Source: Mesorhizobium sp. (GTDB lineage Bacteria > Pseudomonadota > Alphaproteobacteria > Rhizobiales > Rhizobiaceae). From it: a stretch of DNA of 64,000 nt. The notes below the pieces were generated by a model, which saw only the letters and a program-made list of their open reading frames with translations, did no database searches and was not told where the DNA came from. The DNA is taken from assembly GCA_004017535.1 (NCBI GenBank), contig SAJS01000021.1, positions 49,063 through 113,062 of the forward strand. Reading direction: 5' to 3'. How positions within the stretch are numbered: position 1 is the first letter of the stretch; each line of letters opens with the position of its first letter. A program made the position numbers and the translations under genes. Shown here piece by piece: positions 1 through 64,000 of this stretch.

Positions 1-1
1 A

Positions 2-619
2 ACATTCGTGAAGCTGATCCAGAGACTCTACGACCTGAGCGGCGGCCGGATCCTGATAGACGGTCAGGACGTCTCCGAGGTGACCCAAGAGTCCCTTCGT
101 TCGCAGATCGCGATCGTGCAGCAGGAGCCGATCCTGTTTCACAGGTCGCTTGCCGAGAACATCGCCTATGGCCGGCCTGGCGCGAGCCAGGCCGAGATCG
201 AGCAAGCGGCACGGCTGGCAAGTGCCCACGAATTCATCGCGCCCCTGCCGAAGGGCTATGGGACATTGGTCGGCGAAAGGGGTTTGAAGCTCTCCGGCGG
301 CGAGCGCCAGCGCGTGGCGATCGCGCGCGCCTTCCTCGCGAACGCGCCGATCCTTATTCTGGACGAGGCCACATCGAGCCTCGATTCGGAATCCGAGGTG
401 CTCATTCAACAAGCGGTGGATCGGTTGATGGTAGGCCGAACCACACTCGTCATCGCACACCGGCTGTCGACAGTCCGCTCGCTCGATCGGCTGCTCGTAT
501 TCGATCGTGGCCGCATCATGGAGGACGGCGATCATGCCGCGCTGATCAATCTCGATGGTGGCATTTACCGCCGCCTGTTCGAACGGCAGGCGTTGGAGCT
601 AGCGAAGGGCCTGGCCTGA
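2..619 (+). CDS. ABC exporter ATPase, C-terminal part (cut by window start)
   Basis: This is the C-terminal 205 residues of a nucleotide-binding domain; the reading frame is open to the window edge and the Walker A motif lies just outside. Visible motifs in order are a Q-loop (QQEPILFHRSLAENIAYG), the ABC signature LSGGERQRVAIARAFL, Walker B with its catalytic glutamate (ILILDEATSSLD), and the H-loop histidine (VIAHRLST). The signature and D-loop are those of type I exporters of the MsbA/HlyB group, in which a six-helix membrane domain precedes the ATPase, so a fused permease is expected upstream. The substrate cannot be told from this part. The ATPase ends normally about 75 residues after Walker B, so the 3' end looks intact. 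Confidence 0.85.
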   Translation, partial: TFVKLIQRLYDLSGGRILIDGQDVSEVTQESLRSQIAIVQQEPILFHRSLAENIAYGRPGASQAEIEQAARLASAHEFIAPLPKGYGTLVGERGLKLSGGERQRVAIARAFLANAPILILDEATSSLDSESEVLIQQAVDRLMVGRTTLVIAHRLSTVRSLDRLLVFDRGRIMEDGDHAALINLDGGIYRRLFERQALELAKGLA

Positions 620-1073
620 GCGCCAACCGGATTGCGCGACGCGCCGAGCCGTTGCCGGAGAGGCGTGTGGCAGTGAGGCCTTACCGACGAGCGGCGGGCG
701 TTACGGCCGGCAAAACCAGCACGGCCGGAACTATCCGCCAAGCGGGCGAGCGGGAATGCACCACGTCTAAGCTTCGGCGAATGCGCGCAGTTACACGCGG
801 GCACCGAATTGTCGCGCCTAACGGCGCACGCACCAAAAGGGCGGGAATGTCGACGGCCCGGGAAGAGTGCGGCCCTCGCCGTTACCCACATTTCGCCAAA
901 GGAAGCGAAGTCAACGCACATTGAGAGGGCGGTGCTTCCCGGCCGGCTGGGATCCCTGTCGCTGGCCCAACCTACCGCACGCCGGCCACCTCAACGCTTC
1001 AAAGTCCCTTCGGTTCGCAAAGTCGTCCCCTTGGAGACCCGGAAGCGCAGGAGCTCCGACCGCAGTCTTCGCT
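620..1073. other. Intergenic stretch, nothing recognised
   Basis: No convincing gene, repeat or promoter is seen between the ABC exporter end and the queC fragment. Short open frames exist on both strands but lack family resemblance and ribosome binding sites. Confidence 0.5.
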
Positions 1074-1252
1074 CAACTCTGGCCATCTGCTCCGGGATTG
1101 GATTCCGTTCCCTTGCTAGCACAGTGGCAGCTGAGCACGAACTCGCCGGCCTCGTGTCTTTCGATTACGGCCAACGGGCTTAGGAAGAGATTGGATTCGC
1201 CGGCCCTCTGCGGAGCGAATGAACAGTTCTACAGATCATCGACGTCCGCGAA
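1074..1252 (+). pseudogene. queC: queC 5' fragment
   Basis: About 180 bp closely resemble the first quarter of the intact queC at 25429-26130, in the opposite orientation. The stretch VAAEHELAGLVSFDYGQR (1129-1182) matches the intact gene with only a few changes, and flanking bases match in shifted frames: the PP-loop region upstream (1076-1110) and the part encoding QIIDV downstream (near 1235). Frame changes and stop codons (for example directly after the GQR segment) rule out function. It is a decayed partial copy and ends where the duplicated fdxB block begins. Confidence 0.8.
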
Positions 1253-1430
1253 AAAGAGCACGCTGCCGAAATAGCAGGCCTGAAGCAGCAGCGAACAGGC
1301 CAGGCGTCGTGACGACTGCCACTCGGAGAGTCCAAAGCGAAGTAAACCGTCGACGCATTGCTGCACAGGACCAGCCACACGAGCCGACAAAAAGATATAA
1401 AGTGCAACGCCGTTCTCCTGGTTTTTGCCA
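1249..1430 (-). pseudogene. Exopolysaccharide repressor-like fragment, copy A
   Basis: This region lies directly downstream of fdxB copy A and is homologous to 6027-6200 in copy B. In copy B one frame reads LLLQAGYFGRVLFLIWQS, a pattern resembling the second membrane helix of the small rhizobial exopolysaccharide production repressors (SyrA/ExoX type). Copy A has an extra base near 1306 that breaks that frame. The family assignment rests on this one helix and is tentative; the loss of frame relative to copy B is directly visible. Confidence 0.4.
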
Positions 1431-1432
1431 GA

Positions 1433-1750
1433 TCATGTTGCGAGCTCGTCGGCCGCAACATGCGTCTGGCAGTTCTTGGGGCAGACGCGGCCGCAGGCTC
1501 CGCAGCCGATGCAGCGGCCGGCATCATCGACAACCATGATCATGCGATTGAGCTTGCCGTCGAAATCATCGTCCTCGTCATCGCAGGGGCCGAGGATTTC
1601 ACCCGCATCATCGACGCCGTGAAGATGCATGACATCGCGCGAGCAGACCTTGAAACAACGGCAGCAGCCGATGCAGGTCTTGCTATCGATGGAGGTCAGG
1701 TACGACGGCATCCAAATGGAGCCGTCACGGGTGGTGAATGTGCGCATCAT
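1433..1750 (-). CDS. fdxB: Nif-specific ferredoxin III (FdxB), copy A
   Basis: This is a 105-residue 2[4Fe-4S] ferredoxin of the nif-associated FdxB type. Two cluster motifs are seen: CIGCCRCFKVC in the N-terminal half and CIGCGACGRVC near the C-terminus, separated by an acidic insert (PCDDEDDDFD) typical of this family. It probably carries electrons for nitrogenase or cofactor assembly in the cytoplasm. The start at 1750 is chosen because its ATG overlaps the TGA of the upstream small gene (ATGA), which implies translational coupling; the longer open frame upstream runs through that gene. It is the last gene of a minus-strand operon starting at the sigma-54 promoter at 4054. Copy B at 6205-6522 differs near the C-terminus (ADELAT against ADGLAT). 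Confidence 0.9.
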   Translation of the reverse strand: MMRTFTTRDGSIWMPSYLTSIDSKTCIGCCRCFKVCSRDVMHLHGVDDAGEILGPCDDEDDDFDGKLNRMIMVVDDAGRCIGCGACGRVCPKNCQTHVAADELAT

Positions 1751-1950
1751 CCTAAATTCTTCATTGAAGCGAGTTCTCTCTTGGCAACATCCAACTCGGC
1801 ATAAACGGCTTGGGTTTTCTCGGCGACTTCCTGTATGTCGGCCCACTTGCCCGGCAGACCCTCGACAAGGTCCTGCAATGCCATCTTGGCAATAGCTGCA
1901 CGCAACTGGAGCTTTCGGACTTTTTTCCTCATCTTATCTAGGTCTGACAT
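1747..1950 (-). CDS. CCE_0567-like nif accessory protein, copy A
   Basis: A 67-residue, charged, mostly helical protein beginning MSDLDKMRKKVRKLQLRAAI. It belongs to the small nif-cluster family typified by CCE_0567, which is normally found between the DUF269 (NifX-associated) gene and fdxB, exactly as here. Two helices with heptad-like leucines suggest a dimeric helical bundle. The start at 1950 is taken as the family start; a purine-rich AGGAAGGATCT sequence lies a few bases upstream. The 3' end overlaps fdxB by four bases. This is the only intact copy in the window, because the copy at 6519-6722 carries an early stop codon. Its role is unknown beyond association with nitrogenase maturation. 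Confidence 0.85.
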   Translation of the reverse strand: MSDLDKMRKKVRKLQLRAAIAKMALQDLVEGLPGKWADIQEVAEKTQAVYAELDVAKRELASMKNLG

Positions 1951-1995
1951 AGATCCTTCCTGGAACAATGGTTTCTTGATGCGCGCCATCTCGGG

Positions 1996-2433
1996 CTACG
2001 CTTCAATGGCTGCAGTCGCATCGTCGGCCAGTTTCGTACTGGCCTCAGCCAATTTGCGGAAAGTCTCGAAGCCGAACCGGTGGACGTCCGGATAGAACGA
2101 CCAACCGCTGGAAGCCCGCAGGGGCTTCATTTCTATTGTCGGCGACGTCGACACGCCGGAGCGCTCCTCGATCGCAAGCGCTACGGCGGTGTAAAACATG
2201 TCGAGCCTCCACAGCGCGTCAGGATCGGGATCGCCGCCAAAGGATACCGCACGTTGCTGTTGCTTGGTGATGATGAACTCGGCCAGCAGCTCGGCATCCG
2301 AATGGCCTTCCCATAAGCCGAAGGAATCCTGAGTACGAATGAGCCGCAGGAGGCATTTGACGAACGGGGAAGCAAGGGCCTCGTCGTCATTGTTGACAGC
2401 AGGGCCAACCGGAGGAATTTCGTTGTTCGTCAT
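1996..2433 (-). CDS. NifX-associated protein (DUF269), copy A
   Basis: A 145-residue protein of the DUF269 family, found next to nifX in most nif clusters and thought to help nitrogenase cofactor maturation. The conserved core is visible: SPFVKCLLRLIRTQDSFG, the GDPDPDALWRLDMFY block, AIEERSGV and the C-terminal DVHRFGFETFRKLAEA. The start at 2433 (MTNNEIPP) matches the start position of the paralogue at 13741. Just upstream, another frame ends in KSYLEDED, a relic of the nifX C-terminus, showing that this block derives from a nifX-DUF269-CCE_0567-fdxB cluster. Its nearest relative in the window is copy B at 6768-7211; the paralogue behind nifX at 13262-13741 is much more divergent. Confidence 0.9.
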   Translation of the reverse strand: MTNNEIPPVGPAVNNDDEALASPFVKCLLRLIRTQDSFGLWEGHSDAELLAEFIITKQQQRAVSFGGDPDPDALWRLDMFYTAVALAIEERSGVSTSPTIEMKPLRASSGWSFYPDVHRFGFETFRKLAEASTKLADDATAAIEA

Positions 2434-2600
2434 TTCAGTCTTCGTCTTCGAGGTACGATTTCCTTTTCCGATGCCCACTCCGGGTCACTTGATGCCGGCC
2501 GACGAATGGCTTGGCCGGGCCAACCCCAAGAGTGCCCCGTGGCCGACCTCGACATGTCCACGAGTGCGAGACCCGCGGCGCGAATTCGCGGCGCACATCG
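2434..2600 (-). pseudogene. nifX: nifX 3' remnant, copy A
   Basis: In one frame the minus strand ends with RKRKSYLEDED followed by a stop just before the DUF269 gene. The intact NifX at 13758-14255 ends AEKKPSFEDED at the equivalent position, before its own DUF269 gene. Upstream of this tail the resemblance fades. It is read as a surviving 3' end of nifX left when the block was duplicated. Copy B retains an even weaker trace around 7212-7240. Confidence 0.6.
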
Positions 2601-2755
2601 TCTGCGCCGCGATCCGACCGGTGGTCAACGCAATTGAAATCCAACCTGCCGCAAGCCGCCGCCCTGCTGCATCGACATACTTGCTGCGAAGAGAGCCTCG
2701 ATGGGCGGATTGGCCAGTGTTCAATTCCAATTGTCAGTCCCTTCGCGATTCTTGC

Positions 2756-3931
2756 TCAGGAAGTGACTGCGTTTTGAGTTTCGGGTGCCTTCTTTTGCGG
2801 AGCCACACAAAGATCCGCGTGACAGGCAGGCTCACCCGTGTAGTTGGCCAGTGCTTCGAGCAATGGGGTAAGATAGTACTGTTTGGTGTGGTCCGGAATT
2901 GGCCCCAGCCGGTCCACCGATTTCAGTGCCACCTCGATCAACTCGATTGCGCGATCTTTGTTGCCGCTCTCGTAATAATACTGAGCTACCGGGAGGTACC
3001 GGAGGTATTTAAACGGGCCATCGCCGTTCGGGGGATTGAGTGCCAGTATCTGTTCCGAGAGCTCGTTGCCCATCGCAAAGCGCTCCGCGCGCGGAAGATG
3101 GGAATTGTCCATCGTGGGATCGAAGAGTTGGTTGAGGGCCAAGGCCATCCACGACACCGCGTCGGACGTTTTGTCGATCGCGTCCTCGACCAATTCTCGC
3201 ATGACCGGCATGCCGGTCTTGATGTCGCGCAGCTTGTGAAGCAGAAGATCCGCATGAATCTGCCGGAACTCACAAGAGTCTGGCATCAAGGCGAGGCCTT
3301 CTTCGATGGCCAAGAGCGCCGCCGTCCAATCCTCGGCCTGCATCGCCGGCTCAAGTTTGGCGTATATCGGCCCGGTAAGCGACATTTCGCGCGCTGCAAG
3401 TTGGTTATGCGCGATGCGCTTTGCATCGGCGGCTTTCGCTTCATAGCTGCTGCGCCAGCTGCCGTTAAGGACTTTCGGCAAAACGTCATCGAGTTCCGCC
3501 GGGTGGCCGATAAAAGCGATGTGGCCGTCGCGGTCGACCACGAACGAGGTGGGAATCCCAATCGAAGAGCTGGGATCCATCCAGAGCTTGTTCATTTCGC
3601 CAATGTAATCGAACCCGATACGATAATTCAGATTCGGGAACTTCTCGGTCAGCCAGGCATCCACGTTGGTCCGCGCCTCGTCTGCGGTAGGACCCTGTTC
3701 GCAGGCGGCAACTCCGACCGCCTCAAATCCGCTGCCTTCATATTTCTCCTGCAGTTCGATCAAATGGGGCATGGCGTCGACACATGGTCCGCACCAAGTC
3801 GCCCAAAACTCAACGAGGTAGACCTTGCCGGGCCGAAAGTTCGTGAGGGGCTCGCCACGCAGCCAGTTCTCCACTTTGACCGCAGGAGCCGGGGACCCCA
3901 TACGCAGTTCCATCTTGGTGTCCAAAGTCAT
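2756..3931 (-). CDS. TlpA-like thioredoxin domain plus TPR-like domain protein, copy A
   Basis: A 391-residue protein. Residues 1 to about 160 form a TlpA/thioredoxin-like fold with active site WATWCGPCVDAMPHL and the cis-proline loop IGIPTSFVVDRDGHIAF. The remaining 220 residues are helical and TPR-like (for example AQYYYESGNKDRAIELIEVAL). No signal peptide is visible, so a cytoplasmic location is inferred. The start at 3931 lies about 110 bases below a predicted sigma-54 transcription start; the longer open frame begins upstream of that start and is excluded. It is the first gene of the operon leading to DUF269, CCE_0567-like and fdxB. NifA control and the partners suggest it protects or assembles an iron-sulfur or nitrogenase component, but the substrate is unknown. 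Confidence 0.8.
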   Translation of the reverse strand: MTLDTKMELRMGSPAPAVKVENWLRGEPLTNFRPGKVYLVEFWATWCGPCVDAMPHLIELQEKYEGSGFEAVGVAACEQGPTADEARTNVDAWLTEKFPNLNYRIGFDYIGEMNKLWMDPSSSIGIPTSFVVDRDGHIAFIGHPAELDDVLPKVLNGSWRSSYEAKAADAKRIAHNQLAAREMSLTGPIYAKLEPAMQAEDWTAALLAIEEGLALMPDSCEFRQIHADLLLHKLRDIKTGMPVMRELVEDAIDKTSDAVSWMALALNQLFDPTMDNSHLPRAERFAMGNELSEQILALNPPNGDGPFKYLRYLPVAQYYYESGNKDRAIELIEVALKSVDRLGPIPDHTKQYYLTPLLEALANYTGEPACHADLCVAPQKKAPETQNAVTS

Positions 3932-4053
3932 TCCACACCTTTCGTCTCTTTTGTCGCGGAATATTTTCCAGTCAAAATCGGACACGGTCTCGAGGGCATC
4001 GCTCCCTCTGGCTTGCTTCAGCGAAGCTCTCACCGTGTTGCCGCACATCAAGC

Positions 4054-4070
4054 TGCAACGGAGGTGCCAA
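4054..4070 (-). promoter_or_regulatory. Sigma-54 -24/-12 promoter of operon A
   Basis: On the minus strand the sequence reads TTGGCACCTCCGTTGCA, a near-perfect match to the RpoN consensus (TGGCAC-N5-TTGC). A NifA site lies 68 bases upstream. The predicted start of transcription is about 110 bases before the ATG at 3931. Confidence 0.85.
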
Positions 4071-4136
4071 TTCCCTCAGCTCCGGTAAGCGGCGGGAAAT
4101 GCTTTGAAATTCTCCACGAGCCCAAATGCGGCCGAT

Positions 4137-4152
4137 TGTCGTGAACCCGACA
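4137..4152 (-). promoter_or_regulatory. NifA upstream activator site of operon A
   Basis: TGT-CGGGTTCACG-ACA on the minus strand is a perfect TGT-N10-ACA site at a typical distance from the -24/-12 element at 4054-4070. The equivalent region upstream of copy B lacks such a site. Confidence 0.8.
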
Positions 4153-4199
4153 TGTCTTCTGCCGCTGTCGGGTTTCGCCCTATCACTCTTGAGAGCTTG

Positions 4200-4410
4200 G
4201 ACGGCTCGCCTGTGATTAGACTGGCCTCGGTCCTCGAGCAGTGGCAGTTTGGCGCCAGTTCGAAAGCGCGAACTCGCCGGCTTGGTCCTCGTGCCGCCAC
4301 CGCCGCGTGTGGATTCTTGCCCCGGAGTCAAAATTCGCCTCGCGGTTGCCAACGGCGGCATGCGCTCAATCCGCGTGGCGTTGAGCCCCGACAGCACGTA
4401 ATGGTACCAA
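4200..4410. repeat. Upstream homologous block, copy A
   Basis: This stretch shares patchy identity with 8990-9170, best around GTTGCCAACGGCGGC and GCACGTAA. On the minus strand the two copies read GLNATRIERMPP and GLNATWIEPNAA, so they descend from one sequence, perhaps coding, that I do not recognise. Both copies are broken by frameshifts. Confidence 0.55.
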
Positions 4411-4512
4411 TTAGTGGATGCCCGTCGCTGCCTCCACTTCTCCAGCCAAGCGCTCGAACGACGCTACCTACCCACGTTCGAGCGCGACCGCGGAATCGCA
4501 GACTGCCGAACG

Positions 4513-5526
4513 TCAGCCGTTGCGAAAGGTGTAGCCGTACCCGTTGATCGCCGGCGCGCCGCCTAGATGTGCGTAGAGGACCCTCGATCCCTGTGGAAAG
4601 AAGCCCCTCTGGACGAGGTCGATCATCCCTTGCATCGATTTGCCCTCGTAAACGGGGTCGGTAATCATGCCCTCGAGCCGCGCGCACAAACGGATTGCCT
4701 CTTTGGTTTCCTCCGATGGAACGCCATAACCCGGGTACGCGTAGTCCATGAACAACACCACGTCTGCCTCGACAATTTCCGCTCCGAGGTGGACGAGCTT
4801 CGCTGTATTTTGGGCGATGCCAAGCACCTGCGCCTTGGTCTTGGCGGGCATGGCGGAGGCATCGATACCGATCACGTTGCGCTGTCGACCATCCTTGGCG
4901 AACCCGACGAGCATGCCGCCGTGGGTTGAACCAGTCACCGTACAGACGACGATATAGTCGAAGGCAAACCCAAGCTGCTCTTCCTGGGCACGCACCTCCT
5001 CAGCGAACCCCACATAGCCCAGGCCGCCGTATTTGTGGACAGAGGCGCCGGCAGGTATCGCATATGGCCTGCCGCCCCTGGCCTTGACTTCATAAAGTGC
5101 CTTTTCCCAGCTGCGGCGGATGCCGATGTCAAAGCCCTCGTCAACCAGGCGCACCTCTGCCCCCATGATGCGGCTCAACAGGATATTGCCGACCCGGTCG
5201 TAGACAGCATCATCATGTGGGACCCAGCTCTCCTGGACCAGGAGGCATTTCATGCCGATCTTGGCGGCGACCGCAGCGACCATGCGCGTATGGTTGGACT
5301 GCACGCCACCGATTGTGACGAGCGTATCGGCATCTGACGCGATCGCGTCGGGCACAATGTATTCGAGCTTGCGCAGCTTGTTTCCGCCGAACGCGAGACC
5401 GGAGTTGCAGTCCTCGCGTTTGACGTAGATTTCCACCTTGTCGCCCAGATGCTTGCCGAGGCGGTCGAGCCTCTCGATCGGCGTGGGTCCAAAGGTGAGC
5501 GGATAACGTTCGAATTTTTCCAGCAT
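4513..5526 (-). CDS. acdS: 1-aminocyclopropane-1-carboxylate deaminase
   Basis: A 337-residue PLP enzyme that cleaves the ethylene precursor ACC to 2-oxobutyrate and ammonia, lowering host ethylene. The PLP lysine is in [10 protein letters not shown]; the residues separating true ACC deaminases from D-cysteine desulfhydrases are present (Glu in PVYEGKSM and Leu in YAHLGGAPA). Length and both ends match the family; the start at 5526 gives the usual [18 protein letters not shown] terminus, and in-frame codons upstream are ignored. Published work on Mesorhizobium loti shows acdS is expressed in nodules under NifA2 control, and a NifA-type site is found at 5583. The gene sits alone between the two copies of the fdxB/DUF269 block, all transcribed leftward. 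Confidence 0.95.
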
Positions 5527-5582
5527 GCTATCTCCAGCAAAAAAGTACCTGAACCGGCTGCGCACCGGTCAGCCCAGGGGTA

Positions 5583-5598
5583 TGTGTGATCAAAGACA
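5583..5598 (-). promoter_or_regulatory. NifA site upstream of acdS
   Basis: A perfect TGT-N10-ACA element (TGTCTTTGATCACACA on the minus strand) lies 57 bases before the acdS ATG. The only -24/-12-like sequence below it is TGGGCTGACCGGTGC at 5562-5576, a weak match and unusually close to the activator site. The promoter geometry is therefore uncertain. Confidence 0.6.
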
Positions 5599-5933
5599 CC
5601 CGTCTTTCGAAGCGGGTGCAGAAGTCGTTCATCGGTAGTGCAGCACCGAGTTTGTCATTGCGACAAGCACACCGCATCCAGCGTGCTGCGATGACTCTTA
5701 TGTGCCTAATCGACCAACCACCCGCATCTCCCGGCCTAAGGACAAACTGAATGTGGTCGCGTGTTAGCCGAACACAGATTCCCTATACGATCAGCTCAGT
5801 CATCAGAGGGTGACCAAAATTGGTGTGGGTCTGAGCACTGATCCTGTCATCCGCGCATCAAAGCAGCAGCACATGCTGGGCATTCGACCAAGCCGGGACA
5901 CAGCTGAAAATTGCATTCCGCAGTTGATCAGAG
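5599..5933. other. Intergenic stretch upstream of acdS
   Basis: No gene is recognised. An imperfect TGT-N9-ACA sequence occurs near 5760, one base short of a NifA site. No second core promoter for acdS was found here. Confidence 0.4.
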
Positions 5934-6233
5934 TCAGACGACTGGTACCCGAGCTTTCCTGTAACCATCGGCATGCTGGCCCCTGTGGCGAGTTCCACGA
6001 GCGCGGCTAGAGGACTGCCAGATCAGAAAGAGCACGCGGCCGAAGTAGCCGGCCTGAAGCAGCAGCGAACAGGCCAGCGTCGTGACGACAGCCACACGGA
6101 GCGAATCCAAAGCGAAGTAGACCATCGACGCATTGCTGCACAGGACCAGCCCCACGAGCCGACAAAAAGATGAAGTGCACGCCGCTCCCCTGGTTTTCGC
6201 CAGATCATGTTGCGAGCCCGTCGGCCGCAACAT
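5934..6233 (-). CDS. Small membrane protein, possible exopolysaccharide repressor, copy B
   Basis: An open frame whose middle contains two hydrophobic segments, the second reading LACSLLLQAGYFGRVLFLIW. That pattern resembles small SyrA/ExoX-type exopolysaccharide production repressors of rhizobia, which are two-helix inner-membrane proteins. The ATG at 6125 (MVYFALDSL) or a start further upstream is possible; no good ribosome binding site decides it, and the open frame overlaps the end of fdxB copy B. The C-terminus looks shortened or altered. It may be a decaying gene; the equivalent frame in copy A is broken. Family assignment is tentative. Confidence 0.4.
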   Translation of the reverse strand: MLRPTGSQHDLAKTRGAACTSSFCRLVGLVLCSNASMVYFALDSLRVAVVTTLACSLLLQAGYFGRVLFLIWQSSSRARGTRHRGQHADGYRKARVPVV

Positions 6234-6522
6234 GCGTCTGGCAGTTCTTGGGGCAGACGCGGCCGCAGGCTCCGCAGCCTATGCAGCGGCCGGCATCATC
6301 GACAACCATGATCATGCGATTGAGCTTGCCGTCGAAATCGTCGTCCTCGTCATCGCAGGGGCCGAGGATTTCACCCGCATCATCAACGCCGTGAAGATGC
6401 ATGACATCGCGCGAGCAGACCTTGAAACAACGGCAGCAGCCGATGCAGGTCTTGCTATCGATGGAGGTCAGGTACGACGGCATCCAAATGGAGCCGTCAC
6501 GGGTGGTGAATGTGCGCATCAT
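6205..6522 (-). CDS. fdxB: Nif-specific ferredoxin III (FdxB), copy B
   Basis: A 105-residue 2[4Fe-4S] ferredoxin nearly identical to copy A (1433-1750), with both cluster motifs intact (CIGCCRCFKVC and CIGCGACGRVC) and the acidic insert between them. The start at 6522 is set by analogy with copy A. Its ATG still overlaps the stop of the upstream small gene, but that gene carries a nonsense codon here, so translational coupling may be weakened. It lies at the end of the copy B operon. Confidence 0.88.
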   Translation of the reverse strand: MMRTFTTRDGSIWMPSYLTSIDSKTCIGCCRCFKVCSRDVMHLHGVDDAGEILGPCDDEDDDFDGKLNRMIMVVDDAGRCIGCGACGRVCPKNCQTHVAADGLAT

Positions 6523-6722
6523 CCTAAATTCTTCATTGAAGCGAGTTCTCTCTTGGCAACATCCAACTCGGCATAAACGGCTTGGGTTTTCTCGGCGACT
6601 TCCTGTATGTCGGCCCACTTGCCCGGCAGACCCTCGACGAGGTCCTGCAATGCCATCTTGGCAATAGCTGCACGCAACTGGAGCTTTCAGACTTTTTTCC
6701 TCATCCTATCTAGGTCTGACAT
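6519..6722 (-). pseudogene. CCE_0567-like gene, copy B, broken by a nonsense codon
   Basis: The sequence matches the intact copy at 1747-1950 almost base for base. At codon 12 the CGA arginine codon of copy A has become TGA (6687-6689), so translation would stop after about 11 residues. The rest of the frame is still open and conserved, which suggests recent inactivation or a sequencing difference. Copy A supplies the intact protein. Confidence 0.85.
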
Positions 6723-6767
6723 AGATCCTTCCTGGAACAATGGTTTCTTGATGCGCTCCATCTCGGG

Positions 6768-7211
6768 CTAGGCTTCAATGGCTGCAGTCGCATCGTCGAC
6801 CAGTTTCGTACCGGCCTCAGCAAGTTTGCGGAAAGTCTCGAAGCCGAACCGGTGGACGTCTCGACAGAACGCCCAACCGCCGGAAGCCCCCACGGGTTTC
6901 ATTTCTATTGTCGGCGACGTCGACACGCCGGAGCGCTCCTCGATCGCAAGCGCTACGGCGGTGTAAAACATGTCGAGCCTCCACAGCGCGTCAGGATCGG
7001 GATCGCCGCCAAAGGGTACCGCACGTTGCTGTTGCTTGGTGATGATGAACTCGGCCAGCAGCTCGGCATCCGAATGGCCTTCCCATAAGCCGAAGGAATC
7101 CTGAGTACGAATGAGCCGCAGGAGGCATTTGACGAACGGGGAAGCAAGGGCCTCGTCGTCCTTGTGGACAGCAGGGCCAACCGGTTCATGAGGAATTTCG
7201 CTTTTCCTCAA
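6768..7211 (-). CDS. NifX-associated protein (DUF269), copy B, non-ATG start
   Basis: About 147 residues closely matching copy A (1996-2433), with all DUF269 core blocks present (SPFVKCLLRLIRTQDSFG, DPDALWRLDMFY, DVHRFGFETFRKLAEAGTKL). Where copy A has its ATG (MTNNEIPP), copy B reads TTG (7209-7211, LRKSEIPHE), so it needs a TTG start or is translated from further upstream in the long open frame that continues toward 7448. A two-residue insertion (HE) follows. It may be poorly translated. Another member of the family lies at 13262-13741. Confidence 0.7.
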   Translation of the reverse strand: MRKSEIPHEPVGPAVHKDDEALASPFVKCLLRLIRTQDSFGLWEGHSDAELLAEFIITKQQQRAVPFGGDPDPDALWRLDMFYTAVALAIEERSGVSTSPTIEMKPVGASGGWAFCRDVHRFGFETFRKLAEAGTKLVDDATAAIEA

Positions 7212-7531
7212 TTTCAGTACTCCTCTTGAAGGACGATCTCTTTTTCTGCGATGTGTGGTTCGGGCGCTTGCGTGGGCGGGGAATGGCTTGGGCGAGCCGA
7301 TCCCACGCAACAGTGTCCCGTGGCCGACCTCGAGCACGTCCACCAGTGCGAGACCTTTCACCGCGGCGCGAACGCCTGCGCCGCGGTTCGACCCGAGGTA
7401 AACGCAATGGAAATTCCACCTGCCGCAAGCCGCGCACTTTTGCGGCATCGACGTTATTGCTGCGAAGTGCGCCTGGGCGGGCGGATTTGCCGGTGTTCAA
7501 TTCCAATTGTCATGCCCTTCGCGATCCTTGC

Positions 7532-8695
7532 TCAGGAAGTGACAGCGTTTTGAGTTTCGGAAGTCTTGTTTTGCGGAGCCACACAGAGACCCGCGTGACA
7601 GGCAGGCTCACCCGTGTAGTTGGCCAGGGCTTGGAGCAACGAGGTGAGGTAGCGCTGTTTGGTTTGGTCCGGCACTGGCTCCGAATGGTCCAGCGATTTG
7701 ATTGCCACCTCGATCAACTCGATCGCCCGGTCCTTGTTGCCGCTCTCGTAATAATACTGAGCGACCGGAAAGTAACACCCGAATTTAAAGGGTCCATCGC
7801 CTTGCGGAGGATTAAGTTCCAGGATCTGTTCGGAGAGCTCCTTGCCCATCGCAAAGCGATCATCATGCGGAAGATGGGAGTTGTCGATCGTGGGATGGAA
7901 GAGTTGGTTCAGCGCCATCACCACCCAAGACATCGCTTCGAACTTTTTGTTGATCGCGTCCTCGACCAATTCGCGCATAAGCGGCAAGCCGGTTTTGATG
8001 TCGCGCAGCTTGTGAAGCAGAATATCCGCATGAACCCGCCGAAAATCAAAAGAGTCTGGCATCACGGCGAGGCCTTCTTCGATGGCCAATAGTGCCGCTG
8101 CCCAATCCTCGTCCTGCATCGCCGGCCCAAGTTTGGCGTATATCGGCTGACTCAGCGACGATTCGCGCACACGCGAGATTCGCTTTGCATCGACGGCTTT
8201 CGCTTCATAGCTGCTGCGCCAGCTGCCGTTAAGGACTTTCGGCAAAACGTCATCGAGAGGTGCCGGGTGGCCGATATAAGCGATGTGGCCGTCGCGGTCG
8301 ACCACGAACGAGGTGGGAATCCCGAACGAAGAGCTGGGTTCCAGCCAGAGCTTTTTCATTTCGCCAGTGCAATCGAACGCTGTCCGATAATTCAGATTCG
8401 GGAACTTCTCGGTCAGCCAGGCATCCACGTTGGTCCGCGCTTCGTCCGCGGTTGCAGCCTTTTCGCAAGCTGCGACTCCGATAATCTCAAATCCGCTGTC
8501 TTTATATTTCTCCTGCAGTTCGATCAAATGGGGCATGGCGTGGACACATGGTCGGCACCAAGTCGCCCAAAATTCAACGAGGTAGACCTTGCCGGGCCGA
8601 AGGCTCGTGAGGGGCTCGCCACGCAGCCAGTTCTCCACTTTCAGCGCAGGAGCCGGGGACCCCATACGCAGTTCCATCTTGGTGTCCAAAGTCAT
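7532..8695 (-). CDS. TlpA-like thioredoxin domain plus TPR-like domain protein, copy B
   Basis: A 387-residue paralogue of the protein at 2756-3931, with the same layout: thioredoxin-like fold in the first 160 residues, helical TPR-like repeats after it. The active site reads WATWCRPCVHAMPHL, so the CGPC of copy A has become CRPC; the two cysteines remain but the intervening glycine is replaced by arginine, which should alter redox potential or partners. The cis-proline loop (GIPTSFVVDRDGHIAY) is kept. The start at 8695 is chosen by homology and lies about 110 bases below a sigma-54 promoter. Divergence is spread along the whole protein, unlike the nearly identical fdxB genes, pointing to relaxed or different selection. 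Confidence 0.78.
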   Translation of the reverse strand: MTLDTKMELRMGSPAPALKVENWLRGEPLTSLRPGKVYLVEFWATWCRPCVHAMPHLIELQEKYKDSGFEIIGVAACEKAATADEARTNVDAWLTEKFPNLNYRTAFDCTGEMKKLWLEPSSSFGIPTSFVVDRDGHIAYIGHPAPLDDVLPKVLNGSWRSSYEAKAVDAKRISRVRESSLSQPIYAKLGPAMQDEDWAAALLAIEEGLAVMPDSFDFRRVHADILLHKLRDIKTGLPLMRELVEDAINKKFEAMSWVVMALNQLFHPTIDNSHLPHDDRFAMGKELSEQILELNPPQGDGPFKFGCYFPVAQYYYESGNKDRAIELIEVAIKSLDHSEPVPDQTKQRYLTSLLQALANYTGEPACHAGLCVAPQNKTSETQNAVTS

Positions 8696-8819
8696 TCCAC
8701 ACCTTTCGTCTCTTTTGTCGCGGAATATTTTCCAGTCAAAATCGGACACGGTCTCGAGGGCATTGCTCCCTCTCGCTTGCTTCAGCGAAGCTCTCACCGT
8801 GTTGCCGCACATCAAGCAC

Positions 8820-8836
8820 GGCAAAGGGCATGCCAA
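8820..8836 (-). promoter_or_regulatory. Sigma-54 -24/-12 promoter of operon B
   Basis: The minus strand reads TTGGCATGCCCTTTGCC, a good RpoN match at the same place as the operon A promoter. No TGT-N10-ACA site was found within about 300 bases upstream, unlike operon A. Confidence 0.7.
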
Positions 8837-9340
8837 CCCTTCTTAGCTTCGGCAAGCGCCGGTACCGCCTTGAATAAGCGAGCCCTAACATGGCCAGCTG
8901 ACGTTAACCTGAATGTCGGCTTTCGACGGCTCACCTTAGCGGCTGCCGTTTAGGAAGGTGAGAGTTTGGCTGGCCCGCTGGCGATAAGACCGGCTTCGGC
9001 GTCCTGGAGTAGTCGCACTTCGGCGATGGGGTCGAAAGTGCGGGAGAGGCTCGGTACCCTTGCAGCCACCGCCGCATGTGGCCCGGCGTCATAATTCGCG
9101 TCGCGGTTGCCAACGGCGGCGTTGGGCTCGATCCACGTGGCGTTGAGCCCGACAGCACGTAAAGCTGCATCGTGATTGAATGCCCTTTGCTGTTTCACGC
9201 CAAGCAGGAGTCGCGCGACGCTACCTTGCTCAAGCGCGAGCAGAGCGATCTGACGCCGTAGGAATATTGCTCGTCCCGCTTTTGCCGCCAGAGGCGGAAA
9301 TCTTTCCTGAATGCCACCGCCGATCATTAATATCGACGAA
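8837..9340. other. Intergenic stretch with decayed homology to 4200-4410
   Basis: It holds the copy B counterpart (8990-9170) of the unrecognised block upstream of operon A. One minus-strand frame is open for about 125 residues (8950-9327) but resembles no family I know. No gene is called. Confidence 0.4.
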
Positions 9341-10639
9341 TCATATCCCGCTGCCCATTTGTTCGACTCCGAGGTCGGGCCAGCACTCCGTCAAGGGACG
9401 GTTGATGAACCCTAGATGCTCGGGATTGGCGCATGGCGCGCGCCGCAGAAGGCTGTCAAGGATGCGGCGCGCTCGCCAGGCCAGCAGCCCAAAGTTCGGA
9501 TCAGCCAGCCCGCGCTGTCCAAGGCAGGCGTTCTGAACGAAAAGGCGTCGGTCTCGCGGTCCGTCCCAGTACACCGAAAAATCCTCGCCGATGGCGAGCT
9601 CATTGCCGATCTGTTCGAGGCGATCTGCGATCGGTTCTAGGAAACCCGGCAGCGGTTTCTCGTACCCGGTGGCCAGGATGACGATATCGGCGGTTACTTC
9701 TCCGATGTTGTCCAAGCCGCGTTGCAGCGTGAGCCTGTGCCCTGCTCCGGCATTGATGCAGCGCGACACGTTGCAACTTGGCCGCAATGTGATCTCGCAT
9801 TGGTGTGGCTCGAGAAAGGCGTGGTGGTAGAGCGCCTGATAGACCGCGCGCAACTTGCTTTCTGAAATGCCCTCGGAGGCAAGCGCGAAACGCCGCAGGA
9901 ACAGCTGTCGATGCACCTCGCTCATCGCAGCAAAACGATCCGAGAAGCATGGCGTGAACAGCCCGTTTGTGAACGCGTGGTCGTCGAAAGGCATCTCGCG
10001 CGTCAAGACCCATGTGATCGCCGCGGGCCGCCGTTCTTTCGGCCGGCCGACAAGGTGCAGTAGCAGCTCGGCTCCCGACTGTCCGCCGCCAACAACGCAG
10101 ACATGCTTTTTTTGCACCTCAGGATTGATGTGGGCCAACTCAGATGAGTGGAACAGGTTGGGTCCAGTCCAGCCATGAAACTGAGGCGGAATTTGCGCCT
10201 GCTTGCCTATGTCGATGACGAGGTTTCTTGCATCAAGGACCGCGTTGTCCGTCCGCACGCGAAACTCGCCGTCAAAGCGGATTTCGCGAACGGCCTCGCC
10301 GCCACGGACAAGCGGATTCTTCTGGAACGCCCAGTTGAGATATTGGGCGAACTCGGCTCTAAGCACCCCGTGAAATTGCGCATTGAGGAAATTGTAAAGA
10401 CGCCCGTTCTCGTGGAGGTAGTTTACGAATGTGTAGGCTGATCGCGGATTGACCAGAGTAACCAGATCCTGGAAGTGGCCGACCTGGAGCTCCGCGCAAT
10501 CGAAAGCGCTGCCTGGATGTCCTCGGAAATCGACCTCCCGGTCCAGGAACAGTGCCCCTTGCGCAATCTCTTCCTGTATCTGACACGCAAGGCTCAAATT
10601 AGATGGTCCAGCACCCACACCAATACAAAAGAGGTCCAC
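9341..10639 (-). CDS. L-lysine/L-ornithine N-monooxygenase family protein
   Basis: A 432-residue flavin monooxygenase of the SidA/IucD/PvdA family, which N-hydroxylates the side-chain amine of ornithine or lysine during hydroxamate siderophore synthesis. Motifs: FAD-binding GVGAGPSNLSLACQ at the N-terminus, NADPH-binding VVGGGQSGAELLLHL near residue 190, and the ATGY motif (ILATGYEKPLPGFL) near residue 330. The likely start is the GTG at 10639, preceded by AGGAGTAAGGA. Length is close to the family norm. No siderophore synthetase or transporter is visible nearby, so the product pathway is unknown. It sits alone between duplicated nif-accessory DNA and a stretch without genes. Confidence 0.85.
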   Translation of the reverse strand: MDLFCIGVGAGPSNLSLACQIQEEIAQGALFLDREVDFRGHPGSAFDCAELQVGHFQDLVTLVNPRSAYTFVNYLHENGRLYNFLNAQFHGVLRAEFAQYLNWAFQKNPLVRGGEAVREIRFDGEFRVRTDNAVLDARNLVIDIGKQAQIPPQFHGWTGPNLFHSSELAHINPEVQKKHVCVVGGGQSGAELLLHLVGRPKERRPAAITWVLTREMPFDDHAFTNGLFTPCFSDRFAAMSEVHRQLFLRRFALASEGISESKLRAVYQALYHHAFLEPHQCEITLRPSCNVSRCINAGAGHRLTLQRGLDNIGEVTADIVILATGYEKPLPGFLEPIADRLEQIGNELAIGEDFSVYWDGPRDRRLFVQNACLGQRGLADPNFGLLAWRARRILDSLLRRAPCANPEHLGFINRPLTECWPDLGVEQMGSGI

Positions 10640-11481
10640 TTATCCTTACTCCTCTAGGAGTGTTTTCCAACTCAGCGGCATGTTGACGTCGATCGCCGGG
10701 CATTGAGCAATGCGAACCTCACAAGCATGCTTGAGCCGCGGTCCCGACTGAGAGGACAGCAAAAGCGTGTGCCGCCTTCCAGGTCTTGGGCTCAATGTCG
10801 GCGGCATCGACAGCGGCGCGGCGTGATCCGAACCCAAGAGCAGAAGGAAAGTGTGTGATGCTGTCGCGCGGCTCTTCCGGATCTTACGGCGGCTTCTAGC
10901 GCCGGCCTCCACCCCAGGAGTGGCTGTTTCCCTGCCACGACGGAAGCGGCTCTTTCTTTCGAGGGGCGTAACCATGGATAACGGCTCTTAATGCTTTCGG
11001 AGACTCCCATGCATGCGGCGTGCCGGATAAAGACCTGTCAAACCAACGAGTTCGCGCAGTTCCAGCTCGTCTGGAATCCGACATTGTCGCACGCCCGACG
11101 ATCGGGCAGGGGAAGCTCCGCGGCAGCGGCCCTTGCACACCGCAGGCTGACAGGGACAGCCGCCGATTTGACGCGCGTCCGGGTACTGATAAGGGGCCTT
11201 CCAACAGGGTTCGCGCACGAGGCGGGGTCTCCTGGTACACCCGCCCTGTGGCTTGGCTGCGGTCTGCTGCAGCCGTTCGTCTTTACTGCCCGTTGCGGAC
11301 GATCTCGCACGAGTTGGTTCACGAGAGCGTCGTGAAGCAGTCGAGGCGTCCGGTTTGGCTCTGACAAGCGTCGCAAGATGTTCGCGGATCCAGCCATGTC
11401 TCCGCAATCCGACCGGTAACCGACGACGACTTCGGACTGGTTGGCGGTCCTACGACCTGATCGGTGTTCCTACGGAGCTGA
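10640..11481. other. 842-base gap, nothing recognised
   Basis: Open frames of 70-140 codons occur on both strands but their translations are rich in Arg, Pro and Ser and resemble no known family, as expected for frames in GC-rich non-coding DNA. A TGT-N10-ACG sequence near 11085 is one base away from a NifA site, but no -24/-12 element accompanies it. Confidence 0.4.
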
Positions 11482-12354
11482 TCAGCGAGCCAAAAACAGC
11501 GGCAATGTGGTCTTCCCAAAGCTCCAGCTCGGCGGACCGCCGAAAATCCGCTCACGCAGCCCACGGCTGCCATAAGCACCCATGACCATCATGTCAGCAC
11601 AGATGTCGTTCGCGTGCTGGGTCAGCACTGTGCCCGCCGATTTGCCGGCGCTCTTAAGCAGGTCAACGGAGACCCGAGCACCGTGCCGAGTAAGATAGGC
11701 AGCGATGTCAGCTCCAGACTGCGCGCCTTTCCCGTTGTTTTGCGCCTTTGGATCGACCATAGCGACACAGACTTCCTTGGCAGCGGATAGGATACTAAGA
11801 GCTTCCCGAACCGCACGCGAGGCCTCTACACGCGAATCCCAGCCGACCAGCACGCGTCGAGGCGACAGCGTCGCCTTAACGCCCTTCGGCACGATGAGCA
11901 CCGGCTTTCCGCTATCGAACAAGCAGCCGTTGACAACAGGAGGTCCGAGAGTCTCATCGTTGAGGAGGTCTCCTCCAACGATCGTCAGGTCAGCGCAGAG
12001 CGCCCGCTGTCGTGCCACTTCACCGAGGCTAGCCGGATCGCAATAGTCGGTGTCAACGTCACAGGAAAGCGACATAGCTTTCAGCCTTTTGAGGATATCC
12101 GCGGACCGTCTTTCCATTCTGGTCACGTCCTGTGAAAATTTCTCGATTTGCTGAAATCGATAGTTCGGTACTGCAATTGCCTGTGCACGTCCTGTATTCC
12201 ATTCGGGGGGCGGAGACGACATCAAGAGCAATGGAGGCGGTATAATGAGTACCGATAGGTGCGCGCCGACCTCGGCACACAGTCCGGCAGCTGTTGTGAG
12301 GTCCTCATCAGAATGATCAGCACCCGTCACACTGAATATGCTTTTAAATTCCAT
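11482..12354 (-). CDS. Universal stress protein, tandem UspA domains
   Basis: A 290-residue protein with two UspA folds. The first (about 1-150) is degenerate; the second (about 160-290) starts RRVLVGWDSRVEASRAVREAL and contains VMGAYGSRGLRERIFGG, part of the ATP-binding G-2X-G-9X-G(S/T) pattern. The C-terminal strand reads TTLPLFLAR as in relatives, but the preceding PPSWSFGK replaces the usual TR(S/T)-type ATP-contact segment, so nucleotide binding may be altered. An AGGAG site precedes the ATG. The gene follows the response regulator at 12450 after a 95-base gap containing a hairpin. Being downstream of the nif operon on the same strand, it may be expressed under microaerobic or nodule conditions. 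Confidence 0.85.
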   Translation of the reverse strand: MEFKSIFSVTGADHSDEDLTTAAGLCAEVGAHLSVLIIPPPLLLMSSPPPEWNTGRAQAIAVPNYRFQQIEKFSQDVTRMERRSADILKRLKAMSLSCDVDTDYCDPASLGEVARQRALCADLTIVGGDLLNDETLGPPVVNGCLFDSGKPVLIVPKGVKATLSPRRVLVGWDSRVEASRAVREALSILSAAKEVCVAMVDPKAQNNGKGAQSGADIAAYLTRHGARVSVDLLKSAGKSAGTVLTQHANDICADMMVMGAYGSRGLRERIFGGPPSWSFGKTTLPLFLAR

Positions 12355-12402
12355 TTGCCTGCTTCTCCTGGTCTTCGTTAGGAGCGCCTCAAAGCGGCAA
12401 CA

Positions 12403-12428
12403 CCGCTCTCAGGAGGAAGAGAGAGCGG
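12403..12428 (-). terminator. Hairpin between response regulator and usp
   Basis: CCGCTCTC and GAGAGCGG form a perfect 8-bp inverted repeat with a 10-base loop in the gap between the two minus-strand genes. No run of T follows, so it may be a weak terminator, an mRNA processing site or a stabilising hairpin. Confidence 0.4.
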
Positions 12429-12449
12429 CACCACGTTCGATCACCGATT

Positions 12450-13154
12450 TCAGTCGTCCGGCTTCTCGAGCGAGTAGCCGGCCGACCTGACGGTGCGAAT
12501 GACGCTGCCGGGCAAGGCCGTTTTCAGCGCCCTCCTGATTCGGCTGATATGGACATCGACGGTGCGTGCACCGACATGAATGTTGGGCAGCCAGGCCGCC
12601 CCGATAAGCTCGTCCCGGCTGAAGACCTTGCCGGGGGCCTCAATCATAAGCCGCAGCACGTTGAAATCGATCCGTCCGAGATGGATGTCGTGGCCATTAC
12701 CGCGAACCCGATGGGCATCGAGCTTCATCTCCAGGCCTCCACAACAAATCCAACTGTCGTTTTCAACCCCGTTCGGACCACGCTTGGTCAGCCCGAGCCT
12801 CGCCCGCAGGCAGTCGAGCAGCTTGGCCGGAGCCACCGGCCGCACAAAGCTCTCAACGCCTGCCTTCAAGAGATCGAGGTGCTGGTGCTCGGCGCCAGGC
12901 GCGATCAGGGCGATGATAGGCAGGTCGGTGGTGCGCGGTTCCCGCTTGAGGTGGGCGCAAATTGCGGACCCGTTTATGCTGGCTGGGTCGCAATCCAGCA
13001 CTACGGCCTGAAGCTCCCGTTGTTCGGCCAAGGCCAGCGCAGCCTTCGCGCCGTCTGCCGTCTCACTGCTGAAACCGTCAACCTCCAGTATGTGGCTGTA
13101 GAGCAGATAGAACTCGGCATCTTGCGAGCAGATCAGGACCAGCGGCTTCTTCAT
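12450..13154 (-). CDS. OmpR/PhoB-type response regulator with atypical receiver
   Basis: A 234-residue two-domain protein. Residues 1-120 form a CheY-like receiver with the phospho-acceptor aspartate region AVVLDCDPASINGSAI. The acidic pair after the first strand is replaced (LICSQDAEFYLLY), and the conserved Thr and Lys of strands 4 and 5 are missing (IIALIAPGAEH, SFVRPVAPAKL), so it may not be switched by ordinary phosphorylation. Residues 135-234 form a winged helix (GRIDFNVLRLMIEAPGKVFSRDELI ... TVDVHISRIRRAL) ending in RTVRSAGYSLE. The start at 13154 (MKKPLVLICS) is preferred over a longer frame reaching into the DUF269 gene. No sensor kinase is adjacent. Its position after nifX-DUF269 suggests a role in symbiosis. 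Confidence 0.82.
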   Translation of the reverse strand: MKKPLVLICSQDAEFYLLYSHILEVDGFSSETADGAKAALALAEQRELQAVVLDCDPASINGSAICAHLKREPRTTDLPIIALIAPGAEHQHLDLLKAGVESFVRPVAPAKLLDCLRARLGLTKRGPNGVENDSWICCGGLEMKLDAHRVRGNGHDIHLGRIDFNVLRLMIEAPGKVFSRDELIGAAWLPNIHVGARTVDVHISRIRRALKTALPGSVIRTVRSAGYSLEKPDD

Positions 13155-13261
13155 CGGCGATACCCCAACAACCTGGTCGGCCTCGAGCCCCTGGATCGAG
13201 GGGACTGGCCAACATAGTTTCTCGGGTCCGTCATGATGGCCTTTCTCGAAAATCGCGCCCA

Positions 13262-13741
13262 TCATGCCAGCGCCACGTGGGGAAAGGTTTCGATGACTGA
13301 AATCGCATCGTCGACCAGCTTCGTACCGGCCGTGGCGAGCTTCAGGAGCGTCTCGAAGCCAAACCGGTGGACATCGCGCAGCGTTTTGGACAAAACGACC
13401 AGCCGTCCGGTCGTGAAAAGCACCCGACCAAAACCCTCATGGCTCACCTGGATAATCGGCGATGCCATAAGGCCGCAGCGCTCCTCGATCGCAAGCCCGA
13501 TGGCGGCGTAGTACTTGTCGAGCCTCCACAGCACGTCGGGATCGGGATCTCCGATGATTGGGATCCCTCGGCGCTGTTCCTTGGTAATGATGAAGTCGCC
13601 CAGCAGCTCAGCGTCCGCTTTGCGTTCCCACGAGCCGTAGGAATCCTGAGAACGGATCAGCCGCACGAGGCATTTGACGAACGGGGTGCAAAGAGCCGCC
13701 TCGTCTTCGGCGACAGCTGGGGGGATTGCGGGGTCAGGCAT
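13262..13741 (-). CDS. NifX-associated protein (DUF269), nif operon copy
   Basis: A 159-residue DUF269 protein, the last gene of the nifHDKENX operon, 16 bases after nifX. Conserved blocks: TPFVKCLVRLIRSQDSYG, GDPDPDVLWRLDKYYAAI, AIEERCGL and DVHRFGFETLLKLATAGTKL. The start at 13741 is preceded by AGGAGGACGCC. It is longer than copies A and B (1996-2433 and 6768-7211) and carries an insert near GRVLFTTGRLVVLSKTL. In many nif clusters the CCE_0567 and fdxB genes would follow; here they are absent and occur only in the duplicated blocks near the start of the window, so an ancestral cluster has been split. Confidence 0.93.
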   Translation of the reverse strand: MPDPAIPPAVAEDEAALCTPFVKCLVRLIRSQDSYGSWERKADAELLGDFIITKEQRRGIPIIGDPDPDVLWRLDKYYAAIGLAIEERCGLMASPIIQVSHEGFGRVLFTTGRLVVLSKTLRDVHRFGFETLLKLATAGTKLVDDAISVIETFPHVALA

Positions 13742-13757
13742 TGGCGTCCTCCTCTTT

Positions 13758-14255
13758 TCAGTCCTCGTCCTCGAAGGACGGTTTCTTTTCGGCAATGCCC
13801 GCTCGCGCCAGCACCTTGCGCAGCCAAGGCGGAGGACACGTCCTGAGCATCATCTGCGTGCGCAAGAGCACCTGTGGGATCGATTGGGGCTCCGCCACTT
13901 TGATCGGGTGGATTTTTGCCGCGACAAGCTTGGCTGCCGAAGGGCCGCCAATTGCCAGACAAAACAGGATCTGACAGCCCTTGAGCGCATCCACCTTTGG
14001 CGTGATGCGATCATCGCGCTCGGCCCGATGCTCCCCGCTTTCATCGGACACGTCATCGAAGGCCACGGCTTCTACGAGATTCCATTCCTCGCGCGTCACG
14101 TCGTAGACAGCAAAGCGCCTGGCCGACCCGAAATGGGCATTGAGGTCCTGCATGTCCTGAGTGGCGATCGCAACGCGCAATGCGCCCTTACGTCGTTCAG
14201 GCATCGGGGCGAAAACCTCATTACTGACCAGCGAGAGGCGGCGAACAGCGTTCAT
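13758..14255 (-). CDS. nifX: Nitrogenase cofactor carrier NifX
   Basis: A 165-residue NifX, which binds FeMo-cofactor precursors between NifB and NifEN. The dinitrogenase iron-molybdenum cofactor binding fold is recognised by RVAIATQDMQDLNAHFGSAR with the conserved histidine, then FDDVSDESGEH and CQILFCLAIGGPSAAKLVAA. The proline-rich tail RTCPPPWLRKVLARAG and acidic end KPSFEDED are typical of rhizobial NifX. Its ATG overlaps the nifN stop by four bases, indicating translational coupling. Fragments of its 3' end recur upstream of the DUF269 copies at 2434 and near 7212. Confidence 0.95.
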   Translation of the reverse strand: MNAVRRLSLVSNEVFAPMPERRKGALRVAIATQDMQDLNAHFGSARRFAVYDVTREEWNLVEAVAFDDVSDESGEHRAERDDRITPKVDALKGCQILFCLAIGGPSAAKLVAAKIHPIKVAEPQSIPQVLLRTQMMLRTCPPPWLRKVLARAGIAEKKPSFEDED

Positions 14256-15604
14256 CGTGATATTTCTCGATTACGGAGTGGATCAAGCGCCTCAGGAGTG
14301 GGCGCGTGTTGGTTGGCCTGGAAGATGTTGGCGACCTCGAAGATCATGTCGCGGGTGCCCTGATAGAGAATTGCGAGCTTGTGCTGGCTGCCTAGTCGAT
14401 CGAAGACCGGGAACCCGATGCGCATGAGCGGAATTCCGAGCCGCTCCGATGCTTGGCGCCCGTGCGAATGCGTGACAAGCAGGTCAGCACCGACGGCAAG
14501 ACTTTCCAGATCGCCGAGATCGCCGATCTGAACCGAAACCGCCGGGACTTTCTTGAGAATTTTAGACCTGTCGGTCGTTGTGACGGCCGCGGCTATCTCG
14601 GAGCCGAGACCAGCAAAGAAGGTTGCAAGTTGGAACAGCTGGTCTGGTTCGGCAGCGATGGCAATTTTCTTGCCGCCGAAATGGAAATGTCCGTCGAGCA
14701 TCGCGTCCTGCAATTGCGCCCGGCGCCGGCGCACGCGGGCCGGTACCGCCGCGCCCGAAATCGAAGACAGCAGCGACACGAAGCGGTCCGCGTCCTGCAG
14801 CCCAGTCAGTGACTGGAACAACACGTAAGGCACGCCGGTCAACCCGAGCAGCGCTTTCGCCGGGCGGCGCATGTGCTCACCGATGGCGATGCATCGCATG
14901 GCCGTGCCCAACTCGCGAATGTCTTCGACGCTGGTGCCGCCGTATGTGGTCGCTACCCAGCGGTCAGGAACCGTACCGTCGAGCGAGCCTGAAATGTCGG
15001 GCAGAATAACCGGCTTGAGCCCAAAGCTTTCAACCATGTCCCGCATATGCTCGATGTCGGCGACAGAGAGGTTGCATCCGGGCAGGATTGCGATCTTCTT
15101 CGGGTGCCGCGCCCGTTCGCCCGAGCGCGTAATCCCTTCGATCATTGCGGTGACTGCCTTGGCCCAGCCCTCTTCGATCGCGCCGTCAAAATCCGGCGTG
15201 TTGGCCAGCACGATCTCCGTACCCGCAAGCTGTTGCGTGTGCTTCAGCTTGATGTTGGCAATATCACCCGCGCAATCTTCGCCACGTGTGTCCACCAGCG
15301 CGGTCGTGCACACCCCGATCAGCGTTGGCTTCGTGCGGTTCTTGAGGTTGAGGATCGCCTCTTCCAGATGGTCGGCTGCGCCGAGGATGGTCGCCACCTC
15401 ATCCATCGCCGTAGTCTGCAAGGGAATCGCTTCTTTGAAGTGCCGCACGAAGAGAACGAGCGCAAAGCTTGTGCATCCTTGGCTGCCGTGGAACAGCGGC
15501 ATCGCACCGTCGACGCCAAGAAAGGCAAAGGCGGCACCCAGCGGCTGCGACGACTTCAGCGGGTTGACTGCCGCCGATTTGCTCTGGGGAAGAATGCGGG
15601 CCAT
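14252..15604 (-). CDS. nifN: Nitrogenase cofactor scaffold subunit NifN
   Basis: A 450-residue NifN, the beta-like subunit of the NifEN scaffold on which FeMo-cofactor is completed. Recognised by NPLKSSQPLGAAFAFLGVDG, PLFHGSQGCTSFALVLFVRHFKE and the shared fold with NifK. The start at 15604 is taken because GAGGCGACCG lies just upstream; an earlier ATG at 15619 would overlap nifE and has no binding site. It follows nifE by eight bases and is coupled to nifX by a four-base overlap. Confidence 0.96.
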   Translation of the reverse strand: MARILPQSKSAAVNPLKSSQPLGAAFAFLGVDGAMPLFHGSQGCTSFALVLFVRHFKEAIPLQTTAMDEVATILGAADHLEEAILNLKNRTKPTLIGVCTTALVDTRGEDCAGDIANIKLKHTQQLAGTEIVLANTPDFDGAIEEGWAKAVTAMIEGITRSGERARHPKKIAILPGCNLSVADIEHMRDMVESFGLKPVILPDISGSLDGTVPDRWVATTYGGTSVEDIRELGTAMRCIAIGEHMRRPAKALLGLTGVPYVLFQSLTGLQDADRFVSLLSSISGAAVPARVRRRRAQLQDAMLDGHFHFGGKKIAIAAEPDQLFQLATFFAGLGSEIAAAVTTTDRSKILKKVPAVSVQIGDLGDLESLAVGADLLVTHSHGRQASERLGIPLMRIGFPVFDRLGSQHKLAILYQGTRDMIFEVANIFQANQHAPTPEALDPLRNREISR

Positions 15605-15612
15605 CGGTCGCC

Positions 15613-17088
15613 TCAACACTCGTGTGCCGTCGCGCAGGCGAATTCATCAAACAGGTACGCGGTCTCGTTCCTCGTGCACGGCAATTCGCCTATCAGCTCA
15701 GGCTGGCAATCCCACGGGGCCGGCTGGCGCACCTGAGACCAGATCGGATTGTGAATGGCGAGGTCGATCTGGCGTACGAGTTCCACCATGCCGTCATAGC
15801 CGGCATAAGGATGCTGGCGCTCCTGGTTGATATCGAGCCAGGGCGTCTTGGCCTTGAGCGCAATGAATTGCGTGCGACCGCCCGACAGCATGATATCGGC
15901 CCTGTGTTCAGAGAGCATGGCGTACAGCTCGCTCGCAGCCATGGATTCGAACATGTGCTTGTCGTGCTTGAGAACTTGTTTGATGCGCTCCTTGTCCTGC
16001 ACCGTAGATTTCTTGATCGAGGTGCCGACGATCTCGATTCCGATCTCCATCAGCGCATGGACAACCGACCAGGACTTCACACCGCCTGTGTTGAGCAGCA
16101 CGCGCTTGCCTTGGAGCCTTTGCCGGTAGGATTCGAGTTTCTTCCACGCGATCGCCTCCTGCTGCGCGATCAGCGTCTCTGTGCGCTCGAGGATCTCCGG
16201 ATCGGCGCCCTTCCTCACCAGCAGCCTGACAAGGTTTCGAAGAGCTTGCGATGTGTCGGAGATGCCATAGAAGGAGCCCTCGAAGAACGGGATGTCCCAG
16301 CGCTCCTCCATCTTGCGGGCAAGACTGATCAGCGCGGTCGAGCACACCATCATTGCCGCCCGGGCGCGGTGCGCGGAAGCAATGTCGCGGTAACGCGCAT
16401 CGCCGGGAATGCAGGCGCGCACCCGGATCCCGAGCCGATCGAGGAGCGGCTTTACAAGCCAGAATTCGCCCGAGAGGTTGAATTCGCCAAGGATGTTGAT
16501 GTCGTAGGGTCCGGGGTCGTCGGGTTCGACCGTGCCGATGACATGATCGAGCAACGCCTCGGCGGCGAGCTTGTTGCCGAGGTTCTTGGAGCCTGCCAGG
16601 CCAGGCGCATTGATCGGCACCACGGCCAAACCGAACTTTTCCGTGGCGCGTTTGCACACGGCCTCGATGTCGTCACCGATCAGCGCCGTTACGCAAGTCG
16701 AGTAGACGAAGATCGCCGGCGGCGCGTATGTGTGCTTGATCTCGCGGATCGCCTTGAAGAGTTTCCGCTCGCCCTGCCCCATCACAAGGTCGAGTTCGGT
16801 GAGGTCGGTCGTGAAGCTTGTCCGCCACAAGGTCGGCCCTGACGAAACCGCACCACGGTTGTCCCAAGAATTGCCCTCGCAGGCGAGCGGCGCATGGACC
16901 AGATGCGCAACGTCGGTGATCGGCTGCAGGACGATCTTGGCTCCGTCAAAGGCGCAGCCGCCGGCTGCCGCCCCTGGTGTCAGCGACTTCGAGCAGCCCT
17001 CCTTGCGCGCCTTGGCATCTTTGCCACGGTTCTTATCGCAGGCGGGCTCATCGAAGGCGTCCTTGATTTTGGCGCTGAGGGAGGACAT
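15613..17088 (-). CDS. nifE: Nitrogenase cofactor scaffold subunit NifE
   Basis: A 491-residue NifE, the alpha-like subunit of the NifEN cofactor scaffold. The N-terminus has the family pattern CDKNRGKDAKARKEGCSK and GGCAFDGAKIVLQPITDVAH; further on ACEGNSWDNRG and FVYSTCVTALIGDDIEAVCK carry the conserved cysteines. The C-terminal region includes PWLDINQERQHPYAGYDG. It lies 61 bases after nifK and eight bases before nifN, within the nifH operon. Confidence 0.97.
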   Translation of the reverse strand: MSSLSAKIKDAFDEPACDKNRGKDAKARKEGCSKSLTPGAAAGGCAFDGAKIVLQPITDVAHLVHAPLACEGNSWDNRGAVSSGPTLWRTSFTTDLTELDLVMGQGERKLFKAIREIKHTYAPPAIFVYSTCVTALIGDDIEAVCKRATEKFGLAVVPINAPGLAGSKNLGNKLAAEALLDHVIGTVEPDDPGPYDINILGEFNLSGEFWLVKPLLDRLGIRVRACIPGDARYRDIASAHRARAAMMVCSTALISLARKMEERWDIPFFEGSFYGISDTSQALRNLVRLLVRKGADPEILERTETLIAQQEAIAWKKLESYRQRLQGKRVLLNTGGVKSWSVVHALMEIGIEIVGTSIKKSTVQDKERIKQVLKHDKHMFESMAASELYAMLSEHRADIMLSGGRTQFIALKAKTPWLDINQERQHPYAGYDGMVELVRQIDLAIHNPIWSQVRQPAPWDCQPELIGELPCTRNETAYLFDEFACATAHEC

Positions 17089-17149
17089 TGCTCAGCCTCC
17101 CCAGTCCATTGGGCAAGGAATGGCCTCGGCGAAAAGCCGGCCACGGCTC

Positions 17150-18691
17150 TTAGCGCGTGAGGTCATAGGAATAATCCGTCACACCCGTCTCGCTCGTCTC
17201 GCGATCGAGTTTGTCGAAGATCTTGTCGAGGATCGTCGTCAGCACGCGCAACGCGCCCTGGTAGCCAAAGAGCGCAAAGCGGTGATGATGGTGCCGATCG
17301 AAGATCGGAAACATCAGCCGGATCAGCGGTGTTCCGGTGTCGCGCTCCAGGTACTTGCCGTAGGAATTGCCGATCAAAAGGTCCACCGGCTCGGTAAAGA
17401 GCAGTGAGCGCAGCGCCCACAGGTCCTTGCCCGCCCAAACCTGGGCAGCCTTGCCGAAAGGCGAGGATGCTAGCAGCTTCTTCAAATCGGCTTCCCATGC
17501 CGAGGTGCCATTGGTGGCGAGGCAATGGGTTGGCTCGCCGCCGGTCTCCATGACAAAGCGGGCCATTGCGTGAACGAAGTCGGGATCACCGTAGATGGCG
17601 TATTTCTTACCATGCAACCAGGATTGGCTGTCCGCCATGGCGTCTACCAGTCGGCCGCGCTCGAGGCGAATTGCCTCGGGAATCTCCTTGCCGGAAATCG
17701 CCGCGACCTCCATCAGGAATTCGTCCGTCGCCTGAACGCCGAGCGGATAGTGGAACGAGGCCGTCGCCTGCCCGACCTCCTCGCAATAGCCCAGTGTCTT
17801 TCGGGTGTTGTGATGCTGCAGCGAAAGCGTTGCCTCGGCGTTGAGGGCCTTCTTCACCTCGTTGATCTTCGTGCCCCCGTCATACATGCGGTATTCACCG
17901 TCCGAAGGCGTATCGAACTGGTCAGAGGCATCCTGGATCAATGTATAGGACACGCCCATTACATCGAGCAGGCGCTTGAGCTCCCGGTTGTTGCCGACGC
18001 AGAAGCCGTCGAAGCCCGGAATGATGTTGATGGTTCCTTCGATTTGCGTACGCTCCTGGCCTTTCCAGAAGTGCTCCAAAATGCCTTTGACCATGTTGTC
18101 ATAGCCGTCGACATGACTGCCAACGAAGGCCGGGGTGTGGGCAAAGGGCACGTCGAAGTCGCGCGGGACTGAATCTTCGTCCTTGGCGTTCTGGATGAAG
18201 CTGTGCAGGTCGTCGCCAATGACCTCTGCCATACAGGTCGTCGACACGGCAATCATCTTCGGGTCGTAGAGCTGGTAGGTGTTGGCGAGCCCGTCGACCA
18301 TGTTCTTCAGGCCGCCAAACACCGCCGCATCCTCGGTCATTGAGGAGGAGACCGCCGCGGCAGGCTCCTTGAAATGGCGCGACAGGTGCGAGCGGTAATA
18401 GGCGACGCAACCTTGGCTGCCGTGGACGAAGGACATGGTTCGCTCGAAGCCGGCGGCAGCGAATACCGCACCCAGCGGCTGGCAGGCCTTGGCCGGGTTC
18501 ACGACAAGCGCTTTGCGGGCGAGGTTCTTTTCGCGGTATTCCCACGTCTGGGTGAAATCGCGCTGATCGGAAACGATTTCATCGGGGTGCGGACATTCGA
18601 AGTTTAGCTTCTTCTCAGCGAGCATCTTTCTGTATTCCGGCTCGCGGAACAGGGGAGCGTGATCGAGAATTTTTTCAGCCGACTGCGGCAT
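17150..18691 (-). CDS. nifK: Nitrogenase MoFe protein beta subunit NifK
   Basis: A 513-residue beta subunit carrying part of the P-cluster. P-cluster cysteines are visible in [39 protein letters not shown] and [13 protein letters not shown]. The N-terminal extension [20 protein letters not shown] is typical of Mo-nitrogenase NifK. It is separated from nifD by 129 bases that contain a possible hairpin, and a gap of this size may help tune the relative amounts of subunits. Confidence 0.98.
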
Positions 18692-18739
18692 GATGATTAC
18701 CTCTTTTGCATCTGGCTGCGCGGGACGGCAGCTCAGGAC

Positions 18740-18775
18740 GTCAAGACGTTCCAGGCTCCGGCGGATCAGAGGCCG
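18740..18775 (-). other. Possible hairpin between nifD and nifK
   Basis: On the minus strand CTCCCGCGG and CCGCCGGAG face each other across a seven-base loop, pairing with one mismatch. It sits in the 129-base intercistronic gap and could act in mRNA processing or stability. Confidence 0.35.
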
Positions 18776-18820
18776 CGGGAGTTCACCGTCTCAGTGGGAG
18801 ACTGGGGCTAAAGCAAATGT

Positions 18821-20323
18821 TTATTCGGCAGCCATCGCCCGCTCATCGCCCCGGCTTCTTTTCCAAGGCGCGTGGAATAGGTCCCAGACCGGGTTGTTAA
18901 TGGCGAGATCCACATCACGTGCGAAAATGGCAAAGCCATCGTAGCCGTGATACGGGCCTGAATAATCCCAGGAATGCATCTGGCGGAACGGTATGCCCAT
19001 CTTCTGCACCGGGTATTTTTCTTTGATTCCCGAGCCGACCAGATTTGGGCGAATCCCTTCGATGAATTTCTCCAACTCATAGCCGGTCACGTCATCGTAG
19101 ATCAGCGTGCCGTTCTTCACGTAGTGGCCGGTGCGCTGATAGTCGTCGCTGTGGGCGAATTCATAGCCGGTGCCCACGATGACCATGCCGAGGTCCTCGT
19201 AGGCCGTGACGACGTGGCGGGGGCGCAGGCCGCCGACATAGAGCATCACGGTATTTCCTTCCAGGCGCGACAGGTACTTGGCGATGACCGCATCAACAAG
19301 CGGCCTGTACTTGGCAATGACCTTTTCGGTCTTCTCCTCGATTTCCGGCCCAAAATGCTTGGCTATGTTGCGCAGAGAGGCTTCGATCTGGGAGGGACCG
19401 AAGAAATTGTACTCCATCCAGGCGACGCCATACTTTTCTTCCATATGCCGACAGATGTAATTCATCGACCGGTAGCAGTGGATGAGATTGAGCTTAGCCT
19501 TCGGGGCGCGCTCGATCTCTGCGAGTGTGGCGTCACCCGACCAGTTGCCAACCACGCGCAGCCCTATCTCCTCAAGCAGTATGCGCGAGGCCCAGGCATC
19601 GCCGCCGATATTGTAGTCGCCGATGACGTTGACGTCGTAGGGGCCGGCCTCGAACTTGACATCCTTTTTGTCGAAGACCCAATCCCGGATTGCATCATTG
19701 GCGATGTGGTGGCCAAGCGACTGCGAGACGCCGCGGAAGCCCTCGCAGCGTACCGGCACGATCGTCTTGTCATACTCCTTGGTCTTTTTGCGAGAAACGG
19801 CCTCGGTGTCATCGCCAATCAGGCCGATAGGGCATTCGGACTGCACGGTGATGCCGTTGTTGAGCGGAAACAAGACTTCAATCTCGTCAATGATCTGTTC
19901 CAGCTTCTTGTCGCCGCCGAAGACGATGTCCTTCTCCTGGAAATCGGAGGTGAACTGCATTGTCCCGAACGTGTCGACGCCCGTTGTACCGACGTAGTAG
20001 TTGCGGCGCTGCGACCAAGAATATTGGCCGCAGCCGACCGGGCCGTGCGAGATATGGACCATATCCTTGACTGGCCCCCACACCACGCCTTTCGAACCAG
20101 CATATGCACAGCCGCGAATCGTCATCACCCCGGGAATGGACTTGATGTTCGATTTGACGTCGCATTCGGAAAGGACCTCGCTTTCCCCGCCAGCCTCGTT
20201 GCCGCTCTTTGCGACGTTGAGGTGCTTCTTGCGGCGCTTCGCCGCCTTGTCGGGATAATGCGACAGCACCTCTTCGATAAGCTTCGCATGAAGAGCACCG
20301 TCATTCTCGTATTCCCGGCTCAT
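18821..20323 (-). CDS. nifD: Nitrogenase MoFe protein alpha subunit NifD
   Basis: A 500-residue alpha subunit holding FeMo-cofactor. P-cluster cysteines occur in [24 protein letters not shown] and [13 protein letters not shown]; the cofactor ligands are the Cys in [11 protein letters not shown] and the His in [14 protein letters not shown]. The start at 20323 is chosen because a GGGGGACTC sequence precedes it and [10 protein letters not shown] is the usual terminus; the open frame reaches 11 codons further. It is the second gene of the nifH operon, 87 bases after nifH. Confidence 0.98.
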
Positions 20324-20410
20324 GAGTCCCCCTTTCAAGGTTGGGTGACGCCTCAACGAATAGGCGCCGTTCTCTGCAAGGCGCGCCGATTCATGGCAGC
20401 GCTAATGTCA

Positions 20411-21325
<915 letters not shown>

Positions 21326-21344
21326 CTAATCATCGCGACTGCCC

Positions 21345-21360
21345 GCGACACAAGTGCCGA
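21345..21360 (-). promoter_or_regulatory. Sigma-54 -24/-12 promoter of nifH
   Basis: The minus strand reads TCGGCACTTGTGTCGC, with GG and GC in the required spacing. It gives a leader of about 30 bases to the nifH ATG and lies about 140 bases below the NifA site at 21498-21513. The -12 half (TCGC) is a weaker match than the -24 half. Confidence 0.65.
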
Positions 21361-21497
21361 TAGGCAGCTCGTGCCGCCTCACACCAAGCATCGCAAAAAG
21401 CGTACCAGCGTGATCGGCCGATCCCAGAAGAAACTTTGTCATTAAATTCCAGCCGCTTAGACGGCGGCAAAACGCGCGAGCGGGCCTTTCAGGCGTC

Positions 21498-21513
21498 TGT
21501 CACGGACACGACA
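21498..21513. promoter_or_regulatory. NifA upstream activator site of nifH
   Basis: TGT-CACGGACACG-ACA is a perfect, nearly palindromic TGT-N10-ACA site. The bases that follow (to about 21531) repeat a CGACA motif and closely match the sequence beside the NifA-type site upstream of iscN (48739-48770). Confidence 0.85.
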
Positions 21514-21870
21514 AAGCCGACACAGATTGTCGTGCGCCATCCAAACCGCCGTGTGTCGAGCTCGAAGCGGGAGAATGGGGAGTTAGCCCAAAGCTGATGG
21601 CGAGACCATCGGAAGACATCGGCTCTTGTCTTACCAGCCTGCCATTGATCGGGCGGTCGCTGGATGAGCAGGAGCCTGGGGCTTGACCGCGGCGCGGGTA
21701 GTTCAGGCAGGCTTACAGAGCGGGAACGCCGGCGGCCGATAGACATCCGCGCTTAACCTTTCATAGCCCGTCTACAAGTTGGTTCCGCCGACGCGCTATA
21801 TGGAAGCCAAATAATTCAGTAGCTTAGCCGAGAGCATTGATATTTTCAGAAAGATACGTGTTATACGCGT
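21514..21870. other. Intergenic stretch, nothing recognised
   Basis: Upstream of the nifH activator site no gene or promoter is recognised before the start of the sunset-domain pseudogene. Confidence 0.4.
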
Positions 21871-22160
21871 ATGAACCGCCGAACCCATGGCCGGCGCCCT
21901 CATGCGCGTGAGACCCCGTTGTGGGCGAGGCTCGCGACTGGCTGCACGATCCTAGCCGGCCTGCTTGCCATTGAGTTTGGTCCCGCCGCGGTAGGCTGCG
22001 GCATCAAGGGCAACATCAGCTACAACACTGGCAAGAAGATTATCACGTTCTTGGACAGGAATCTTACTGGGAGACACGCATCAACCTATTGAAGGGCGAG
22101 CGGTGGTTTTGTTCAGAGGAAGCTGCACGAAAGGCGGGCGGGCGGGCTTCGAGAGGTTAG
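21871..22160 (+). pseudogene. Sunset-domain (thermonuclease-associated) protein, frameshifted
   Basis: The first frame encodes a short leader with one hydrophobic helix (ARLATGCTILAGLLAIEF) and then CGIKGNISYNTGKKI, the start of a sunset domain as found at the C-terminus of thermonuclease-family proteins. The rest of that domain continues in another frame: ETRINLLKGERWFCSEEAARKAG, ending at 22160. The shift lies near 22045-22060. Restoring one frame gives a small exported protein of about 95 residues, close to the usual rhizobial form. As it stands the gene is inactive. Confidence 0.7.
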
Positions 22161-22417
22161 TGTCGCGCAGCTTGCAGATCTGCCCACGGGGCCGCCACGA
22201 TCGCAAAGTGTGTACAAAAGCGCCCTCTCTGCCGAACTGAACAGTGCTCACGGCCATAGCCTCGGATGAGCCCGACTGGCTTGACCTCTGCATGATGAGA
22301 GCAGCTTTTACACCAGGTGCGCAGCACATGTCTTTAACGAACGCATCGTCTTCAAGAATATAGAGAGCAATTCGGAAAACCGAGTAGTTGTCGGCGAAGC
22401 TAGGAGAAGGTATACAC

Positions 22418-22620
22418 CGCACTCTTGTTACCCCAGAGTAGAACGTGCAGCTGCGGCAAGACGCGGGCTTCGAACCACCTGTCGCTGGTCACCTTTTCGA
22501 CCAGCTATTCCATGCGCATCATATTCCGTCGGACTCGACAGAGACGTCTTCATTACCACGGCGGGGCGGCGTGTGATTGCCGGGTTGCAGACAAACCTCG
22601 CCGCGACGTCTTTGGGACGA
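22418..22620 (-). pseudogene. queE: queE 3' fragment
   Basis: About 200 bp match the 3' end of the intact queE at 24342-24570 on the same strand, base for base over long stretches, including the segment encoding [17 protein letters not shown]. Small deletions and changes break the frame (for example a gap after about 22588). It lies about 1.8 kb from the intact gene, on the other side of the carbonic anhydrase gene. Confidence 0.85.
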
Positions 22621-22756
22621 GTGGTGCCGGCACCGAATCCCTATTATTTAGACTAGCCAGCTTGGGGAGCGCCGTCAGACCGCCAGACCGGAAGAGGAGG
22701 CTTCGCGCCAAGTTGTGCCAAGAATGTTGGACCGTGCGGAACCGCTGGGGCGGCGC

Positions 22757-23509
22757 TCAACTCTGGCGCAGGATGAAGCGTCGATTGGGTGAATGAATAG
22801 GGCGCGCGTTCGACGGGTAGAGTGAGGCAAATCGCTGGATGTCTGCCGGATCAACGTCAACCGGTTCCATCGCCACCATCCACTCGACGTTTTCGGTGCA
22901 CGGCGGCGTCGTCAGTGAGCCCTCATAAGTCCAATAGCCAAGCGAGGCTGGCAGAAGCCAGTTGGGATTCACCTCGTCGATCGTCACCTCCCCATTCGGC
23001 AGTTCGGGAAAGGCCGCAGCAAGGGCAGCAAAGCTGGCATTTGTCGCGCCGGGCGTTAAAAAGACGCCCAGCACGCCCAGAGTACCACTTTGCGTGTCCT
23101 TGTGAACGAAATGCACCTCCATCGGGAAGCTCTTGCCCGCCACGTGATGTTCGCTTGGCGCATGGAAATGGAACTGTACCAGTTCGTAGACACGATCGCC
23201 GCGGGTCAGCGTGCTGCCTTGTGGCATATTGATTTGAAGGGTGTGGCCGTTGTTCACCATGTTGCCGCCGCCCTTGTGCCAGCCGATGGCGATATGCGGG
23301 ATATCCGCCTTGACCGCGCTGTTGATATTGATCGGCGATTGCTGCGTGCCGGCAGAGCATACGAAATTTCCCTTATCCAGATCAGCCCAGTGCTCCGGTC
23401 CGACCGGACCGGTGTACCCCCAATGGGCACTGGTCGCTTGGGCGGCTTGAACGCAAATCCGGCATGCGCCGAGCGCAACCAACCCTTTGATCAGGTGACG
23501 ACGATACAT
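22757..23509 (-). CDS. caa: Alpha-carbonic anhydrase, exported
   Basis: A 250-residue alpha-class carbonic anhydrase that interconverts CO2 and bicarbonate. The zinc histidines are in VQFHFHAPSEHH and MEVHFVHKD; the substrate pocket residues TTPPCTENVEWMV are present, as is QSPININ near the N-terminus. The leader MYRRHLIKGLVALGACRI looks like a signal peptide with a twin-arginine, so a periplasmic enzyme is inferred. The start at 23509 skips 21 upstream in-frame codons. An alpha-type carbonic anhydrase gene on the symbiosis island is known from M. loti and is expressed in nodules. Flanked on one side by a queE fragment and on the other by a gap, then intact que genes. Confidence 0.93.
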   Translation of the reverse strand: MYRRHLIKGLVALGACRICVQAAQATSAHWGYTGPVGPEHWADLDKGNFVCSAGTQQSPININSAVKADIPHIAIGWHKGGGNMVNNGHTLQINMPQGSTLTRGDRVYELVQFHFHAPSEHHVAGKSFPMEVHFVHKDTQSGTLGVLGVFLTPGATNASFAALAAAFPELPNGEVTIDEVNPNWLLPASLGYWTYEGSLTTPPCTENVEWMVAMEPVDVDPADIQRFASLYPSNARPIHSPNRRFILRQS

Positions 23510-23572
23510 ATTGCTTTTGCTCCTCTTGCGAACTGATGTTGGTGGCTGCCCTAATGGACGCGTGATGGCCAA

Positions 23573-24341
23573 TCGGCGCGGCCACTATTGTTGTCCTACT
23601 GACGGATGCCCGCATGCCTTGGCGTGCTTTCATAAGTGCGGCTGCCGTTTCTCGGCTGGCCGGCTTCTGCAGCCCGCAACGGGGGCAGTTTCAACCAGCT
23701 AAACGATAAAAAATTTGAGCAGACCAGCGCTTGACCCCCGCCGCAAAGGCACAGGCGAAGGTGATCACTGCGCGGCTGCCGCGCGCCGGAGGCCGCATCG
23801 CTATACTTTACACTCGCTGCCCAAGGAGACGCAGGCGACCCCAATACGTTTTCATCGCTACTCCCGACGCAGCCGACGACGCCACGAAAACGTTGCTATA
23901 TTTCACGTTGGGCCAGTGAGGAAATCGATCTTCTTTATGGAAGGCATTTGCGCAATGGATGCATTCCCATGCACATCGCCGTTCTGTTTAGCAGCTGCCA
24001 TTGACCGGCGGGGCCAGCCCCTTTGGGCGTTCTGGTGTCTGACAGTCGTGCGTCAGGCCGGACAATGAGATACATCGATAAGAGCTGGACAAGGATGAGG
24101 GGATGACGTGCTTGCGACGGAGCAGGTGGGGCGAGAAGGCCAGTTCTTGCGGATTTCAACTTTGCGTGACGACAGCTCATCGGAGTCAAGGTGACACACG
24201 CCGGCAGCGGGGTGTCCGGGCAGTTTCCAGCCGCACAATCGCGAGACCGCTGACGCGAACAAAGCTCGGCTGTACTCGGCACGCGAAGAGAGCCTGCCAA
24301 GCCGTCGGAGCCCGGCCTTCCGGTGCGACGCAAGCCGCAGA
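23573..24341. other. Gap between carbonic anhydrase and queE, nothing recognised
   Basis: About 770 bases without a supported gene. One minus-strand frame (23935-24333) is open for 132 codons but shows no domain and no binding site. No NifA site or -24/-12 element was found for the carbonic anhydrase gene. Confidence 0.4.
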
Positions 24342-25067
24342 CTAGACCGCCCTCTTGTTACCCCAAAGCAGAACGTGCAGCTGCGGCAACACGCGGGCTT
24401 CGAACCACCTGTCGCTAGTCACCCTTTCGACAAGCCATTCCATTCGCATCATTATTCCGTCCAAGTCGACAGAGGCGTCTTCACTGCCAGGGCGCGGCGG
24501 CGTGTGATTGCCGGGTTGCAGATAGATCGGAAGGTGCGGATATCTCGCCGCGACTTCTTTGGCGTAGGCATAGTCACTCTCGTCGAAAACGACGAGCTTG
24601 AGCACGATTTGCGGCTTCTCTTGCGCCGCTTCGAGGCATGCATCAAACGCAGCCCAACGGGTCGTCATCTCGCTGGACGGCGGCTTTGGGCTAAGGGTCA
24701 GCACGTCAAGATCCGCAAACCACTCCCTCACCACGGAACCCTGCGTTTCCAGTGCAAAACGATAGCCCTCGCGATGGCCTCGTTCTATGAGGGGACCGAA
24801 CGGCTGAATGGCCGGGTTGCCGCCTGACAAGGAGACCATAACCGGCCTGCCGCCGGAAAGCGCATGGACGGTTTGCCACACGGCATCGATAGGCATCGGT
24901 AGCCATTCATGGCGATACTGATTGTCCACCGCGTGAAGGCTGTCGCACCATGAACAGCGATAATCACATCCGCCGGTTCTGATGAACACCGTCGGCAAGC
25001 CGATGAGCACGCCCTCGCCCTGGATAGTCGGCCCGAATATCTCGCTCACACGGATTGCAGGATGCAT
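24342..25067 (-). CDS. queE: 7-carboxy-7-deazaguanine synthase QueE
   Basis: A 241-residue radical SAM enzyme that converts 6-carboxytetrahydropterin to 7-carboxy-7-deazaguanine in preQ0/queuosine synthesis. The cluster motif CDYRCSWCD is at about residue 33; [12 protein letters not shown] and the C-terminal [13 protein letters not shown] are typical. The start at 25067 follows queD by five bases. Last gene of a compact queC-queD-queE operon. A decayed copy of its 3' end is at 22418-22620. Confidence 0.93.
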
Positions 25068-25072
25068 GTCGG

Positions 25073-25429
25073 TCACGGACGGTATTCCGCCCAAGTTTTC
25101 GGTGTTTCGCTAACGCGCACGGCCGCGGTCTGCGGCAGACGTGCCTTGCACCATTCATAGAAATGTCTGGCCAGGCATTCCGCCGTGACCTTCTCATGTC
25201 CCAGCACGTCGTTGAGGTGCCGATGGTCGAAGCTCTCGTCAATGTAGCGTTTGAGCGGCGCCAGATCGTGATAGTCGCGCACGAAGCCGTGGGCGTCCAG
25301 TTCCTTGGCCGACAGCTCCACTACGACGACATAGTTATGCCCGTGCAGGCGCGCGCATTGATGGTTGGGAGGCAAGGAGGTGAGCTGATGCGAGGCCGAG
25401 AAGTGGAATTCCTTGCTGATGTGGAACAT
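25073..25429 (-). CDS. queD: 6-carboxytetrahydropterin synthase QueD
   Basis: A 118-residue enzyme of the 6-pyruvoyltetrahydropterin synthase fold. Zinc histidines are in [11 protein letters not shown] and [15 protein letters not shown]; the active-site [10 protein letters not shown] block is present. Its start codon overlaps the queC stop (TAATG), so the two are translationally coupled. Confidence 0.94.
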
Positions 25430-26130
25430 TACGCGCGCCTCCTGCGCAGCGCCTCAAGCCAGAAATCGGCGTCCTCGTAGTCGGTGGGATCAGCGTGCCC
25501 GGCGAGATGGAACGCTTCGCGCCGCTCGACGCAGGTCCCGCATCGTCCGCAGTGACGCACGCCGCCCTTGTAACAGGACCAGGTCTCAGCAAACGGGGTG
25601 CCGTATCTTGCGCCATCCGCAACAATGTCAGCTTTTCCGAGATTCACATACGGTGCATAGAGGCGTATCTGCGCATAGCCGTCGAGCGCGCGGTCTTGCA
25701 TTGTCTGGAAAGCTTCAATGAAGGCCGGACGGCAATCGGGATAGATGAAATGGTCCCCACCATGCACGGCCGCCGCCACCGCTTCGGCGCTGTGGGCGGC
25801 GGCGAGACCGAAGGCGATTGCCAACATGATGGCATTGCGGTTCGGCACCACCGTAATCTTCATCGTGTCTTCGGCGTAGTGGCCGTCCGGCACGTCGATA
25901 CTGCTAGTCAGCGCTGAGCCGGAAAGGCCACGGCCAATTTCGCCGATGTCGATGATCTGGTGCGGGACCTTCAGTCGCTGCGCGCAAAGAGCGGCGAAGC
26001 CCAATTCCTTCCTGTGCCGTTGGCCATAGTCGAAAGATAGAAGGCCGGTGAGTTCGTGCTCCGCTGCCACCATGTGAGCAAGGGAAACGGAGTCCAATCC
26101 GCCAGAGCAGACGGCGAGAGTCTTCATCAT
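25429..26130 (-). CDS. queC: 7-cyano-7-deazaguanine synthase QueC
   Basis: A 233-residue ATP-dependent enzyme making preQ0 from 7-carboxy-7-deazaguanine. The PP-loop is VCSGGLDSVSLAHM; the C-terminal zinc cysteines are in SCYKGGVRHCGRCGTCVERREAF. The start is one of two adjacent ATGs at 26130 and 26127, preceded by AAGGATACC. A GTP cyclohydrolase step, QueF and Tgt are not in the window. A decayed 5' copy lies at 1074-1252 in the opposite orientation. Presence inside the symbiosis region suggests extra queuosine or 7-deazaguanine capacity in nodules. Confidence 0.95.
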   Translation of the reverse strand: MMKTLAVCSGGLDSVSLAHMVAAEHELTGLLSFDYGQRHRKELGFAALCAQRLKVPHQIIDIGEIGRGLSGSALTSSIDVPDGHYAEDTMKITVVPNRNAIMLAIAFGLAAAHSAEAVAAAVHGGDHFIYPDCRPAFIEAFQTMQDRALDGYAQIRLYAPYVNLGKADIVADGARYGTPFAETWSCYKGGVRHCGRCGTCVERREAFHLAGHADPTDYEDADFWLEALRRRRA

Positions 26131-26639
26131 TGGTATCCTTGTTTTGACCGGGTAAGGCTGCGACCGGAGATTTCTCTGCGCCCCCACTACTCCAGTGACT
26201 CAGTTTTGTGAACCGGGAGAATTTGCGCTCAGCCCGATTGGAACGGAAGTGCGTCGCGTCCAACACGCGTGATCAATAAAAGTTGAGCGCTTCAGCAGTT
26301 TGTTTCGCATCGCGCCAACTTTCGCAACCTGCTGTCGGATCGTCGACTTCGAGACAAGGTGATGTTCGGCCGACATCGGCTGACTCTCAATTAAGCCGCA
26401 GAACACATGTTGGCTTTCTGGCCTTCGCTTGTGCGGTTGGCACGACAATTGATATTCTATTTGTGGGGCGGCACACCCCGCCAGCCGAAAGTGGCAGTGA
26501 GCTCCTTCAGGCGCAGGTTGATGTGCTGATTATTCGGCGATTTTCCGATCTCGAACCAGAAAGCGAGGGCGACATGGATGCCAGCAAATTTGACATTGGC
26601 GACATCCGCCTGGAGAACCCTGCGCGGCGCGATTGAGGC
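26131..26639. other. Gap between queC and transposon debris
   Basis: No recognised gene. It contains a sigma-54-like sequence at 26437 and a weak open frame (to 26636) reading EGDMDASKFDIGDIRLENPA, family unknown, that ends just before the IS630 fragment. Confidence 0.4.
26437..26452 (+). promoter_or_regulatory. Orphan sigma-54-like sequence
   Basis: TTGGCACGACAATTGA matches the RpoN consensus except that the last position of the -12 element is A instead of C. No TGT-N10-ACA site is found upstream. Downstream lies an unrecognised open frame, then the IS630 fragment, so any gene it once served may be lost. Confidence 0.35.
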
Positions 26640-26764
26640 CGCAGGCGAGCCTGCTCTACCTGCCGCCCTACAGTCCCGACTTCAATCCGATTGAGAACGC
26701 CTTCGCCCAACCTAAGGCGCTGCTGCGAGCAAAGGCCGAGATAACCATCAAGGCTCTATGGGAC
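26640..26764 (+). pseudogene. IS630-family transposase fragment, left part
   Basis: The + strand encodes SLLYLPPYSPDFNPIENAF, the conserved DDE region of IS630 transposases, then reads to ALWD where an IS3-type element has inserted. Only the C-terminal third of the transposase remains; the continuation is at 30869-30982. Confidence 0.85.
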
Positions 26765-27065
26765 TGACGTTGCCCCAGCAGTTTTGAGTTCGTTTCCGGC
26801 GTGGGTTGTGCCCTGCTGGGCGGGTGAAGCGACGGGCGCTGGCGCGGAGCCTTTGGCATAGCGCAGCGCGAGCGACCGTCGCGGATTGAAGGTGCTGGCG
26901 AACTTGGCCGGGGTCTGCCAGGCGATTTGGGAGTGCGGCCGCGCGGTGTTGTAGTCGGCGTGCCACAGGGCGAGGGCTACGCGCGGCCTGAGCCAGCGAG
27001 GTGAACAGCGTCTCGTTGAGCAGTTCATCGCGCAGTCGGCCGTTGAAGCTCTCGATGAAGCCATT
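26765..27065 (-). pseudogene. IS3-family transposase OrfB, C-terminal part
   Basis: The minus strand encodes [20 protein letters not shown] and, after a frame change, [20 protein letters not shown], the end of the DDE integrase domain of IS407/IS511-like OrfB. It continues the part at 28563-29184, from which it is separated by an inserted IS110-type element. Confidence 0.85.
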
Positions 27066-28562
27066 ATCCGGCATGTTGTTCTCGGTGCATCGTTTGTTCG
27101 GTCGTCAGGTTTCGTTAAGCTTGGCGCATCCGGGCCACGGGGCACCGGGAGCACGCAAGTGCGGGCAGGCCGTCGTATGCAGATGAACTGCGAGTTCGCG
27201 CACATTATCTGGCCGCCCCTACGACTCGCCCGGATGCGCTGCGAGCGCGGATCCGTATTTGTCGTGTTGCCCGCTGGGCTCCCTGTTCGTGACCAACGTT
27301 GGAGGGAACCGTGCGTATTATCGGCATGGACATACACCGCGTAGCCGCCGAGGTCGTGTCGTTGCTTGATGGCGAGATCGTCAAGCTCGGCCGCGTTCAA
27401 ATGCTGCGCGATAAGCTCGAGGAGTTCGCCAGGAAGGAACTCACCCACGATGATCATGTGGTGGTCGAGGCGACCGGCAATGCCGCGGCCGTCGCTGAAG
27501 TGCTGTCGCCGTATGTGGATCGGATCGTGATCGCCAATCCCAAGCAGGTGCACATGATCGCGCACGCGAAGGTGAAGACCGACATGATCGACGCCACTGT
27601 CCTTGCGAAGCTTTATGCCTCGGGCTTTCTGCCGGAGGTCTGGGTCCCAGACCCTGAGACGCTTGCACTTCGAAGACAGGTCACCAGGCGCACACAGCTG
27701 GTTCGCCAGCGTTCGCGGCTGAAGAACCTGATCCAGTCAATCCTCCACGCCCACCTGATCCCGCCGTGTCCGCATGGGAACCTCGTCGGGATCAGCGGGC
27801 GCAAATGGCTGGCGAGGCAAATATTGCCTGCCGATGAGCGCGCCGCCATCGAGCGCCACCTCGGCTTGATTAACCAGGTCAACGAGGCGTTGACGGTGGT
27901 CGAGGCGGATATCGCGGTGCATGCCCTCCAGGACCCGACAATCCGCCGCCTAATGACGTTGCCCGGGCTCGACGTCACCGTGGCTGCGAGCGTTGCCGCG
28001 GCAATCGGCGACATTCGTCGCTTCAGCGATCCACAGAGGCTTGTCGCCTATCTTGGCCTCAATCCCAGCGTGCGGCAGTCCGGTGAGGGACCGGCCTATC
28101 ATGGACGCATAACGAAGCAGGGCCGAGGGCACGCACGGGGAATGCTGGTCGAGGCGGCATGGGCGGCTGCCCGCTCACCGGGTCCTCTGCGCGCCTTCTA
28201 CAAGCGGATCGCCTCGCGTCGCGGGAAGCATATCGCGGCCGTCGCCACCGCGCGCAAGCTTGCGAAGATCATCTGGCACATGCTGAGCAAAAATGCCGAC
28301 TACATCTGGGCCCGGCCGGCCTTACTCGCCCGCAAGTTCAGATCGGTCGAGCTGCGTGCCGGCCTCCCTACGAGCCATGCCAGGCGCGGCACCGCCTTCG
28401 ACTACAACATCCCTGCCAAGCGCGCCGAAGAACGATCCCGAGTCGAAAAGGCAGAAGCTGCCTATGCAGCAGAGACTTCCCGATGGCGAACGAGGCCGGA
28501 AAGGCAGAAGGCTGTGGAAAAAGCCGCCGAATGAGAAGAAGGGGCTATTCTACAACATCCGT
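27066..28562 (+). mobile_element. IS110-family element a
   Basis: Inserted in the IS3 orfB between codons for KPMQ and NGFIESF. Joining the flanks at about 27065 and 28563 restores the expected OrfB reading. The left end (ATCCGGCATGTTGT) and right end (ACAACATCCGT) are imperfectly inverted. Boundaries are accurate to a few bases. Confidence 0.75.
27311..28534 (+). CDS. IS110-family transposase (element a)
   Basis: A 407-residue DEDD transposase. The N-terminal RuvC-like domain starts RIIGMDIHRVAAEVVS and includes VVVEATGNAAAVAEVL and KTDMIDATVLAKL; the C-terminal Transposase_20 domain has LMTLPGLDVTVAASVAAAIG and FSDPQRLVAYLGL. The GTG at 27311 is the likely start because GGAGGGAACC precedes it. 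The gene appears complete, so the element may be active. Confidence 0.9.
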   Translation: MRIIGMDIHRVAAEVVSLLDGEIVKLGRVQMLRDKLEEFARKELTHDDHVVVEATGNAAAVAEVLSPYVDRIVIANPKQVHMIAHAKVKTDMIDATVLAKLYASGFLPEVWVPDPETLALRRQVTRRTQLVRQRSRLKNLIQSILHAHLIPPCPHGNLVGISGRKWLARQILPADERAAIERHLGLINQVNEALTVVEADIAVHALQDPTIRRLMTLPGLDVTVAASVAAAIGDIRRFSDPQRLVAYLGLNPSVRQSGEGPAYHGRITKQGRGHARGMLVEAAWAAARSPGPLRAFYKRIASRRGKHIAAVATARKLAKIIWHMLSKNADYIWARPALLARKFRSVELRAGLPTSHARRGTAFDYNIPAKRAEERSRVEKAEAAYAAETSRWRTRPERQKAVEKAAE

Positions 28563-29184
28563 CTGCATCGGCTTGCCGGGCGCAATGTAATGCCATTCGA
28601 CGCGGTTCTGATCCGCCCAGGGGAGGATGGCGTTCGAGGTGAACTCGCTGCCATTGTCGCTGACGATCATCCTGGCCGGCCGCGCTCTTTCGCGGCAACC
28701 CGCATGCCCGAGAGAGACGTATCAACGATGAGTGCGCAGGCACTCTCTCGTGCAGTCGTCGACGACGGCCAGGATGCGGAAGCGGCGCCCGTCGGTGAGC
28801 TGGTCCGATACGAAGTCGAGCGACCAGCGCTCGTCGGGCCTTAGCGGCACCAGCATCGGCGCCCTGGTCCCGATCGCCCGATTGCGGCCGCCACGGCGGC
28901 GAACGGCGAGCTTCTCCTCCCGATAGAGCCGGAACAGCTTCTTGTGGTTCACGACCAGGCCCTCCCGCCTCAGCATCACGAGAAGACGCCGGTAGCCGAA
29001 CCGGCGACGCTCCTGCGCGATCGCCTTCATCCGCTCGCAAATCTCGCGGTCGTCCGGCCTGCTGGTCTGGTAGCGAACCGTCATGCGGCAACAGCCGATG
29101 GCTTTACACGCCCGCCGTTCGCTTCATACCGAAGCCTTCCTTCAGGCGAGCGACAGCTTTCCGCTTGGCCGCGGGCGTCACCAT
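28563..29184 (-). pseudogene. IS3-family transposase OrfB, N-terminal part
   Basis: Starts with VTPAAKRKAVARLKEGFG near 29183, continues as RPDDREICERMKAIAQERRR and WSLDFVSDQLTDGRRFRILA, and ends with MIVSDNGSEFTSNAI and APGKPMQ where element a has inserted. There is an early stop after MKRTAGV, and a one-base insertion near 28734 plus another indel near 28680, so the frame is broken at least three times. Confidence 0.85.
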
Positions 29185-30543
29185 TAATGGGATGGTCCGC
29201 CCCGTCCTCCCGCAGCATCATCTGGGCAGTCACAACAAAGGAGGTTGCAATGTCCCCACGCAATGCGCCGCGCCCTGCGGCCGTCTATGGTGTCGATATC
29301 GGCAAGAACATCTTCCACGTCGTCGGCTTGGATAGCGACGGCAAGCCCGTCCAGCGAGTTCGCTTCCGACGCGATACGTTGATAAAGTTCTTTGAGCGGG
29401 CAGCGCCTGCAATCGTCGGGATGGAATCGTGCGCTGGATCGCAATGGATCGCCAGGAGACTTCAGGCACTGGGGCACAAGGTTCGCCTGATCCCAGCGCA
29501 GTTCGTGAAGCCCTACGTCAAGTCGAACAAGAGCGACATCATCGATGCCGAAGCTATCGCTGAAGCCGCCACGCGGCCGACGATGCGATTTGCCGCGATC
29601 AAGAGCGAGGAGCAAGCCGACCTCCAAGCCGTGCATCGGGTGCGCGACCAGATGATCGGCACGCGAACCCGTCTGATCAACCAGATGCGAGCATTCTGCC
29701 TGGAATACGGCATCGCATTGAGACAGGGCGCCGGACTGTTCAAGCTCGACTTGCCACTGGTTCTCGATGACCTTTCGAATGACCTCTCGCCGGCAATGCG
29801 CAAACTGCTCGTGGACCTGTTCGCCGATCTGCGCCAGTTGGAGCAGCGCATCAACGACGTGACGAGGGAAATCGCAGCGATCGCAGACCGAGAAGATGTT
29901 GCCCGCCGGCTCATGACGATCCCCGGAATCGGAGCATTGGGAGCGACCGCGCTACTGGCGGCCGTCGGCACGGGATGCCAGTTCCAGAAGGCTCGCGACC
30001 TGGCCGCATGGCTGGGGCTGGTCCCTCGAGAATACTCGACCGGAGGCAAGCAGAAGCTACTCGGTATCAGCAAGCGCGGGAACCGCTACGTTCGCAAGCT
30101 GCTCGTTCATGGCGCGCGATCATGCTTCCGTCACCTGGGTCGAAACCGGGATCGCCTGGGAAGCTGGCTTGATGGGTTGCAGAGCCGGATGCACCCGAAC
30201 AAAGCTGTTGTCGCACTCGCCGCCAAGATGGCGCGCATTGTCTGGGTTGTCCTGACCAAGCCGGGAGCACTCTACGAACGCAGGGACCCTGCTTTCGCCT
30301 GACGCTCCGGCTCGATTGCAAGGCTCGGGAATAGTGATGACGAAACAGTGGATCAGCATGCCGTAAGCCCTGTGCAAAAAAGCGGGCTTCGTGCCCGAAC
30401 CATTTATTGGGAACGGCGTGCGCGGATCTCATCATGGCCTGGCTGCAACAGCAGTCCACTCGCGAGAGGCCGGATACATTTATGCAACTGGAACCGTCAT
30501 CGGCGATGTCGCGAACCCTTGCACGGACGGGGCGGACCATACA
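29185..30543 (+). mobile_element. IS110-family element b (IS1111-like) with 15-bp inverted repeats
   Basis: ATGGTCCGCCCCGTC at 29192-29206 is repeated exactly in inverse at 30526-30540. The element sits at the orfA/orfB junction of the IS3 element. Subterminal inverted repeats of this kind are typical of the IS1111 subgroup of IS110. Outer limits are inferred from the IS3 sequence on either side. Confidence 0.85.
29250..30302 (+). CDS. IS110-family transposase (element b)
   Basis: A 350-residue DEDD transposase. N-terminal domain AVYGVDIGKNIFHVVGLD, ESCAGSQWIARRL and KSDIIDAEAIAEAA; C-terminal domain RLMTIPGIGALGATALLAAV and LAAWLGLVPREYSTGGK. The ATG at 29250 is preceded by a strong AAAGGAGG; a longer upstream open frame belongs to the interrupted IS3 gene and is ignored. 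The gene looks intact. Confidence 0.93.
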   Translation: MSPRNAPRPAAVYGVDIGKNIFHVVGLDSDGKPVQRVRFRRDTLIKFFERAAPAIVGMESCAGSQWIARRLQALGHKVRLIPAQFVKPYVKSNKSDIIDAEAIAEAATRPTMRFAAIKSEEQADLQAVHRVRDQMIGTRTRLINQMRAFCLEYGIALRQGAGLFKLDLPLVLDDLSNDLSPAMRKLLVDLFADLRQLEQRINDVTREIAAIADREDVARRLMTIPGIGALGATALLAAVGTGCQFQKARDLAAWLGLVPREYSTGGKQKLLGISKRGNRYVRKLLVHGARSCFRHLGRNRDRLGSWLDGLQSRMHPNKAVVALAAKMARIVWVVLTKPGALYERRDPAFA

Positions 30544-30804
30544 TTCTTTCCCACAAGGTCCTTCAACGCGGCATTGTCGAGCATGGCGTCGGCCAGAAGC
30601 CGCTTCAGGCGCGTGTTCTCGTCCTCCAGCGCCTTCAGGTCGCCGAGCCTCGGAGACATCCATCCCGCCGAAGCGGGCCTTCCAATTGTAGATCGAGGCG
30701 TCGCTGACCCCGTGCTTGCGGCACAGATCGCCAACCGATACCCCGGCCTCGTGTTTCTTCAAAATTCCGATGGTCTGCTCTTCAGAGAAGCGGCTGCGTT
30801 TCAT
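30544..30804 (-). pseudogene. IS3-family OrfA, frameshifted
   Basis: Begins MKRSRFSEEQTIGILKKHEA at 30804 with the helix-turn-helix VGDLCRKHGVSDASIYNWKA. The frame changes after GMDVSEARR and continues in another frame as LKALEDENTRLKRLLADAML, the leucine-zipper part. It is the first gene of the interrupted IS3 element. Confidence 0.85.
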
Positions 30805-30868
30805 GTCCTGGTCCTCTGGATGGGCCAGAACGAACTTCAAACCGGATTAGATCAGAGGGGCAAGGTCA

Positions 30869-30982
30869 GGACGCCTCGGCGCGGTCGTCGACCTCTTCAC
30901 CCCAGCCGAATGTGCCAACTACTTCAAAGCCGCAGGATATGATCTGGATCAGATAGGACGTGCTCCAATGGTTTACACCTGA
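30869..30982 (+). pseudogene. IS630-family transposase fragment, right part
   Basis: Continues the fragment at 26640-26764: LGAVVDLFTPAECANYFKAA and GYDLDQIG, the C-terminal end of IS630 transposases. The target duplication GGAC and a one-base frame difference separate the two halves. Confidence 0.75.
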
Positions 30983-31058
30983 CACAGGAGTCCGGCCCCC
31001 ACAACCGTTTGGCAATGAGGAGCAGCGCTGCCGCTGCTCCTCCAATCACACGACGGAT

Positions 31059-32093
31059 TCACGATGCGGCAACTCGAGCCATGATTTCGGATCGAATGGC
31101 CGATGCGGTGTATAGTGAGGCATCCAGCGGCAAATCCCCAAATGCCAGTTGACACAGAAGATAATTAGCACCTGCCTCTTCCAGCTGATCAAGGAGAGCT
31201 TTTCGGACAGAATCTGCCGTTCCCACGACGCACAATTCACTTTCAATTGCTGCATCGAAGTTCAAAGGCAAGTTTGGTGGAGTGGAAATGGCATTTAGTT
31301 CGTATAGAAATTTGAAGCTATTGAGCCATCGTTCATAGGCAGGTGCTGCGAGCAAATACGCATCTGTTTCAGAACGCCCTATCACCACCATTCGGAGCAA
31401 TCCAAGAAATGGCGCTTGCTGGCCAATGTCAGCATCGTGAATTCGGGCGGCGCGGAACGCGTCGGTAACGCTGCGAACAGAAGTGGAAGGTCCGACGCAG
31501 GCGATGTTTGCCCCATTCGCGGCGGCCCAGCTAGCCGGCTCGGGTCGATTGGTGGCGATCCATGTCGGCGGATGGGGATATTGGTGAGGTCTCAACGTCA
31601 GCGGAACATCTTTCAACTCAAAGTGGCGGCCCTGATAAGAAAGCGTCCCGCCTTTCATCGCATTGATGAGAATCTCACTGGCCTCCGCATACTGTTCTGG
31701 TGCTGCTTCTACAGCAACCCCGAAGTATCCCAATTCAGTGGGAGCAGAGCCGCGCCCTATGCCGAGTTCAAGCCTGCCGCCGCTCAACTGATCAAGCATG
31801 CAGATCTCCTCGAAGGCACGCAGCGGATGATAGAGCGCAAGTAGCATTACCATGGGACCAACACGAAGACTGCGGGTTCGCTGGGCGACGCTCGCTAAGA
31901 ACAAATTCGGTGATGGACCTCTGCCATGCGGCGTACAGTGGTGCTCGGCGAGATGATACGCATAAAAGCCATAGCCATCGCACGCTTCTGCTAGGCTCAG
32001 CCGATCTGCATATTGTTGTGCTATGTCATCGCCGTTTTCGTCCAGATGATCGAAGATGCCGAAGGTCAGGCCCGAAGCGGAAATTTTCTTCAA
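31059..32093 (-). CDS. Luciferase-like flavin monooxygenase (LLM class)
   Basis: A 344-residue protein of the bacterial luciferase-like superfamily, which uses reduced flavin (FMNH2 or F420-type) to oxidise an organic substrate. Seen: FGIFDHLDENG at the N-terminus, YAYHLAEHHCTPHGRGPSPN, VGPMVMLLALYHPLRAFEE and LSGGRLELGIGRGSAPTELG. Length is typical. It follows the hisC-like gene by about 95 bases on the same strand and may be cotranscribed. A second member of the superfamily is at 38267-39319. Substrate unknown. Confidence 0.88.
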   Translation of the reverse strand: MKKISASGLTFGIFDHLDENGDDIAQQYADRLSLAEACDGYGFYAYHLAEHHCTPHGRGPSPNLFLASVAQRTRSLRVGPMVMLLALYHPLRAFEEICMLDQLSGGRLELGIGRGSAPTELGYFGVAVEAAPEQYAEASEILINAMKGGTLSYQGRHFELKDVPLTLRPHQYPHPPTWIATNRPEPASWAAANGANIACVGPSTSVRSVTDAFRAARIHDADIGQQAPFLGLLRMVVIGRSETDAYLLAAPAYERWLNSFKFLYELNAISTPPNLPLNFDAAIESELCVVGTADSVRKALLDQLEEAGANYLLCQLAFGDLPLDASLYTASAIRSEIMARVAAS

Positions 32094-32187
32094 TTAATTG
32101 TTCTCCAAATTACCTATTATTTATTCGCTAATCATCATAGCTGGCGACATATCAGCACCTATTACTTGGCGCTTAATGTGAATTGAC

Positions 32188-33303
32188 TTAATGCTTGTGC
32201 ACACCGCGATTCTTCTTAAAGCTCATACAGACGCGTTTGGCGGCAGCAAGGAATTTGTCCATCTGCTCTGTGGTGCCAATGCTGACGCGAATACAGTTCT
32301 TCAAATCTACGTCAGGAAAGCTGGCGATGAGGATCGCCTGCTCTTTCAACGCGGCTTGCCAGCATGAGCCCTCCTGTCCCGCCGGCACACGGGCCAGCAA
32401 AAAGTTTGCGTGGGAGGGTGTTACGGAAAAGCCAAGTTGCAACAGCGCCAGGGTCACTCGCTGTCGTTCATGCTTGATGTGCCTGTGGTTCTCTTCGTAG
32501 GCGTGGCGATGCGCAAGAATGCTTTTCCCGACCGCCTGCCCGATCACGTTCATGTTGAAGACATTCTGGATGTTGCGCAGCCTGCCAATGATTTCTGGGT
32601 GACCGAAACCGAAGCCGACTCGCACGCCAGCAGCAGCATAGCTCTTTGAAAAAGTCCTCAAGATCAAAAGATTCGGATGTCTATTGACGAGGCGCAGGGC
32701 ATTGTCGGGTGCGAAGTCAACGTAGGCCTCATCCAAGACGACCAAGCGATCTGCTTGCTCCACAAGGCGTTCGATTTCGGCCACCGGCACGAATGTTCCG
32801 GTCGGATTGTTCGGATTAGCCAACAGAATGAACTTCGCGTCTTTTGCGGGGCCGGACAGCAGTTTTTCTATCGGCAGGGGATGAGCTTCGCTCGATGCGA
32901 TTTCGAGAAACTCGGCACCCTGCAACATGGCAAGTTTACGGTTGAACGAAAATCCGGGCGACAGCATCGCCACTCTATCTCCTGGGGCGAGGAAAGCTCT
33001 GTAGATGAGTCCGAGCAGCTCCGACGAACCGTTGCCGGCAATCACCTGATCTTTGGAAAATCCGTAAGCATCGGAGGCAGCTGCCCTTAAGCTGAGATTG
33101 TCGTCTTCCGGATAAAGATACTGGTGTTCGATCGCAGCAATTGCACTTTGCATTACGCTCTTCGGCAACGGAAACGGGTTCTCGTTCGTATTTAGCTTAA
33201 CGCAATTTGCATCCGTCGCTGGTCCGTTGGACGAGAGAGCATCTAATTTGCTGGCCACCGGCGAAAAAAGCGAAAGCACGGTCTTCAGTTTTGCATCGCA
33301 CAT
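32188..33303 (-). CDS. hisC: Histidinol-phosphate aminotransferase family protein
   Basis: A 371-residue class I/II PLP aminotransferase of the HisC family. Seen: KLNTNENPFPLPKSV, the PLP-pocket GNGSSELLGLIYRAFL, LLANPNNPTGTFV, VVLDEAYVDFA and the PLP lysine in RTFSKSYAAAGVRVGFG. No other his genes are near; an island-borne HisC-like enzyme paired with an LLM monooxygenase could serve secondary metabolism, amino-acid supply or phenylalanine/tyrosine transamination. This specialised role is inferred from context only. Confidence 0.85.
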   Translation of the reverse strand: MCDAKLKTVLSLFSPVASKLDALSSNGPATDANCVKLNTNENPFPLPKSVMQSAIAAIEHQYLYPEDDNLSLRAAASDAYGFSKDQVIAGNGSSELLGLIYRAFLAPGDRVAMLSPGFSFNRKLAMLQGAEFLEIASSEAHPLPIEKLLSGPAKDAKFILLANPNNPTGTFVPVAEIERLVEQADRLVVLDEAYVDFAPDNALRLVNRHPNLLILRTFSKSYAAAGVRVGFGFGHPEIIGRLRNIQNVFNMNVIGQAVGKSILAHRHAYEENHRHIKHERQRVTLALLQLGFSVTPSHANFLLARVPAGQEGSCWQAALKEQAILIASFPDVDLKNCIRVSIGTTEQMDKFLAAAKRVCMSFKKNRGVHKH

Positions 33304-33383
33304 GTTCTTCTCCGTTTTTCAGTCCCGCAGGGCATGTGACATGAGGCAATAGTTGATCGTGACTTGATCGACGTTCGGCTATA

Positions 33384-33707
33384 TCAGCGCTGCCTTCCCA
33401 CCCTGGTGGGGATCGCCGACCACGGTTTGGATTTGACACCGGCAAGCTGTCGAGAACCTGATGACGACCCAACGTGTGGCCGACGGCCGATTCGGCGCAA
33501 CAGACGGTGTTTCAACATCGCATCGTCCTCAAAGCCGCATGCAGGGCCTGCACGACAGCCCGTCTCCAGCGCCCGCAGATAGGTGGAAGCCGAAGTCTTG
33601 CCGAACCTCAGTTGCTCTGCCACCTGGCCCACCGGACTGCCCTGTTTATGGGTCAGGCGCAGGATATCTCTGACGCTCGTTCGTCTTGCTTGCTTCCGTC
33701 TTGGCAT
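33384..33707 (-). pseudogene. IS21-family IstA, N-terminal fragment
   Basis: Begins MPRRKQARRTSVRDILRLTH with the helix-turn-helix QVAEQLRFGKTSASTYLRAL, followed by FEDDAMLKHRLLRRIGRRP, the start of IS21 IstA transposases. It loses resemblance after about 90 residues and ends early, where a full IstA has about 500 residues. No IstB is nearby. Confidence 0.75.
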
Positions 33708-33874
33708 GGGCTCTCTCGGTTTGCTGATGAGAGAGCCAAATACCGGCTCATCTGAGCATGAGACGCAGGCCTGACGATATGGAGCGTCGCTGTGGCGCGC
33801 GTAGCCAAGAGGGTTCGCCTCGGTGGCGGGGCATGCAAGACGGCGCACCTCCTTAGCCATCCTGTCCCATCGTC

Positions 33875-34537
33875 TCAGATCGTGAGGCGCACCTTATAGT
33901 CGGTGAGGAGATCTTGCAGGGTCAGGTTACGCCCTAGCGCTTAAGGTTGTTGGTCGCACCGAGCAAGCGCGGGACCTGTCGACGGACAACAGCGGTGCCA
34001 CTGCCGGCACTAGGTCGTCCAGCATCGCAGTGAACCGCGTACGTAGTATTTTGTCGTAGGCGGCATTCTGGATAGCCGGATACGGGCTCTTCACCCGCTG
34101 CACCACCGATTGCGGGATGATGTCGCGAGAAACATTCACGGATTTCGTGAAAAAAGTGTACCCGCCGAAGAGCCCCACTCGCGGGGGCGGTGCAGCACCA
34201 CCTCGGTGTCACTGCTCGTGTTCATGCGATGGACTAGGCCGGCCAGCTGTTGACGCAGCTCGCGGTAGTTGTAAGTCTCACCCGTGTAGACGAGCACCAA
34301 GTCAGGTCGGCCATCCTCCTGGAGCATCCTCGGCTGACGGCCGCCCTGGATATCGATGATTGCCAGGCGGTGGTGTCCCAGCGCCGCAGGCCCGCCGATC
34401 CAAGTCCCCTCGTCGTCCGGACCGTGGTTCGCTATGGTGGCCGTCATATCGGCAAGCTCCCTTCGCGCATCGGGACCTCCGAGGTCTCGATTGAAGTCGA
34501 TCCATTCACAGATGCCGCACAGGTTATGTCGCCGCAT
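33875..34537 (-). pseudogene. asnB: Asparagine synthase (AsnB) remnant with internal deletion
   Basis: The N-terminal glutaminase domain is recognisable: LCGICEWIDFNRDLGGPDAR, NHGPDDEGTWIGGPAALGHH, VYTGETYNYRELRQQL and SDTEVVLH. The start codon before the catalytic cysteine has become CTG. After HRPREWGSS the sequence jumps to the far C-terminus (QRVKSPYPAIQNAAYDKILR and RFTAMLDDL), so the synthetase domain is deleted. The remaining end reads to a TGA at 33875. Confidence 0.8.
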
Positions 34538-35199
34538 TTGGGGCGAAGCAGATATAAGGCCAGTGGGAAACCATCGAGGCAAAGTGACGGATCTAGCCCA
34601 GCTACGATCCGCATCCGACATTGTCGGACATCGGACAGCACCGCGATTCGCTGCATAGGAAGCCTGGAGTCGCGATTTCCCTTGGGGGAATCAGCGCATG
34701 AAAGGAGAGCTGGGTCGTGTCTGCCGAAATGAGAAATTGCTCCCCCTTATTGCCTCACCGAGGAATGTTACCCAGCGCGATAGACGGACATGCCCTACCT
34801 CCCCCCGTTGCAGCTGAGGGAGATAGGGGCCAGCTCTTCATTCAACCCTCATGGAGGATGATCAGCCCAGCCATTTCCATGCGCCGGCCTTCACAAGCCG
34901 TGCACCATTCAGGTTCTTTTCCTTGAAGCGCGACGATCCTTGTCAGACGTCGCAACACTTGCTGCCGAGAGCACGAGCTCTTCCTCGAGCATGCCTTGAT
35001 CTGCGCCTCGAACGGCTCGCACATGCTGGGTTTCAACGACTTCGCAGAGGTTGATATTCTGCAGTGACTTCGTCTCGCTGCTGCACGGCATTGACGCTGG
35101 GAGCCATGCTCGCGTGGCGCAATTGTGCTGAAGCCGGTGCCCACGGCAACGTTTCTTAACCCGCCCCAGATCCTGGCGTTTGGCTATTTCCGACATTCG
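34538..35199. other. Gap, nothing recognised
   Basis: About 660 bases upstream of the prxS activator site. Short frames on the minus strand show no family resemblance. Likely decayed DNA next to the asnB remnant. Confidence 0.4.
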
Positions 35200-35215
35200 T
35201 GTCCGGCTTCGGACA
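35200..35215. promoter_or_regulatory. NifA upstream activator site of prxS-rpoN2
   Basis: TGT-CCGGCTTCGG-ACA is a perfect TGT-N10-ACA site about 130 bases upstream of the -24/-12 element at 35344. Confidence 0.85.
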
Positions 35216-35343
35216 AAGGCCGGGTTTGCCGAACGGAGTCGCACCCAATTTCCAGTGCTGCTTGAGCAATAATATCGACCGGCATTACTGCACAACACGA
35301 AAGTTGCTGCAAAAACCGAAGTGAACCCAAGGCATCGGGTCAA

Positions 35344-35360
35344 TTGGCATGGCGCTTGCG
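35344..35360 (+). promoter_or_regulatory. Sigma-54 -24/-12 promoter of prxS-rpoN2
   Basis: TTGGCATGGCGCTTGCG is a near-consensus RpoN promoter. The transcript would start near 35371, leaving an unusually long leader of about 250 bases before the prxS ATG. RpoN2 is thus expected to drive its own synthesis with NifA. Confidence 0.88.
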
Positions 35361-35621
35361 ACTCGGTCGATAGAACGCAGTCAAAATCACGGTTGCAGAC
35401 CATGCCTACCTCTCAAAGCTCGATAAAGCACGCGAGCGAAATTCCCCGTCTCCGCGGAAGCTCGTCGCCTTTAAACGTGCCTGCTCGGGGGCGGTCTTGC
35501 ACAAGACCGGTCCGAGGCAACCACGCCAAGGCGCGAGGCTGCCGGAACTGTCGACCGAAGTCGATGCCGCTTCAGTTTAACCGAAAAATGCACCGTACCA
35601 CTTTGGCCTGGGAGCAAATCA

Positions 35622-36155
35622 ATGACCGACAGAAAGAACGTTCCTCTCGTGACCTTTCGCACGCGTGTTCGCGATGAGTCGATCGGGGGGCCAAATCCTT
35701 ATCGGTGGGAGAACAAGACCTCCGACGATTATTTCGGGGGCAAGCGCGTCATCCTGTTCTCGCTGCCTGGCGCCTTCACCCCGACCTGCTCGACCTTCCA
35801 ACTGCCCGATTTCGAAAAACTCTATGATCAATTTCTGGAACTGCGAATTGACGCGATCTACTGCGTCTCGGTCAACGATGCTTTCGTCATGAATGCGTGG
35901 GGAAAGTCCTTGGGGCTGCAGAAGATCGAGCTGATCCCAGACGGGTCGGGCGAGTTCACGCGCAAAATGGGCATGCTGGTCGCGAAGGACAATCTGGGCT
36001 TTGGCATGCGCTCCTGGCGATACGCCGCTCTGATCGACGATGGCGTGGTGGAGCAGTGGTTCGAGGAGGAAGGCTTCTGTGACAACTGCGAGACGGACCC
36101 CTATGGCGTTTCATCCCCGCAAAACGTTCTCGACAAACTGAAGGCGGCGGCATGA
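35622..36155 (+). CDS. prxS: Symbiotic atypical 2-Cys peroxiredoxin PrxS
   Basis: A 177-residue peroxiredoxin of the Prx5-like AhpC/TSA group that reduces peroxides. Peroxidatic cysteine in LPGAFTPTCSTFQLPDFEKL; the expected PxxxT-C pattern is present. Two further cysteines (GFCDNCETDPYG) lie near the C-terminus. In Rhizobium etli the homologous prxS is cotranscribed with rpoN2 under NifA and serves in nodules; the same arrangement and promoter are seen here. Gap to rpoN2 is 68 bases. Confidence 0.93.
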   Translation: MTDRKNVPLVTFRTRVRDESIGGPNPYRWENKTSDDYFGGKRVILFSLPGAFTPTCSTFQLPDFEKLYDQFLELRIDAIYCVSVNDAFVMNAWGKSLGLQKIELIPDGSGEFTRKMGMLVAKDNLGFGMRSWRYAALIDDGVVEQWFEEEGFCDNCETDPYGVSSPQNVLDKLKAAA

Positions 36156-36223
36156 CCCAGAAGTGGCAAGTCTCACACAACCCAAGCACACACTAGAGCA
36201 TCCTCGGCAGATTACGGTTCAAC

Positions 36224-37657
36224 ATGCATCTCTCAGCAAGCCTGCTTCAACGCCAGAAGCAACGTATGGTCTTATCGCCTCAAGCCATTGAAGCTATTCG
36301 CTTGCTGCGATTGACGCATACTGAACTCCATCAGCTCGTGCAGCAGGCACTCGAGAGGAACCCCGTTTTGAAGCCTGACCCGTTTGACGACGATTCGTCG
36401 CTGTCAGGGGTGGATCAGCGGAGCAGTCAAAGCAGAAGCGAAATCGGCGAATCGCCCATTGGCGGGCCGTCTGGCGGGCGCGGGCAATGGAAGTCGCAAC
36501 GCAGTAGCGGCAACGATCGACCTGCCGTCGAGGAGTTTACCGCCCACACCGAAACATTGCACGACCATGTCGCCCGCCAGGTCGCCCTCACCCCGTTCAC
36601 CCCCCAGGAGCGGCTGATTGCCGGACAGCTCGCCGCCCATCTGGAGGACACTGGCTATCTTCAGGTAAACCTTTTCGATCTGGCCAGGAGGTTAAACGTT
36701 CGGCAAGCTGATGTGGAACGGGTCATCGGAATCTTGCAGCAATTTGATCCGCCGGGGATTTTTGCGCGAACTCTCAGCGAATGCCTGGAGATTCAGCTGC
36801 GCCAGCAAGACCGGTTCGACCCGGCTATGGCAGCTTTGGTCGCCAATCTCGAGATGCTTGCACGGGGGGATTTTCAGGGATTGAAGCAGCGTTGCGGAGT
36901 CGACGAGGAGGATCTCCTCGACATGAGGAACGAAATCCGCGCGCTCGATCCCAAGCCTGGAGACCGGTTCCAGTCCGGGACGCCGGAAACCATCGTACCG
37001 GACGTCTGGGTAATGCCCAAGTCCGAAGGTGGATGGCGGGTGGAGCTTGATCCGGCCACGCTGCCCAAAGTGTTGATCAACCACACCTATGTCGCCGAAA
37101 TCTCGCAGCTGACCAATCAAAATCCGGAAGGCAAAGCGTTTCTCGACCATTGCCAGGAAAAAGGGAACTGGCTGATCAGCTGCCTCGAGCAGCGCGCTAA
37201 GACGATCCTTAAGGTTGCGACCGAAATCGTGCGCCAGCAGGATGCCTTTTTTACACACGGCGTCGCCCATCTGCGGCCTCTCTGTCTCAAAAATGTCGCT
37301 GACGGGATCAAAATGCACCAGTCGACGGTAAGCCGGGTGGCTTCGAACAGGTACATGTTAACTCCGCGCGGGGTGTTCGAGCTGAAGTATTTTTTCACAG
37401 CGACAATCGCATCCTGCGAGGGCGGCGACGCGCACTCCGCCAAATCTGTCCGCCATCGGATCAAGGCAATCATCGCCGAAGAATCGCTCGACAAGGTACT
37501 TTCCGACGAAGACATCGTTGCTCAGCTCAAGCAGACCGGCATCAATGTCGCTCGCCGTACCGTCACCAAATATCGCGAGGCGATGAACATCCCTTCCTCC
37601 ATACTACGGCGCCGCGATAAGCGTTTGTCCGCAGCTGCGATCAAGCGAAGTGACTAA
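36224..37657 (+). CDS. rpoN2: RNA polymerase sigma-54 factor, symbiotic copy
   Basis: A 477-residue sigma-54. Region I is MHLSASLLQRQKQRMVLSPQ followed by the leucine/glutamine-rich activator-interaction segment; region II is short and acidic; region III contains the core-binding part (LEIQLRQQDRFDPAM onward), the helix-turn-helix MHQSTVSRVASNRYMLTPRG and the RpoN box ARRTVTKYREAMNIPSS near the C-terminus. It should recognise the -24/-12 promoters listed here. Located behind prxS, so made mainly in nodules; a chromosomal rpoN is expected elsewhere. Its stop overlaps the convergent nifQ by four bases. Confidence 0.96.
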   Translation: MHLSASLLQRQKQRMVLSPQAIEAIRLLRLTHTELHQLVQQALERNPVLKPDPFDDDSSLSGVDQRSSQSRSEIGESPIGGPSGGRGQWKSQRSSGNDRPAVEEFTAHTETLHDHVARQVALTPFTPQERLIAGQLAAHLEDTGYLQVNLFDLARRLNVRQADVERVIGILQQFDPPGIFARTLSECLEIQLRQQDRFDPAMAALVANLEMLARGDFQGLKQRCGVDEEDLLDMRNEIRALDPKPGDRFQSGTPETIVPDVWVMPKSEGGWRVELDPATLPKVLINHTYVAEISQLTNQNPEGKAFLDHCQEKGNWLISCLEQRAKTILKVATEIVRQQDAFFTHGVAHLRPLCLKNVADGIKMHQSTVSRVASNRYMLTPRGVFELKYFFTATIASCEGGDAHSAKSVRHRIKAIIAEESLDKVLSDEDIVAQLKQTGINVARRTVTKYREAMNIPSSILRRRDKRLSAAAIKRSD

Positions 37658-38280
37658 CCGGCATTCCTGGTCGGCGAGAGGCGACTCTCAACTTCCTCCG
37701 GGCCGAAGCAGCTTTCGAAGTCCTGGCATTCCCGACAACTGGGTGCAGTGCATGACGAAAAGCCTTCGGCCTCACACAGCTTGCGGTAAAAGTACTTTTT
37801 CCATTTCATGTTTTCTGTGTTGCCTGCCGCCAGCGCGGGAAAATGTCTGGCAAGCAGGCGGCTGAGCTCAGCGCGATTTGAGAGGCCAAGATCCCGCCAA
37901 AGATGGTCCGTGCGCATCGCACGCCGGGCGATGATCTTGGCCAAGCGGCCGCTCGCCGGGTCGGCCGGCGCAGCATGCGCTAGCAGCAGCCGGCGTAGCA
38001 GCTCCTCTTCCAGTTCCGGCTCGGGCTCGCTCAACTCCTCCAAAGCGAATACGCTGCTGGAGGTAGACGGGAAAGTTGCGGCCAAGACATCACGCAATTC
38101 GACAGACGAAAGGCCTGTCCCCTCCGTCGCCAACACCTCGCCCGCCTGGACCTCCTCAAGCGAACGTGAATGTACGCAGGGCAGCACATGCTGATCGAAG
38201 CTCCTCCCTAGCTCGGACCCACGCCATTGCGCGCTGGATAGGCAGCCATCATCGTAACGGCCGGCTTCAGCTTCCGGCAT
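37654..38280 (-). CDS. nifQ: Molybdenum delivery protein NifQ
   Basis: A 208-residue NifQ, proposed to carry molybdenum as a Mo-Fe-S cluster for FeMo-cofactor synthesis. The signature C-X4-C-X2-C-X5-C is seen in CTAPSCRECQDFESCFG near the C-terminus, preceded by MKWKKYFYRKLCEAEGF. The ATG at 38280 overlaps the end of the upstream monooxygenase gene by 14 bases, making it the last gene of the P450 operon. It converges on rpoN2 with overlapping stops, leaving no room for a terminator. Confidence 0.93.
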   Translation of the reverse strand: MPEAEAGRYDDGCLSSAQWRGSELGRSFDQHVLPCVHSRSLEEVQAGEVLATEGTGLSSVELRDVLAATFPSTSSSVFALEELSEPEPELEEELLRRLLLAHAAPADPASGRLAKIIARRAMRTDHLWRDLGLSNRAELSRLLARHFPALAAGNTENMKWKKYFYRKLCEAEGFSSCTAPSCRECQDFESCFGPEEVESRLSPTRNAG

Positions 38281-39319
38281 GACAAAGCGCCTTGTTGACC
38301 GCAGGGATGATCTTGTCGCCCCAGAGCTCGATCTGGCGCAGCATCGTCTTTTGGTCGAAGTCGCCCAATTGAGTCTGAACTGCGATCTGGTCCGGTTTCA
38401 AGATATCGATCTCTTCCAGCAGGCGATCAATCACGCGATTTACGCTGCCAATCGGCAAATTTTTGCGCATGGTCTCGAAGGACAGATCCTGCTGGGTCGG
38501 TGTCTCCTGCAGCAGGTAGCCATCGTGGCTCTGTTGGCGGCGCTGATGCAGGGCTTCAGAAAGCCGGCGCTGGAAGCGGGCATTGTCGAGATAGCTGTTG
38601 ATCTCCAACTCGTCGTGGCTGGCATAGCAGCAGCGCAGCAGCGATATCTTGACGTCGGTGACGTTCTTTTCCTCGGATGCCGCCGCCCTCTCGACTGATT
38701 CACGCAGTGTGGTCAAAGTCTCTAAGCCGTCGTGGAAGGCTGTGACAAAAAAATTGTGCCCCTCGCGGTAGGCCCGAGCCATCCGTGCGGCTCCGCCAGC
38801 GATCCAGATAGGCGGCGTCGGCTGCTGGACTGTGCGGACCGAAATCGCTGTTGGGGGGATCTTCTCATACTGGCCGTCGTGTTCGAAGACGTTTTGGTTG
38901 AGGCCCTTGAGAATGATGTCCAGGTATTCCGAAAAGACGGCCGGCGCCTCATCGATGTCCACGCCGAACCGTTCGAACTCGAACTGCTGGTATCCCAAGC
39001 CTACGCCGAGCTCGAGACGGCCGTTCGCAACGATGTCGGCGAAGCCGATCTCGGACAGCAGGCGCTGCGGTTGGTAAAGCGGCAGCACGCAGACGGCAGT
39101 GCCCAGGCGAATCGTGCTTGTCAAGCCGGCGCAGTGCGCCACCATCATCAGCGGGGATGGTATGAGGCTGTAATTGTTGAAGTGGTGCTCAGCAAACCAC
39201 GCGGTGTTGAACCCAGCCTGCTCCGAAGCGACGGCCTGTTCGATGGAGTTGCGGATGACGCTTTCTGAGGATTGGTGATAGCCACGCTGGGCGGCCAGAA
39301 TGAAAGTGGCAAATTCCAT
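38267..39319 (-). CDS. Luciferase-like flavin monooxygenase, y4vJ-type
   Basis: A 350-residue LLM-class protein. Seen: FATFILAAQRGYHQSSESV, FNTAWFAEHHFNNYSLIPSP, RLGTAVCVLPLYQPQRLLSE and NGRLELGVGLGYQQFEFERF, typical of flavin-dependent oxidoreductases with an EHHF motif. Fourth gene of the minus-strand operon starting with the P450; overlaps nifQ. A homologous gene (y4vJ) lies in the nif region of plasmid pNGR234a near nifQ and a P450, as I recall. Probable role: oxidation of a small symbiosis-specific metabolite together with the P450 and the double SDR protein. Confidence 0.88.
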   Translation of the reverse strand: MEFATFILAAQRGYHQSSESVIRNSIEQAVASEQAGFNTAWFAEHHFNNYSLIPSPLMMVAHCAGLTSTIRLGTAVCVLPLYQPQRLLSEIGFADIVANGRLELGVGLGYQQFEFERFGVDIDEAPAVFSEYLDIILKGLNQNVFEHDGQYEKIPPTAISVRTVQQPTPPIWIAGGAARMARAYREGHNFFVTAFHDGLETLTTLRESVERAAASEEKNVTDVKISLLRCCYASHDELEINSYLDNARFQRRLSEALHQRRQQSHDGYLLQETPTQQDLSFETMRKNLPIGSVNRVIDRLLEEIDILKPDQIAVQTQLGDFDQKTMLRQIELWGDKIIPAVNKALCHAGS

Positions 39320-39457
39320 GATTTCTCCTCGTTATAGACACGTCAGCCGACCGGGAATGTGCTCGGCATGCACATGCTTGGATCTCAAGCACCTCAGGTG
39401 CGTCGTGGAGCCGAGGCTTCATAATGCTCGGCCGGTCGCCCTGCGAAGGCCTGGCAA

Positions 39458-41059
39458 TTAACCTGCGGCCTCCGCAAAACATTCGTCATAGAGTTCGCTG
39501 GCGTTTCCCGCATCACCGAACGAGGTCCAGCCGCCGTCCACGTAGAGGATCGAGCCGTTGATGTATGAGGCGTCAGACGAAGCAAGGAAGAACGATGCAT
39601 CTGCGACGTCTTCTGGCCGTCCCATCCTGCCCATGGGGATGCGTCGTCCGATTGCTGTCAGGTCGATGCGGCCGGCTTTGGCCAACTGAGCAAGTGCGGG
39701 CGTGCGGATGTGGCCAGGAGCGACGGTGGCTGTCCGAATTCCGACCGGCCCGAGTTCGGCCGCCATGCAACGGGTCAGCATATCCATCCCCGCCTTGGAG
39801 GCGCCGTAGGCATGGCGCGGCGCGAACGGCAGAAAGCTGTCGATCGACCCGAGATTGAGGATCACGCCGCCCGGGCGCATAGCCTTGATCGCTTCGCGCG
39901 CGCAGGTGAAGGCGCCGGTAAGGTTGACATCCAGGACGTGTTCGAGCTGTTTCGACAGTTGCTCGATCGCAGGCACAATCCTGTCGGCGGTATCAGCACT
40001 ATTGACCAGAACATCGATATACCCGAAGCGTCCCCTCAGTTCTTCGAACATCGACACCACATCGCTCTCGACGGCCACGTCCAGCGATTTCGCCAGATGC
40101 TTGCCGGGGAGCGATGTAGCCAGCTCTGCCGCTGCAGTGCCATCTTTATCAGCAATCACGACGGTGTCGCCGTTCGCGGCAAAGCGGCGAGCGACGGCCG
40201 CGCCAATGCTTTTTGCGCCACCGGTGACGAGCACGATTCGCGCATCTGTGCATTCGGCCGGACAGGAGAGCTCGGCTTGGAGCGCACCATCCACCGGCGG
40301 GTGAGCATCCCCCGGCTGGTTGAATGACATCCAGCCTCCGTCGACTGCCAGCACCGAGCCGGTGATGTAGCGCGCCTGCGTGCTGCTCAGAAAACGCACG
40401 ACCCTGGCGATCTCGTCGGGGCGAGCCAAGCGCCCCATCGGCACGCGGCGGCGTATCGCCGCGAGGTCCATTTTGCCAGCGCGTGCCAGTTCTGTGACCA
40501 TTGGGGTGCGGACGGAGCCCGGCGCCACCGCCGTGACGCGGATTCCTCGCATAGCCCACTCGCATGCAAGGGACTTTGTCAACGAGATCACGCCAGCTTT
40601 CGAGGCTGCGTAGGCGTTGCGCCTGGGATTGCCGACCACGCCCGCCATCGAAGCCACATTGACGATCGCACCGCCCGGCTTCATGCGCCGCGCCGCTTCC
40701 CGGGCCATAACGAATGGCCCAATAAGGTTCACTGTCACGCCGCGTCGGAAGGTATCGACAGCGGTGTCGATGATCCTATCCATCGTGGGTCCAACCGCCG
40801 CATTGTTGATGAGGACATCGATTTGCGCGAACCGTGCTTCGACCTGGCCGAAAAGTGAGAGCATGTCCTTCTCTCGCGACACATCGCACTCCAGACCGAC
40901 GTGCGGCGACCCGAGATCCCGAGCCAGTTCAACCACACCACTGCCCGGAAGGTCCACCGCAACTACAGTGTCTCCGTCCGCGGCAAGGATATCGACCAGG
41001 GCACGGCCGATCCCGCCCGCAGCGCCTGTGATGATTACGGTGCGTGCTGCCAGTTTCAC
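39458..41059 (-). CDS. Double short-chain dehydrogenase/reductase fusion, y4vI-type
   Basis: A 533-residue protein made of two complete SDR domains. Domain 1 (about 1-250): NAD(P) motif TGAAGGIG, NNAA, catalytic Ser in NVASMAGVVG and YAASK, ending VLAVDGGWMSF. Domain 2 (about 275-520): TGGAKSIG, VNSADTA in place of NNAG, NLGSIDSF and YGASK, ending ILYVDGGWTSF. Both catalytic triads appear intact, so two different oxidations or reductions could be done by one chain. The C-termini of the two domains are strongly alike (RRVPMGRLARPDEIA and RRIPMGRMGRPEDVA), showing internal duplication. Similar double SDR proteins (y4vI) occur in the nif region of pNGR234a. Confidence 0.9.
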   Translation of the reverse strand: MKLAARTVIITGAAGGIGRALVDILAADGDTVVAVDLPGSGVVELARDLGSPHVGLECDVSREKDMLSLFGQVEARFAQIDVLINNAAVGPTMDRIIDTAVDTFRRGVTVNLIGPFVMAREAARRMKPGGAIVNVASMAGVVGNPRRNAYAASKAGVISLTKSLACEWAMRGIRVTAVAPGSVRTPMVTELARAGKMDLAAIRRRVPMGRLARPDEIARVVRFLSSTQARYITGSVLAVDGGWMSFNQPGDAHPPVDGALQAELSCPAECTDARIVLVTGGAKSIGAAVARRFAANGDTVVIADKDGTAAAELATSLPGKHLAKSLDVAVESDVVSMFEELRGRFGYIDVLVNSADTADRIVPAIEQLSKQLEHVLDVNLTGAFTCAREAIKAMRPGGVILNLGSIDSFLPFAPRHAYGASKAGMDMLTRCMAAELGPVGIRTATVAPGHIRTPALAQLAKAGRIDLTAIGRRIPMGRMGRPEDVADASFFLASSDASYINGSILYVDGGWTSFGDAGNASELYDECFAEAAG

Positions 41060-41207
41060 GAGAGCTTCTCCACGATGACCGCTTGTGATCTCAGCCCATC
41101 AACCTTGGGCGGAATGAAGGGCCGAGCCAAATCGTTGCAGTGACCGCCAGTTGCGGCCCCACACAGATGTCGTTCCCGTAGGGCGCTCATCCTCCATTTC
41201 TACCCAC

Positions 41208-42056
41208 TTATGCAGCTCCCAGTTGGGGACCCTCGACGCCATCTTGGTCGGTGGGGATGTGACCCTTGAGCAACTGGTAGATGGGATCGTCTGGATGTTG
41301 TGCTCCAATCGGCTGTCGCCGGCCGAACCTATCTGCCTCAAGAATCGCTGGCGGGATTTGCTCCTCAACCCAATCGTAGACGACTGTCCGTTCCGCAATT
41401 CGCCACTCGTCCTGCCTCTTCTGAAACAGATCGCAGTAACGGCCGCAAAGCAGCGTCTGACGTATTTCTTGGTCTGTATCCGGTCCGCGTTGCAGCGCGG
41501 TGAAATAGCTCTCGACCGCGGCCTCTGCTGAACTGATGAAGTCGATCAGGCTGTTCGTGATTTGATGGATGTTACGGTGCCCCGGCAGACCGAGAGCAAA
41601 TTGGATGAAGTCCTCTGCCGGTCCGCAATAGGGACCGTGCCTGTCATACGCTTCGGGCCAGTATGCGCTACGCAGCGCCGCCTCATCGGCGCGGTCTATC
41701 CCGCGGCAGTACCGATACAGGCAGTTGCGGATCGCCTCTCGGTCACGCAGTTCGGTAATTTTCGCGTGGTCGACAGGGTCTGTCGCGAATTGTATGATTG
41801 TTTTATCCTTCCCGATGCCAGTCTGCACTTTGCGTGTGTCTCTCTCTACAACTGAGTTAGCGGGGGGCTCGTCAACTTCCAGAGCTTGTTCGGGGCAGGC
41901 TCGTACCCCTTTTGAGGCAAGCAGTTGCTCCCCATCGGCAACATCAATATCACCGGGCAAGATGTAGCCGGCGTCATCAAGCTTGAAGACTCTCGGCGCC
42001 CGCGCCCAGCAGCGCGCATGACCCTGGCATCTGGCTTTATGTACGACGACACGCAT
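41208..42056 (-). CDS. [3Fe-4S] ferredoxin fused to an NTF2/SnoaL-like domain
   Basis: A 282-residue protein. Residues 1-65 are a single-cluster [3Fe-4S] ferredoxin of the P450-partner type: [20 protein letters not shown] and the third cysteine in [13 protein letters not shown]. After a linker, residues 100-260 form an NTF2/SnoaL-like cone fold ([23 protein letters not shown]-type pocket residues in [15 protein letters not shown]), as in ring-hydroxylase beta subunits and polyketide cyclases. The start at 42056 skips four in-frame codons. It lies 30 bases after the P450, so the ferredoxin part is its likely electron donor and the second part may act on the product. Confidence 0.85.
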
Positions 42057-42085
42057 AGCGAACTCCAATGTCGTTGGCTGAAACT

Positions 42086-43351
42086 TCAGGACCAGTCCAG
42101 GATCAGATTCTCGATCCCGAACACATGGCCGCCGAAGGTGATAGGTTCAGTCCCTGTCTTGATCCGAAAGGCTGGGATGCGCGCCAGCCACTCCTCCAGG
42201 CCAATGACAATCTCCCGCCGGGCAAGGTGTGAGCCAAGACAACGATGGGGACCATAGCCAAAGGCAGCGTGCCGGTTGTCCTCGCGCGCCAGATCGATCT
42301 CATTCGGGCATTCGAATTCCGCCGGGTCACGATTGGCAATCATCGTGGCACAGGAAACATAGTCTCCCTTGCGGATCGGCGCGCCTTTGAAGTCGACATC
42401 CTTCGTTGCCACTCGGATCATCTGAATGGTCGAATAGGCGCGCAGCAATTCTTCCGCAGCGACGGCAATCCGGTCCGGTTCGCTTCGTAGCAATTCCTGA
42501 TCTTTGGGGTTGCGCGCGAGATGGGCCAAGTCGAAGCATATGGCTGCTGAGACCGTGTCGAGTCCCGCGACGAACACAAGCACGCCGATGCCACGGACTT
42601 CTTCGTCACTGAGCAGACGACCCTCGACCTTTGCCTTCACGATGAAGGTCATGAAATCATCGACCGGCTCCTTGCGGCGCTCGGTGGCAAGTTCGTCGAT
42701 GAAGGCCACGATCGTCCGGGCTGCGGGTGGTCGTTGCTCCTTATCGCCGTGGAGCAGATCTCTAGCCCAGCCGACAAATGTTTCTAGTCCGTTGTCCGAA
42801 AGCCCAATAAAGCGAAGGAAGATATTGACCGCGAACGGAACTGCAAAATCCTTCATGATGTCGCAGCTCGTGCCTGATGCGGCGATCCTGTCGATCAGCT
42901 TGATCGCTCGTTCCCGGACAGCCGGCTCCAATGCCATTACCCGCTTTGGCGAAAGCAGCGGATTGAGCAGTGAGCGAAAAACACCGTGGAATGGCGGATC
43001 GAGCTCAAGCGGGATCATCGGCCAGCTCTCGCCGAGCACAGAGGCGAAGATGCTGCGATGGCTGGAAAACGTTTCGGTGTCCTGCAGCACCCGGCGCTGG
43101 TCGCTCGCGCGAGTGATGACCCAGGTACCCCGACCGTCGCGCGTGTTGCTGGTTGAATAAAAGATCGGAGGCCCGGCATGAACGCAAGCAACCGCTGCAT
43201 GCGGATCCCCGTTAGCGGTCGGCAACATGCCGGGCGACGTAAACAGGCTGAAGTCCCTCACCATTTCGGGCGGGACATGATCTGGAACCGGCCGCGATTT
43301 AACCGCGCCAGAATCGAGAGACCGTTCATGAGATGCTGTCGGCATTTGCAT
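42086..43351 (-). CDS. Cytochrome P450, CYP127-like (y4vG-type)
   Basis: A 421-residue soluble P450. Heme-binding loop [18 protein letters not shown] with the cysteine ligand, I-helix oxygen-binding [10 protein letters not shown], and the ExxR motif in [14 protein letters not shown]. First gene of an operon with ferredoxin fusion, double SDR, flavin monooxygenase and nifQ. A NifA/sigma-54 promoter lies directly upstream: the predicted transcription start nearly coincides with the ATG at 43351, so the mRNA would be leaderless or the start is wrong; the next ATG is at 43345 and another far inside at 43264. Similar P450 genes occur beside nif genes on pNGR234a and other symbiotic regions; the product is unknown. 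Confidence 0.9.
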
Positions 43352-43362
43352 GCAATCGTTGG

Positions 43363-43379
43363 TGCAAGCTCCGTGCCGA
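43363..43379 (-). promoter_or_regulatory. Sigma-54 -24/-12 promoter of the P450-nifQ operon
   Basis: The minus strand reads TCGGCACGGAGCTTGCA, an excellent RpoN match. It is followed only about 12 bases later by the annotated ATG. Confidence 0.88.
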
Positions 43380-43461
43380 ATTCGTCTTTCGATAATCCTT
43401 GCCGTTTGCTGGGCAACAGGTGGCGCCTGCGCTGACTTGCTGGTCGGGATTGCAACATTCT

Positions 43462-43477
43462 TGTCCAGCGTCGGACA
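43462..43477 (-). promoter_or_regulatory. NifA upstream activator site of the P450-nifQ operon
   Basis: TGT-CCAGCGTCGG-ACA is a perfect TGT-N10-ACA site 83 bases upstream of the -24/-12 element. The IS481-family element begins only about 50 bases further upstream. Confidence 0.85.
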
Positions 43478-43528
43478 CAGAATGTAGAAAGCTAGACACC
43501 GACTTGGAGCAACTCAACTGGTGGGATC

Positions 43529-44575
43529 GCTAGCTGTGGAGCCTCAACAGGTTGTCCTCGGTTAGAGCGAGGCGACTGATAGGTGTTTTGGACTTTAGGC
43601 TCCCGTGGGGACGGTGCCAATTGTATCTGTGCAGCCAGACCGGCAACTCTGCGGCGCGGTGATCTGAAGTCGGATAAGCGATGGCATAAGCCCATTCGCG
43701 CAGTGCTGTCTGGATGAAGCGCTCGGCCTTGCCATTGGTCTTGGGTGTATAGGGTCTTGTCCTGACGTGCTTGAGGCCGAGATCGCGGCAGGCCTTGGCG
43801 AAGGCCTTTGATCTGTAGCAGGAGCCGTTGTCGGTCATGACGCGGGCTATCGTGACGCCGAGGCTGGCGTAGTAGGCCACCGCCGCCTTGAGGAAGGCGA
43901 TGGCGCTTTCTTTTTTCTCGTCGGGCAGGATCTGCGAGAAGGCGATGCGGGAGGCGTCGTCGATGCAGACATGGACGAACTCCCAACTGCTGCCGCGCGA
44001 GCTGGCATTGCCGGTGCGCTTGCCGGTAATGCGATGACCGATGCGCTCGAAACGACCGAGCTTCTTGATATCGATATGGATCATCTCGCCAGGATGCTCG
44101 CGCTCGTAGCGTCGGATCGGCTCGGCCGGTTCGATATCCCGCAACCGCGACAGTCCGGCACGCTTGAGAACCCGGCTAACGGTGGCGGGCGAGACGCCGA
44201 CCTCATGGGCGATGTGCTTGCCGGTCCAACGTTGCCGCCGCAGCGCCATGATGCGCTCGGCGATCAACGCAGCGGTGGCCTGCGGCATATGGGCGGGCCG
44301 CGAGGAACGGTCGATCATGCCGGCCCGCCCTTCGGACTTGTAGCGCTCGACCCAGCGCGCCACGATCTTGGCCGACACGCCGTAGACACGCGCCGCATGG
44401 GCTTTGGAGAAAGCGCCTTCTATCACCGACAGCGCCATCTCCTCTCGACGCAGCGGTGTGAGACGGGCATTCTTATGGATGTTCATTCGGATCCTCCGAT
44501 GGATGCTGAAGCGTGGTAACTCCAGTCTCCTCGGTCCGGTCCGAATGGACAACCTCCCGAAAGCTCACAGCTAGC
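43529..44575 (-). mobile_element. IS481-family insertion sequence
   Basis: Inverted ends are visible: GCTAGCTGTGGAGCC on the left and GCTAGCTGTGAGCTT (complement) on the right, each followed by AGGTTGTCC. The single transposase gene fills the element. The right limit is uncertain by a few bases and no clear target duplication was found. It sits just upstream of the NifA site of the P450 operon. Confidence 0.7.
43530..44486 (-). CDS. IS481-family transposase
   Basis: A 318-residue DDE transposase. N-terminal helix-turn-helix region MNIHKNARLTPLRREEMALS and AHAARVYGVSAKIVARWVER; catalytic domain with HIDIKKLGRFERIG (first Asp), VMTDNGSCYRSKAF (second Asp) and TNGKAERFIQTALREW (Glu). The start at 44486 is the family start. 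Complete and possibly active. Confidence 0.92.
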   Translation of the reverse strand: MNIHKNARLTPLRREEMALSVIEGAFSKAHAARVYGVSAKIVARWVERYKSEGRAGMIDRSSRPAHMPQATAALIAERIMALRRQRWTGKHIAHEVGVSPATVSRVLKRAGLSRLRDIEPAEPIRRYEREHPGEMIHIDIKKLGRFERIGHRITGKRTGNASSRGSSWEFVHVCIDDASRIAFSQILPDEKKESAIAFLKAAVAYYASLGVTIARVMTDNGSCYRSKAFAKACRDLGLKHVRTRPYTPKTNGKAERFIQTALREWAYAIAYPTSDHRAAELPVWLHRYNWHRPHGSLKSKTPISRLALTEDNLLRLHS

Positions 44576-45793
44576 CGATCATGTGCCCGGGGAGCATCCA
44601 GTTCGAAAGCTTGCTCTAAGCGGCTTGGTGACTTGGCCGAGGTCACCCAGGTGGAAATGACCAACACTTGGGGTAAGCCTAGTGGCGCTCCCCTCGATGA
44701 TGTCTGGCGGGGTGGTTAGCCGCCTCCGTGGGACAAGATCAGTCTACACGAATGGGCTATAGCCTCTCCTCGCCTGCCTCACTGGCCGTCCTTCAGAGCC
44801 GGCCACACGAGCTTTTGTCTTTCAGCAGGGCGTTTTTCTCGCCAGCTACAGAGCCACACCGACGCCATTAATGAGCGTCCAGTCGACGGGTTGGATGGCC
44901 CTGTCCATCTTGCCCAGCACCTTGGCTTAGCATTTGCCGGTGCGGCGGAAGCCTTCAAGACGCAGTTCTTGACCTTCTCCAGATCAGCCTCGGATGGATA
45001 TCGGCAAGGGTTCAGCTCGTCCTTTTGAACTTGCGCATCTTCGTGTTGGCCAACCCCAGGCCGCCCGACATATTTGCGGTCTATCCGGCACCTCAACTTC
45101 GAACAACCTTGCGGCAAGCTCTTGGGATAGCCCACGCTCGTGCCTCCACCACCCGCTCAGCAGAGCCAGATTTGTCGTTGATGGCACGGAACTTGCGGAG
45201 TCATTCGCAGATGCGTCACGGACCGAGAGTGTCGTCCCATGAATTCGATCACCAAAAAGGCCGCCCGACGTTGCTGGGACCGCCTGCAATTACCTTATCC
45301 CAGAATTGGGAGCAACGGCTTCAAAAGGGATAACTCATCACCTCAATTTTGTCGATCGCGCGGCCATCGAACCGCAGCCATCGATCAGACTTCCGCCTCG
45401 TTGCACTCATTGCGACCGCCTTGGTGCTTGCGACAACCGCTCAATTCTGGCTGCCAGGATAACCACATATGGCGACGGAACTTCCTGCTTCAAAGCAATA
45501 TAGAGATCGTCGATCATCCCCCCATCAAGGCCTCGATCGAGGACACCGCGTTCGGCTTGCTTGGTTCGCAGTGAACAGACCGCACTTCGACGAATGCGAT
45601 CGATGCGACCGCGCCGAGAACTCTCCCGCATTGTCGACGGTTGGGTCCGTCGGCCCTCCGATGAGGCCTCGGATGCGTCGGGCGCCGAGGCCTCGACTGA
45701 TGCCGACTGGCCGCCGCCGGAAGGTCTCGCGGCTTTGATCCCCGGCGATGTAGCCACCCCTGCTGCAACAGCTCCTAGCCGGAGAACTCATTC
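44576..45793. other. 1.2-kb gap, nothing recognised
   Basis: Several frames of 70-118 codons are open on both strands but none shows a known domain, a good binding site or codon use like the neighbours. It may be decayed coding DNA between the IS481 element and the transporter gene. Confidence 0.4.
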
Positions 45794-47026
45794 ATGACCG
45801 AATCGGCGACAGATTTAGTGGACGCGGCTTTGTTCGACCGAGATCGGCTTGACCCAGAAAGTCCCTATCAACGTTCTGGCCCTGCATGGGGTGCCATCAT
45901 TTCGCTTTCCTTCGGCACCTTCGGGCTTGTGACGGCAGAGTTTCTGCCCGCCAGCGTTCTGACACCGCTCGCGCATGATCTCCGTATCACCACGGGCACG
46001 GCTGGACAGGCGCTAACAGCGACCGCAATCGTCGCGGCGATCTCGGCACCGATAATCGCCATCGTGACAAAGCGTCTGGACCGCAGGGTCGTCATCTGGG
46101 CGATGACGCTCCTGCTGATCCTGTCGAACGTTCTGGCAGAGGTTGCGGGGTCGCTGCCGGTTTTGCTGGCGGCACGCGTCGTCCTTGGCATATCGCTTGG
46201 TGGTTTTTGGTCTATTTCGGCAGCGTTGGCGATGCGGCTGGTTCCAAGTCACCTCATGCCGCGCGCCATGTCGATCATCCTCACCGGCGTTTCTGTCGCC
46301 TCCGTCTGCGCGGCTCCAATCGGCGCTTATGTCGGTGACATTTGGGGATGGCGAGCCTCGTTCAAGGTCGCCGCAATCGTGAGTGCCGTTGCGCTGCTCG
46401 TGCAACTCGTAACCATTCCGCCACTGCCTCCGATCGAAGTGCGCAGATTCCGCAGTCCGCTGGATGTCGCGAAGAATCCGGCGATGAAGGTTGCGGTGCT
46501 AGTCGTGCTATTGGTCGCTTCCGGCCATTTTGCCAGCTTCGCCTACATCCGCGCCTTTCTCGAGAGCGTTCCTGCGCTCGAAAAGAAGTCAATCCCGCTC
46601 GTGTTCCTTGCTTTTGGCACGGCCGGCGTCTTCGGCAATTTAGCCGGCGCATTCCTCACCAAACACAGTCTCAAGGCGGTCGCGGCCCTGCCGCCCCTGC
46701 TCATTGCCGTAGCCGCTGTCTCGCTCCTGACTATGGGAGCATCGGCCTTGACCTCGGCAATTGCAGTTGCCGTATGGGGCTTTGCTTTTGGCGCGGTCCC
46801 GGTCGGATTGCAGACATGGATGGTGCTACGCGCCGCTCCGAAACAGGCCGAGAGCGCTGGTGTACTGATGGTCATAACCTTCCAAGTGGCCATCGCAGCC
46901 GGCACAACTTTCGGTGGCCTATTGGTGGATCACACGGGTATTGCCAGTGTCTTTGTCTACAGCGCGGTTGCCACGTTCCTCGCTGTCTTGACAGTATTTT
47001 TGCTCGGCCCGAACCGCAAAACCTGA
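45794..47026 (+). CDS. Major facilitator superfamily transporter (DHA1 type)
   Basis: A 410-residue inner-membrane transporter with about 12 hydrophobic helices. Features: LSFGTFGLVTAEFLPASVLT in helix 1, the loop 2-3 motif AIVTKRLDRRVV, and ARVVLGISLGGFWSISAALAMRLVP in helices 4-5, typical of the AraJ/YdhP drug and sugar efflux branch. A GGAG site precedes the ATG. It converges on hmuS. Substrate unknown. Confidence 0.88.
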   Translation: MTESATDLVDAALFDRDRLDPESPYQRSGPAWGAIISLSFGTFGLVTAEFLPASVLTPLAHDLRITTGTAGQALTATAIVAAISAPIIAIVTKRLDRRVVIWAMTLLLILSNVLAEVAGSLPVLLAARVVLGISLGGFWSISAALAMRLVPSHLMPRAMSIILTGVSVASVCAAPIGAYVGDIWGWRASFKVAAIVSAVALLVQLVTIPPLPPIEVRRFRSPLDVAKNPAMKVAVLVVLLVASGHFASFAYIRAFLESVPALEKKSIPLVFLAFGTAGVFGNLAGAFLTKHSLKAVAALPPLLIAVAAVSLLTMGASALTSAIAVAVWGFAFGAVPVGLQTWMVLRAAPKQAESAGVLMVITFQVAIAAGTTFGGLLVDHTGIASVFVYSAVATFLAVLTVFLLGPNRKT

Positions 47027-47182
47027 CCGCCTGGTGGGGAGTGACGGTCGGCGGCGTTCACGCTATTGCCACCTCTGAGCTCGGCCCAAAGGCCGCGGCT
47101 TCGTCGTAACCATGCGGTCGATGGGGCAGCGCCAAATTGCTTCCTGCTCATCGCGTTGCGATAATACAGCGCGCTTATTGCG

Positions 47183-48319
47183 TCATCGTGTCCCCGGTCT
47201 CGGCTTCAATGCCCGGCTACTGGCTGCGGAGGCAGATGGGCGCCGGCGTCCCACCGACGACGATCGGTCTTTTCTCATGTAGCTGTCGGGGAAACGAGGC
47301 AGGTTTTCCGCCAGAACCCGCCAGTCGTCGCGCTCGCGTTCGCCTTCCTTGCGCGCACCGAACAACTGGATGATGATCTTGCCGTCGGACCCATATGCTT
47401 CGAGCGAGGTGACGTGACTGTCATTGGTCGGCTTGCGCACGGCCCAAACCTCACGGATTTGGTGGGTCCTGAGATGCAGCCGGAACGTTTCGTCCAGCAC
47501 ATGGATGCACGGCCCGATCTGCTTGACCGACTTGATTAAGCCGGAATGGGTCTGGATAGAACCTCGGTTGCCGACGAAGCACATGATCGGCAATTCGTCT
47601 TCGGCCGCACGCTGGAGCACGGCGCCAACTGCGGCATTGTCGAGCAGCCAAGCGTAATCCTGGCCGACCATGCGCAAAGCCTGGCAGCGGCTGAGCTTGA
47701 GCGTCTTTAGAAGGTTGACGTCAGTCAGCCGGCTCCAGTGCTCGCGTAGGTCGTCCACCGTGCCGGCCCAGTCCGCAGTCCTCGCGCCCAGGTCGGCTAC
47801 TCTCGCCTTAAGCGACATGGTCGGCTCCTGGTTGGCGGATACGAGCTCGGCCACCAGCTTTCGATAGGCATGAAGGTTGGAGACCGGCCTGAGATGCACC
47901 TTATGCACTGCTGCGCCGGTGGCGTCGAAGAATTGCAAACTGCGCTGGATTCCGCCGCGATGGCGCCTTTCAACAGCGAAACCATACCTCCAAGCTTGCG
48001 GGAAGACGCGAAGGTCGAATTCGTCACCAAGGACCATGGCGTGATTGTTGCCGGTTATCACTCTGTTGAAGACGCCAATCTTTTCGTGCACGGCACCTTG
48101 ATTGCGGGTCAGCGCCGTCACTTCGCCCACGAATTCGAGGCCCGTCAGAACGTGATTGACGCGCGGGTCGATGCGTGCCGCGCCGAAACCGCAATGGGCC
48201 GCGACCAGTTCCGCTTCCGAAATGGCCAATTGGGCTGCGAAATCACGCGCGGGAATGTTCGGACAGACTTCCCACGCACGCCGGATTTCGTTGGGCGACC
48301 GCTTCTTGCGCTGATCCAT
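47183..48319 (-). CDS. hmuS: Hemin-degrading/heme-handling protein HmuS
   Basis: A 378-residue member of the HemS/HmuS/ChuS family, which binds heme and releases or shuttles iron. Two repeats of the family fold are seen: VGEVTALTRNQGAVHEKIGV with FFDATGAAVHKVHLRP, and ELPIMCFVGNRGSIQTHSGL with VLDETFRLHLRTHQIREVW. The conserved heme histidine is likely in GAVHEKIG. The last 30 residues (SSSVGRRRPSASAASSRALK) look like read-through beyond the usual end. It follows a 77-codon gene by four bases, and both may be driven by the sigma-54 promoter at 48638. Iron recycling for nitrogenase is a plausible role. Confidence 0.85.
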   Translation of the reverse strand: MDQRKKRSPNEIRRAWEVCPNIPARDFAAQLAISEAELVAAHCGFGAARIDPRVNHVLTGLEFVGEVTALTRNQGAVHEKIGVFNRVITGNNHAMVLGDEFDLRVFPQAWRYGFAVERRHRGGIQRSLQFFDATGAAVHKVHLRPVSNLHAYRKLVAELVSANQEPTMSLKARVADLGARTADWAGTVDDLREHWSRLTDVNLLKTLKLSRCQALRMVGQDYAWLLDNAAVGAVLQRAAEDELPIMCFVGNRGSIQTHSGLIKSVKQIGPCIHVLDETFRLHLRTHQIREVWAVRKPTNDSHVTSLEAYGSDGKIIIQLFGARKEGERERDDWRVLAENLPRFPDSYMRKDRSSSVGRRRPSASAASSRALKPRPGTR

Positions 48320-48323
48320 GTTT

Positions 48324-48557
48324 TTACCCCTGCCCCGTTCTTCTTTTGACGATCGATCGAAAAACGGGCCTCAGGGGTGTGCACGGCGGACGCGATCGAT
48401 CGTCAGGCACATGCCAGTCGAATCCTGTCTCCGGGCGGTCAGCGGCCAATCGCCGGTAGAGAGCGATTGTTGGGTGGTCGGCGCCAATCGGCCGATCGAG
48501 CATTCGGGTACCACCGGCGGTGCTGCTTTCCCACTCAAGGCGGGTCTGATGGATCAT
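48324..48557 (-). CDS. Small protein of unknown function upstream of hmuS
   Basis: A 77-residue open frame beginning MIHQTRLEWESSTAGGTRML, with a strong GAAGGAGAGC site nine bases before the ATG, and rich in Arg and Pro. It ends four bases before hmuS. No family recognised. A sigma-54-type promoter lies about 80 bases upstream of its start (48638-48654). The good binding site and operon-like spacing support a real gene. Confidence 0.6.
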   Translation of the reverse strand: MIHQTRLEWESSTAGGTRMLDRPIGADHPTIALYRRLAADRPETGFDWHVPDDRSRPPCTPLRPVFRSIVKRRTGQG

Positions 48558-48637
48558 ATTGCTCTCCTTCGTTCTTCGATTGCGAGGGCAACCCAAAGGT
48601 GAATCGGCCGGCAATTTTGCCGCCGCAACGAAGGCTT

Positions 48638-48654
48638 CACAAAAATCGTGCCAG
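48638..48654 (-). promoter_or_regulatory. Sigma-54-like promoter of the small gene and hmuS
   Basis: The minus strand reads CTGGCACGATTTTTGTG; the -24 half is perfect and the -12 half has GT instead of GC. It is divergent from the iscN promoter, and the NifA-type site at 48739 lies between them. Confidence 0.55.
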
Positions 48655-48738
48655 TTGCTCCGCGGCAAGCTCTGAACATCTTTGGCTCTGTTCATTGCTT
48701 TACGCGTGAGTGCATCGCGAACTCAGGCGCCCTTCCTG

Positions 48739-48754
48739 TGACGCGGACGCGACA
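48739..48754. promoter_or_regulatory. Variant NifA site between hmuS and iscN operons
   Basis: TGA-CGCGGACGCG-ACA differs from TGT-N10-ACA at one position. The sequence from here to about 48770 is very similar to that around the nifH site (21498-21531), including CGACAAA-CCGACA. A neat inverted repeat CCGACA-N5-TGTCGG follows. Confidence 0.55.
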
Positions 48755-48847
48755 AATCCGACAGTAAGTGTCGGTTGTCGGACGTCTCCCCAGCAATCGA
48801 GCATAAGAGACGTCGGGATGTCCTACGGTTTTTGACACGTCTTCCCT

Positions 48848-48864
48848 TTGGCACGGTCCATGCG
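48848..48864 (+). promoter_or_regulatory. Sigma-54 -24/-12 promoter of iscN
   Basis: TTGGCACGGTCCATGCG matches the RpoN consensus well. The start of transcription is expected near 48875, which excludes the earlier in-frame ATG at 48867 and supports the ATG at 48906. Confidence 0.85.
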
Positions 48865-48905
48865 AGATGATCCGCGAAAACGTCGGACCGAGGAGAAATC
48901 GAGCC

Positions 48906-49226
48906 ATGATTACGCTCACCGACAACGCTGTTGCCGCCATCAAGGCCGCTCTTTACCGCGCCAGCGAGCCGGCGGAAGGATTTCGCATCATGGTCCATGC
49001 CGGCGGCTGCGCCGGCTTCCAATACTCAATGGGCCTGGAGAGCGTCTCACGTGAGGGCGATGCGATCATCGAGCGAGATGGGCTCAAGGTGTTCATGGAT
49101 AGAGGCTCCCAACCCCATGCAGCCGGCATGACCGTGGACTTCGTCACTGGGCTCGAAACATCCGGCTTTGTTTTCGATAACCCCAATGCGCGTGAGACGT
49201 GCGGCTGCGGCAAGTCCTGCAAATGA
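48906..49226 (+). CDS. iscN: Nif-specific A-type iron-sulfur carrier (IscA/IscN)
   Basis: A 106-residue A-type carrier that accepts and delivers iron-sulfur clusters. The three ligand cysteines are in MVHAGGCAGFQYSMG and RETCGCGKSC. The start at 48906 has GAGGAG about 10 bases upstream. In Rhizobium etli the order is iscN-nifU-nifS under a NifA promoter; the same promoter and order are found here, with nifU reduced to a remnant. Confidence 0.92.
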   Translation: MITLTDNAVAAIKAALYRASEPAEGFRIMVHAGGCAGFQYSMGLESVSREGDAIIERDGLKVFMDRGSQPHAAGMTVDFVTGLETSGFVFDNPNARETCGCGKSCK

Positions 49227-49243
49227 TTGCGAGGGAACAGGCT

Positions 49244-49414
49244 ATGTTCGACTATAGCGACGCCAAGGAATACTGCGTCGAACCGGCACCGCCGGCGCTC
49301 TGGAACCGGCCGACACGCACTGTCGGCCCGGAACAATTGCGTTCGGTGATGCGCCAAATCGCGATCATCGATCGTTGCCGTGGGCAAGCAAACAAAATTG
49401 CCCGAAACAGCTGA
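49244..49414 (+). CDS. NifU-like remnant or small protein
   Basis: A 56-residue open frame starting MFDYSDAKEY, similar to the first residues of NifU (M-D-Y-S-K-KE), then continuing with CVEPAPPALWNRPTRTVGPE, which looks like the linker before the NifU C-terminal domain. A GAGGGAA site precedes it. Given its place between iscN and nifS, where nifU belongs, it is best read as nifU with a large internal deletion. The scaffold cysteines are gone, so it is unlikely to hold a cluster. Confidence 0.5.
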   Translation: MFDYSDAKEYCVEPAPPALWNRPTRTVGPEQLRSVMRQIAIIDRCRGQANKIARNS

Positions 49415-49572
49415 ATTCCCGGCAGATGCCGCCACCAAAGGGCAATGTCGACAGCGACCGGTCAGCCAAGCCATCGCTCGCCCGGCCGCCCACCTTACCA
49501 GATACGATATGCGCCAGAGGTTCAATGGCCCGCCTACCCTTGAATCATTTCAGCAGTTGAAGGATCACTCCC

Positions 49573-50784
49573 ATGAACCCTGTCTATCTCGACAACAACG
49601 CAACGACGCGGGTTGATCCTGCAGTCGTTGGAGCGATGTTGCCTTTCTTTACGGAGCAATTTGGCAATCATTCGTCCATGCACGCCTATGGCGCATCGGT
49701 TGCTGAAGCCGTGAGAAAGGCGAGGCAACAGTTGCAAGCCCTCATCGGCGCGGGATTCGAGGACGAGATCATCTTCACCTCGGGCGGGACTGAAAGCGAC
49801 AGTACAGCCATCCTTTCGGCGCTGGAGGTGATGCCCGACCGAACGGAAATAGTGACTTCCGCGGTTGAACATCCGGCCGTTCTGAAGTTGTGCGCGCACC
49901 TTGAAAAGACGCGCGGCGTCAAGGTGCACATTATCCCAGTCGATCACCACGGCCGGCTCGACCTGGACGCCTACAGAACCGCTCTCACTCCACAAGTGGC
50001 AATCGTCTCGATAATGTGGGCGAACAATGAGACCGGTACGATCTTTCCCGTGGTTAAGCTTGCCGATCTAGCCAGGGAAGTCGGCGCGCTTTTCCACACT
50101 GATGCAGTGCAGGCGGTCGGAAGGCTTCCGATTGAGCTGAAATCGACCGCGATCGACATGCTGTCGCTCTCCGCCCACAAGCTGCATGGTCCAAAGGGGA
50201 TAGGCGCGCTTTATGTAAGACGTGGCGTGCGCTTCTCCTCCATGATCAAGGGTGGGCACCAAGAGCGCGACCGGCGTGCAGGCACTGAAAACACACCCGG
50301 CATAGTCGGACTGGGCATGGCGGCCGAACTCGCCTTGAAATTCATGGACGAGACAAAACGAATAAAATGGTTGCGCGACCGCCTTGAGAACGGGATCATC
50401 CAGCGCATCCCAAACACATCCATCAACGGCGATCCGCAAGAGCGATTGCCAAACACTGCAAACATTGGATTCGAAGGTATCGAAGGCGATGCAATTCCAA
50501 TTGTCCTGAGCCGGCTGGGAATCGCCTGTTCCGCCGGGTCCGCCTGTGCCTCTGGCTCACTGGAACCGAGCCATGTTCTGATCGCTATGAACGCGGCATG
50601 TGGGGCAGTCCGCTTCTCCTTGTCGCGTGACAACGGCGAAGATGACGTAGACCGCGTGCTTGAGGTCCTGCCTGCGATCACCGAGAAGCTACGGGCCGTT
50701 CCCAGTGCTGGACTGTGCGGGCGAGGTGCAGAACAGCTTCATTCCGGCCCGGGTCCGAGCGGCACAATAGCCGACGAGCCGTGA
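49573..50784 (+). CDS. nifS: Cysteine desulfurase NifS
   Basis: A 403-residue PLP enzyme providing sulfur for nitrogenase clusters. Seen: YLDNNATTRVDPAVV, TSGGTESDSTAILSAL, WANNETGTIFPV, PLP lysine in SLSAHKLHGPKGIGAL and the active cysteine in GIACSAGSACASGSLEPSHV. The C-terminus is typical up to LEVLPAITEKLR and then carries an extra tail of about 30 residues. Third gene of the iscN operon, 158 bases after the nifU remnant. Confidence 0.95.
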   Translation: MNPVYLDNNATTRVDPAVVGAMLPFFTEQFGNHSSMHAYGASVAEAVRKARQQLQALIGAGFEDEIIFTSGGTESDSTAILSALEVMPDRTEIVTSAVEHPAVLKLCAHLEKTRGVKVHIIPVDHHGRLDLDAYRTALTPQVAIVSIMWANNETGTIFPVVKLADLAREVGALFHTDAVQAVGRLPIELKSTAIDMLSLSAHKLHGPKGIGALYVRRGVRFSSMIKGGHQERDRRAGTENTPGIVGLGMAAELALKFMDETKRIKWLRDRLENGIIQRIPNTSINGDPQERLPNTANIGFEGIEGDAIPIVLSRLGIACSAGSACASGSLEPSHVLIAMNAACGAVRFSLSRDNGEDDVDRVLEVLPAITEKLRAVPSAGLCGRGAEQLHSGPGPSGTIADEP

Positions 50785-50797
50785 GGTCTTCCTCAAC

Positions 50798-50930
50798 GTG
50801 ACGACCCTGCGCAATGGAGAGCAGTCAAACTCGGGGTCGCCTTCACCACTTCAGAAAAGCTTGAGATCGCCAAGTCTCTTGCCCAGCCGCCGTGCCAGAG
50901 GTCGGCACGCCGTCAGCAATGTCACCAATG
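50798..50930 (+). pseudogene. nifV: Homocitrate synthase (nifV) remnant
   Basis: About 130 bases after nifS read, across two frames, TTLRNGEQS then GVAFTTSEKLEIAKSLAQ then VPEVGTPSAM. This is the N-terminal signature of NifV (DTTLRDGEQSPGVAF...), the first strand of the aldolase-type barrel. The frame is broken after the first motif and nothing of the remaining 330 residues is left. NifS-nifV-nifW is a common gene order, so this marks a deleted nifV between nifS and nifW. Confidence 0.85.
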
Positions 50931-50964
50931 CATCGACACCACAATTACGCGCCGGGAGAATACA

Positions 50965-51342
50965 ATGAACTGCTCCGCTGATAGCCGCCCGATCGATCGC
51001 ACCGATATCCTAGCGCGACTGAAGGGCCTGTCGGCCGCGGAGGACTTCTTCGCCTGCCTTGGCGTCTCCTACGACCCGAAAGTGATGAATGTCTCGCGGC
51101 TCCATATCATGAAGCGCGTGGGCCAATACCTTGCCGAAGAAGATTTCTCCGGTCTGCCTAACCAGGTAATCGCCGCGCGGGTGCGCGCCAAGCTGGAACG
51201 CGCCTACGAAGATTTCGCGACTTCCTCGCCGCTCACGCAACGTGTGTTCAAGGTGCTAAGGGACCACGATCCAAACATATGTCCCGCACCTGGCCGCGCC
51301 TTCGTCCCGCTCGACTCTGCACTGAAGCGGTTCGGAAAGTAA
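50965..51342 (+). CDS. nifW: Nitrogenase-stabilising protein NifW
   Basis: A 125-residue NifW, thought to protect MoFe protein from oxygen or help its maturation. Seen: LSAAEDFFACLGVSYDPKVMNVSRLHI, MKRVGQYL and the C-terminal PLTQRVFKVLRDHDP with FVPLDSAL. The GGGAGAATACA before the ATG serves as binding site. Separated from nifS by the nifV remnant. The NifA site of fixA begins 29 bases after its stop. Confidence 0.92.
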   Translation: MNCSADSRPIDRTDILARLKGLSAAEDFFACLGVSYDPKVMNVSRLHIMKRVGQYLAEEDFSGLPNQVIAARVRAKLERAYEDFATSSPLTQRVFKVLRDHDPNICPAPGRAFVPLDSALKRFGK

Positions 51343-51370
51343 TGAGCCCGACACGGCTGCGACGCGACAA

Positions 51371-51386
51371 TGTCGAGAAGTCGACA
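51371..51386 (+). promoter_or_regulatory. NifA upstream activator site of fixABCX
   Basis: TGT-CGAGAAGTCG-ACA is a perfect TGT-N10-ACA site 71 bases before the -24/-12 element. Confidence 0.85.
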
Positions 51387-51456
51387 AATCCAGTCCTCAT
51401 GACGCCTCCTCGGAAGCAAACGAAGCCACCTTCTGGAATAGAGGCAGGAAGACGAC

Positions 51457-51473
51457 TTGGCATGAACGATGCA
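51457..51473 (+). promoter_or_regulatory. Sigma-54 -24/-12 promoter of fixABCX
   Basis: TTGGCATGAACGATGCA matches the RpoN consensus. Transcription would start near 51484, 47 bases before the fixA ATG, ruling out the longer open frame that begins inside nifW. Confidence 0.85.
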
Positions 51474-51530
51474 GGCAATGAGGCGAACCGCCAAGCACGA
51501 ATCCGGACTGGGAGCTTAGAGAAACCGCCA

Positions 51531-52382
51531 ATGCATATCGTAATCTGCATCAAGCAGGTGCCGGATTCGGCACAGATCCGCGTGCACCCGGTGACGAACA
51601 CGATCATGCGTCAGGGTGTTCCGACCATCATCAATCCTTACGACCTGTTCGCCCTCGAAGAAGCGCTCAAACTGCGCGACGTTCATGGTGGCGAGGTTAC
51701 TGTGCTCACAATGGGTCCGCCCATGGCGGAGGACTCGCTGCGAAAGGCGCTCGGTTACGGTGCTGACCGAGCAGTTCTCTTGACGGACCGCTATTTTGCC
51801 GGATCCGATACGCTGGCGACTTCCTTTGCTCTTTCGCAAGCAATCGCAAAAATTGGGGAGACTTTCGGCAGGCCGGACATCGTCTTCACCGGCAAGCAGA
51901 CGATTGACGGCGATACCGCCCAGGTCGGACCGGGCATAGCCAAGCGCCTAGATTTATCGCAACTTACCTATGTCGCGAAGATTGCCTCCATCGATCTCGA
52001 TACGCGAGAGATCGAAGTCGCGCGTCGCGCCGAAGGCGGCACCCAGTTGCTGAAGAGCAGACTCCCTTGCCTCATTACCATGCTGGAAGACACCAACGAA
52101 ATCCGCCGGGGCTCGCTCCAGCAGGCTCTGTGCGCGGCGCGCAGGCAAGTCGTGAAGTGGACTGCAGCCGACGCCGGCATTGACGATCTCACCCGGTGCG
52201 GTCTGCGTGGCTCGCCTACAGTCGTCAAGCGTGTTTTCGCCCCCACCGCACGGGCAGAAAGGGCGGCGCAGATCGACACCGCGGAAAGGGGCTTGCAGGA
52301 CATAGCCGATGAACTCATCGCCGATATCTTAACCCGCCGGCCGGCGCTGGAACATGAGCTGGCCTTCAACAGCGGCACGTGA
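51531..52382 (+). CDS. fixA: Electron transfer flavoprotein beta-like FixA
   Basis: A 283-residue ETF beta-type subunit of the FixABCX complex, which bifurcates electrons from NADH to quinone and to low-potential ferredoxin/flavodoxin for nitrogenase. Starts [40 protein letters not shown] and [20 protein letters not shown] are typical. Followed by fixB after 16 bases. Confidence 0.96.
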
Positions 52383-52398
52383 CGGCCAGGAGCAGAAA

Positions 52399-53508
52399 AT
52401 GTCGACCGCAAGCCAAACCACCCCTCGCATTGCCCCCGGCCGTGCCGGTGTAAAGAAAGAACTTCCCGACCATTTCAAAGACTACCGGCACGTGTGGGTC
52501 TTCCTCGAGCTCGAACGCGGCAATGTGCATCCTGTATCATTCGAACTGCTGGGCGAAGGCCGCAAATTGGCCGACAAGCTTGAAGTCCAGCTCGCGGGCG
52601 TCGTGCTGGGACCGCCGGGCGAGATGGTCGAGGACGCTGTTGCCGAGGCCTTCGCTTACGGGGCGGATCTTGTCTACATCGTCGATGCGCCGCCGCTCGC
52701 CGACTACCGGAACGAGCCGTTCGCCAAGGCGCTCACGGATCTGGTCAATACCCATAAACCCGAAATCCTCCTTCTCGGCGCGACCACACTGGGCAGGGAT
52801 CTTGCAGGCTCGGTAGCGACGACCCTGCAGACGGGGCTCACGGCCGACTGCACCGAACTTGATGTAGATTCCGACGGTTCACTCGCCGCGACCCGTCCGA
52901 CTTTTGGTGGCTCATTGTTGTGTACGATCTATACACTAAATTACCGGCCGCAAATGGCGACGGTGCGACCAAGGGTCATGCCTATGCCGCAACGGGTGGA
53001 TAAGCCGGTCGGGCGTGTCATGCGGCACAAGCTGTCGCTCGTTGAGGACGATATCGTCACCAAAGTCCTCGGCTTCCTACCGGATAACCAGTCGGCAATG
53101 GCAAATCTTGCCTATGCGGATGTCGTGGTTGCGGGAGGCCTCGGTCTCGGAGCGGCGGAGAACCTTCAGCTTGTGAAGAATCTTGCCCGAGCGATCGGCG
53201 CCGAGCATGGCTGTTCGCGCCCCTTGGTCCAGAAGGGCTGGATGCCGGCTGATCGACAGATTGGACAAACTGGCAAGACCATTCGACCGAAGCTTTACAT
53301 CGCGGCCGGAATTTCCGGCGCCATCCAGCACCGAGTTGGGGTCGAGGGGGCCGATCTCATCGTCGCGATCAACACCGATCCGAACGCGCCGATTTTCGAG
53401 TTCGCCCACCTCGGGATCGTCACGGATGCAATCCGCTTCCTGCCCGCACTGACGGAAGCCTTCACCCGGCGGCTGTCGCCGCACAGTCGAGACAAGCTTG
53501 CGAGTTGA
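52399..53508 (+). CDS. fixB: Electron transfer flavoprotein alpha-like FixB
   Basis: A 369-residue ETF alpha-type subunit. The C-terminal FAD domain has [20 protein letters not shown] and [20 protein letters not shown]. The start at 52399 follows fixA by 16 bases; an earlier in-frame ATG overlaps fixA. Its stop is 10 bases before fixC. Confidence 0.96.
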
Positions 53509-53518
53509 GGGAGAGGAC

Positions 53519-54823
53519 ATGATTGAACAATTCGATGCCATAGTGGTCGGAGCCGGCATGTCTGGAAACGCAGCTGCTTACACTTTGGCAAGCCAGGGGC
53601 TGAAGGTACTGCAGTTGGAGCGCGGGGAATATCCGGGCTCTAAGAACGTCCAGGGTGCCATAATGTACGCGAACATGCTGGAGAAGATCATCCCGGACTT
53701 CCGGGATGATGCGCCCCTCGAGCGGCACCTGGTCGAACAGCGACTTTGGGTGTTGGACGACACGTCTCACACCGGAATTCATTACCGGTCGGACGACTTC
53801 AATGAGGCGAAACCCAACCGCTACACGATCATTCGCGCCCAGTTCGACAAATGGTTTTCCCGCAAGGTGCGCGAGGCTGGCGCGACGGTCCTGTGTGAGA
53901 CGACCGCGACGGAACTCGTCCGTGATGGCAATGGCAAGGTGATCGGCGTCCGCACAGACCGGGCTGGCGGAGTGGTCTTCGCGAATGTGGTCGTTCTCGC
54001 AGAAGGGGTGTCGGGATTGCTTGGCACTCGCGCAGGCCTGCGCGAGATGCCGAAGCCGGAGACCGTGGCGCTTGCCGTCAAGGAAATGCATTTCTTGCCC
54101 GAAGAGGTCATTGGCCAGCGGTTCGGGGTCAAGGGCGATGAAGGCTGCGTAATCGAGGCCGTGGGCACGATCTCTCGCAGCATGGCCGGGCTCGGCTTCC
54201 TTTACACCAACAAGGAGTCGATATCACTCGGCATCGGCTGCCTGGTCTCGGATTTCGCCGCGACGATGGAGAGCCCGTCCGCCCTCCTGGATGCGATGAA
54301 AAACCATCCTTCGATCCGGCCGCTGATCGCTGGCTCGGAGGTGAAAGAATATGCCGCCCATCTTATCCCCGAAGGTGGTTACAAGGCCATTCCGCAGCTC
54401 TTCGGCGACGGTTGGGTCATCGTCGGCGACGCAGCGCAACTGAACAATGCCATTCACCGTGAGGGTTCGAACCTTGCCATGACCTCGGGTCGTGTCGCGG
54501 CTGAGGCGATCATCAAAGTCAAAAGCCGCAACGGTCCTATGACCAAAGCGAACCTTGCGCTCTACAAGACGATGCTGGATGACTCCTTTGTGATCAAGGA
54601 TCTTAAGAAATACAAGGACATGCCAGCCTTGCTCCACACCAATTCCAGCAACTTTTTTGACAGCTATCCGCGGCTGATGTCGCATGCCGCTCAGAACTTC
54701 ATGCGTGTCGACGGCACGCCGAAGATCGAGAAGGAAAAGAACACCACGGCCGCCTTCATCAACGCGCGCTCGCGCTGGGGGTTGGTCAGCGACGCGGTCC
54801 GCCTGGCATTGGCATGGCGCTGA
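53519..54823 (+). CDS. fixC: Flavoprotein-quinone oxidoreductase FixC
   Basis: A 434-residue ETF-QO-like flavoprotein. FAD motif [20 protein letters not shown] at the N-terminus; [20 protein letters not shown] is the second FAD-contact region. A GGGAGAGGAC site precedes the ATG at 53519. Works with FixX on the cytoplasmic face of the membrane to pass electrons to quinone. Confidence 0.96.
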
Positions 54824-54835
54824 AGAGGGTACAAG

Positions 54836-55135
54836 ATGACGATCGCAGTGACGAAGGTTCGTGTCGAGGACAAACTTTACCAGAACCGCTATCTGGTCGA
54901 TTCCGGCCGCCCCCATATTATAGTGCGACCGCACGACAAGCCAAGCGCGAACTTGCTTGCGTTGACCTACGTCTGTCCGGCGAAATGCTATGAGTTGAAT
55001 GACAAGGGTCAAGTCGAGATCACCGCCGACGGCTGCATGGAATGCGGCACCTGCCGGATATTGTGCGAGAAAGGCGGCGACATCGAGTGGAACTATCCGC
55101 GCGGCGGCTTTGGTGTCCTGTTCAAGTTCGGATGA
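54836..55135 (+). CDS. fixX: Ferredoxin-like protein FixX
   Basis: A 99-residue ferredoxin subunit of FixABCX. Cluster cysteines are in [11 protein letters not shown] and [26 protein letters not shown] precedes the ATG. Last gene of the operon; the canonical next gene, nifA, is present only as a remnant 1.4 kb downstream. Confidence 0.95.
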
Positions 55136-55401
55136 TCAGCCGGGACCGTGCCAAGAGCATGCCGGCAGCGAGCAACTGCGGCACACCATGAGCCTCTCCA
55201 TCCACTTGCAAAGAGCTAGTGAATATTGGCCTTTCGCAATTCAAATTTCCTTGACTCGTTAGCGGTGTCCTCAGGCCACGGCGCTGCCCTGTGCGCCGGA
55301 CTTACCACCGGTCACGTGGTCGAGCCCCTTTGGGACAACGCCCGGCCATCGTGCCGGATGGCAGCCACAACGGCCGGTGAGCAAGTGGAACGGCACAACC
55401 C

Positions 55402-56113
55402 ATGGCAAAGACGTATGTGCTAGTGCATGGTGCCTGGCATGGCGGATGGTGTTGGCGGGACGTGGCTGCCAATCTTCGCAAGATGGGATGCCACGTGACC
55501 ACGCCGACCAGGTGTCGGCGAACGCGCACGTTTGCTGTGCAAGGACATCACGCCCGACACATTCGTGACCGACATCGTCAACCACATTGTGACGGAAGAG
55601 CTGAGCGATGTGATCCTTGTCGGTCACAGTCTAGGCGGCATCAGCATCACCGGCGCCGCCGACCGGATACCCGACCATATCAGCCATCTCGTTTATCTCG
55701 ACAGCGCCATCGTCGAGAGCGGTCAAAGTGTATTCAGCACCATGCCCCCCGACATCGTCGCGGCCCGTCGAAAATTGGTTGCGGAGGAAGGACGGGGTAT
55801 CTTCATGCCGACTCCGCCGCCAACAGCATTCGGCATTCCCGAGGGACACTCGCTCACGGACTGGGTGCGGCGCCGGATAACACCGCATCCGGCAGGCACC
55901 TACGAAAGCGGACTTAAGCTCGAGCACCCGCTCGGCAACGGCAGACCCCGAACCTATGTCGTCTGCACTAATCCACTCCACCCGCCGATGGCGGGAGCGC
56001 GAGAATGGGTCGCGAAGCAGGATGGCTGGGCGTGGCAGGAACTCGCCACTGGCCACGACGCAATGATCCTCGCGCCGACGGAAGTTGCTCTCCTTCTTAG
56101 CGCAGTCGGCTGA
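55402..56113 (+). pseudogene. Alpha/beta hydrolase (EstC-like esterase), frameshifted
   Basis: Starts MAKTYVLVHGAWHGGWCWRD, the oxyanion-hole part of salicylate-esterase/hydroxynitrile-lyase-like hydrolases, then changes frame near 55510-55525 and continues with CKDITPDTFVTDIVNHIVTE, VGHSLGGISITGAADRI (nucleophile Ser) and a late histidine in ELATGHDAMI. One frame correction would restore a normal protein of about 236 residues, so inactivation is recent or an error in the read. It sits where nifA should follow fixX. Confidence 0.8.
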
Positions 56114-56169
56114 GGAACCAAGTAGGGTGAGCGGCGGCCGATTCTCAGGCCGTGGCCTTGAGCTCTGGT

Positions 56170-56450
56170 GCACGGATAGGCCCAACGGGTCGTTCCGGTG
56201 GCGCCACCGAAACCACTAGGCGGGAGTGGCCTGTCCTGCCGACGTCGCAAGCTTGCGAGCGTTCCGCCGCGGCCGCAGCCCGTAGCGCCGGGCAACCTCC
56301 GAGATCACCGCGTCGGCTCCAGGGTCTCGGAATGACTCCGTGCCTTGTCGTCCATCGACCAATGCCGCCGACCAACAGCGCCGTTGATCACCCTCGAAAA
56401 CGCCGAGGCTGCCGCTCAGGGTCAATCGTAAGTTCAAGTTCAGACACAAG
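56170..56450 (-). pseudogene. IS66-family accessory gene remnant
   Basis: The minus strand reads RRCWSAALVDGRQGTESFRD and VISEVARRYGLRPRR, resembling the helix-turn-helix protein (TnpA) of IS66 elements (RRRWSAEEKARIV... VARRHGLRPQQ). Neither end is complete, and the conserved core is interrupted. It separates the hydrolase pseudogene from the nifA remnant. Confidence 0.55.
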
Positions 56451-56531
56451 CCGATCTCCGATCCACCTCAGAATCGGCAGGCCCACAGATCGCGGGTCCT
56501 CCTGGAAGGACACAGCGCTTACCCTTGAAAT

Positions 56532-56933
56532 ATGGAGAACCATGGCTTTGCGCCGTCGGCAGTTGAGCTGATCTCGCAATGCTATTTCCCCGGCAACGTC
56601 CGAGCCGGAGAACTGCGTGCTTGGCGTTCTCCTCTGGAAGGAACCAATCTTTCGGAACGTGGCAATGTCATCGACGAGCTCTCACGGGCCAGCACGATGC
56701 CGGTTCGGCGCATCGGCGCCCCCTGAACACGAGATAGCCACTTGCGATTCTAACGATACGGCCGGACGGGGGCTGAGACCGCGGCGGACGGAGCGTGACG
56801 GCTGATCGACACAATGGAGAAGGCCGGCTGGGTTCAGGCTAATGCGGCTCGAATTCTCGGCCTCAAGCTGCGACAAGTCGGCTAGGCGATACGCCGGCAT
56901 AGTATCGAGGTGAAGGAAATTCTAAGAGCCTGA
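56532..56933 (+). pseudogene. nifA: nifA remnant (second nifA copy), 3' part
   Basis: The end of the central domain (FAPSAVELISQCYFPGNVR) and the C-terminal helix-turn-helix (TMEKAGWVQANAARILGLKLRQVG) are recognisable and match the intact NifA at 61864-62922. An indel follows NVR, and TAG replaces the tyrosine codon after RQVG, so the DNA-binding domain is cut. It lies directly upstream of nifB, the position of nifA in fixABCX-nifA-nifB clusters. Likely the fossil of the nifA1-type gene. Confidence 0.88.
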
Positions 56934-57018
56934 TGAGCCAATCGTCAGGCCAGTGGTCTTGCGCGCCCTGTGCGCGACAAGGAGTGCTTCGTGCTTCTGA
57001 ACGGATTTGGACTTGCAC

Positions 57019-57034
57019 TGTCGCAAGCAGGACA
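57019..57034 (+). promoter_or_regulatory. NifA upstream activator site of nifB
   Basis: TGT-CGCAAGCAGG-ACA is a perfect TGT-N10-ACA site 71 bases before the -24/-12 element. A second, longer palindromic half-site pair (TGTCGCG ... TGACA) follows at 57041-57060. Confidence 0.82.
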
Positions 57035-57104
57035 AAATTGTGTCGCGCCGGCCTGACACAATGCGATATCGACCCGAATAGTGAACTGAAGCCGCTTTTT
57101 TCAG

Positions 57105-57121
57105 TTGGTATGGCTCTTGCA
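57105..57121 (+). promoter_or_regulatory. Sigma-54 -24/-12 promoter of nifB
   Basis: TTGGTATGGCTCTTGCA fits the RpoN consensus except at one position of the -24 half. Transcription would start near 57132, 27 bases before the nifB ATG at 57159. Confidence 0.82.
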
Positions 57122-57158
57122 CCTTGAACCGCGACGTTACCAGCAACGGAGCCGTTTG

Positions 57159-58640
57159 ATGTCCTCACCGACAGTTTCGATTGAGGGGCCGACTAGCACG
57201 ACATCCGAGGGTTTTCTGGCAGCCGCGAAATCCGGTGGCTGCGCATCGTCCTCCTACGGCTCGTCGCCGACCAGCCCGGGCGAAGGGGATCCGGCTATTT
57301 GGGAAAGGATCAAGGATCACCCCTGCTTTTCGGAGGAAGCGCATCATTATTTCGCGCGTATGCATGTGGCGGTCGCGCCGGCTTGCAATGTCCAGTGCAA
57401 CTATTGCAATCGCAAATACGATTGCGCCAACGAGAGCCGGCCTGGTGTTGTGTCTGAGAAGTTGACGCCCGACCAAGCGCTACGCAAGGTCATCGCCGTT
57501 GCCAACAAAGTTCCGCAGCTTTCGGTTCTTGGCATCGCTGGGCCGGGGGATGCCTGTTACGATTGGGAGAAAACGAAGGCAACGCTCGACCGCGTCATCA
57601 GGGAAATCCCCGACATAAAGCTGTGCGTCTCCACTAATGGGCTCGTGCTGCCGGACCATGTCGCCGAGCTTGCCGAAATGAATGTTGATCACGTGACGGT
57701 CACCATCAACATGGTCGACCCGGAAGTCGGCGCGAAGATCTATCCATGGATCTTTTATGAAAATCGCCGCTACTTCGGCATCGAAGCCGCTCGAATCTTG
57801 CACGCGCGGCAGATGCTGGGCCTGGAGATGCTGAGCGCGCGCGGCATCCTCACCAAAATCAACTCGGTGATGATTCCTGGAGTGAACGACCAGCACCTGT
57901 TTGAGGTGAACAAAATGGTCAGGGAGCGGGGCGCGTTTCTGCACAACGTGATGCCTCTGATTTCGGACCCGGCGCACGGTACCCACTACGGACTCATCGG
58001 GCAGCGCGGCCCAACGGCAATGGAGATGATGGCTCTTCAGGATCGACTTGAAGGTGGCGCCAAGTTGATGCGCCACTGCCGGCAGTGCCGGGCAGATGCT
58101 GTCGGCCTGCTCGGTGAAGATCGTGGCCAGGAATTCACGCTGGACGGGATTCCCGACGATGTCGCCTACGATGCTGGCAAGCGTCAGGCCTATCGGCAGG
58201 TGGTCGCACACGAGCGCCGTGATCATGAGGCGGCGAGGAGCGAGGCCATCGGTATGGTCAAGGCAACAGACTCCGAAAAGTCGCTTCTGGTTGCGGTGGC
58301 CACTAAGGGAGGTGGACGGGTCAACGAACACTTCGGCCACGCGAAGGAATTCCAGGTTTATGAAGTCTCGCCTAGAGGGATCAGCTTGGTCGGGCATCGG
58401 AAGGTCGAGCGGTATTGCCTCGGAGGCGGGGGCGAAGACGCCATCCTCGAGGGCGTCATCGCAGCGCTCGAAGGCATACACATAGTGCTATGCGCCAAGA
58501 TCGGAAATCGCCCGAAGGAACAACTCTCGCGAGCTGGACTGCGCGTAACCGACGCCTATGGCCATGACTACATCGAGACCGCAGTCAGCGCACTTTACGC
58601 GGCAGAGTTTGGGATCAGACCACTAGCGGCGACGGCCTGA
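57159..58640 (+). CDS. nifB: FeMo-cofactor biosynthesis radical SAM protein NifB
   Basis: A 493-residue NifB that makes the 8Fe-9S-carbide core of FeMo-cofactor. Radical SAM motif CNVQCNYCNRKYDC near residue 90; FVRL-type SAM region GIAGPGDACYDW; CRQCRADAVGLLGEDRG near the end of the barrel; residues from about 370 form a NifX-like domain (LLVAVATKGGGRVNEHFGHA). The start is set by the promoter position. First gene of the nifB-fdxN-nifZ-nifT-SIR2 operon. Confidence 0.97.
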   Translation: MSSPTVSIEGPTSTTSEGFLAAAKSGGCASSSYGSSPTSPGEGDPAIWERIKDHPCFSEEAHHYFARMHVAVAPACNVQCNYCNRKYDCANESRPGVVSEKLTPDQALRKVIAVANKVPQLSVLGIAGPGDACYDWEKTKATLDRVIREIPDIKLCVSTNGLVLPDHVAELAEMNVDHVTVTINMVDPEVGAKIYPWIFYENRRYFGIEAARILHARQMLGLEMLSARGILTKINSVMIPGVNDQHLFEVNKMVRERGAFLHNVMPLISDPAHGTHYGLIGQRGPTAMEMMALQDRLEGGAKLMRHCRQCRADAVGLLGEDRGQEFTLDGIPDDVAYDAGKRQAYRQVVAHERRDHEAARSEAIGMVKATDSEKSLLVAVATKGGGRVNEHFGHAKEFQVYEVSPRGISLVGHRKVERYCLGGGGEDAILEGVIAALEGIHIVLCAKIGNRPKEQLSRAGLRVTDAYGHDYIETAVSALYAAEFGIRPLAATA

Positions 58641-58669
58641 GCCGTCTCGTCCGATAACCAGGAGTTAGA

Positions 58670-58864
58670 ATGGCTTTAAAGATCATCGCATCCCAATGTA
58701 CCCAATGCGGGGCCTGCGAGTTCGAATGTCCTTCGGAAGCGATCAAGTTCAAGGGCGACGCCTATGTGATCGATCCAAACAAGTGCACCGAATGCAAGGA
58801 GGCCTTCGATACGCAGCAATGCGTGTCGGTCTGTCCGGTACCGAAAACCTGCGTTCCCGCTTGA
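58670..58864 (+). CDS. fdxN: 2[4Fe-4S] ferredoxin FdxN
   Basis: A 64-residue bacterial ferredoxin with cluster motifs [11 protein letters not shown] and [17 protein letters not shown]; the eight-residue insert in the second motif is typical of nif FdxN. It is the electron donor to NifB or nitrogenase in rhizobia. A CAGGAGTT site precedes the ATG; 29 bases after nifB. Confidence 0.95.
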
Positions 58865-58940
58865 TTCCTACCGAAACGGTCGGGTTCGCCGCACGACGAC
58901 GCCTGCAACCCGCGACCACAACAAAAGCCTCGAGAAAGGA

Positions 58941-59270
58941 ATGGACAGCATGTGGTCCAGACGCGAACAGGAGGTCGAAATCGGCAGACCGCCACGGTTC
59001 ATGCAGGGTGAGCGGGTCCGTGCGATACGCCACATAAAAAACGACGGCACCTATCCCGGCAAGGAGATCGGCGAAAACCTCGTGCGGAAGGGCGACGAAG
59101 GCTACGTGCGCGACATTGGAACCTTTCTCCAGCAATTCTTCATCTATGCGGTCGAATGGATCGATCGTGGCACGGTCGTCGGCATGCGAGCGCGCGAACT
59201 CATTAGCCTCGACAAAGTCGAGGTTCCCTGCGGAGCTGAAGGCATTTCCAACGGGGGAACAGCCGGATGA
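58941..59270 (+). CDS. nifZ: Nitrogenase P-cluster assembly protein NifZ
   Basis: A 109-residue NifZ, which helps form the second P-cluster of MoFe protein. Seen: PPRFMQGERVRAIRHIKNDG, LVRKGDEGYVRDIGTFLQQF and YAVEWIDRGTVVGMRARELI. An AAAGGA site precedes the ATG. Overlaps nifT by four bases. Confidence 0.93.
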   Translation: MDSMWSRREQEVEIGRPPRFMQGERVRAIRHIKNDGTYPGKEIGENLVRKGDEGYVRDIGTFLQQFFIYAVEWIDRGTVVGMRARELISLDKVEVPCGAEGISNGGTAG

Positions 59271-59479
59271 AAGTAATGATTCGCAGGACCGCTACTGGCT
59301 TGTCGGCTTATGTCCCCAAGAAGGATCTCGAAGAGCCGATCACCGAGATTGAGAACGCTGACTTATGGGGCGGGACCGTGACGCTCAGGAACGGTTGGCG
59401 GCTCATGCTGCCCGACCTTCCGCGCGACACGCGTTTGCCGATCACCGTCGAGGCGATGAAGATTTCCGACGGGGCCTGA
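59267..59479 (+). CDS. nifT: NifT/FixU small protein
   Basis: A 70-residue protein of the NifT/FixU family, of unknown biochemical role, always near nifZ or nifK. Starts MKVMIRRTATGLSAYVPKKD, with WGGTVTLRNGWRLMLPDLP. Coupled to nifZ by ATGA overlap. Confidence 0.93.
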   Translation: MKVMIRRTATGLSAYVPKKDLEEPITEIENADLWGGTVTLRNGWRLMLPDLPRDTRLPITVEAMKISDGA

Positions 59480-59513
59480 TGCCGGTGGGTTCAGTGGCGG
59501 AGAGGAAACGCGT

Positions 59514-60407
59514 ATGAACACGATGCTGAGCTGGGACCATCTCGTCGTCGTCCGGGGCAGTTTTGCCAAAAAACTGATTGACCTGCTGAACGGCGCTCTC
59601 AAGGCCGATCGAGTGATCCCCTATCTCGGTCCTGGTCTTCTGCAGCTTAACCCACCGGAATCACCTGTACCTTGCACCCCTGAAGATGTCGCCGCGGCCC
59701 TCAACAAGCGGGCGCCTGCCCCTTCCAGGATTCGCACCAATATGTGGTCGGTCGCGCAGTTTATCGAGCAGCGCCGACATCGTCGGACTCTCCAAGCGTG
59801 GATGGCGGAGATATTCGCAGCCCCCGCCGAGCCGACCGTTCTTCACGCCTGGCTCGCAACCCTTCAACTGTCTGTCATCATCGACAGCTGGTACGATGGC
59901 GCCATGCGAGCAGCCCTTGCAGAGGCCGGCCAAACAGACGTTGTCGAGATACAAGGAACGACGCGCGCGACCGGAATCGGTAACATCTGGACGAGAACTT
60001 ACGATTTGTCAGGAACAGAACTCGAGGCCGAACAAGTGGCTAGGACGGTGCTCTATGCGCCGCACGGCAGCGTCAGGCCGGCGGCAAACTTCCTCGTGGC
60101 TGATTCCGATTACGTCGAAGTCCTAACCGAAATTGATATCCAGACGCCGATCCCGGACGCGGTGAAGCAACGGCGCGTCAACCGGGGTTTTTTCTTCGTG
60201 GGCTGCCGCTTCAACGATCAGATGCTGCGCACATATGCCAGACAGCTGATGAAGCGCTCCACTGGCCCACATTTTGCGGTGATCGATTCGGCTACGCTGA
60301 CCAGAAACGAACGTCGTTTCCTTGCCGAAGGCGCAATCACGGTCATCGACATGCCGATCCGCAACGCCGCGGCTCGCCTCGTCGGGGTCGATGCTAGCCA
60401 GGATTAA
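59514..60407 (+). CDS. SIR2-like domain protein in the nifB operon
   Basis: A 297-residue protein. The N-terminal part has a degenerate Rossmann-type NAD-binding start (DRVIPYLGPGLLQLNPP), then RTNMWSVAQFIEQRRHRRTL, VIIDSWYDGAMRAAL, TRTYDLSG, LYAPHGSV and a C-terminal FFFVGCRFNDQMLRTYARQL, the arrangement of the SIR2_2 family in which an NAD-binding domain precedes the GxxxxD-type end. It lies 34 bases after nifT with a good GGAGAGGAA site, so it is the fifth gene of the nifB operon. Nif-linked SIR2-like proteins have been noted in other clusters but not explained; NAD-dependent regulation or protection are possible roles. Confidence 0.75.
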   Translation: MNTMLSWDHLVVVRGSFAKKLIDLLNGALKADRVIPYLGPGLLQLNPPESPVPCTPEDVAAALNKRAPAPSRIRTNMWSVAQFIEQRRHRRTLQAWMAEIFAAPAEPTVLHAWLATLQLSVIIDSWYDGAMRAALAEAGQTDVVEIQGTTRATGIGNIWTRTYDLSGTELEAEQVARTVLYAPHGSVRPAANFLVADSDYVEVLTEIDIQTPIPDAVKQRRVNRGFFFVGCRFNDQMLRTYARQLMKRSTGPHFAVIDSATLTRNERRFLAEGAITVIDMPIRNAAARLVGVDASQD

Positions 60408-60714
60408 TGGCCGGCGATTGCTGGTGAGTCGCTGCTTGCCTCCAAGGGCGAAAACTCAGTTGGGAATACATTCGTGAGTAGTAATGCTAGTGGCAGCACA
60501 ACGTAGGCTCTGAATTCGTTGGGCGATGTGAAAGGGTCCGCTGCTGCGGGACGTGAGCACGTTGCGGCGGCATTACGCACATGATCTTGTGACCCCCGTG
60601 GCAAAAGAACTGAAGCGCCCGAGTCGCGACAACATATGCAGCGCTCAATGGCTTCGACAAAAATTCGGCACAGTTTCGACAGTTCGCATGCACCTCCAGG
60701 GTCAACGAGGTTGA
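60408..60714. other. Convergent gap, nothing recognised
   Basis: About 300 bases between the ends of the SIR2-like gene and the acetyltransferase gene. No clear terminator hairpin with a T-run was seen. Confidence 0.4.
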
Positions 60715-61281
60715 TTATGCCTGTTTATGTGGGTCGGCCACGCGAGCAGGAATTCCCACTACCTTTGCCCCGGCGGGAACATCTCGTGTGACCACGCAGC
60801 CAGCGCCTACCACTGCATTATCACCAATCGTGACGCCAGGCAGAATGATTGCTCCACCGCCGATCCAGACACGGCTGCCAATGTGAACAGGACGCCCGAC
60901 CTGCAGGCCGGCCTGCCGCTGCTCGGCATCATGTGGATGATCGGCGGTATAAATCTGCACAGCAGGCCCAATTGCCGTTCCTTGCCCGATTTTGACCTCT
61001 ACCACGTCAAGAATAACGCAGTTGAAGTTGATGTAGGCATTGGCTCCAATGCGGATATTGAATCCGTAGTCGCAAAAAAAGGGCGGACGGATGACCGTTC
61101 CGCGCCCAACCTCTCCCAGCCGCTCGGACAAAAGCTCATGCCAATGCCCCGTGGTCTGCCCCAGCGTATCATTGTACCGCTTGAGCCAAGCCCCGGTGGC
61201 CAACAGGTCAGCTTGGATCTCCGGATCCGCCGCATTGTAAAACTCGCCTGCGAGCATCTTTTCTTTTTGGCTACGCATCAT
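60715..61281 (-). CDS. nodL: NodL-like sugar O-acetyltransferase
   Basis: A 188-residue hexapeptide-repeat acetyltransferase of the maltose/NodL group. Starts SQKEKMLAGEFYNAADPEI (Mac domain), then PFFCDYGFNIRIGANAYINF, catalytic-histidine region QIYTADHPHDAEQR, and left-handed helix repeats WIGGGAIILPGVTIGDNAVV. NodL O-acetylates the non-reducing end of Nod factors; maltose acetyltransferases are very similar. A nod role is favoured because nodE lies 2.4 kb upstream on the same strand, echoing the nodF-nodE-nodL order of other rhizobia, with nifA placed between. No nod box was found just upstream. Confidence 0.65.
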   Translation of the reverse strand: MMRSQKEKMLAGEFYNAADPEIQADLLATGAWLKRYNDTLGQTTGHWHELLSERLGEVGRGTVIRPPFFCDYGFNIRIGANAYINFNCVILDVVEVKIGQGTAIGPAVQIYTADHPHDAEQRQAGLQVGRPVHIGSRVWIGGGAIILPGVTIGDNAVVGAGCVVTRDVPAGAKVVGIPARVADPHKQA

Positions 61282-61541
61282 AGTCTCCCGTCAGGTCGTG
61301 TCCCGTACAGTGATGCAGGAACGCACATCAAACTGCCTCGGCAACTTTGTAACTCGGTCTTGCCGGGCGCGCGGTCGGTCACGAGCCGGGGCGACAGTTT
61401 CGTCTCGACCAACTTCCGCGAATTTGGATATCGCAGATCAACCGGTCGCAGGGGCCAATACCTGACGAGGTCGGCAACTGTCCAGCGGTCGAACTCACTT
61501 TCATGCCCATCTCAGATTGCGTGATATCGAGCGGTAAGCCA
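61282..61541. other. Gap, nothing recognised
   Basis: No gene or regulatory element is recognised upstream of the nodL-like gene. Confidence 0.35.
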
Positions 61542-61691
61542 TCAGCTAATGTATCGACCAGGTCCCGCCAGCGGAGATCTGCGCGTCGCCTCTACGCATG
61601 CTGGCGTGTCACCAATAATACATCGATTATTTCTGGATCCAGGCACGTCGAATTGATTTGCCTTGCGGTGTAGAGCGAAGTTACTAGCCAT
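61542..61691 (-). CDS. Possible 49-residue protein downstream of nifA
   Basis: An open frame MASNFALHRKANQFDVPGSR... of 49 codons, preceded by AAAGGAGTAATCCT, a strong binding site at the right distance from ATG 61691. It lies 172 bases after the nifA stop on the same strand. No family is recognised. It could also be a decayed gene start, since other frames nearby look like broken coding sequence. Confidence 0.3.
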   Translation of the reverse strand: MASNFALHRKANQFDVPGSRNNRCIIGDTPACVEATRRSPLAGPGRYIS

Positions 61692-61863
61692 AGGATTACT
61701 CCTTTTTAGTTTGTCAGTCGCAGAGCCCCAGTATGACTACGTGGTAGAAAGCACACGGCCGGAATCTTGGCAGCGCTGTTCACACCCACTTCGTAAGCCT
61801 GGCCGATGGGCTCGCCAGAGCACCAATGCTTGACCTGCTCCAGCTCTTGCTCGGCGGGTTGTT

Positions 61864-62922
61864 TCAGAGACGCTTGATCTCGATACCGCGTTTTCTCAGC
61901 ACGTAGCCGATCTGGCGCGGGGTCAAACCGAGCAGGCGCGCCGCCTTTGCCTGCACCCAGCCACACTTTTCCATGGCAGCAATGACCGTATCGGCATCGG
62001 GCACCCTACCACGACTCGTGGCAGGGCCTATCGGCGCTTGCCCGTCGCCGACGGGCGGGGCGGCACAGGCGGCGGAAGGCTGGATCGTAGTCGACTTCTC
62101 TGACGTCGGCGGTCCGTTCTTCCACAGCGCCGCGGCCAAGCACTGATCCGCGTAACAGGCAAAGTCAGTTCTGAGGATTGATGGACCCGTCGCCAGAACT
62201 GCCGTCCGTTGAACGCAGTTTTCGAGCTCTCGGATGTTGCCTGGAAATTCGCAGTTCATTAGCACCTCAATCGCTTCGGGAGCGAAGGTCAGCGTGTGAT
62301 CATTCTCAGTATTGAAATTCTTGAGAAACTGAGCGGCCAAGAGCGGAATATCACCTCGCCTTTCGCGCAATGCCGGCACGCGTAAAGTGACGACGTTGAT
62401 GCGATAATAGAGGTCTTGCCGGAACTCCTTGCGTTGAACTGCCGTTTCCAAGTCCCTGTTCGTTGCGGCAATCACGCGAACATCAACTTTAATGGTGTGG
62501 TTGCTGCCGACGCGCTCAAACTCCTGCTCCTGCAGGACACGCAGCAGCTTAGCCTGGAACGAACCTGATATTTCGCCAATCTCGTCCAGAAACAATGTGC
62601 CTTTGTCGGCAGCCTCAAAGCGCCCCTTGCGCAAACTGCTCGCGTCGGTGAAGGCACCCTTCTCATGACCGAACAAGTCAGATTCCAGAAGCGTCTCGGT
62701 GAGCGCCGCGCAATTGACCTTGATGAAGGGCTGCTTGGCGCGAGGCGAGAGCTCGTGAATGGCTTTGGCAACCAGCTCCTTACCGGTTCCGGATTCACCT
62801 CGCAACAGGACCGTAGTCTTCGCCTTGGCCACCTTGACAAGGTGCTCACGCAGCTTGCGCAGCGCCTGACTATCGCCAAGCATCTCCTTGCTGATCTTTT
62901 TACGTTCCATTTGGCAGCCCAT
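61864..62922 (-). CDS. nifA: Nitrogen fixation activator NifA, short form without GAF domain
   Basis: A 352-residue sigma-54-dependent activator. The AAA+ domain starts almost at once: Walker A GESGTGKE at 42-49, FGHEKGAFTDA (sigma-54 contact loop), Walker B TLFLDEIGE and sensor RELENC. The redox motif C-X11-C-X19-C-X4-C is intact (from NCEF through ENC to ACYADQC), marking an oxygen-sensitive NifA. The C-terminal helix-turn-helix is WVQAKAARLLGLTPRQIGYV. The N-terminal GAF sensor domain of typical NifA (about 200 residues) is missing; no in-frame continuation upstream encodes it. Alternative start: ATG 62910. It should drive the TGT-N10-ACA promoters in this window. Confidence 0.93.
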   Translation of the reverse strand: MGCQMERKKISKEMLGDSQALRKLREHLVKVAKAKTTVLLRGESGTGKELVAKAIHELSPRAKQPFIKVNCAALTETLLESDLFGHEKGAFTDASSLRKGRFEAADKGTLFLDEIGEISGSFQAKLLRVLQEQEFERVGSNHTIKVDVRVIAATNRDLETAVQRKEFRQDLYYRINVVTLRVPALRERRGDIPLLAAQFLKNFNTENDHTLTFAPEAIEVLMNCEFPGNIRELENCVQRTAVLATGPSILRTDFACYADQCLAAALWKNGPPTSEKSTTIQPSAACAAPPVGDGQAPIGPATSRGRVPDADTVIAAMEKCGWVQAKAARLLGLTPRQIGYVLRKRGIEIKRL

Positions 62923-63669
62923 CCCACTCCGCCACCCGCCGGTAGAACTGCACTGGACGGTGAGCTGTGTTGTATTTCGTCATCATCATTCTCGATCTCA
63001 CCTTTGTTGCTTCGAAATTTTCGGCGCGCGGACGCCCTCGGCAAATGGCAATGGCGCCTGAGCATCGTTGCCTTTCACCAGGACGAGCGTCTTCCTCCGC
63101 GCGGGCGCTCGCAATATGCGGTTTGCGCAGGCCTTTACTCGACCGGTCGCTGTTCTGTCCGGCTTCTGCCGCACCGCAGCCTGCAAACTCATCCTTGACA
63201 AGAAAGGAGGGGAGTCAACCGAGCTCTCCTTGCATTTATGCAAGGAAAATTGTCAGTTTGATAGAATTCTATCAAAACGGCAGAAACGCCCCGCCCCAGT
63301 TTGGCTGTACCTGCGGCGTTCAGCGTACGTGACGACATGTGCGGACTTGTCCCAATTGCCATCCGAGTTGTGCGGAACAGTAGCTGCTGCGCTGTTCGCT
63401 TCAACCGCGTGAGGCCGGAGACAGTAGAGACGGCGGCTCGTCGAGCGAGGTTTCATTGTTCGGCTACTAAACCGGCTGTCCTTTGGTGGGAGTTGGTTTC
63501 GCCCAAGTTCTGGGCCTGGGGGCGTCTAGCCCGTTTCGCCGCACAGGCTCCTTCCACATCGTCGAGGCCGAGAAGGAGGGACCCCACAGCTCTCCCTGTA
63601 TCACAATGCCCCGCCCCTCAAGCAGCTAGATACGACAGGTGACCTCAAATGAGGCGTCTTGCATGGCTT
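62923..63669. other. Leader region of nifA and gap to nodE
   Basis: No supported gene. It contains the 20-bp palindrome at 63257. No NifA site or -24/-12 element was found, so this nifA is probably not self-activated through sigma-54. Confidence 0.5.
63257..63276. promoter_or_regulatory. Perfect 20-bp palindrome upstream of nifA
   Basis: TTTGATAGAATTCTATCAAA is a perfect inverted repeat about 335 bases before the nifA ATG. Its length and symmetry suit a dimeric regulator of the LacI/GalR type. In M. loti R7A a LacI/GalR-family protein (FixV) activates nifA2, which makes it a candidate binder; that link is inferred. Confidence 0.6.
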
Positions 63670-64000
63670 CTACACCTGCCTGAATGCCAGAACTGCGTTC
63701 GTACCGCCCATGGCGAAGGCGTTGCTCATGGCGACGCGCACCTTGCGCTCGCGCGGCACATTGGGTGTGATGTCGAGGTCGCAAGCGGGATCTGGCTCGC
63801 GATAGTTGGCGGTCGGCGGCACGACGTCCTCTTGGATTGCCATCACGCAGGCGATCATTTCAAGCGCGCTCGCTGCGCCGAGGCAATGCGCGTGCGTGGA
63901 CTTGGTGGAAGAGATGGACATCAAATAAGCGTGGTTTCCAAACACACGCTTGATCGCCGCCGTTTCAGTCTGATCATTGCTTTTGGTACCGGTGCCGTGC
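63670..64000 (-). CDS. nodE: Beta-ketoacyl-ACP synthase, NodE-like, C-terminal part (cut by window end)
   Basis: The C-terminal 109 residues of a KAS II-type enzyme; the frame stays open to the window edge. Visible are HGTGTKSND with the first active-site histidine, [20 protein letters not shown] with the second, and [15 protein letters not shown] near the end. The stretch [20 protein letters not shown] and the overall similarity favour NodE, which makes unsaturated acyl chains of Nod factors, over housekeeping FabF. The rest of the gene and any nodF lie outside the window. Confidence 0.8.

Follow-up and report, generated by a model that had tools for sequence, protein, structure and literature searches.

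A NifA-linked CYP127 operon ending in nifQ, with a ferredoxin-NTF2 gene fusion, in a chickpea-symbiont Mesorhizobium: a possible oxidative pathway on a cyclic compound

The stretch of DNA analysed here (the window, 64,000 nucleotides from a Mesorhizobium sp.) carries a minus-strand gene set that, judged by its content and order, is a rearranged form of the nifQ-dctA1-y4vGHIJ (CYP127) operon of S. fredii NGR234, and is therefore not new. What is new here is the merging of the ferredoxin and NTF2 genes; the rest of the gene set is known from other rhizobia. We tentatively read this chickpea-symbiont CYP127 (y4vGHIJ) operon, with its NifA/sigma-54 promoter and with nifQ as its last gene, as a short oxidative pathway acting on a small alicyclic terpenoid- or steroid-like compound, and we give that reading somewhat less than an even chance. 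The genes are as follows:

42086 to 43351, minus strand: cytochrome P450, CYP127-type, y4vG orthologue (start perhaps 43351, 43345 or 43264)
41208 to 42068, minus strand: fusion ORF, 3Fe-4S-type ferredoxin (residues ~5-70), linker of ~30 residues and SnoaL_4/NTF2 domain (y4vH orthologue)
39458 to 41059, minus strand: tandem short-chain dehydrogenase (SDR), y4vI orthologue, two domains with a Y-x3-K site in each
38267 to 39319, minus strand: luciferase-like (LLM class) flavin monooxygenase, y4vJ orthologue
37654 to 38280, minus strand: nifQ, with a Cx4Cx2Cx5C motif and a 14-nt overlap between its start and the end of the LLM gene
36224 to 37657, plus strand: rpoN2 (sigma-54), convergent with nifQ with a 4-nt overlap, given as context and outside the operon

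The preliminary description of this DNA had proposed just such a set of a P450, a ferredoxin-NTF2 fusion, a double SDR, a flavin monooxygenase and nifQ, and the five minus-strand ORFs with their Pfam matches (p450; Fer4_15 plus SnoaL_4; two copies of adh_short_C2; Bac_luciferase; NifQ) bear it out. Running from the P450 to nifQ, the intergenic gaps are 17, 148, 138 and -14 nt, and the common strand, this spacing and the conservation of the set suggest that the five genes form one operon. Their signature motifs are intact, i.e., the heme motif and helix AGLDT of the P450, CQGHARC of the ferredoxin, the two SDR Y-x3-K sites and Cx4Cx2Cx5C of NifQ. Three terminator-like sites were found in the stretch, one of them on the operon strand, and shuffled sequences gave a mean of 5.0. 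The start codon of the P450 is uncertain among its in-frame candidates, which are the ATG at 43351 (11 nt past the end of the -24/-12 element), 43345, 43264 and 43261; two P450 relatives are annotated with a start at the codon equivalent to 43264.

On pNGR234a the gene order is nifQ, a dicarboxylate symporter, P450, NTF2, SDR and LLM, which agrees with the name given to the operon in the Fumeaux et al. 2011 title. The window holds orthologues of that P450, NTF2 domain, tandem SDR and LLM in the same order on one strand, at identities of 74, 69, 63 and 82 percent, respectively. Members of one P450 family share more than 40 percent identity, and 74 percent identity to the NGR234 enzyme, which we take to be CYP127A1, places the window's P450 in CYP127. 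Both operons include nifQ and have a NifA/sigma-54 promoter pair; that of the window differs in carrying a ferredoxin (fused to NTF2), in having nifQ last rather than first, in lacking dctA1 and in having its promoter directly before the P450. Polar mutants in the NGR234 operon were reportedly Fix+ on all hosts tested in the Fumeaux et al. study, and because of this an essential nodule role for the operon is unlikely. The preliminary description had pointed to y4vG-y4vJ relatives conserved among symbionts, and rightly so; the novelty that it implied is gone, since the operon has already been named and mutated in NGR234. It had also stated that no substrate is known, and the excerpts of the literature consulted indeed name no physiological substrate. 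A literature search on the y4v gene names retrieved no paper about the operon, with only the Fumeaux title appearing, in reference lists.

Upstream of the P450 lie the following elements:

43462 to 43477, minus strand: NifA upstream activator site TGTCCGACGCTGGACA, an exact TGT-N10-ACA, whose pairing with the -24/-12 element is conserved
43483 to 43498, minus strand: second TGT-N10-ACA site TGTCTAGCTTTCTACA
43363 to 43378, minus strand: sigma-54 type -24/-12 element CGGCACGGAGCTTGCA (GG-N10-GC), with one mismatch to the consensus used

By itself, TGT-N10-ACA is not rare (12 in the window against a mean of 7.7 in shuffles, with at least 12 in 9 of 100 shuffles), and the operon's -24/-12 element, with its one mismatch, is one of four such sites in the window. 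An activator site and a -24/-12 element spaced 50-130 bp apart, on the other hand, occur in 27 of the 50 non-redundant P450 upstream regions, as compared to a mean of 0.04 and a maximum of 1/50 in 50 Markov-resampled sequence sets, and a chance promoter is ruled out by this frequency. Thirteen further P450 loci have the pair once nifH-type TGGCACG-N4-TTGAA promoters and distances of up to 3.5 kb upstream are allowed, for a total of 39 or 40 of the 50 regions; this wider search had no shuffle control, and one of its pairs (L106, 2.2 kb upstream) is doubtful. The preliminary description had spoken of a perfect NifA site and RpoN promoter. Both are present before the first gene, as expected of a y4vGHIJ/CYP127 operon, and the word applies to the NifA site only, because the -24/-12 element has one consensus mismatch.

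Expression data come from M. loti R7A, in whose nodules msi332 (P450) gave 446.6 units in the wild type vs 14.6 in a nifA2 mutant (excerpt of PMC3538637). The msi332-msi331 unit of that strain is like the window's operon in its P450, possible ferredoxin, NifA promoter and NifA2 dependence in nodules, and unlike it in that the same excerpt lists no more than the P450 and ferredoxin genes, following a nifQ fragment. Going by its promoter, the window operon is very probably switched on together with nitrogen fixation in chickpea nodule bacteria. We would like to add that the msi332 fusion strain is described in the excerpt as a cis-merodiploid; because the gene is retained, the normal symbiosis of this strain is no test of loss of function, and a claim of no phenotype from M. 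loti R7A was dropped.

The ferredoxin-NTF2 fusion is not operon-wide, being restricted to the window's group and one other group of Mesorhizobium loci (L083/L095). In a P450 tree built from 46 of 103 P450s after removal of near-copies, the window stands apart from L083/L095 within an unresolved fork, as two independent origins of the fusion would predict. The junction DNA, however, has the same ~150-bp deletion in both groups, and because of this identity we tentatively prefer a single deletion combined with either recombination or poor resolution of the tree. The linkers measure 87, 90 and 96 nt, the frame is kept in all of them, and the chickpea lineage has lost the inner ATG as well. Fusions with and without the inner start codon thus offer a stepwise picture of how a bifunctional ferredoxin protein may arise, and the fusion suggests which enzyme works beside the P450. 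No SnoaL-ferredoxin fusion was found in the literature among the matches listed, judged by title or the start of the abstract.

Among solved structures the P450 comes closest to P450cam and further CYP101 enzymes (residues 19-420, E 2.5e-66), a family-level resemblance only, and CYP127A3 is listed as hydroxylating testosterone (excerpt of PMC8197338). The ferredoxin half is nearest to an FdxE-CYP143 fusion and other small ferredoxins. By profile, the NTF2 domain retrieved the scytalone-dehydratase-like structure 3ef8 (4e-7) and LinA (8e-7). Its Asp125/His168 pair (fusion numbering) is invariant in 20/20 aligned sequences and aligns with the Asp and His of LinA that are presumably catalytic, so that domain and conserved residues point to a LinA/scytalone-dehydratase-like SnoaL_4 protein. 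A substrate guess led by structure failed, the model of the fusion being poor (mean pLDDT 59); the Foldseek matches of this weak model (scytalone-dehydratase-like proteins, bile-acid 7-alpha dehydratase, LinA and LdpA) count for no more than agreement with the sequence profile. The LLM enzyme is nearest to bacterial luciferase alpha, its closest solved LLMs being luciferase alpha chains, 2i7g and 7bip; luciferases are not Baeyer-Villiger enzymes. Its nearest solved structures are thus not of the diketocamphane type that marks type II Baeyer-Villiger enzymes, and it may work like one though not classed as one. LLM enzymes perform many reactions, and this, together with the luciferases as nearest structures, counts against a Baeyer-Villiger step.

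The order of the steps, the chemistry of each enzyme, the substrate class and the direction of recruitment, as we infer them, would be as follows. NifA would turn on the pathway in bacteroids, where CYP127, with electrons from the 3Fe-4S-type ferredoxin, would hydroxylate a small alicyclic compound, terpenoid- or steroid-like, at one of its C-H bonds. Oxidation of the alcohol to a ketone would fall to the tandem SDR, and the LLM enzyme, using reduced flavin, could insert oxygen at or near that ketone in a type II Baeyer-Villiger-like manner, so that a lactone or some product of further oxidation is formed. The SnoaL/NTF2 domain, which shares its Asp/His pair with LinA and scytalone-dehydratase-like enzymes, would remove water or catalyse another elimination, and through the fusion the ferredoxin and the eliminase would stay joined next to the P450. 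The NTF2-SDR-LLM half may have been recruited from a cyclic-ketone catabolic cassette, leaving the lactonase and CoA steps behind. The symbiotic operon has no lactonase and no CoA ligase, and because of this the end product need not be a lactone. The suggestion in the preliminary description of a terpenoid, fatty acid or hormone as substrate can tentatively be narrowed towards an alicyclic terpenoid- or steroid-like compound, a choice guided by the P450cam likeness, CYP127A3 and the gene clusters of relatives.

These clusters surround non-symbiotic NTF2/LLM relatives. Ring opening of the camphor or cyclohexanol type proceeds through a hydroxylase or alcohol dehydrogenase, a Baeyer-Villiger monooxygenase and a lactonase. 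An SMP-30 lactonase gene is present in 6/7 non-symbiotic clusters (L131 has none within 12 kb) and an acetate-CoA-ligase-family gene of the ADP-forming type in 6/7 (L133/L134 has an AMP-type ligase in its place); for L107 and L119 the ligase assignment comes from a Pfam check, and for the remaining four from the annotation. In two of the seven a type I Baeyer-Villiger monooxygenase, identified by a PDB search of those two clusters, adjoins the NTF2 gene or lies one gene away. No NTF2 match was found in L118. The search for LLM genes covered the seven neighbourhoods except L130 and L133/L134, and in 3/3 Roseobacter plasmids inspected the LLM relatives adjoin a flavin reductase. The window's operon is like camphor- or cyclohexanol-type pathways in combining a P450cam-like enzyme, a dehydrogenase and a flavin monooxygenase, and in having NTF2 and LLM relatives found with a BVMO and SMP-30 lactonase; it differs in its type of ferredoxin and in lacking a lactonase and CoA ligase. 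A literature search for the catabolic gene set gave no match. By way of the non-symbiotic neighbourhoods the substrate could be sought in organisms that are simpler to work with (Roseobacter, Variovorax).

The catabolic appearance of these relatives also fits a pathway that makes no signal and instead breaks down or weakens a cyclic defence compound of the host in the nodule, and the patchy decay of the operon among lineages would suit such a host-dependent benefit. We consider this possible but rather unlikely, as completing a degradation would take a lactonase, a CoA ligase and transporters that are missing from the symbiotic operon, and the P450 turned up in symbionts and not across soil bacteria in general: 79 of the best 80 of 126 loci recruited by the P450 bear rhizobial names, the other being labelled only "Bacterium". 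Loci without a P450 are under-counted in this set. One may speculate further, and with appreciably less confidence, that in several rhizobial genera NifA directs the bacteroids to produce an oxygenated cyclic metabolite that has gone unrecognised (a ketone or lactone derived from a terpenoid- or steroid-like compound of host or bacterium) and that is delivered while nitrogen is being fixed, with the chickpea fusion of electron donor and eliminase channelling an intermediate. An orphan nif-linked pathway would gain a concrete chemical question, namely which cyclic compound is oxidised only during nitrogen fixation.

The preliminary description had also called for a check of distribution across nif-bearing genomes, and CYP127 proved to be present in 16/24 nifD-positive vs 1/370 nifD-negative sampled genomes (Fisher p 1e-21, a guide only, as the genomes are related). 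In the reverse check, among the 24 chosen genomes, the eight nifD-positive ones without CYP127 contained LLM in 0/8 and NTF2 in 2/8. Genome G244 has a P450 (L025) at 36 percent and no match to the other queries at the thresholds used. A class-wide search of 289 genomes with the LLM protein at E 1e-90 matched only the window's own genome, and an NTF2 relative used as query across the phylum found matches in 6/349 genomes, of which five belong to the same family as the window.

Intact copies of the operon are, by their substitution rates, under purifying selection: the median dN/dS of its five parts is 0.12-0.25 (hundreds of pairs from 33 chosen loci of the 103 with a long P450 match, intact genes only, which biases towards constraint). 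Control medians were 0.22 for nifQ, 0.19 for nifS, 0.26 for rpoN2, 0.12 for prx, 0.09 for nifD and 0.03 for nifH, with fewer loci for some (nifH 7, nifD 6). These values disfavour a simple relic. Decay runs in both directions, as R. etli/phaseoli-type strains and some Mesorhizobium keep the P450 and ferredoxin without SDR-LLM, and R. leguminosarum sv. trifolii keeps NTF2-SDR-LLM without an intact P450. Because either half survives alone, one obligate linear pathway is awkward. Also counting against the oxidative-pathway reading are the reported Fix+ phenotype of the polar NGR234 mutants, the poor structure model of the fusion and the absence of a ferredoxin from S. fredii-type operons. The two-way decay and the same mutants would suit genes of little weight, kept through the NifA promoter and the replicon common to nifQ and nifH. 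Nevertheless, such hitch-hiking seems improbable given constraint on intact copies resembling that on other nif accessory genes, the recurrence of the promoter pair upstream of the P450 and fusion linkers that all stay in frame.

A side branch of hormone synthesis, in which the enzymes modify gibberellin or a precursor, is suggested by the joint occurrence of the operon with that for gibberellin biosynthesis; on this ground it stays a minor alternative, and we regard it as quite doubtful. PF19086 (the class I terpene synthase family) occurs in 12/16 CYP127 genomes vs 0/8 nifD-positive genomes without CYP127 (Fisher p 0.0013), and at the two loci inspected, by motif search only, its gene has neighbouring ORFs whose motifs are P450, prenyltransferase-like and cyclase-like, an arrangement resembling that of the gibberellin operon. 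CYP127 is also listed together with CYP173, CYP112, CYP114 and CYP117 in 10 species (excerpt of PMC8197338). However, the window's genome has no PF19086 match with its operon intact, three other CYP127 genomes also lack one, and since both sets reside on symbiosis plasmids or islands, shared ancestry can explain their co-occurrence among 24 non-independent genomes. The operon itself is not a gibberellin operon, having none of the GGPS, CPS and KS genes with CYP112, CYP114 and CYP117. It is like the rhizobial gibberellin operon (cyp112-cyp114-fd-sdr-cyp117-ggps-cps-ks) in uniting symbiont P450s with a ferredoxin and SDR, and unlike it in having no terpene cyclases, a ferredoxin fused to an NTF2 domain and a different P450 family. 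In some lineages the gibberellin operon has in-frame ferredoxin fusions, cyp114-fd and fd-sdr, of which the fd-sdr of M. loti was verified as active (excerpt of PMC7273348).

Finally, it is very improbable that the main work of the P450, ferredoxin and flavin enzyme is to use up or buffer oxygen and electrons near nitrogenase, with an incidental substrate: nif genes adjoin the operon, the P450-Fd pair is able to survive alone and a NifA-regulated P450, cpx (which may or may not be CYP127), has been grouped with adaptation to microoxia (excerpt of PMC4999443), but such a role leaves no place for SDR and eliminase domains with intact catalytic residues, and all parts are constrained in intact copies.

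The operon was confirmed as the preliminary description had it: it is real and conserved, and it has the regulatory sites named there. The operon and its upstream neighbor are laid out as follows.

43351 down to 37654, minus strand: P450 (CYP127-type), ferredoxin-SnoaL_4 fusion, tandem SDR, LLM-class flavin monooxygenase and nifQ
43530-44552, minus strand, as the operon: IS481-type transposase gene, about 30 bp past the upstream sites

Intergenic spacings are, in operon order, 17, 148, 138 and -14 nt, the signature motifs are complete, and rpoN2 is convergent with nifQ on the opposite side of the operon. The upstream region holds two NifA upstream activator sites (UAS, TGT-N10-ACA) and a single -24/-12 element, with one mismatch. 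Because the transposase gene is on the same strand and so near these sites, the operon may be transcribed by read-through from it.

This operon has already been named and partly studied. Fumeaux and colleagues reportedly found polar nifQ and dctA1 mutants to be Fix+ on every host tested. On pNGR234a the genes run nifQ, dicarboxylate symporter, P450, NTF2, SDR, LLM, then nifHDKENX, in agreement with the operon name that Fumeaux et al. 2011 use in their title, nifQdctA1y4vGHIJ. In Mesorhizobium loti R7A, according to passages of PMC3538637, msi332-msi331 is a P450-ferredoxin unit preceded by a fragment of nifQ and by a NifA promoter; in nodules, msi332::lacZ gave 446.6 units in the wild type, 273.5 without nifA1 and 14.6 without nifA2. 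The reporter strain described there was fully effective; it is a merodiploid that retains msi332, so its effectiveness is uninformative on loss of function. What is new here is a fusion variant with a two-step history, decay of the set as two modules, and a hint at the chemistry from catabolic neighborhoods.

Among 394 sampled genomes of the family, 24 have NifD (E below 1e-150) and 17 have a P450 with an identity of 70 percent or more, one as a fragment. Both occur together in 16 genomes, the P450 without NifD in one (G194) and NifD without the P450 in eight (Fisher p 1e-21, a guide only, as the genomes are related); an eighteenth genome, G244, with a P450 match of 36 percent, was excluded from these counts. 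No P450 match above 38 percent was found outside the family at E below 1e-50 in 397 sampled genomes of the order, although Microvirga has the operon. The species collection as a whole yielded 126 P450 relatives, and 79 of the best 80 bear rhizobial names (Mesorhizobium, Microvirga, Sinorhizobium/Ensifer, Rhizobium, Aminobacter), the other being labelled just "Bacterium". The 27 best matches in named species genomes (L027-L053), M. mediterraneum and M. muleiense included, are near-identical P450 loci. Other symbiotic regions thus do carry the operon, and the claim of its conservation among symbionts stands. An excerpt of PMC4926349 reports a strong drop of the B. diazoefficiens P450 genes blr1853 and blr2143 in a nifA mutant, whereas the order sample held no close CYP127 relative outside the family.

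A terpene synthase of the gibberellin-operon kind (PF19086) co-occurs with CYP127: across the 24 genomes it is matched in 12 of the 16 with CYP127, versus 0 of the 8 other nifD-positive ones. Neither the window's genome nor three other CYP127 genomes gave a PF19086 match, and the CYP127 operon is therefore independent of bacterial gibberellin.

Median pairwise dN/dS, taken over the intact copies at 33 chosen loci, was 0.16 for the P450, 0.21 for the ferredoxin, 0.16 for NTF2, 0.25 for SDR and 0.12 for LLM, with control medians of 0.22 (nifQ), 0.26 (rpoN2), 0.19 (nifS), 0.12 (prx), 0.09 (nifD) and 0.03 (nifH). In a non-redundant set of 50 upstream regions, 27 pair a UAS with a -24/-12 element versus 0.04 expected by chance, an expectation that applies to this narrower search. 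Admitting nifH-type promoters and distances up to 3.5 kb upstream adds 13 regions, a wider count without a control and doubtful for L106. Six of the remaining 10 have the -24/-12 element alone (L004, L084, L085, L088, L092, L095); L006, L069 and L081 have none in the wider scan, L081 having a weak one in the narrower scan, and L068, whose sequence stops 282 bases upstream, fell outside the wider scan. The nearby prxS (peroxiredoxin, 35622-36155) and rpoN2 (36224-37657) are preceded by TGT-N10-ACA sites and a -24/-12-like element, TGGCATGGCGCTTGCG (together at 34622-34637, 35200-35215 and 35345-35360); comparable sites are listed for R7A prxS-rpoN2 in part of PMC3538637.

Where ferredoxin and NTF2 are separate genes, 204-308 bp containing stops or a shift of frame separate their aligned parts; the distance is 430 bp in L056, whose NTF2 is broken. 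The frame is unbroken in 34 locus records, which include near-identical strains, duplicate records of the same strain and the window's own genome twice. A common deletion of about 150 bp at the junction was seen in the DNA of two compared sequences of the window group (the group of Mesorhizobium loci to which the window belongs) and of L083, L084, L095 and L088; the fusion linkers of 87, 90 and 96 nt are all in frame. The former NTF2 ATG is still in frame in L083, L084 and L095 and has become GTC in 31 of 31 window-group records. Judging from these sequences, the fusion is likely obligate in the window group, though the linker has, farther upstream, a GTG codon that might serve as an alternative start. 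In L088, a 4-base insertion breaks the frame and the SDR has a stop. The two fused sets are separate in the P450 tree, so recombination or poor resolution must be assumed. Ferredoxin fusions of the same sort, cyp114-fd and fd-sdr, are described for the gibberellin operon in a passage of PMC7273348; no SnoaL-ferredoxin fusion was among the literature matches listed.

Gene arrangements vary among the relatives. The S. fredii type reads nifQ-dctA-P450-NTF2-SDR-LLM, without the ferredoxin; the order is P450-Fd-NTF2-SDR-LLM, with nifQ absent within 8 kb, in Sinorhizobium terangae and R. etli sv. mimosae IE4771, and nifQ is placed 3' of LLM in M. amorphae and the chickpea type. P450-Fd persists in R. 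etli/phaseoli relatives and in some Mesorhizobium, where the rest is reduced to remnants or gone; R. leguminosarum sv. trifolii plasmids retain NTF2-SDR-LLM beside P450 fragments, and S. meliloti plasmids retain NTF2 and LLM adjoining such fragments. As losses run in both directions, P450-Fd and NTF2-SDR-LLM are two sub-modules, each able to outlast the other. On the R. leguminosarum and S. meliloti plasmids L115, L116, L120 and L121, the P450 fragments next to persisting NTF2 and LLM imply that these lineages formerly held more of the set.

One large family genome, G064, has the symbiotic operon and a second NTF2-SDR-LLM set (L107), 70 percent identical in each, accompanied by an SMP-30 lactonase and an ADP-forming-type CoA ligase. 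L107 also has an extra LLM, an SDR and a solute-binding protein, and is distant from the symbiotic operon of G064. LLM and/or NTF2 relatives (LLM 46-62 percent identical, three measured; NTF2 54-57 percent, five measured) were found in Pseudosulfitobacter, two Sulfitobacter, two Variovorax and G1307, a genome of the window's class. An SMP-30 lactonase is present in six of the seven clusters, as is an acetate-CoA-ligase-family gene, and several have acyl-CoA dehydrogenases, enoyl-CoA hydratases, SDRs and transporters. A flavin reductase adjoins LLM in all three Roseobacter plasmids. A type I Baeyer-Villiger monooxygenase is adjacent to NTF2 in G1307 and one gene off in Pseudosulfitobacter, the closest structures being phenylacetone, steroid and cyclohexanone monooxygenases (best E below 1e-170). 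On a plain reading of these genes, the clusters would turn a ketone into a lactone, then into a hydroxy acid and finally into a CoA ester.

The closest solved structures to the window's P450 are P450cam and CYP101 relatives. The ferredoxin (CxxHxxC...CP) is probably of the 3Fe-4S type, since it resembles the FdxE-CYP143 fusion and small ferredoxins. NTF2 is a SnoaL_4 domain whose Asp and His are invariant, and its profile search retrieved a scytalone-dehydratase-like protein (4e-7) and LinA (8e-7). Both SDR sites are complete, and the score for the two-domain family PRK06484 is barely above the cut-off (718.9 versus 713); LLM is closest to bacterial luciferase alpha. We propose that the symbiotic operon may be the front end of a lactonase/CoA-ligase catabolic cassette, ahead of which a P450cam-like hydroxylase and its ferredoxin would have been set, and from which the lactonase and CoA steps would have been lost. 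The steps would be hydroxylation, ketone formation, oxygen insertion and elimination, and the end product might act as a signal, be a host compound made harmless, or be completed by enzymes elsewhere. The hydroxylation of testosterone by CYP127A3, entered in a table of PMC8197338, would agree with an alicyclic substrate and tells little of the natural one.

Other ORFs in the window were noted by eye from their translations. A second luciferase-like ORF in the symbiotic region adjoins an aminotransferase-like one (31059-32093 and 32188-33303, both minus strand). QueE- and QueC-like ORFs lie within the nif region (24342-26187, minus strand); an excerpt of PMC8305402 names queE as one of those lowered in nifA-mutant P. 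phymatum. Two long, closely alike thioredoxin-domain-like ORFs (2756-4051 and 7532-8836, both minus strand) are apparently a duplication.
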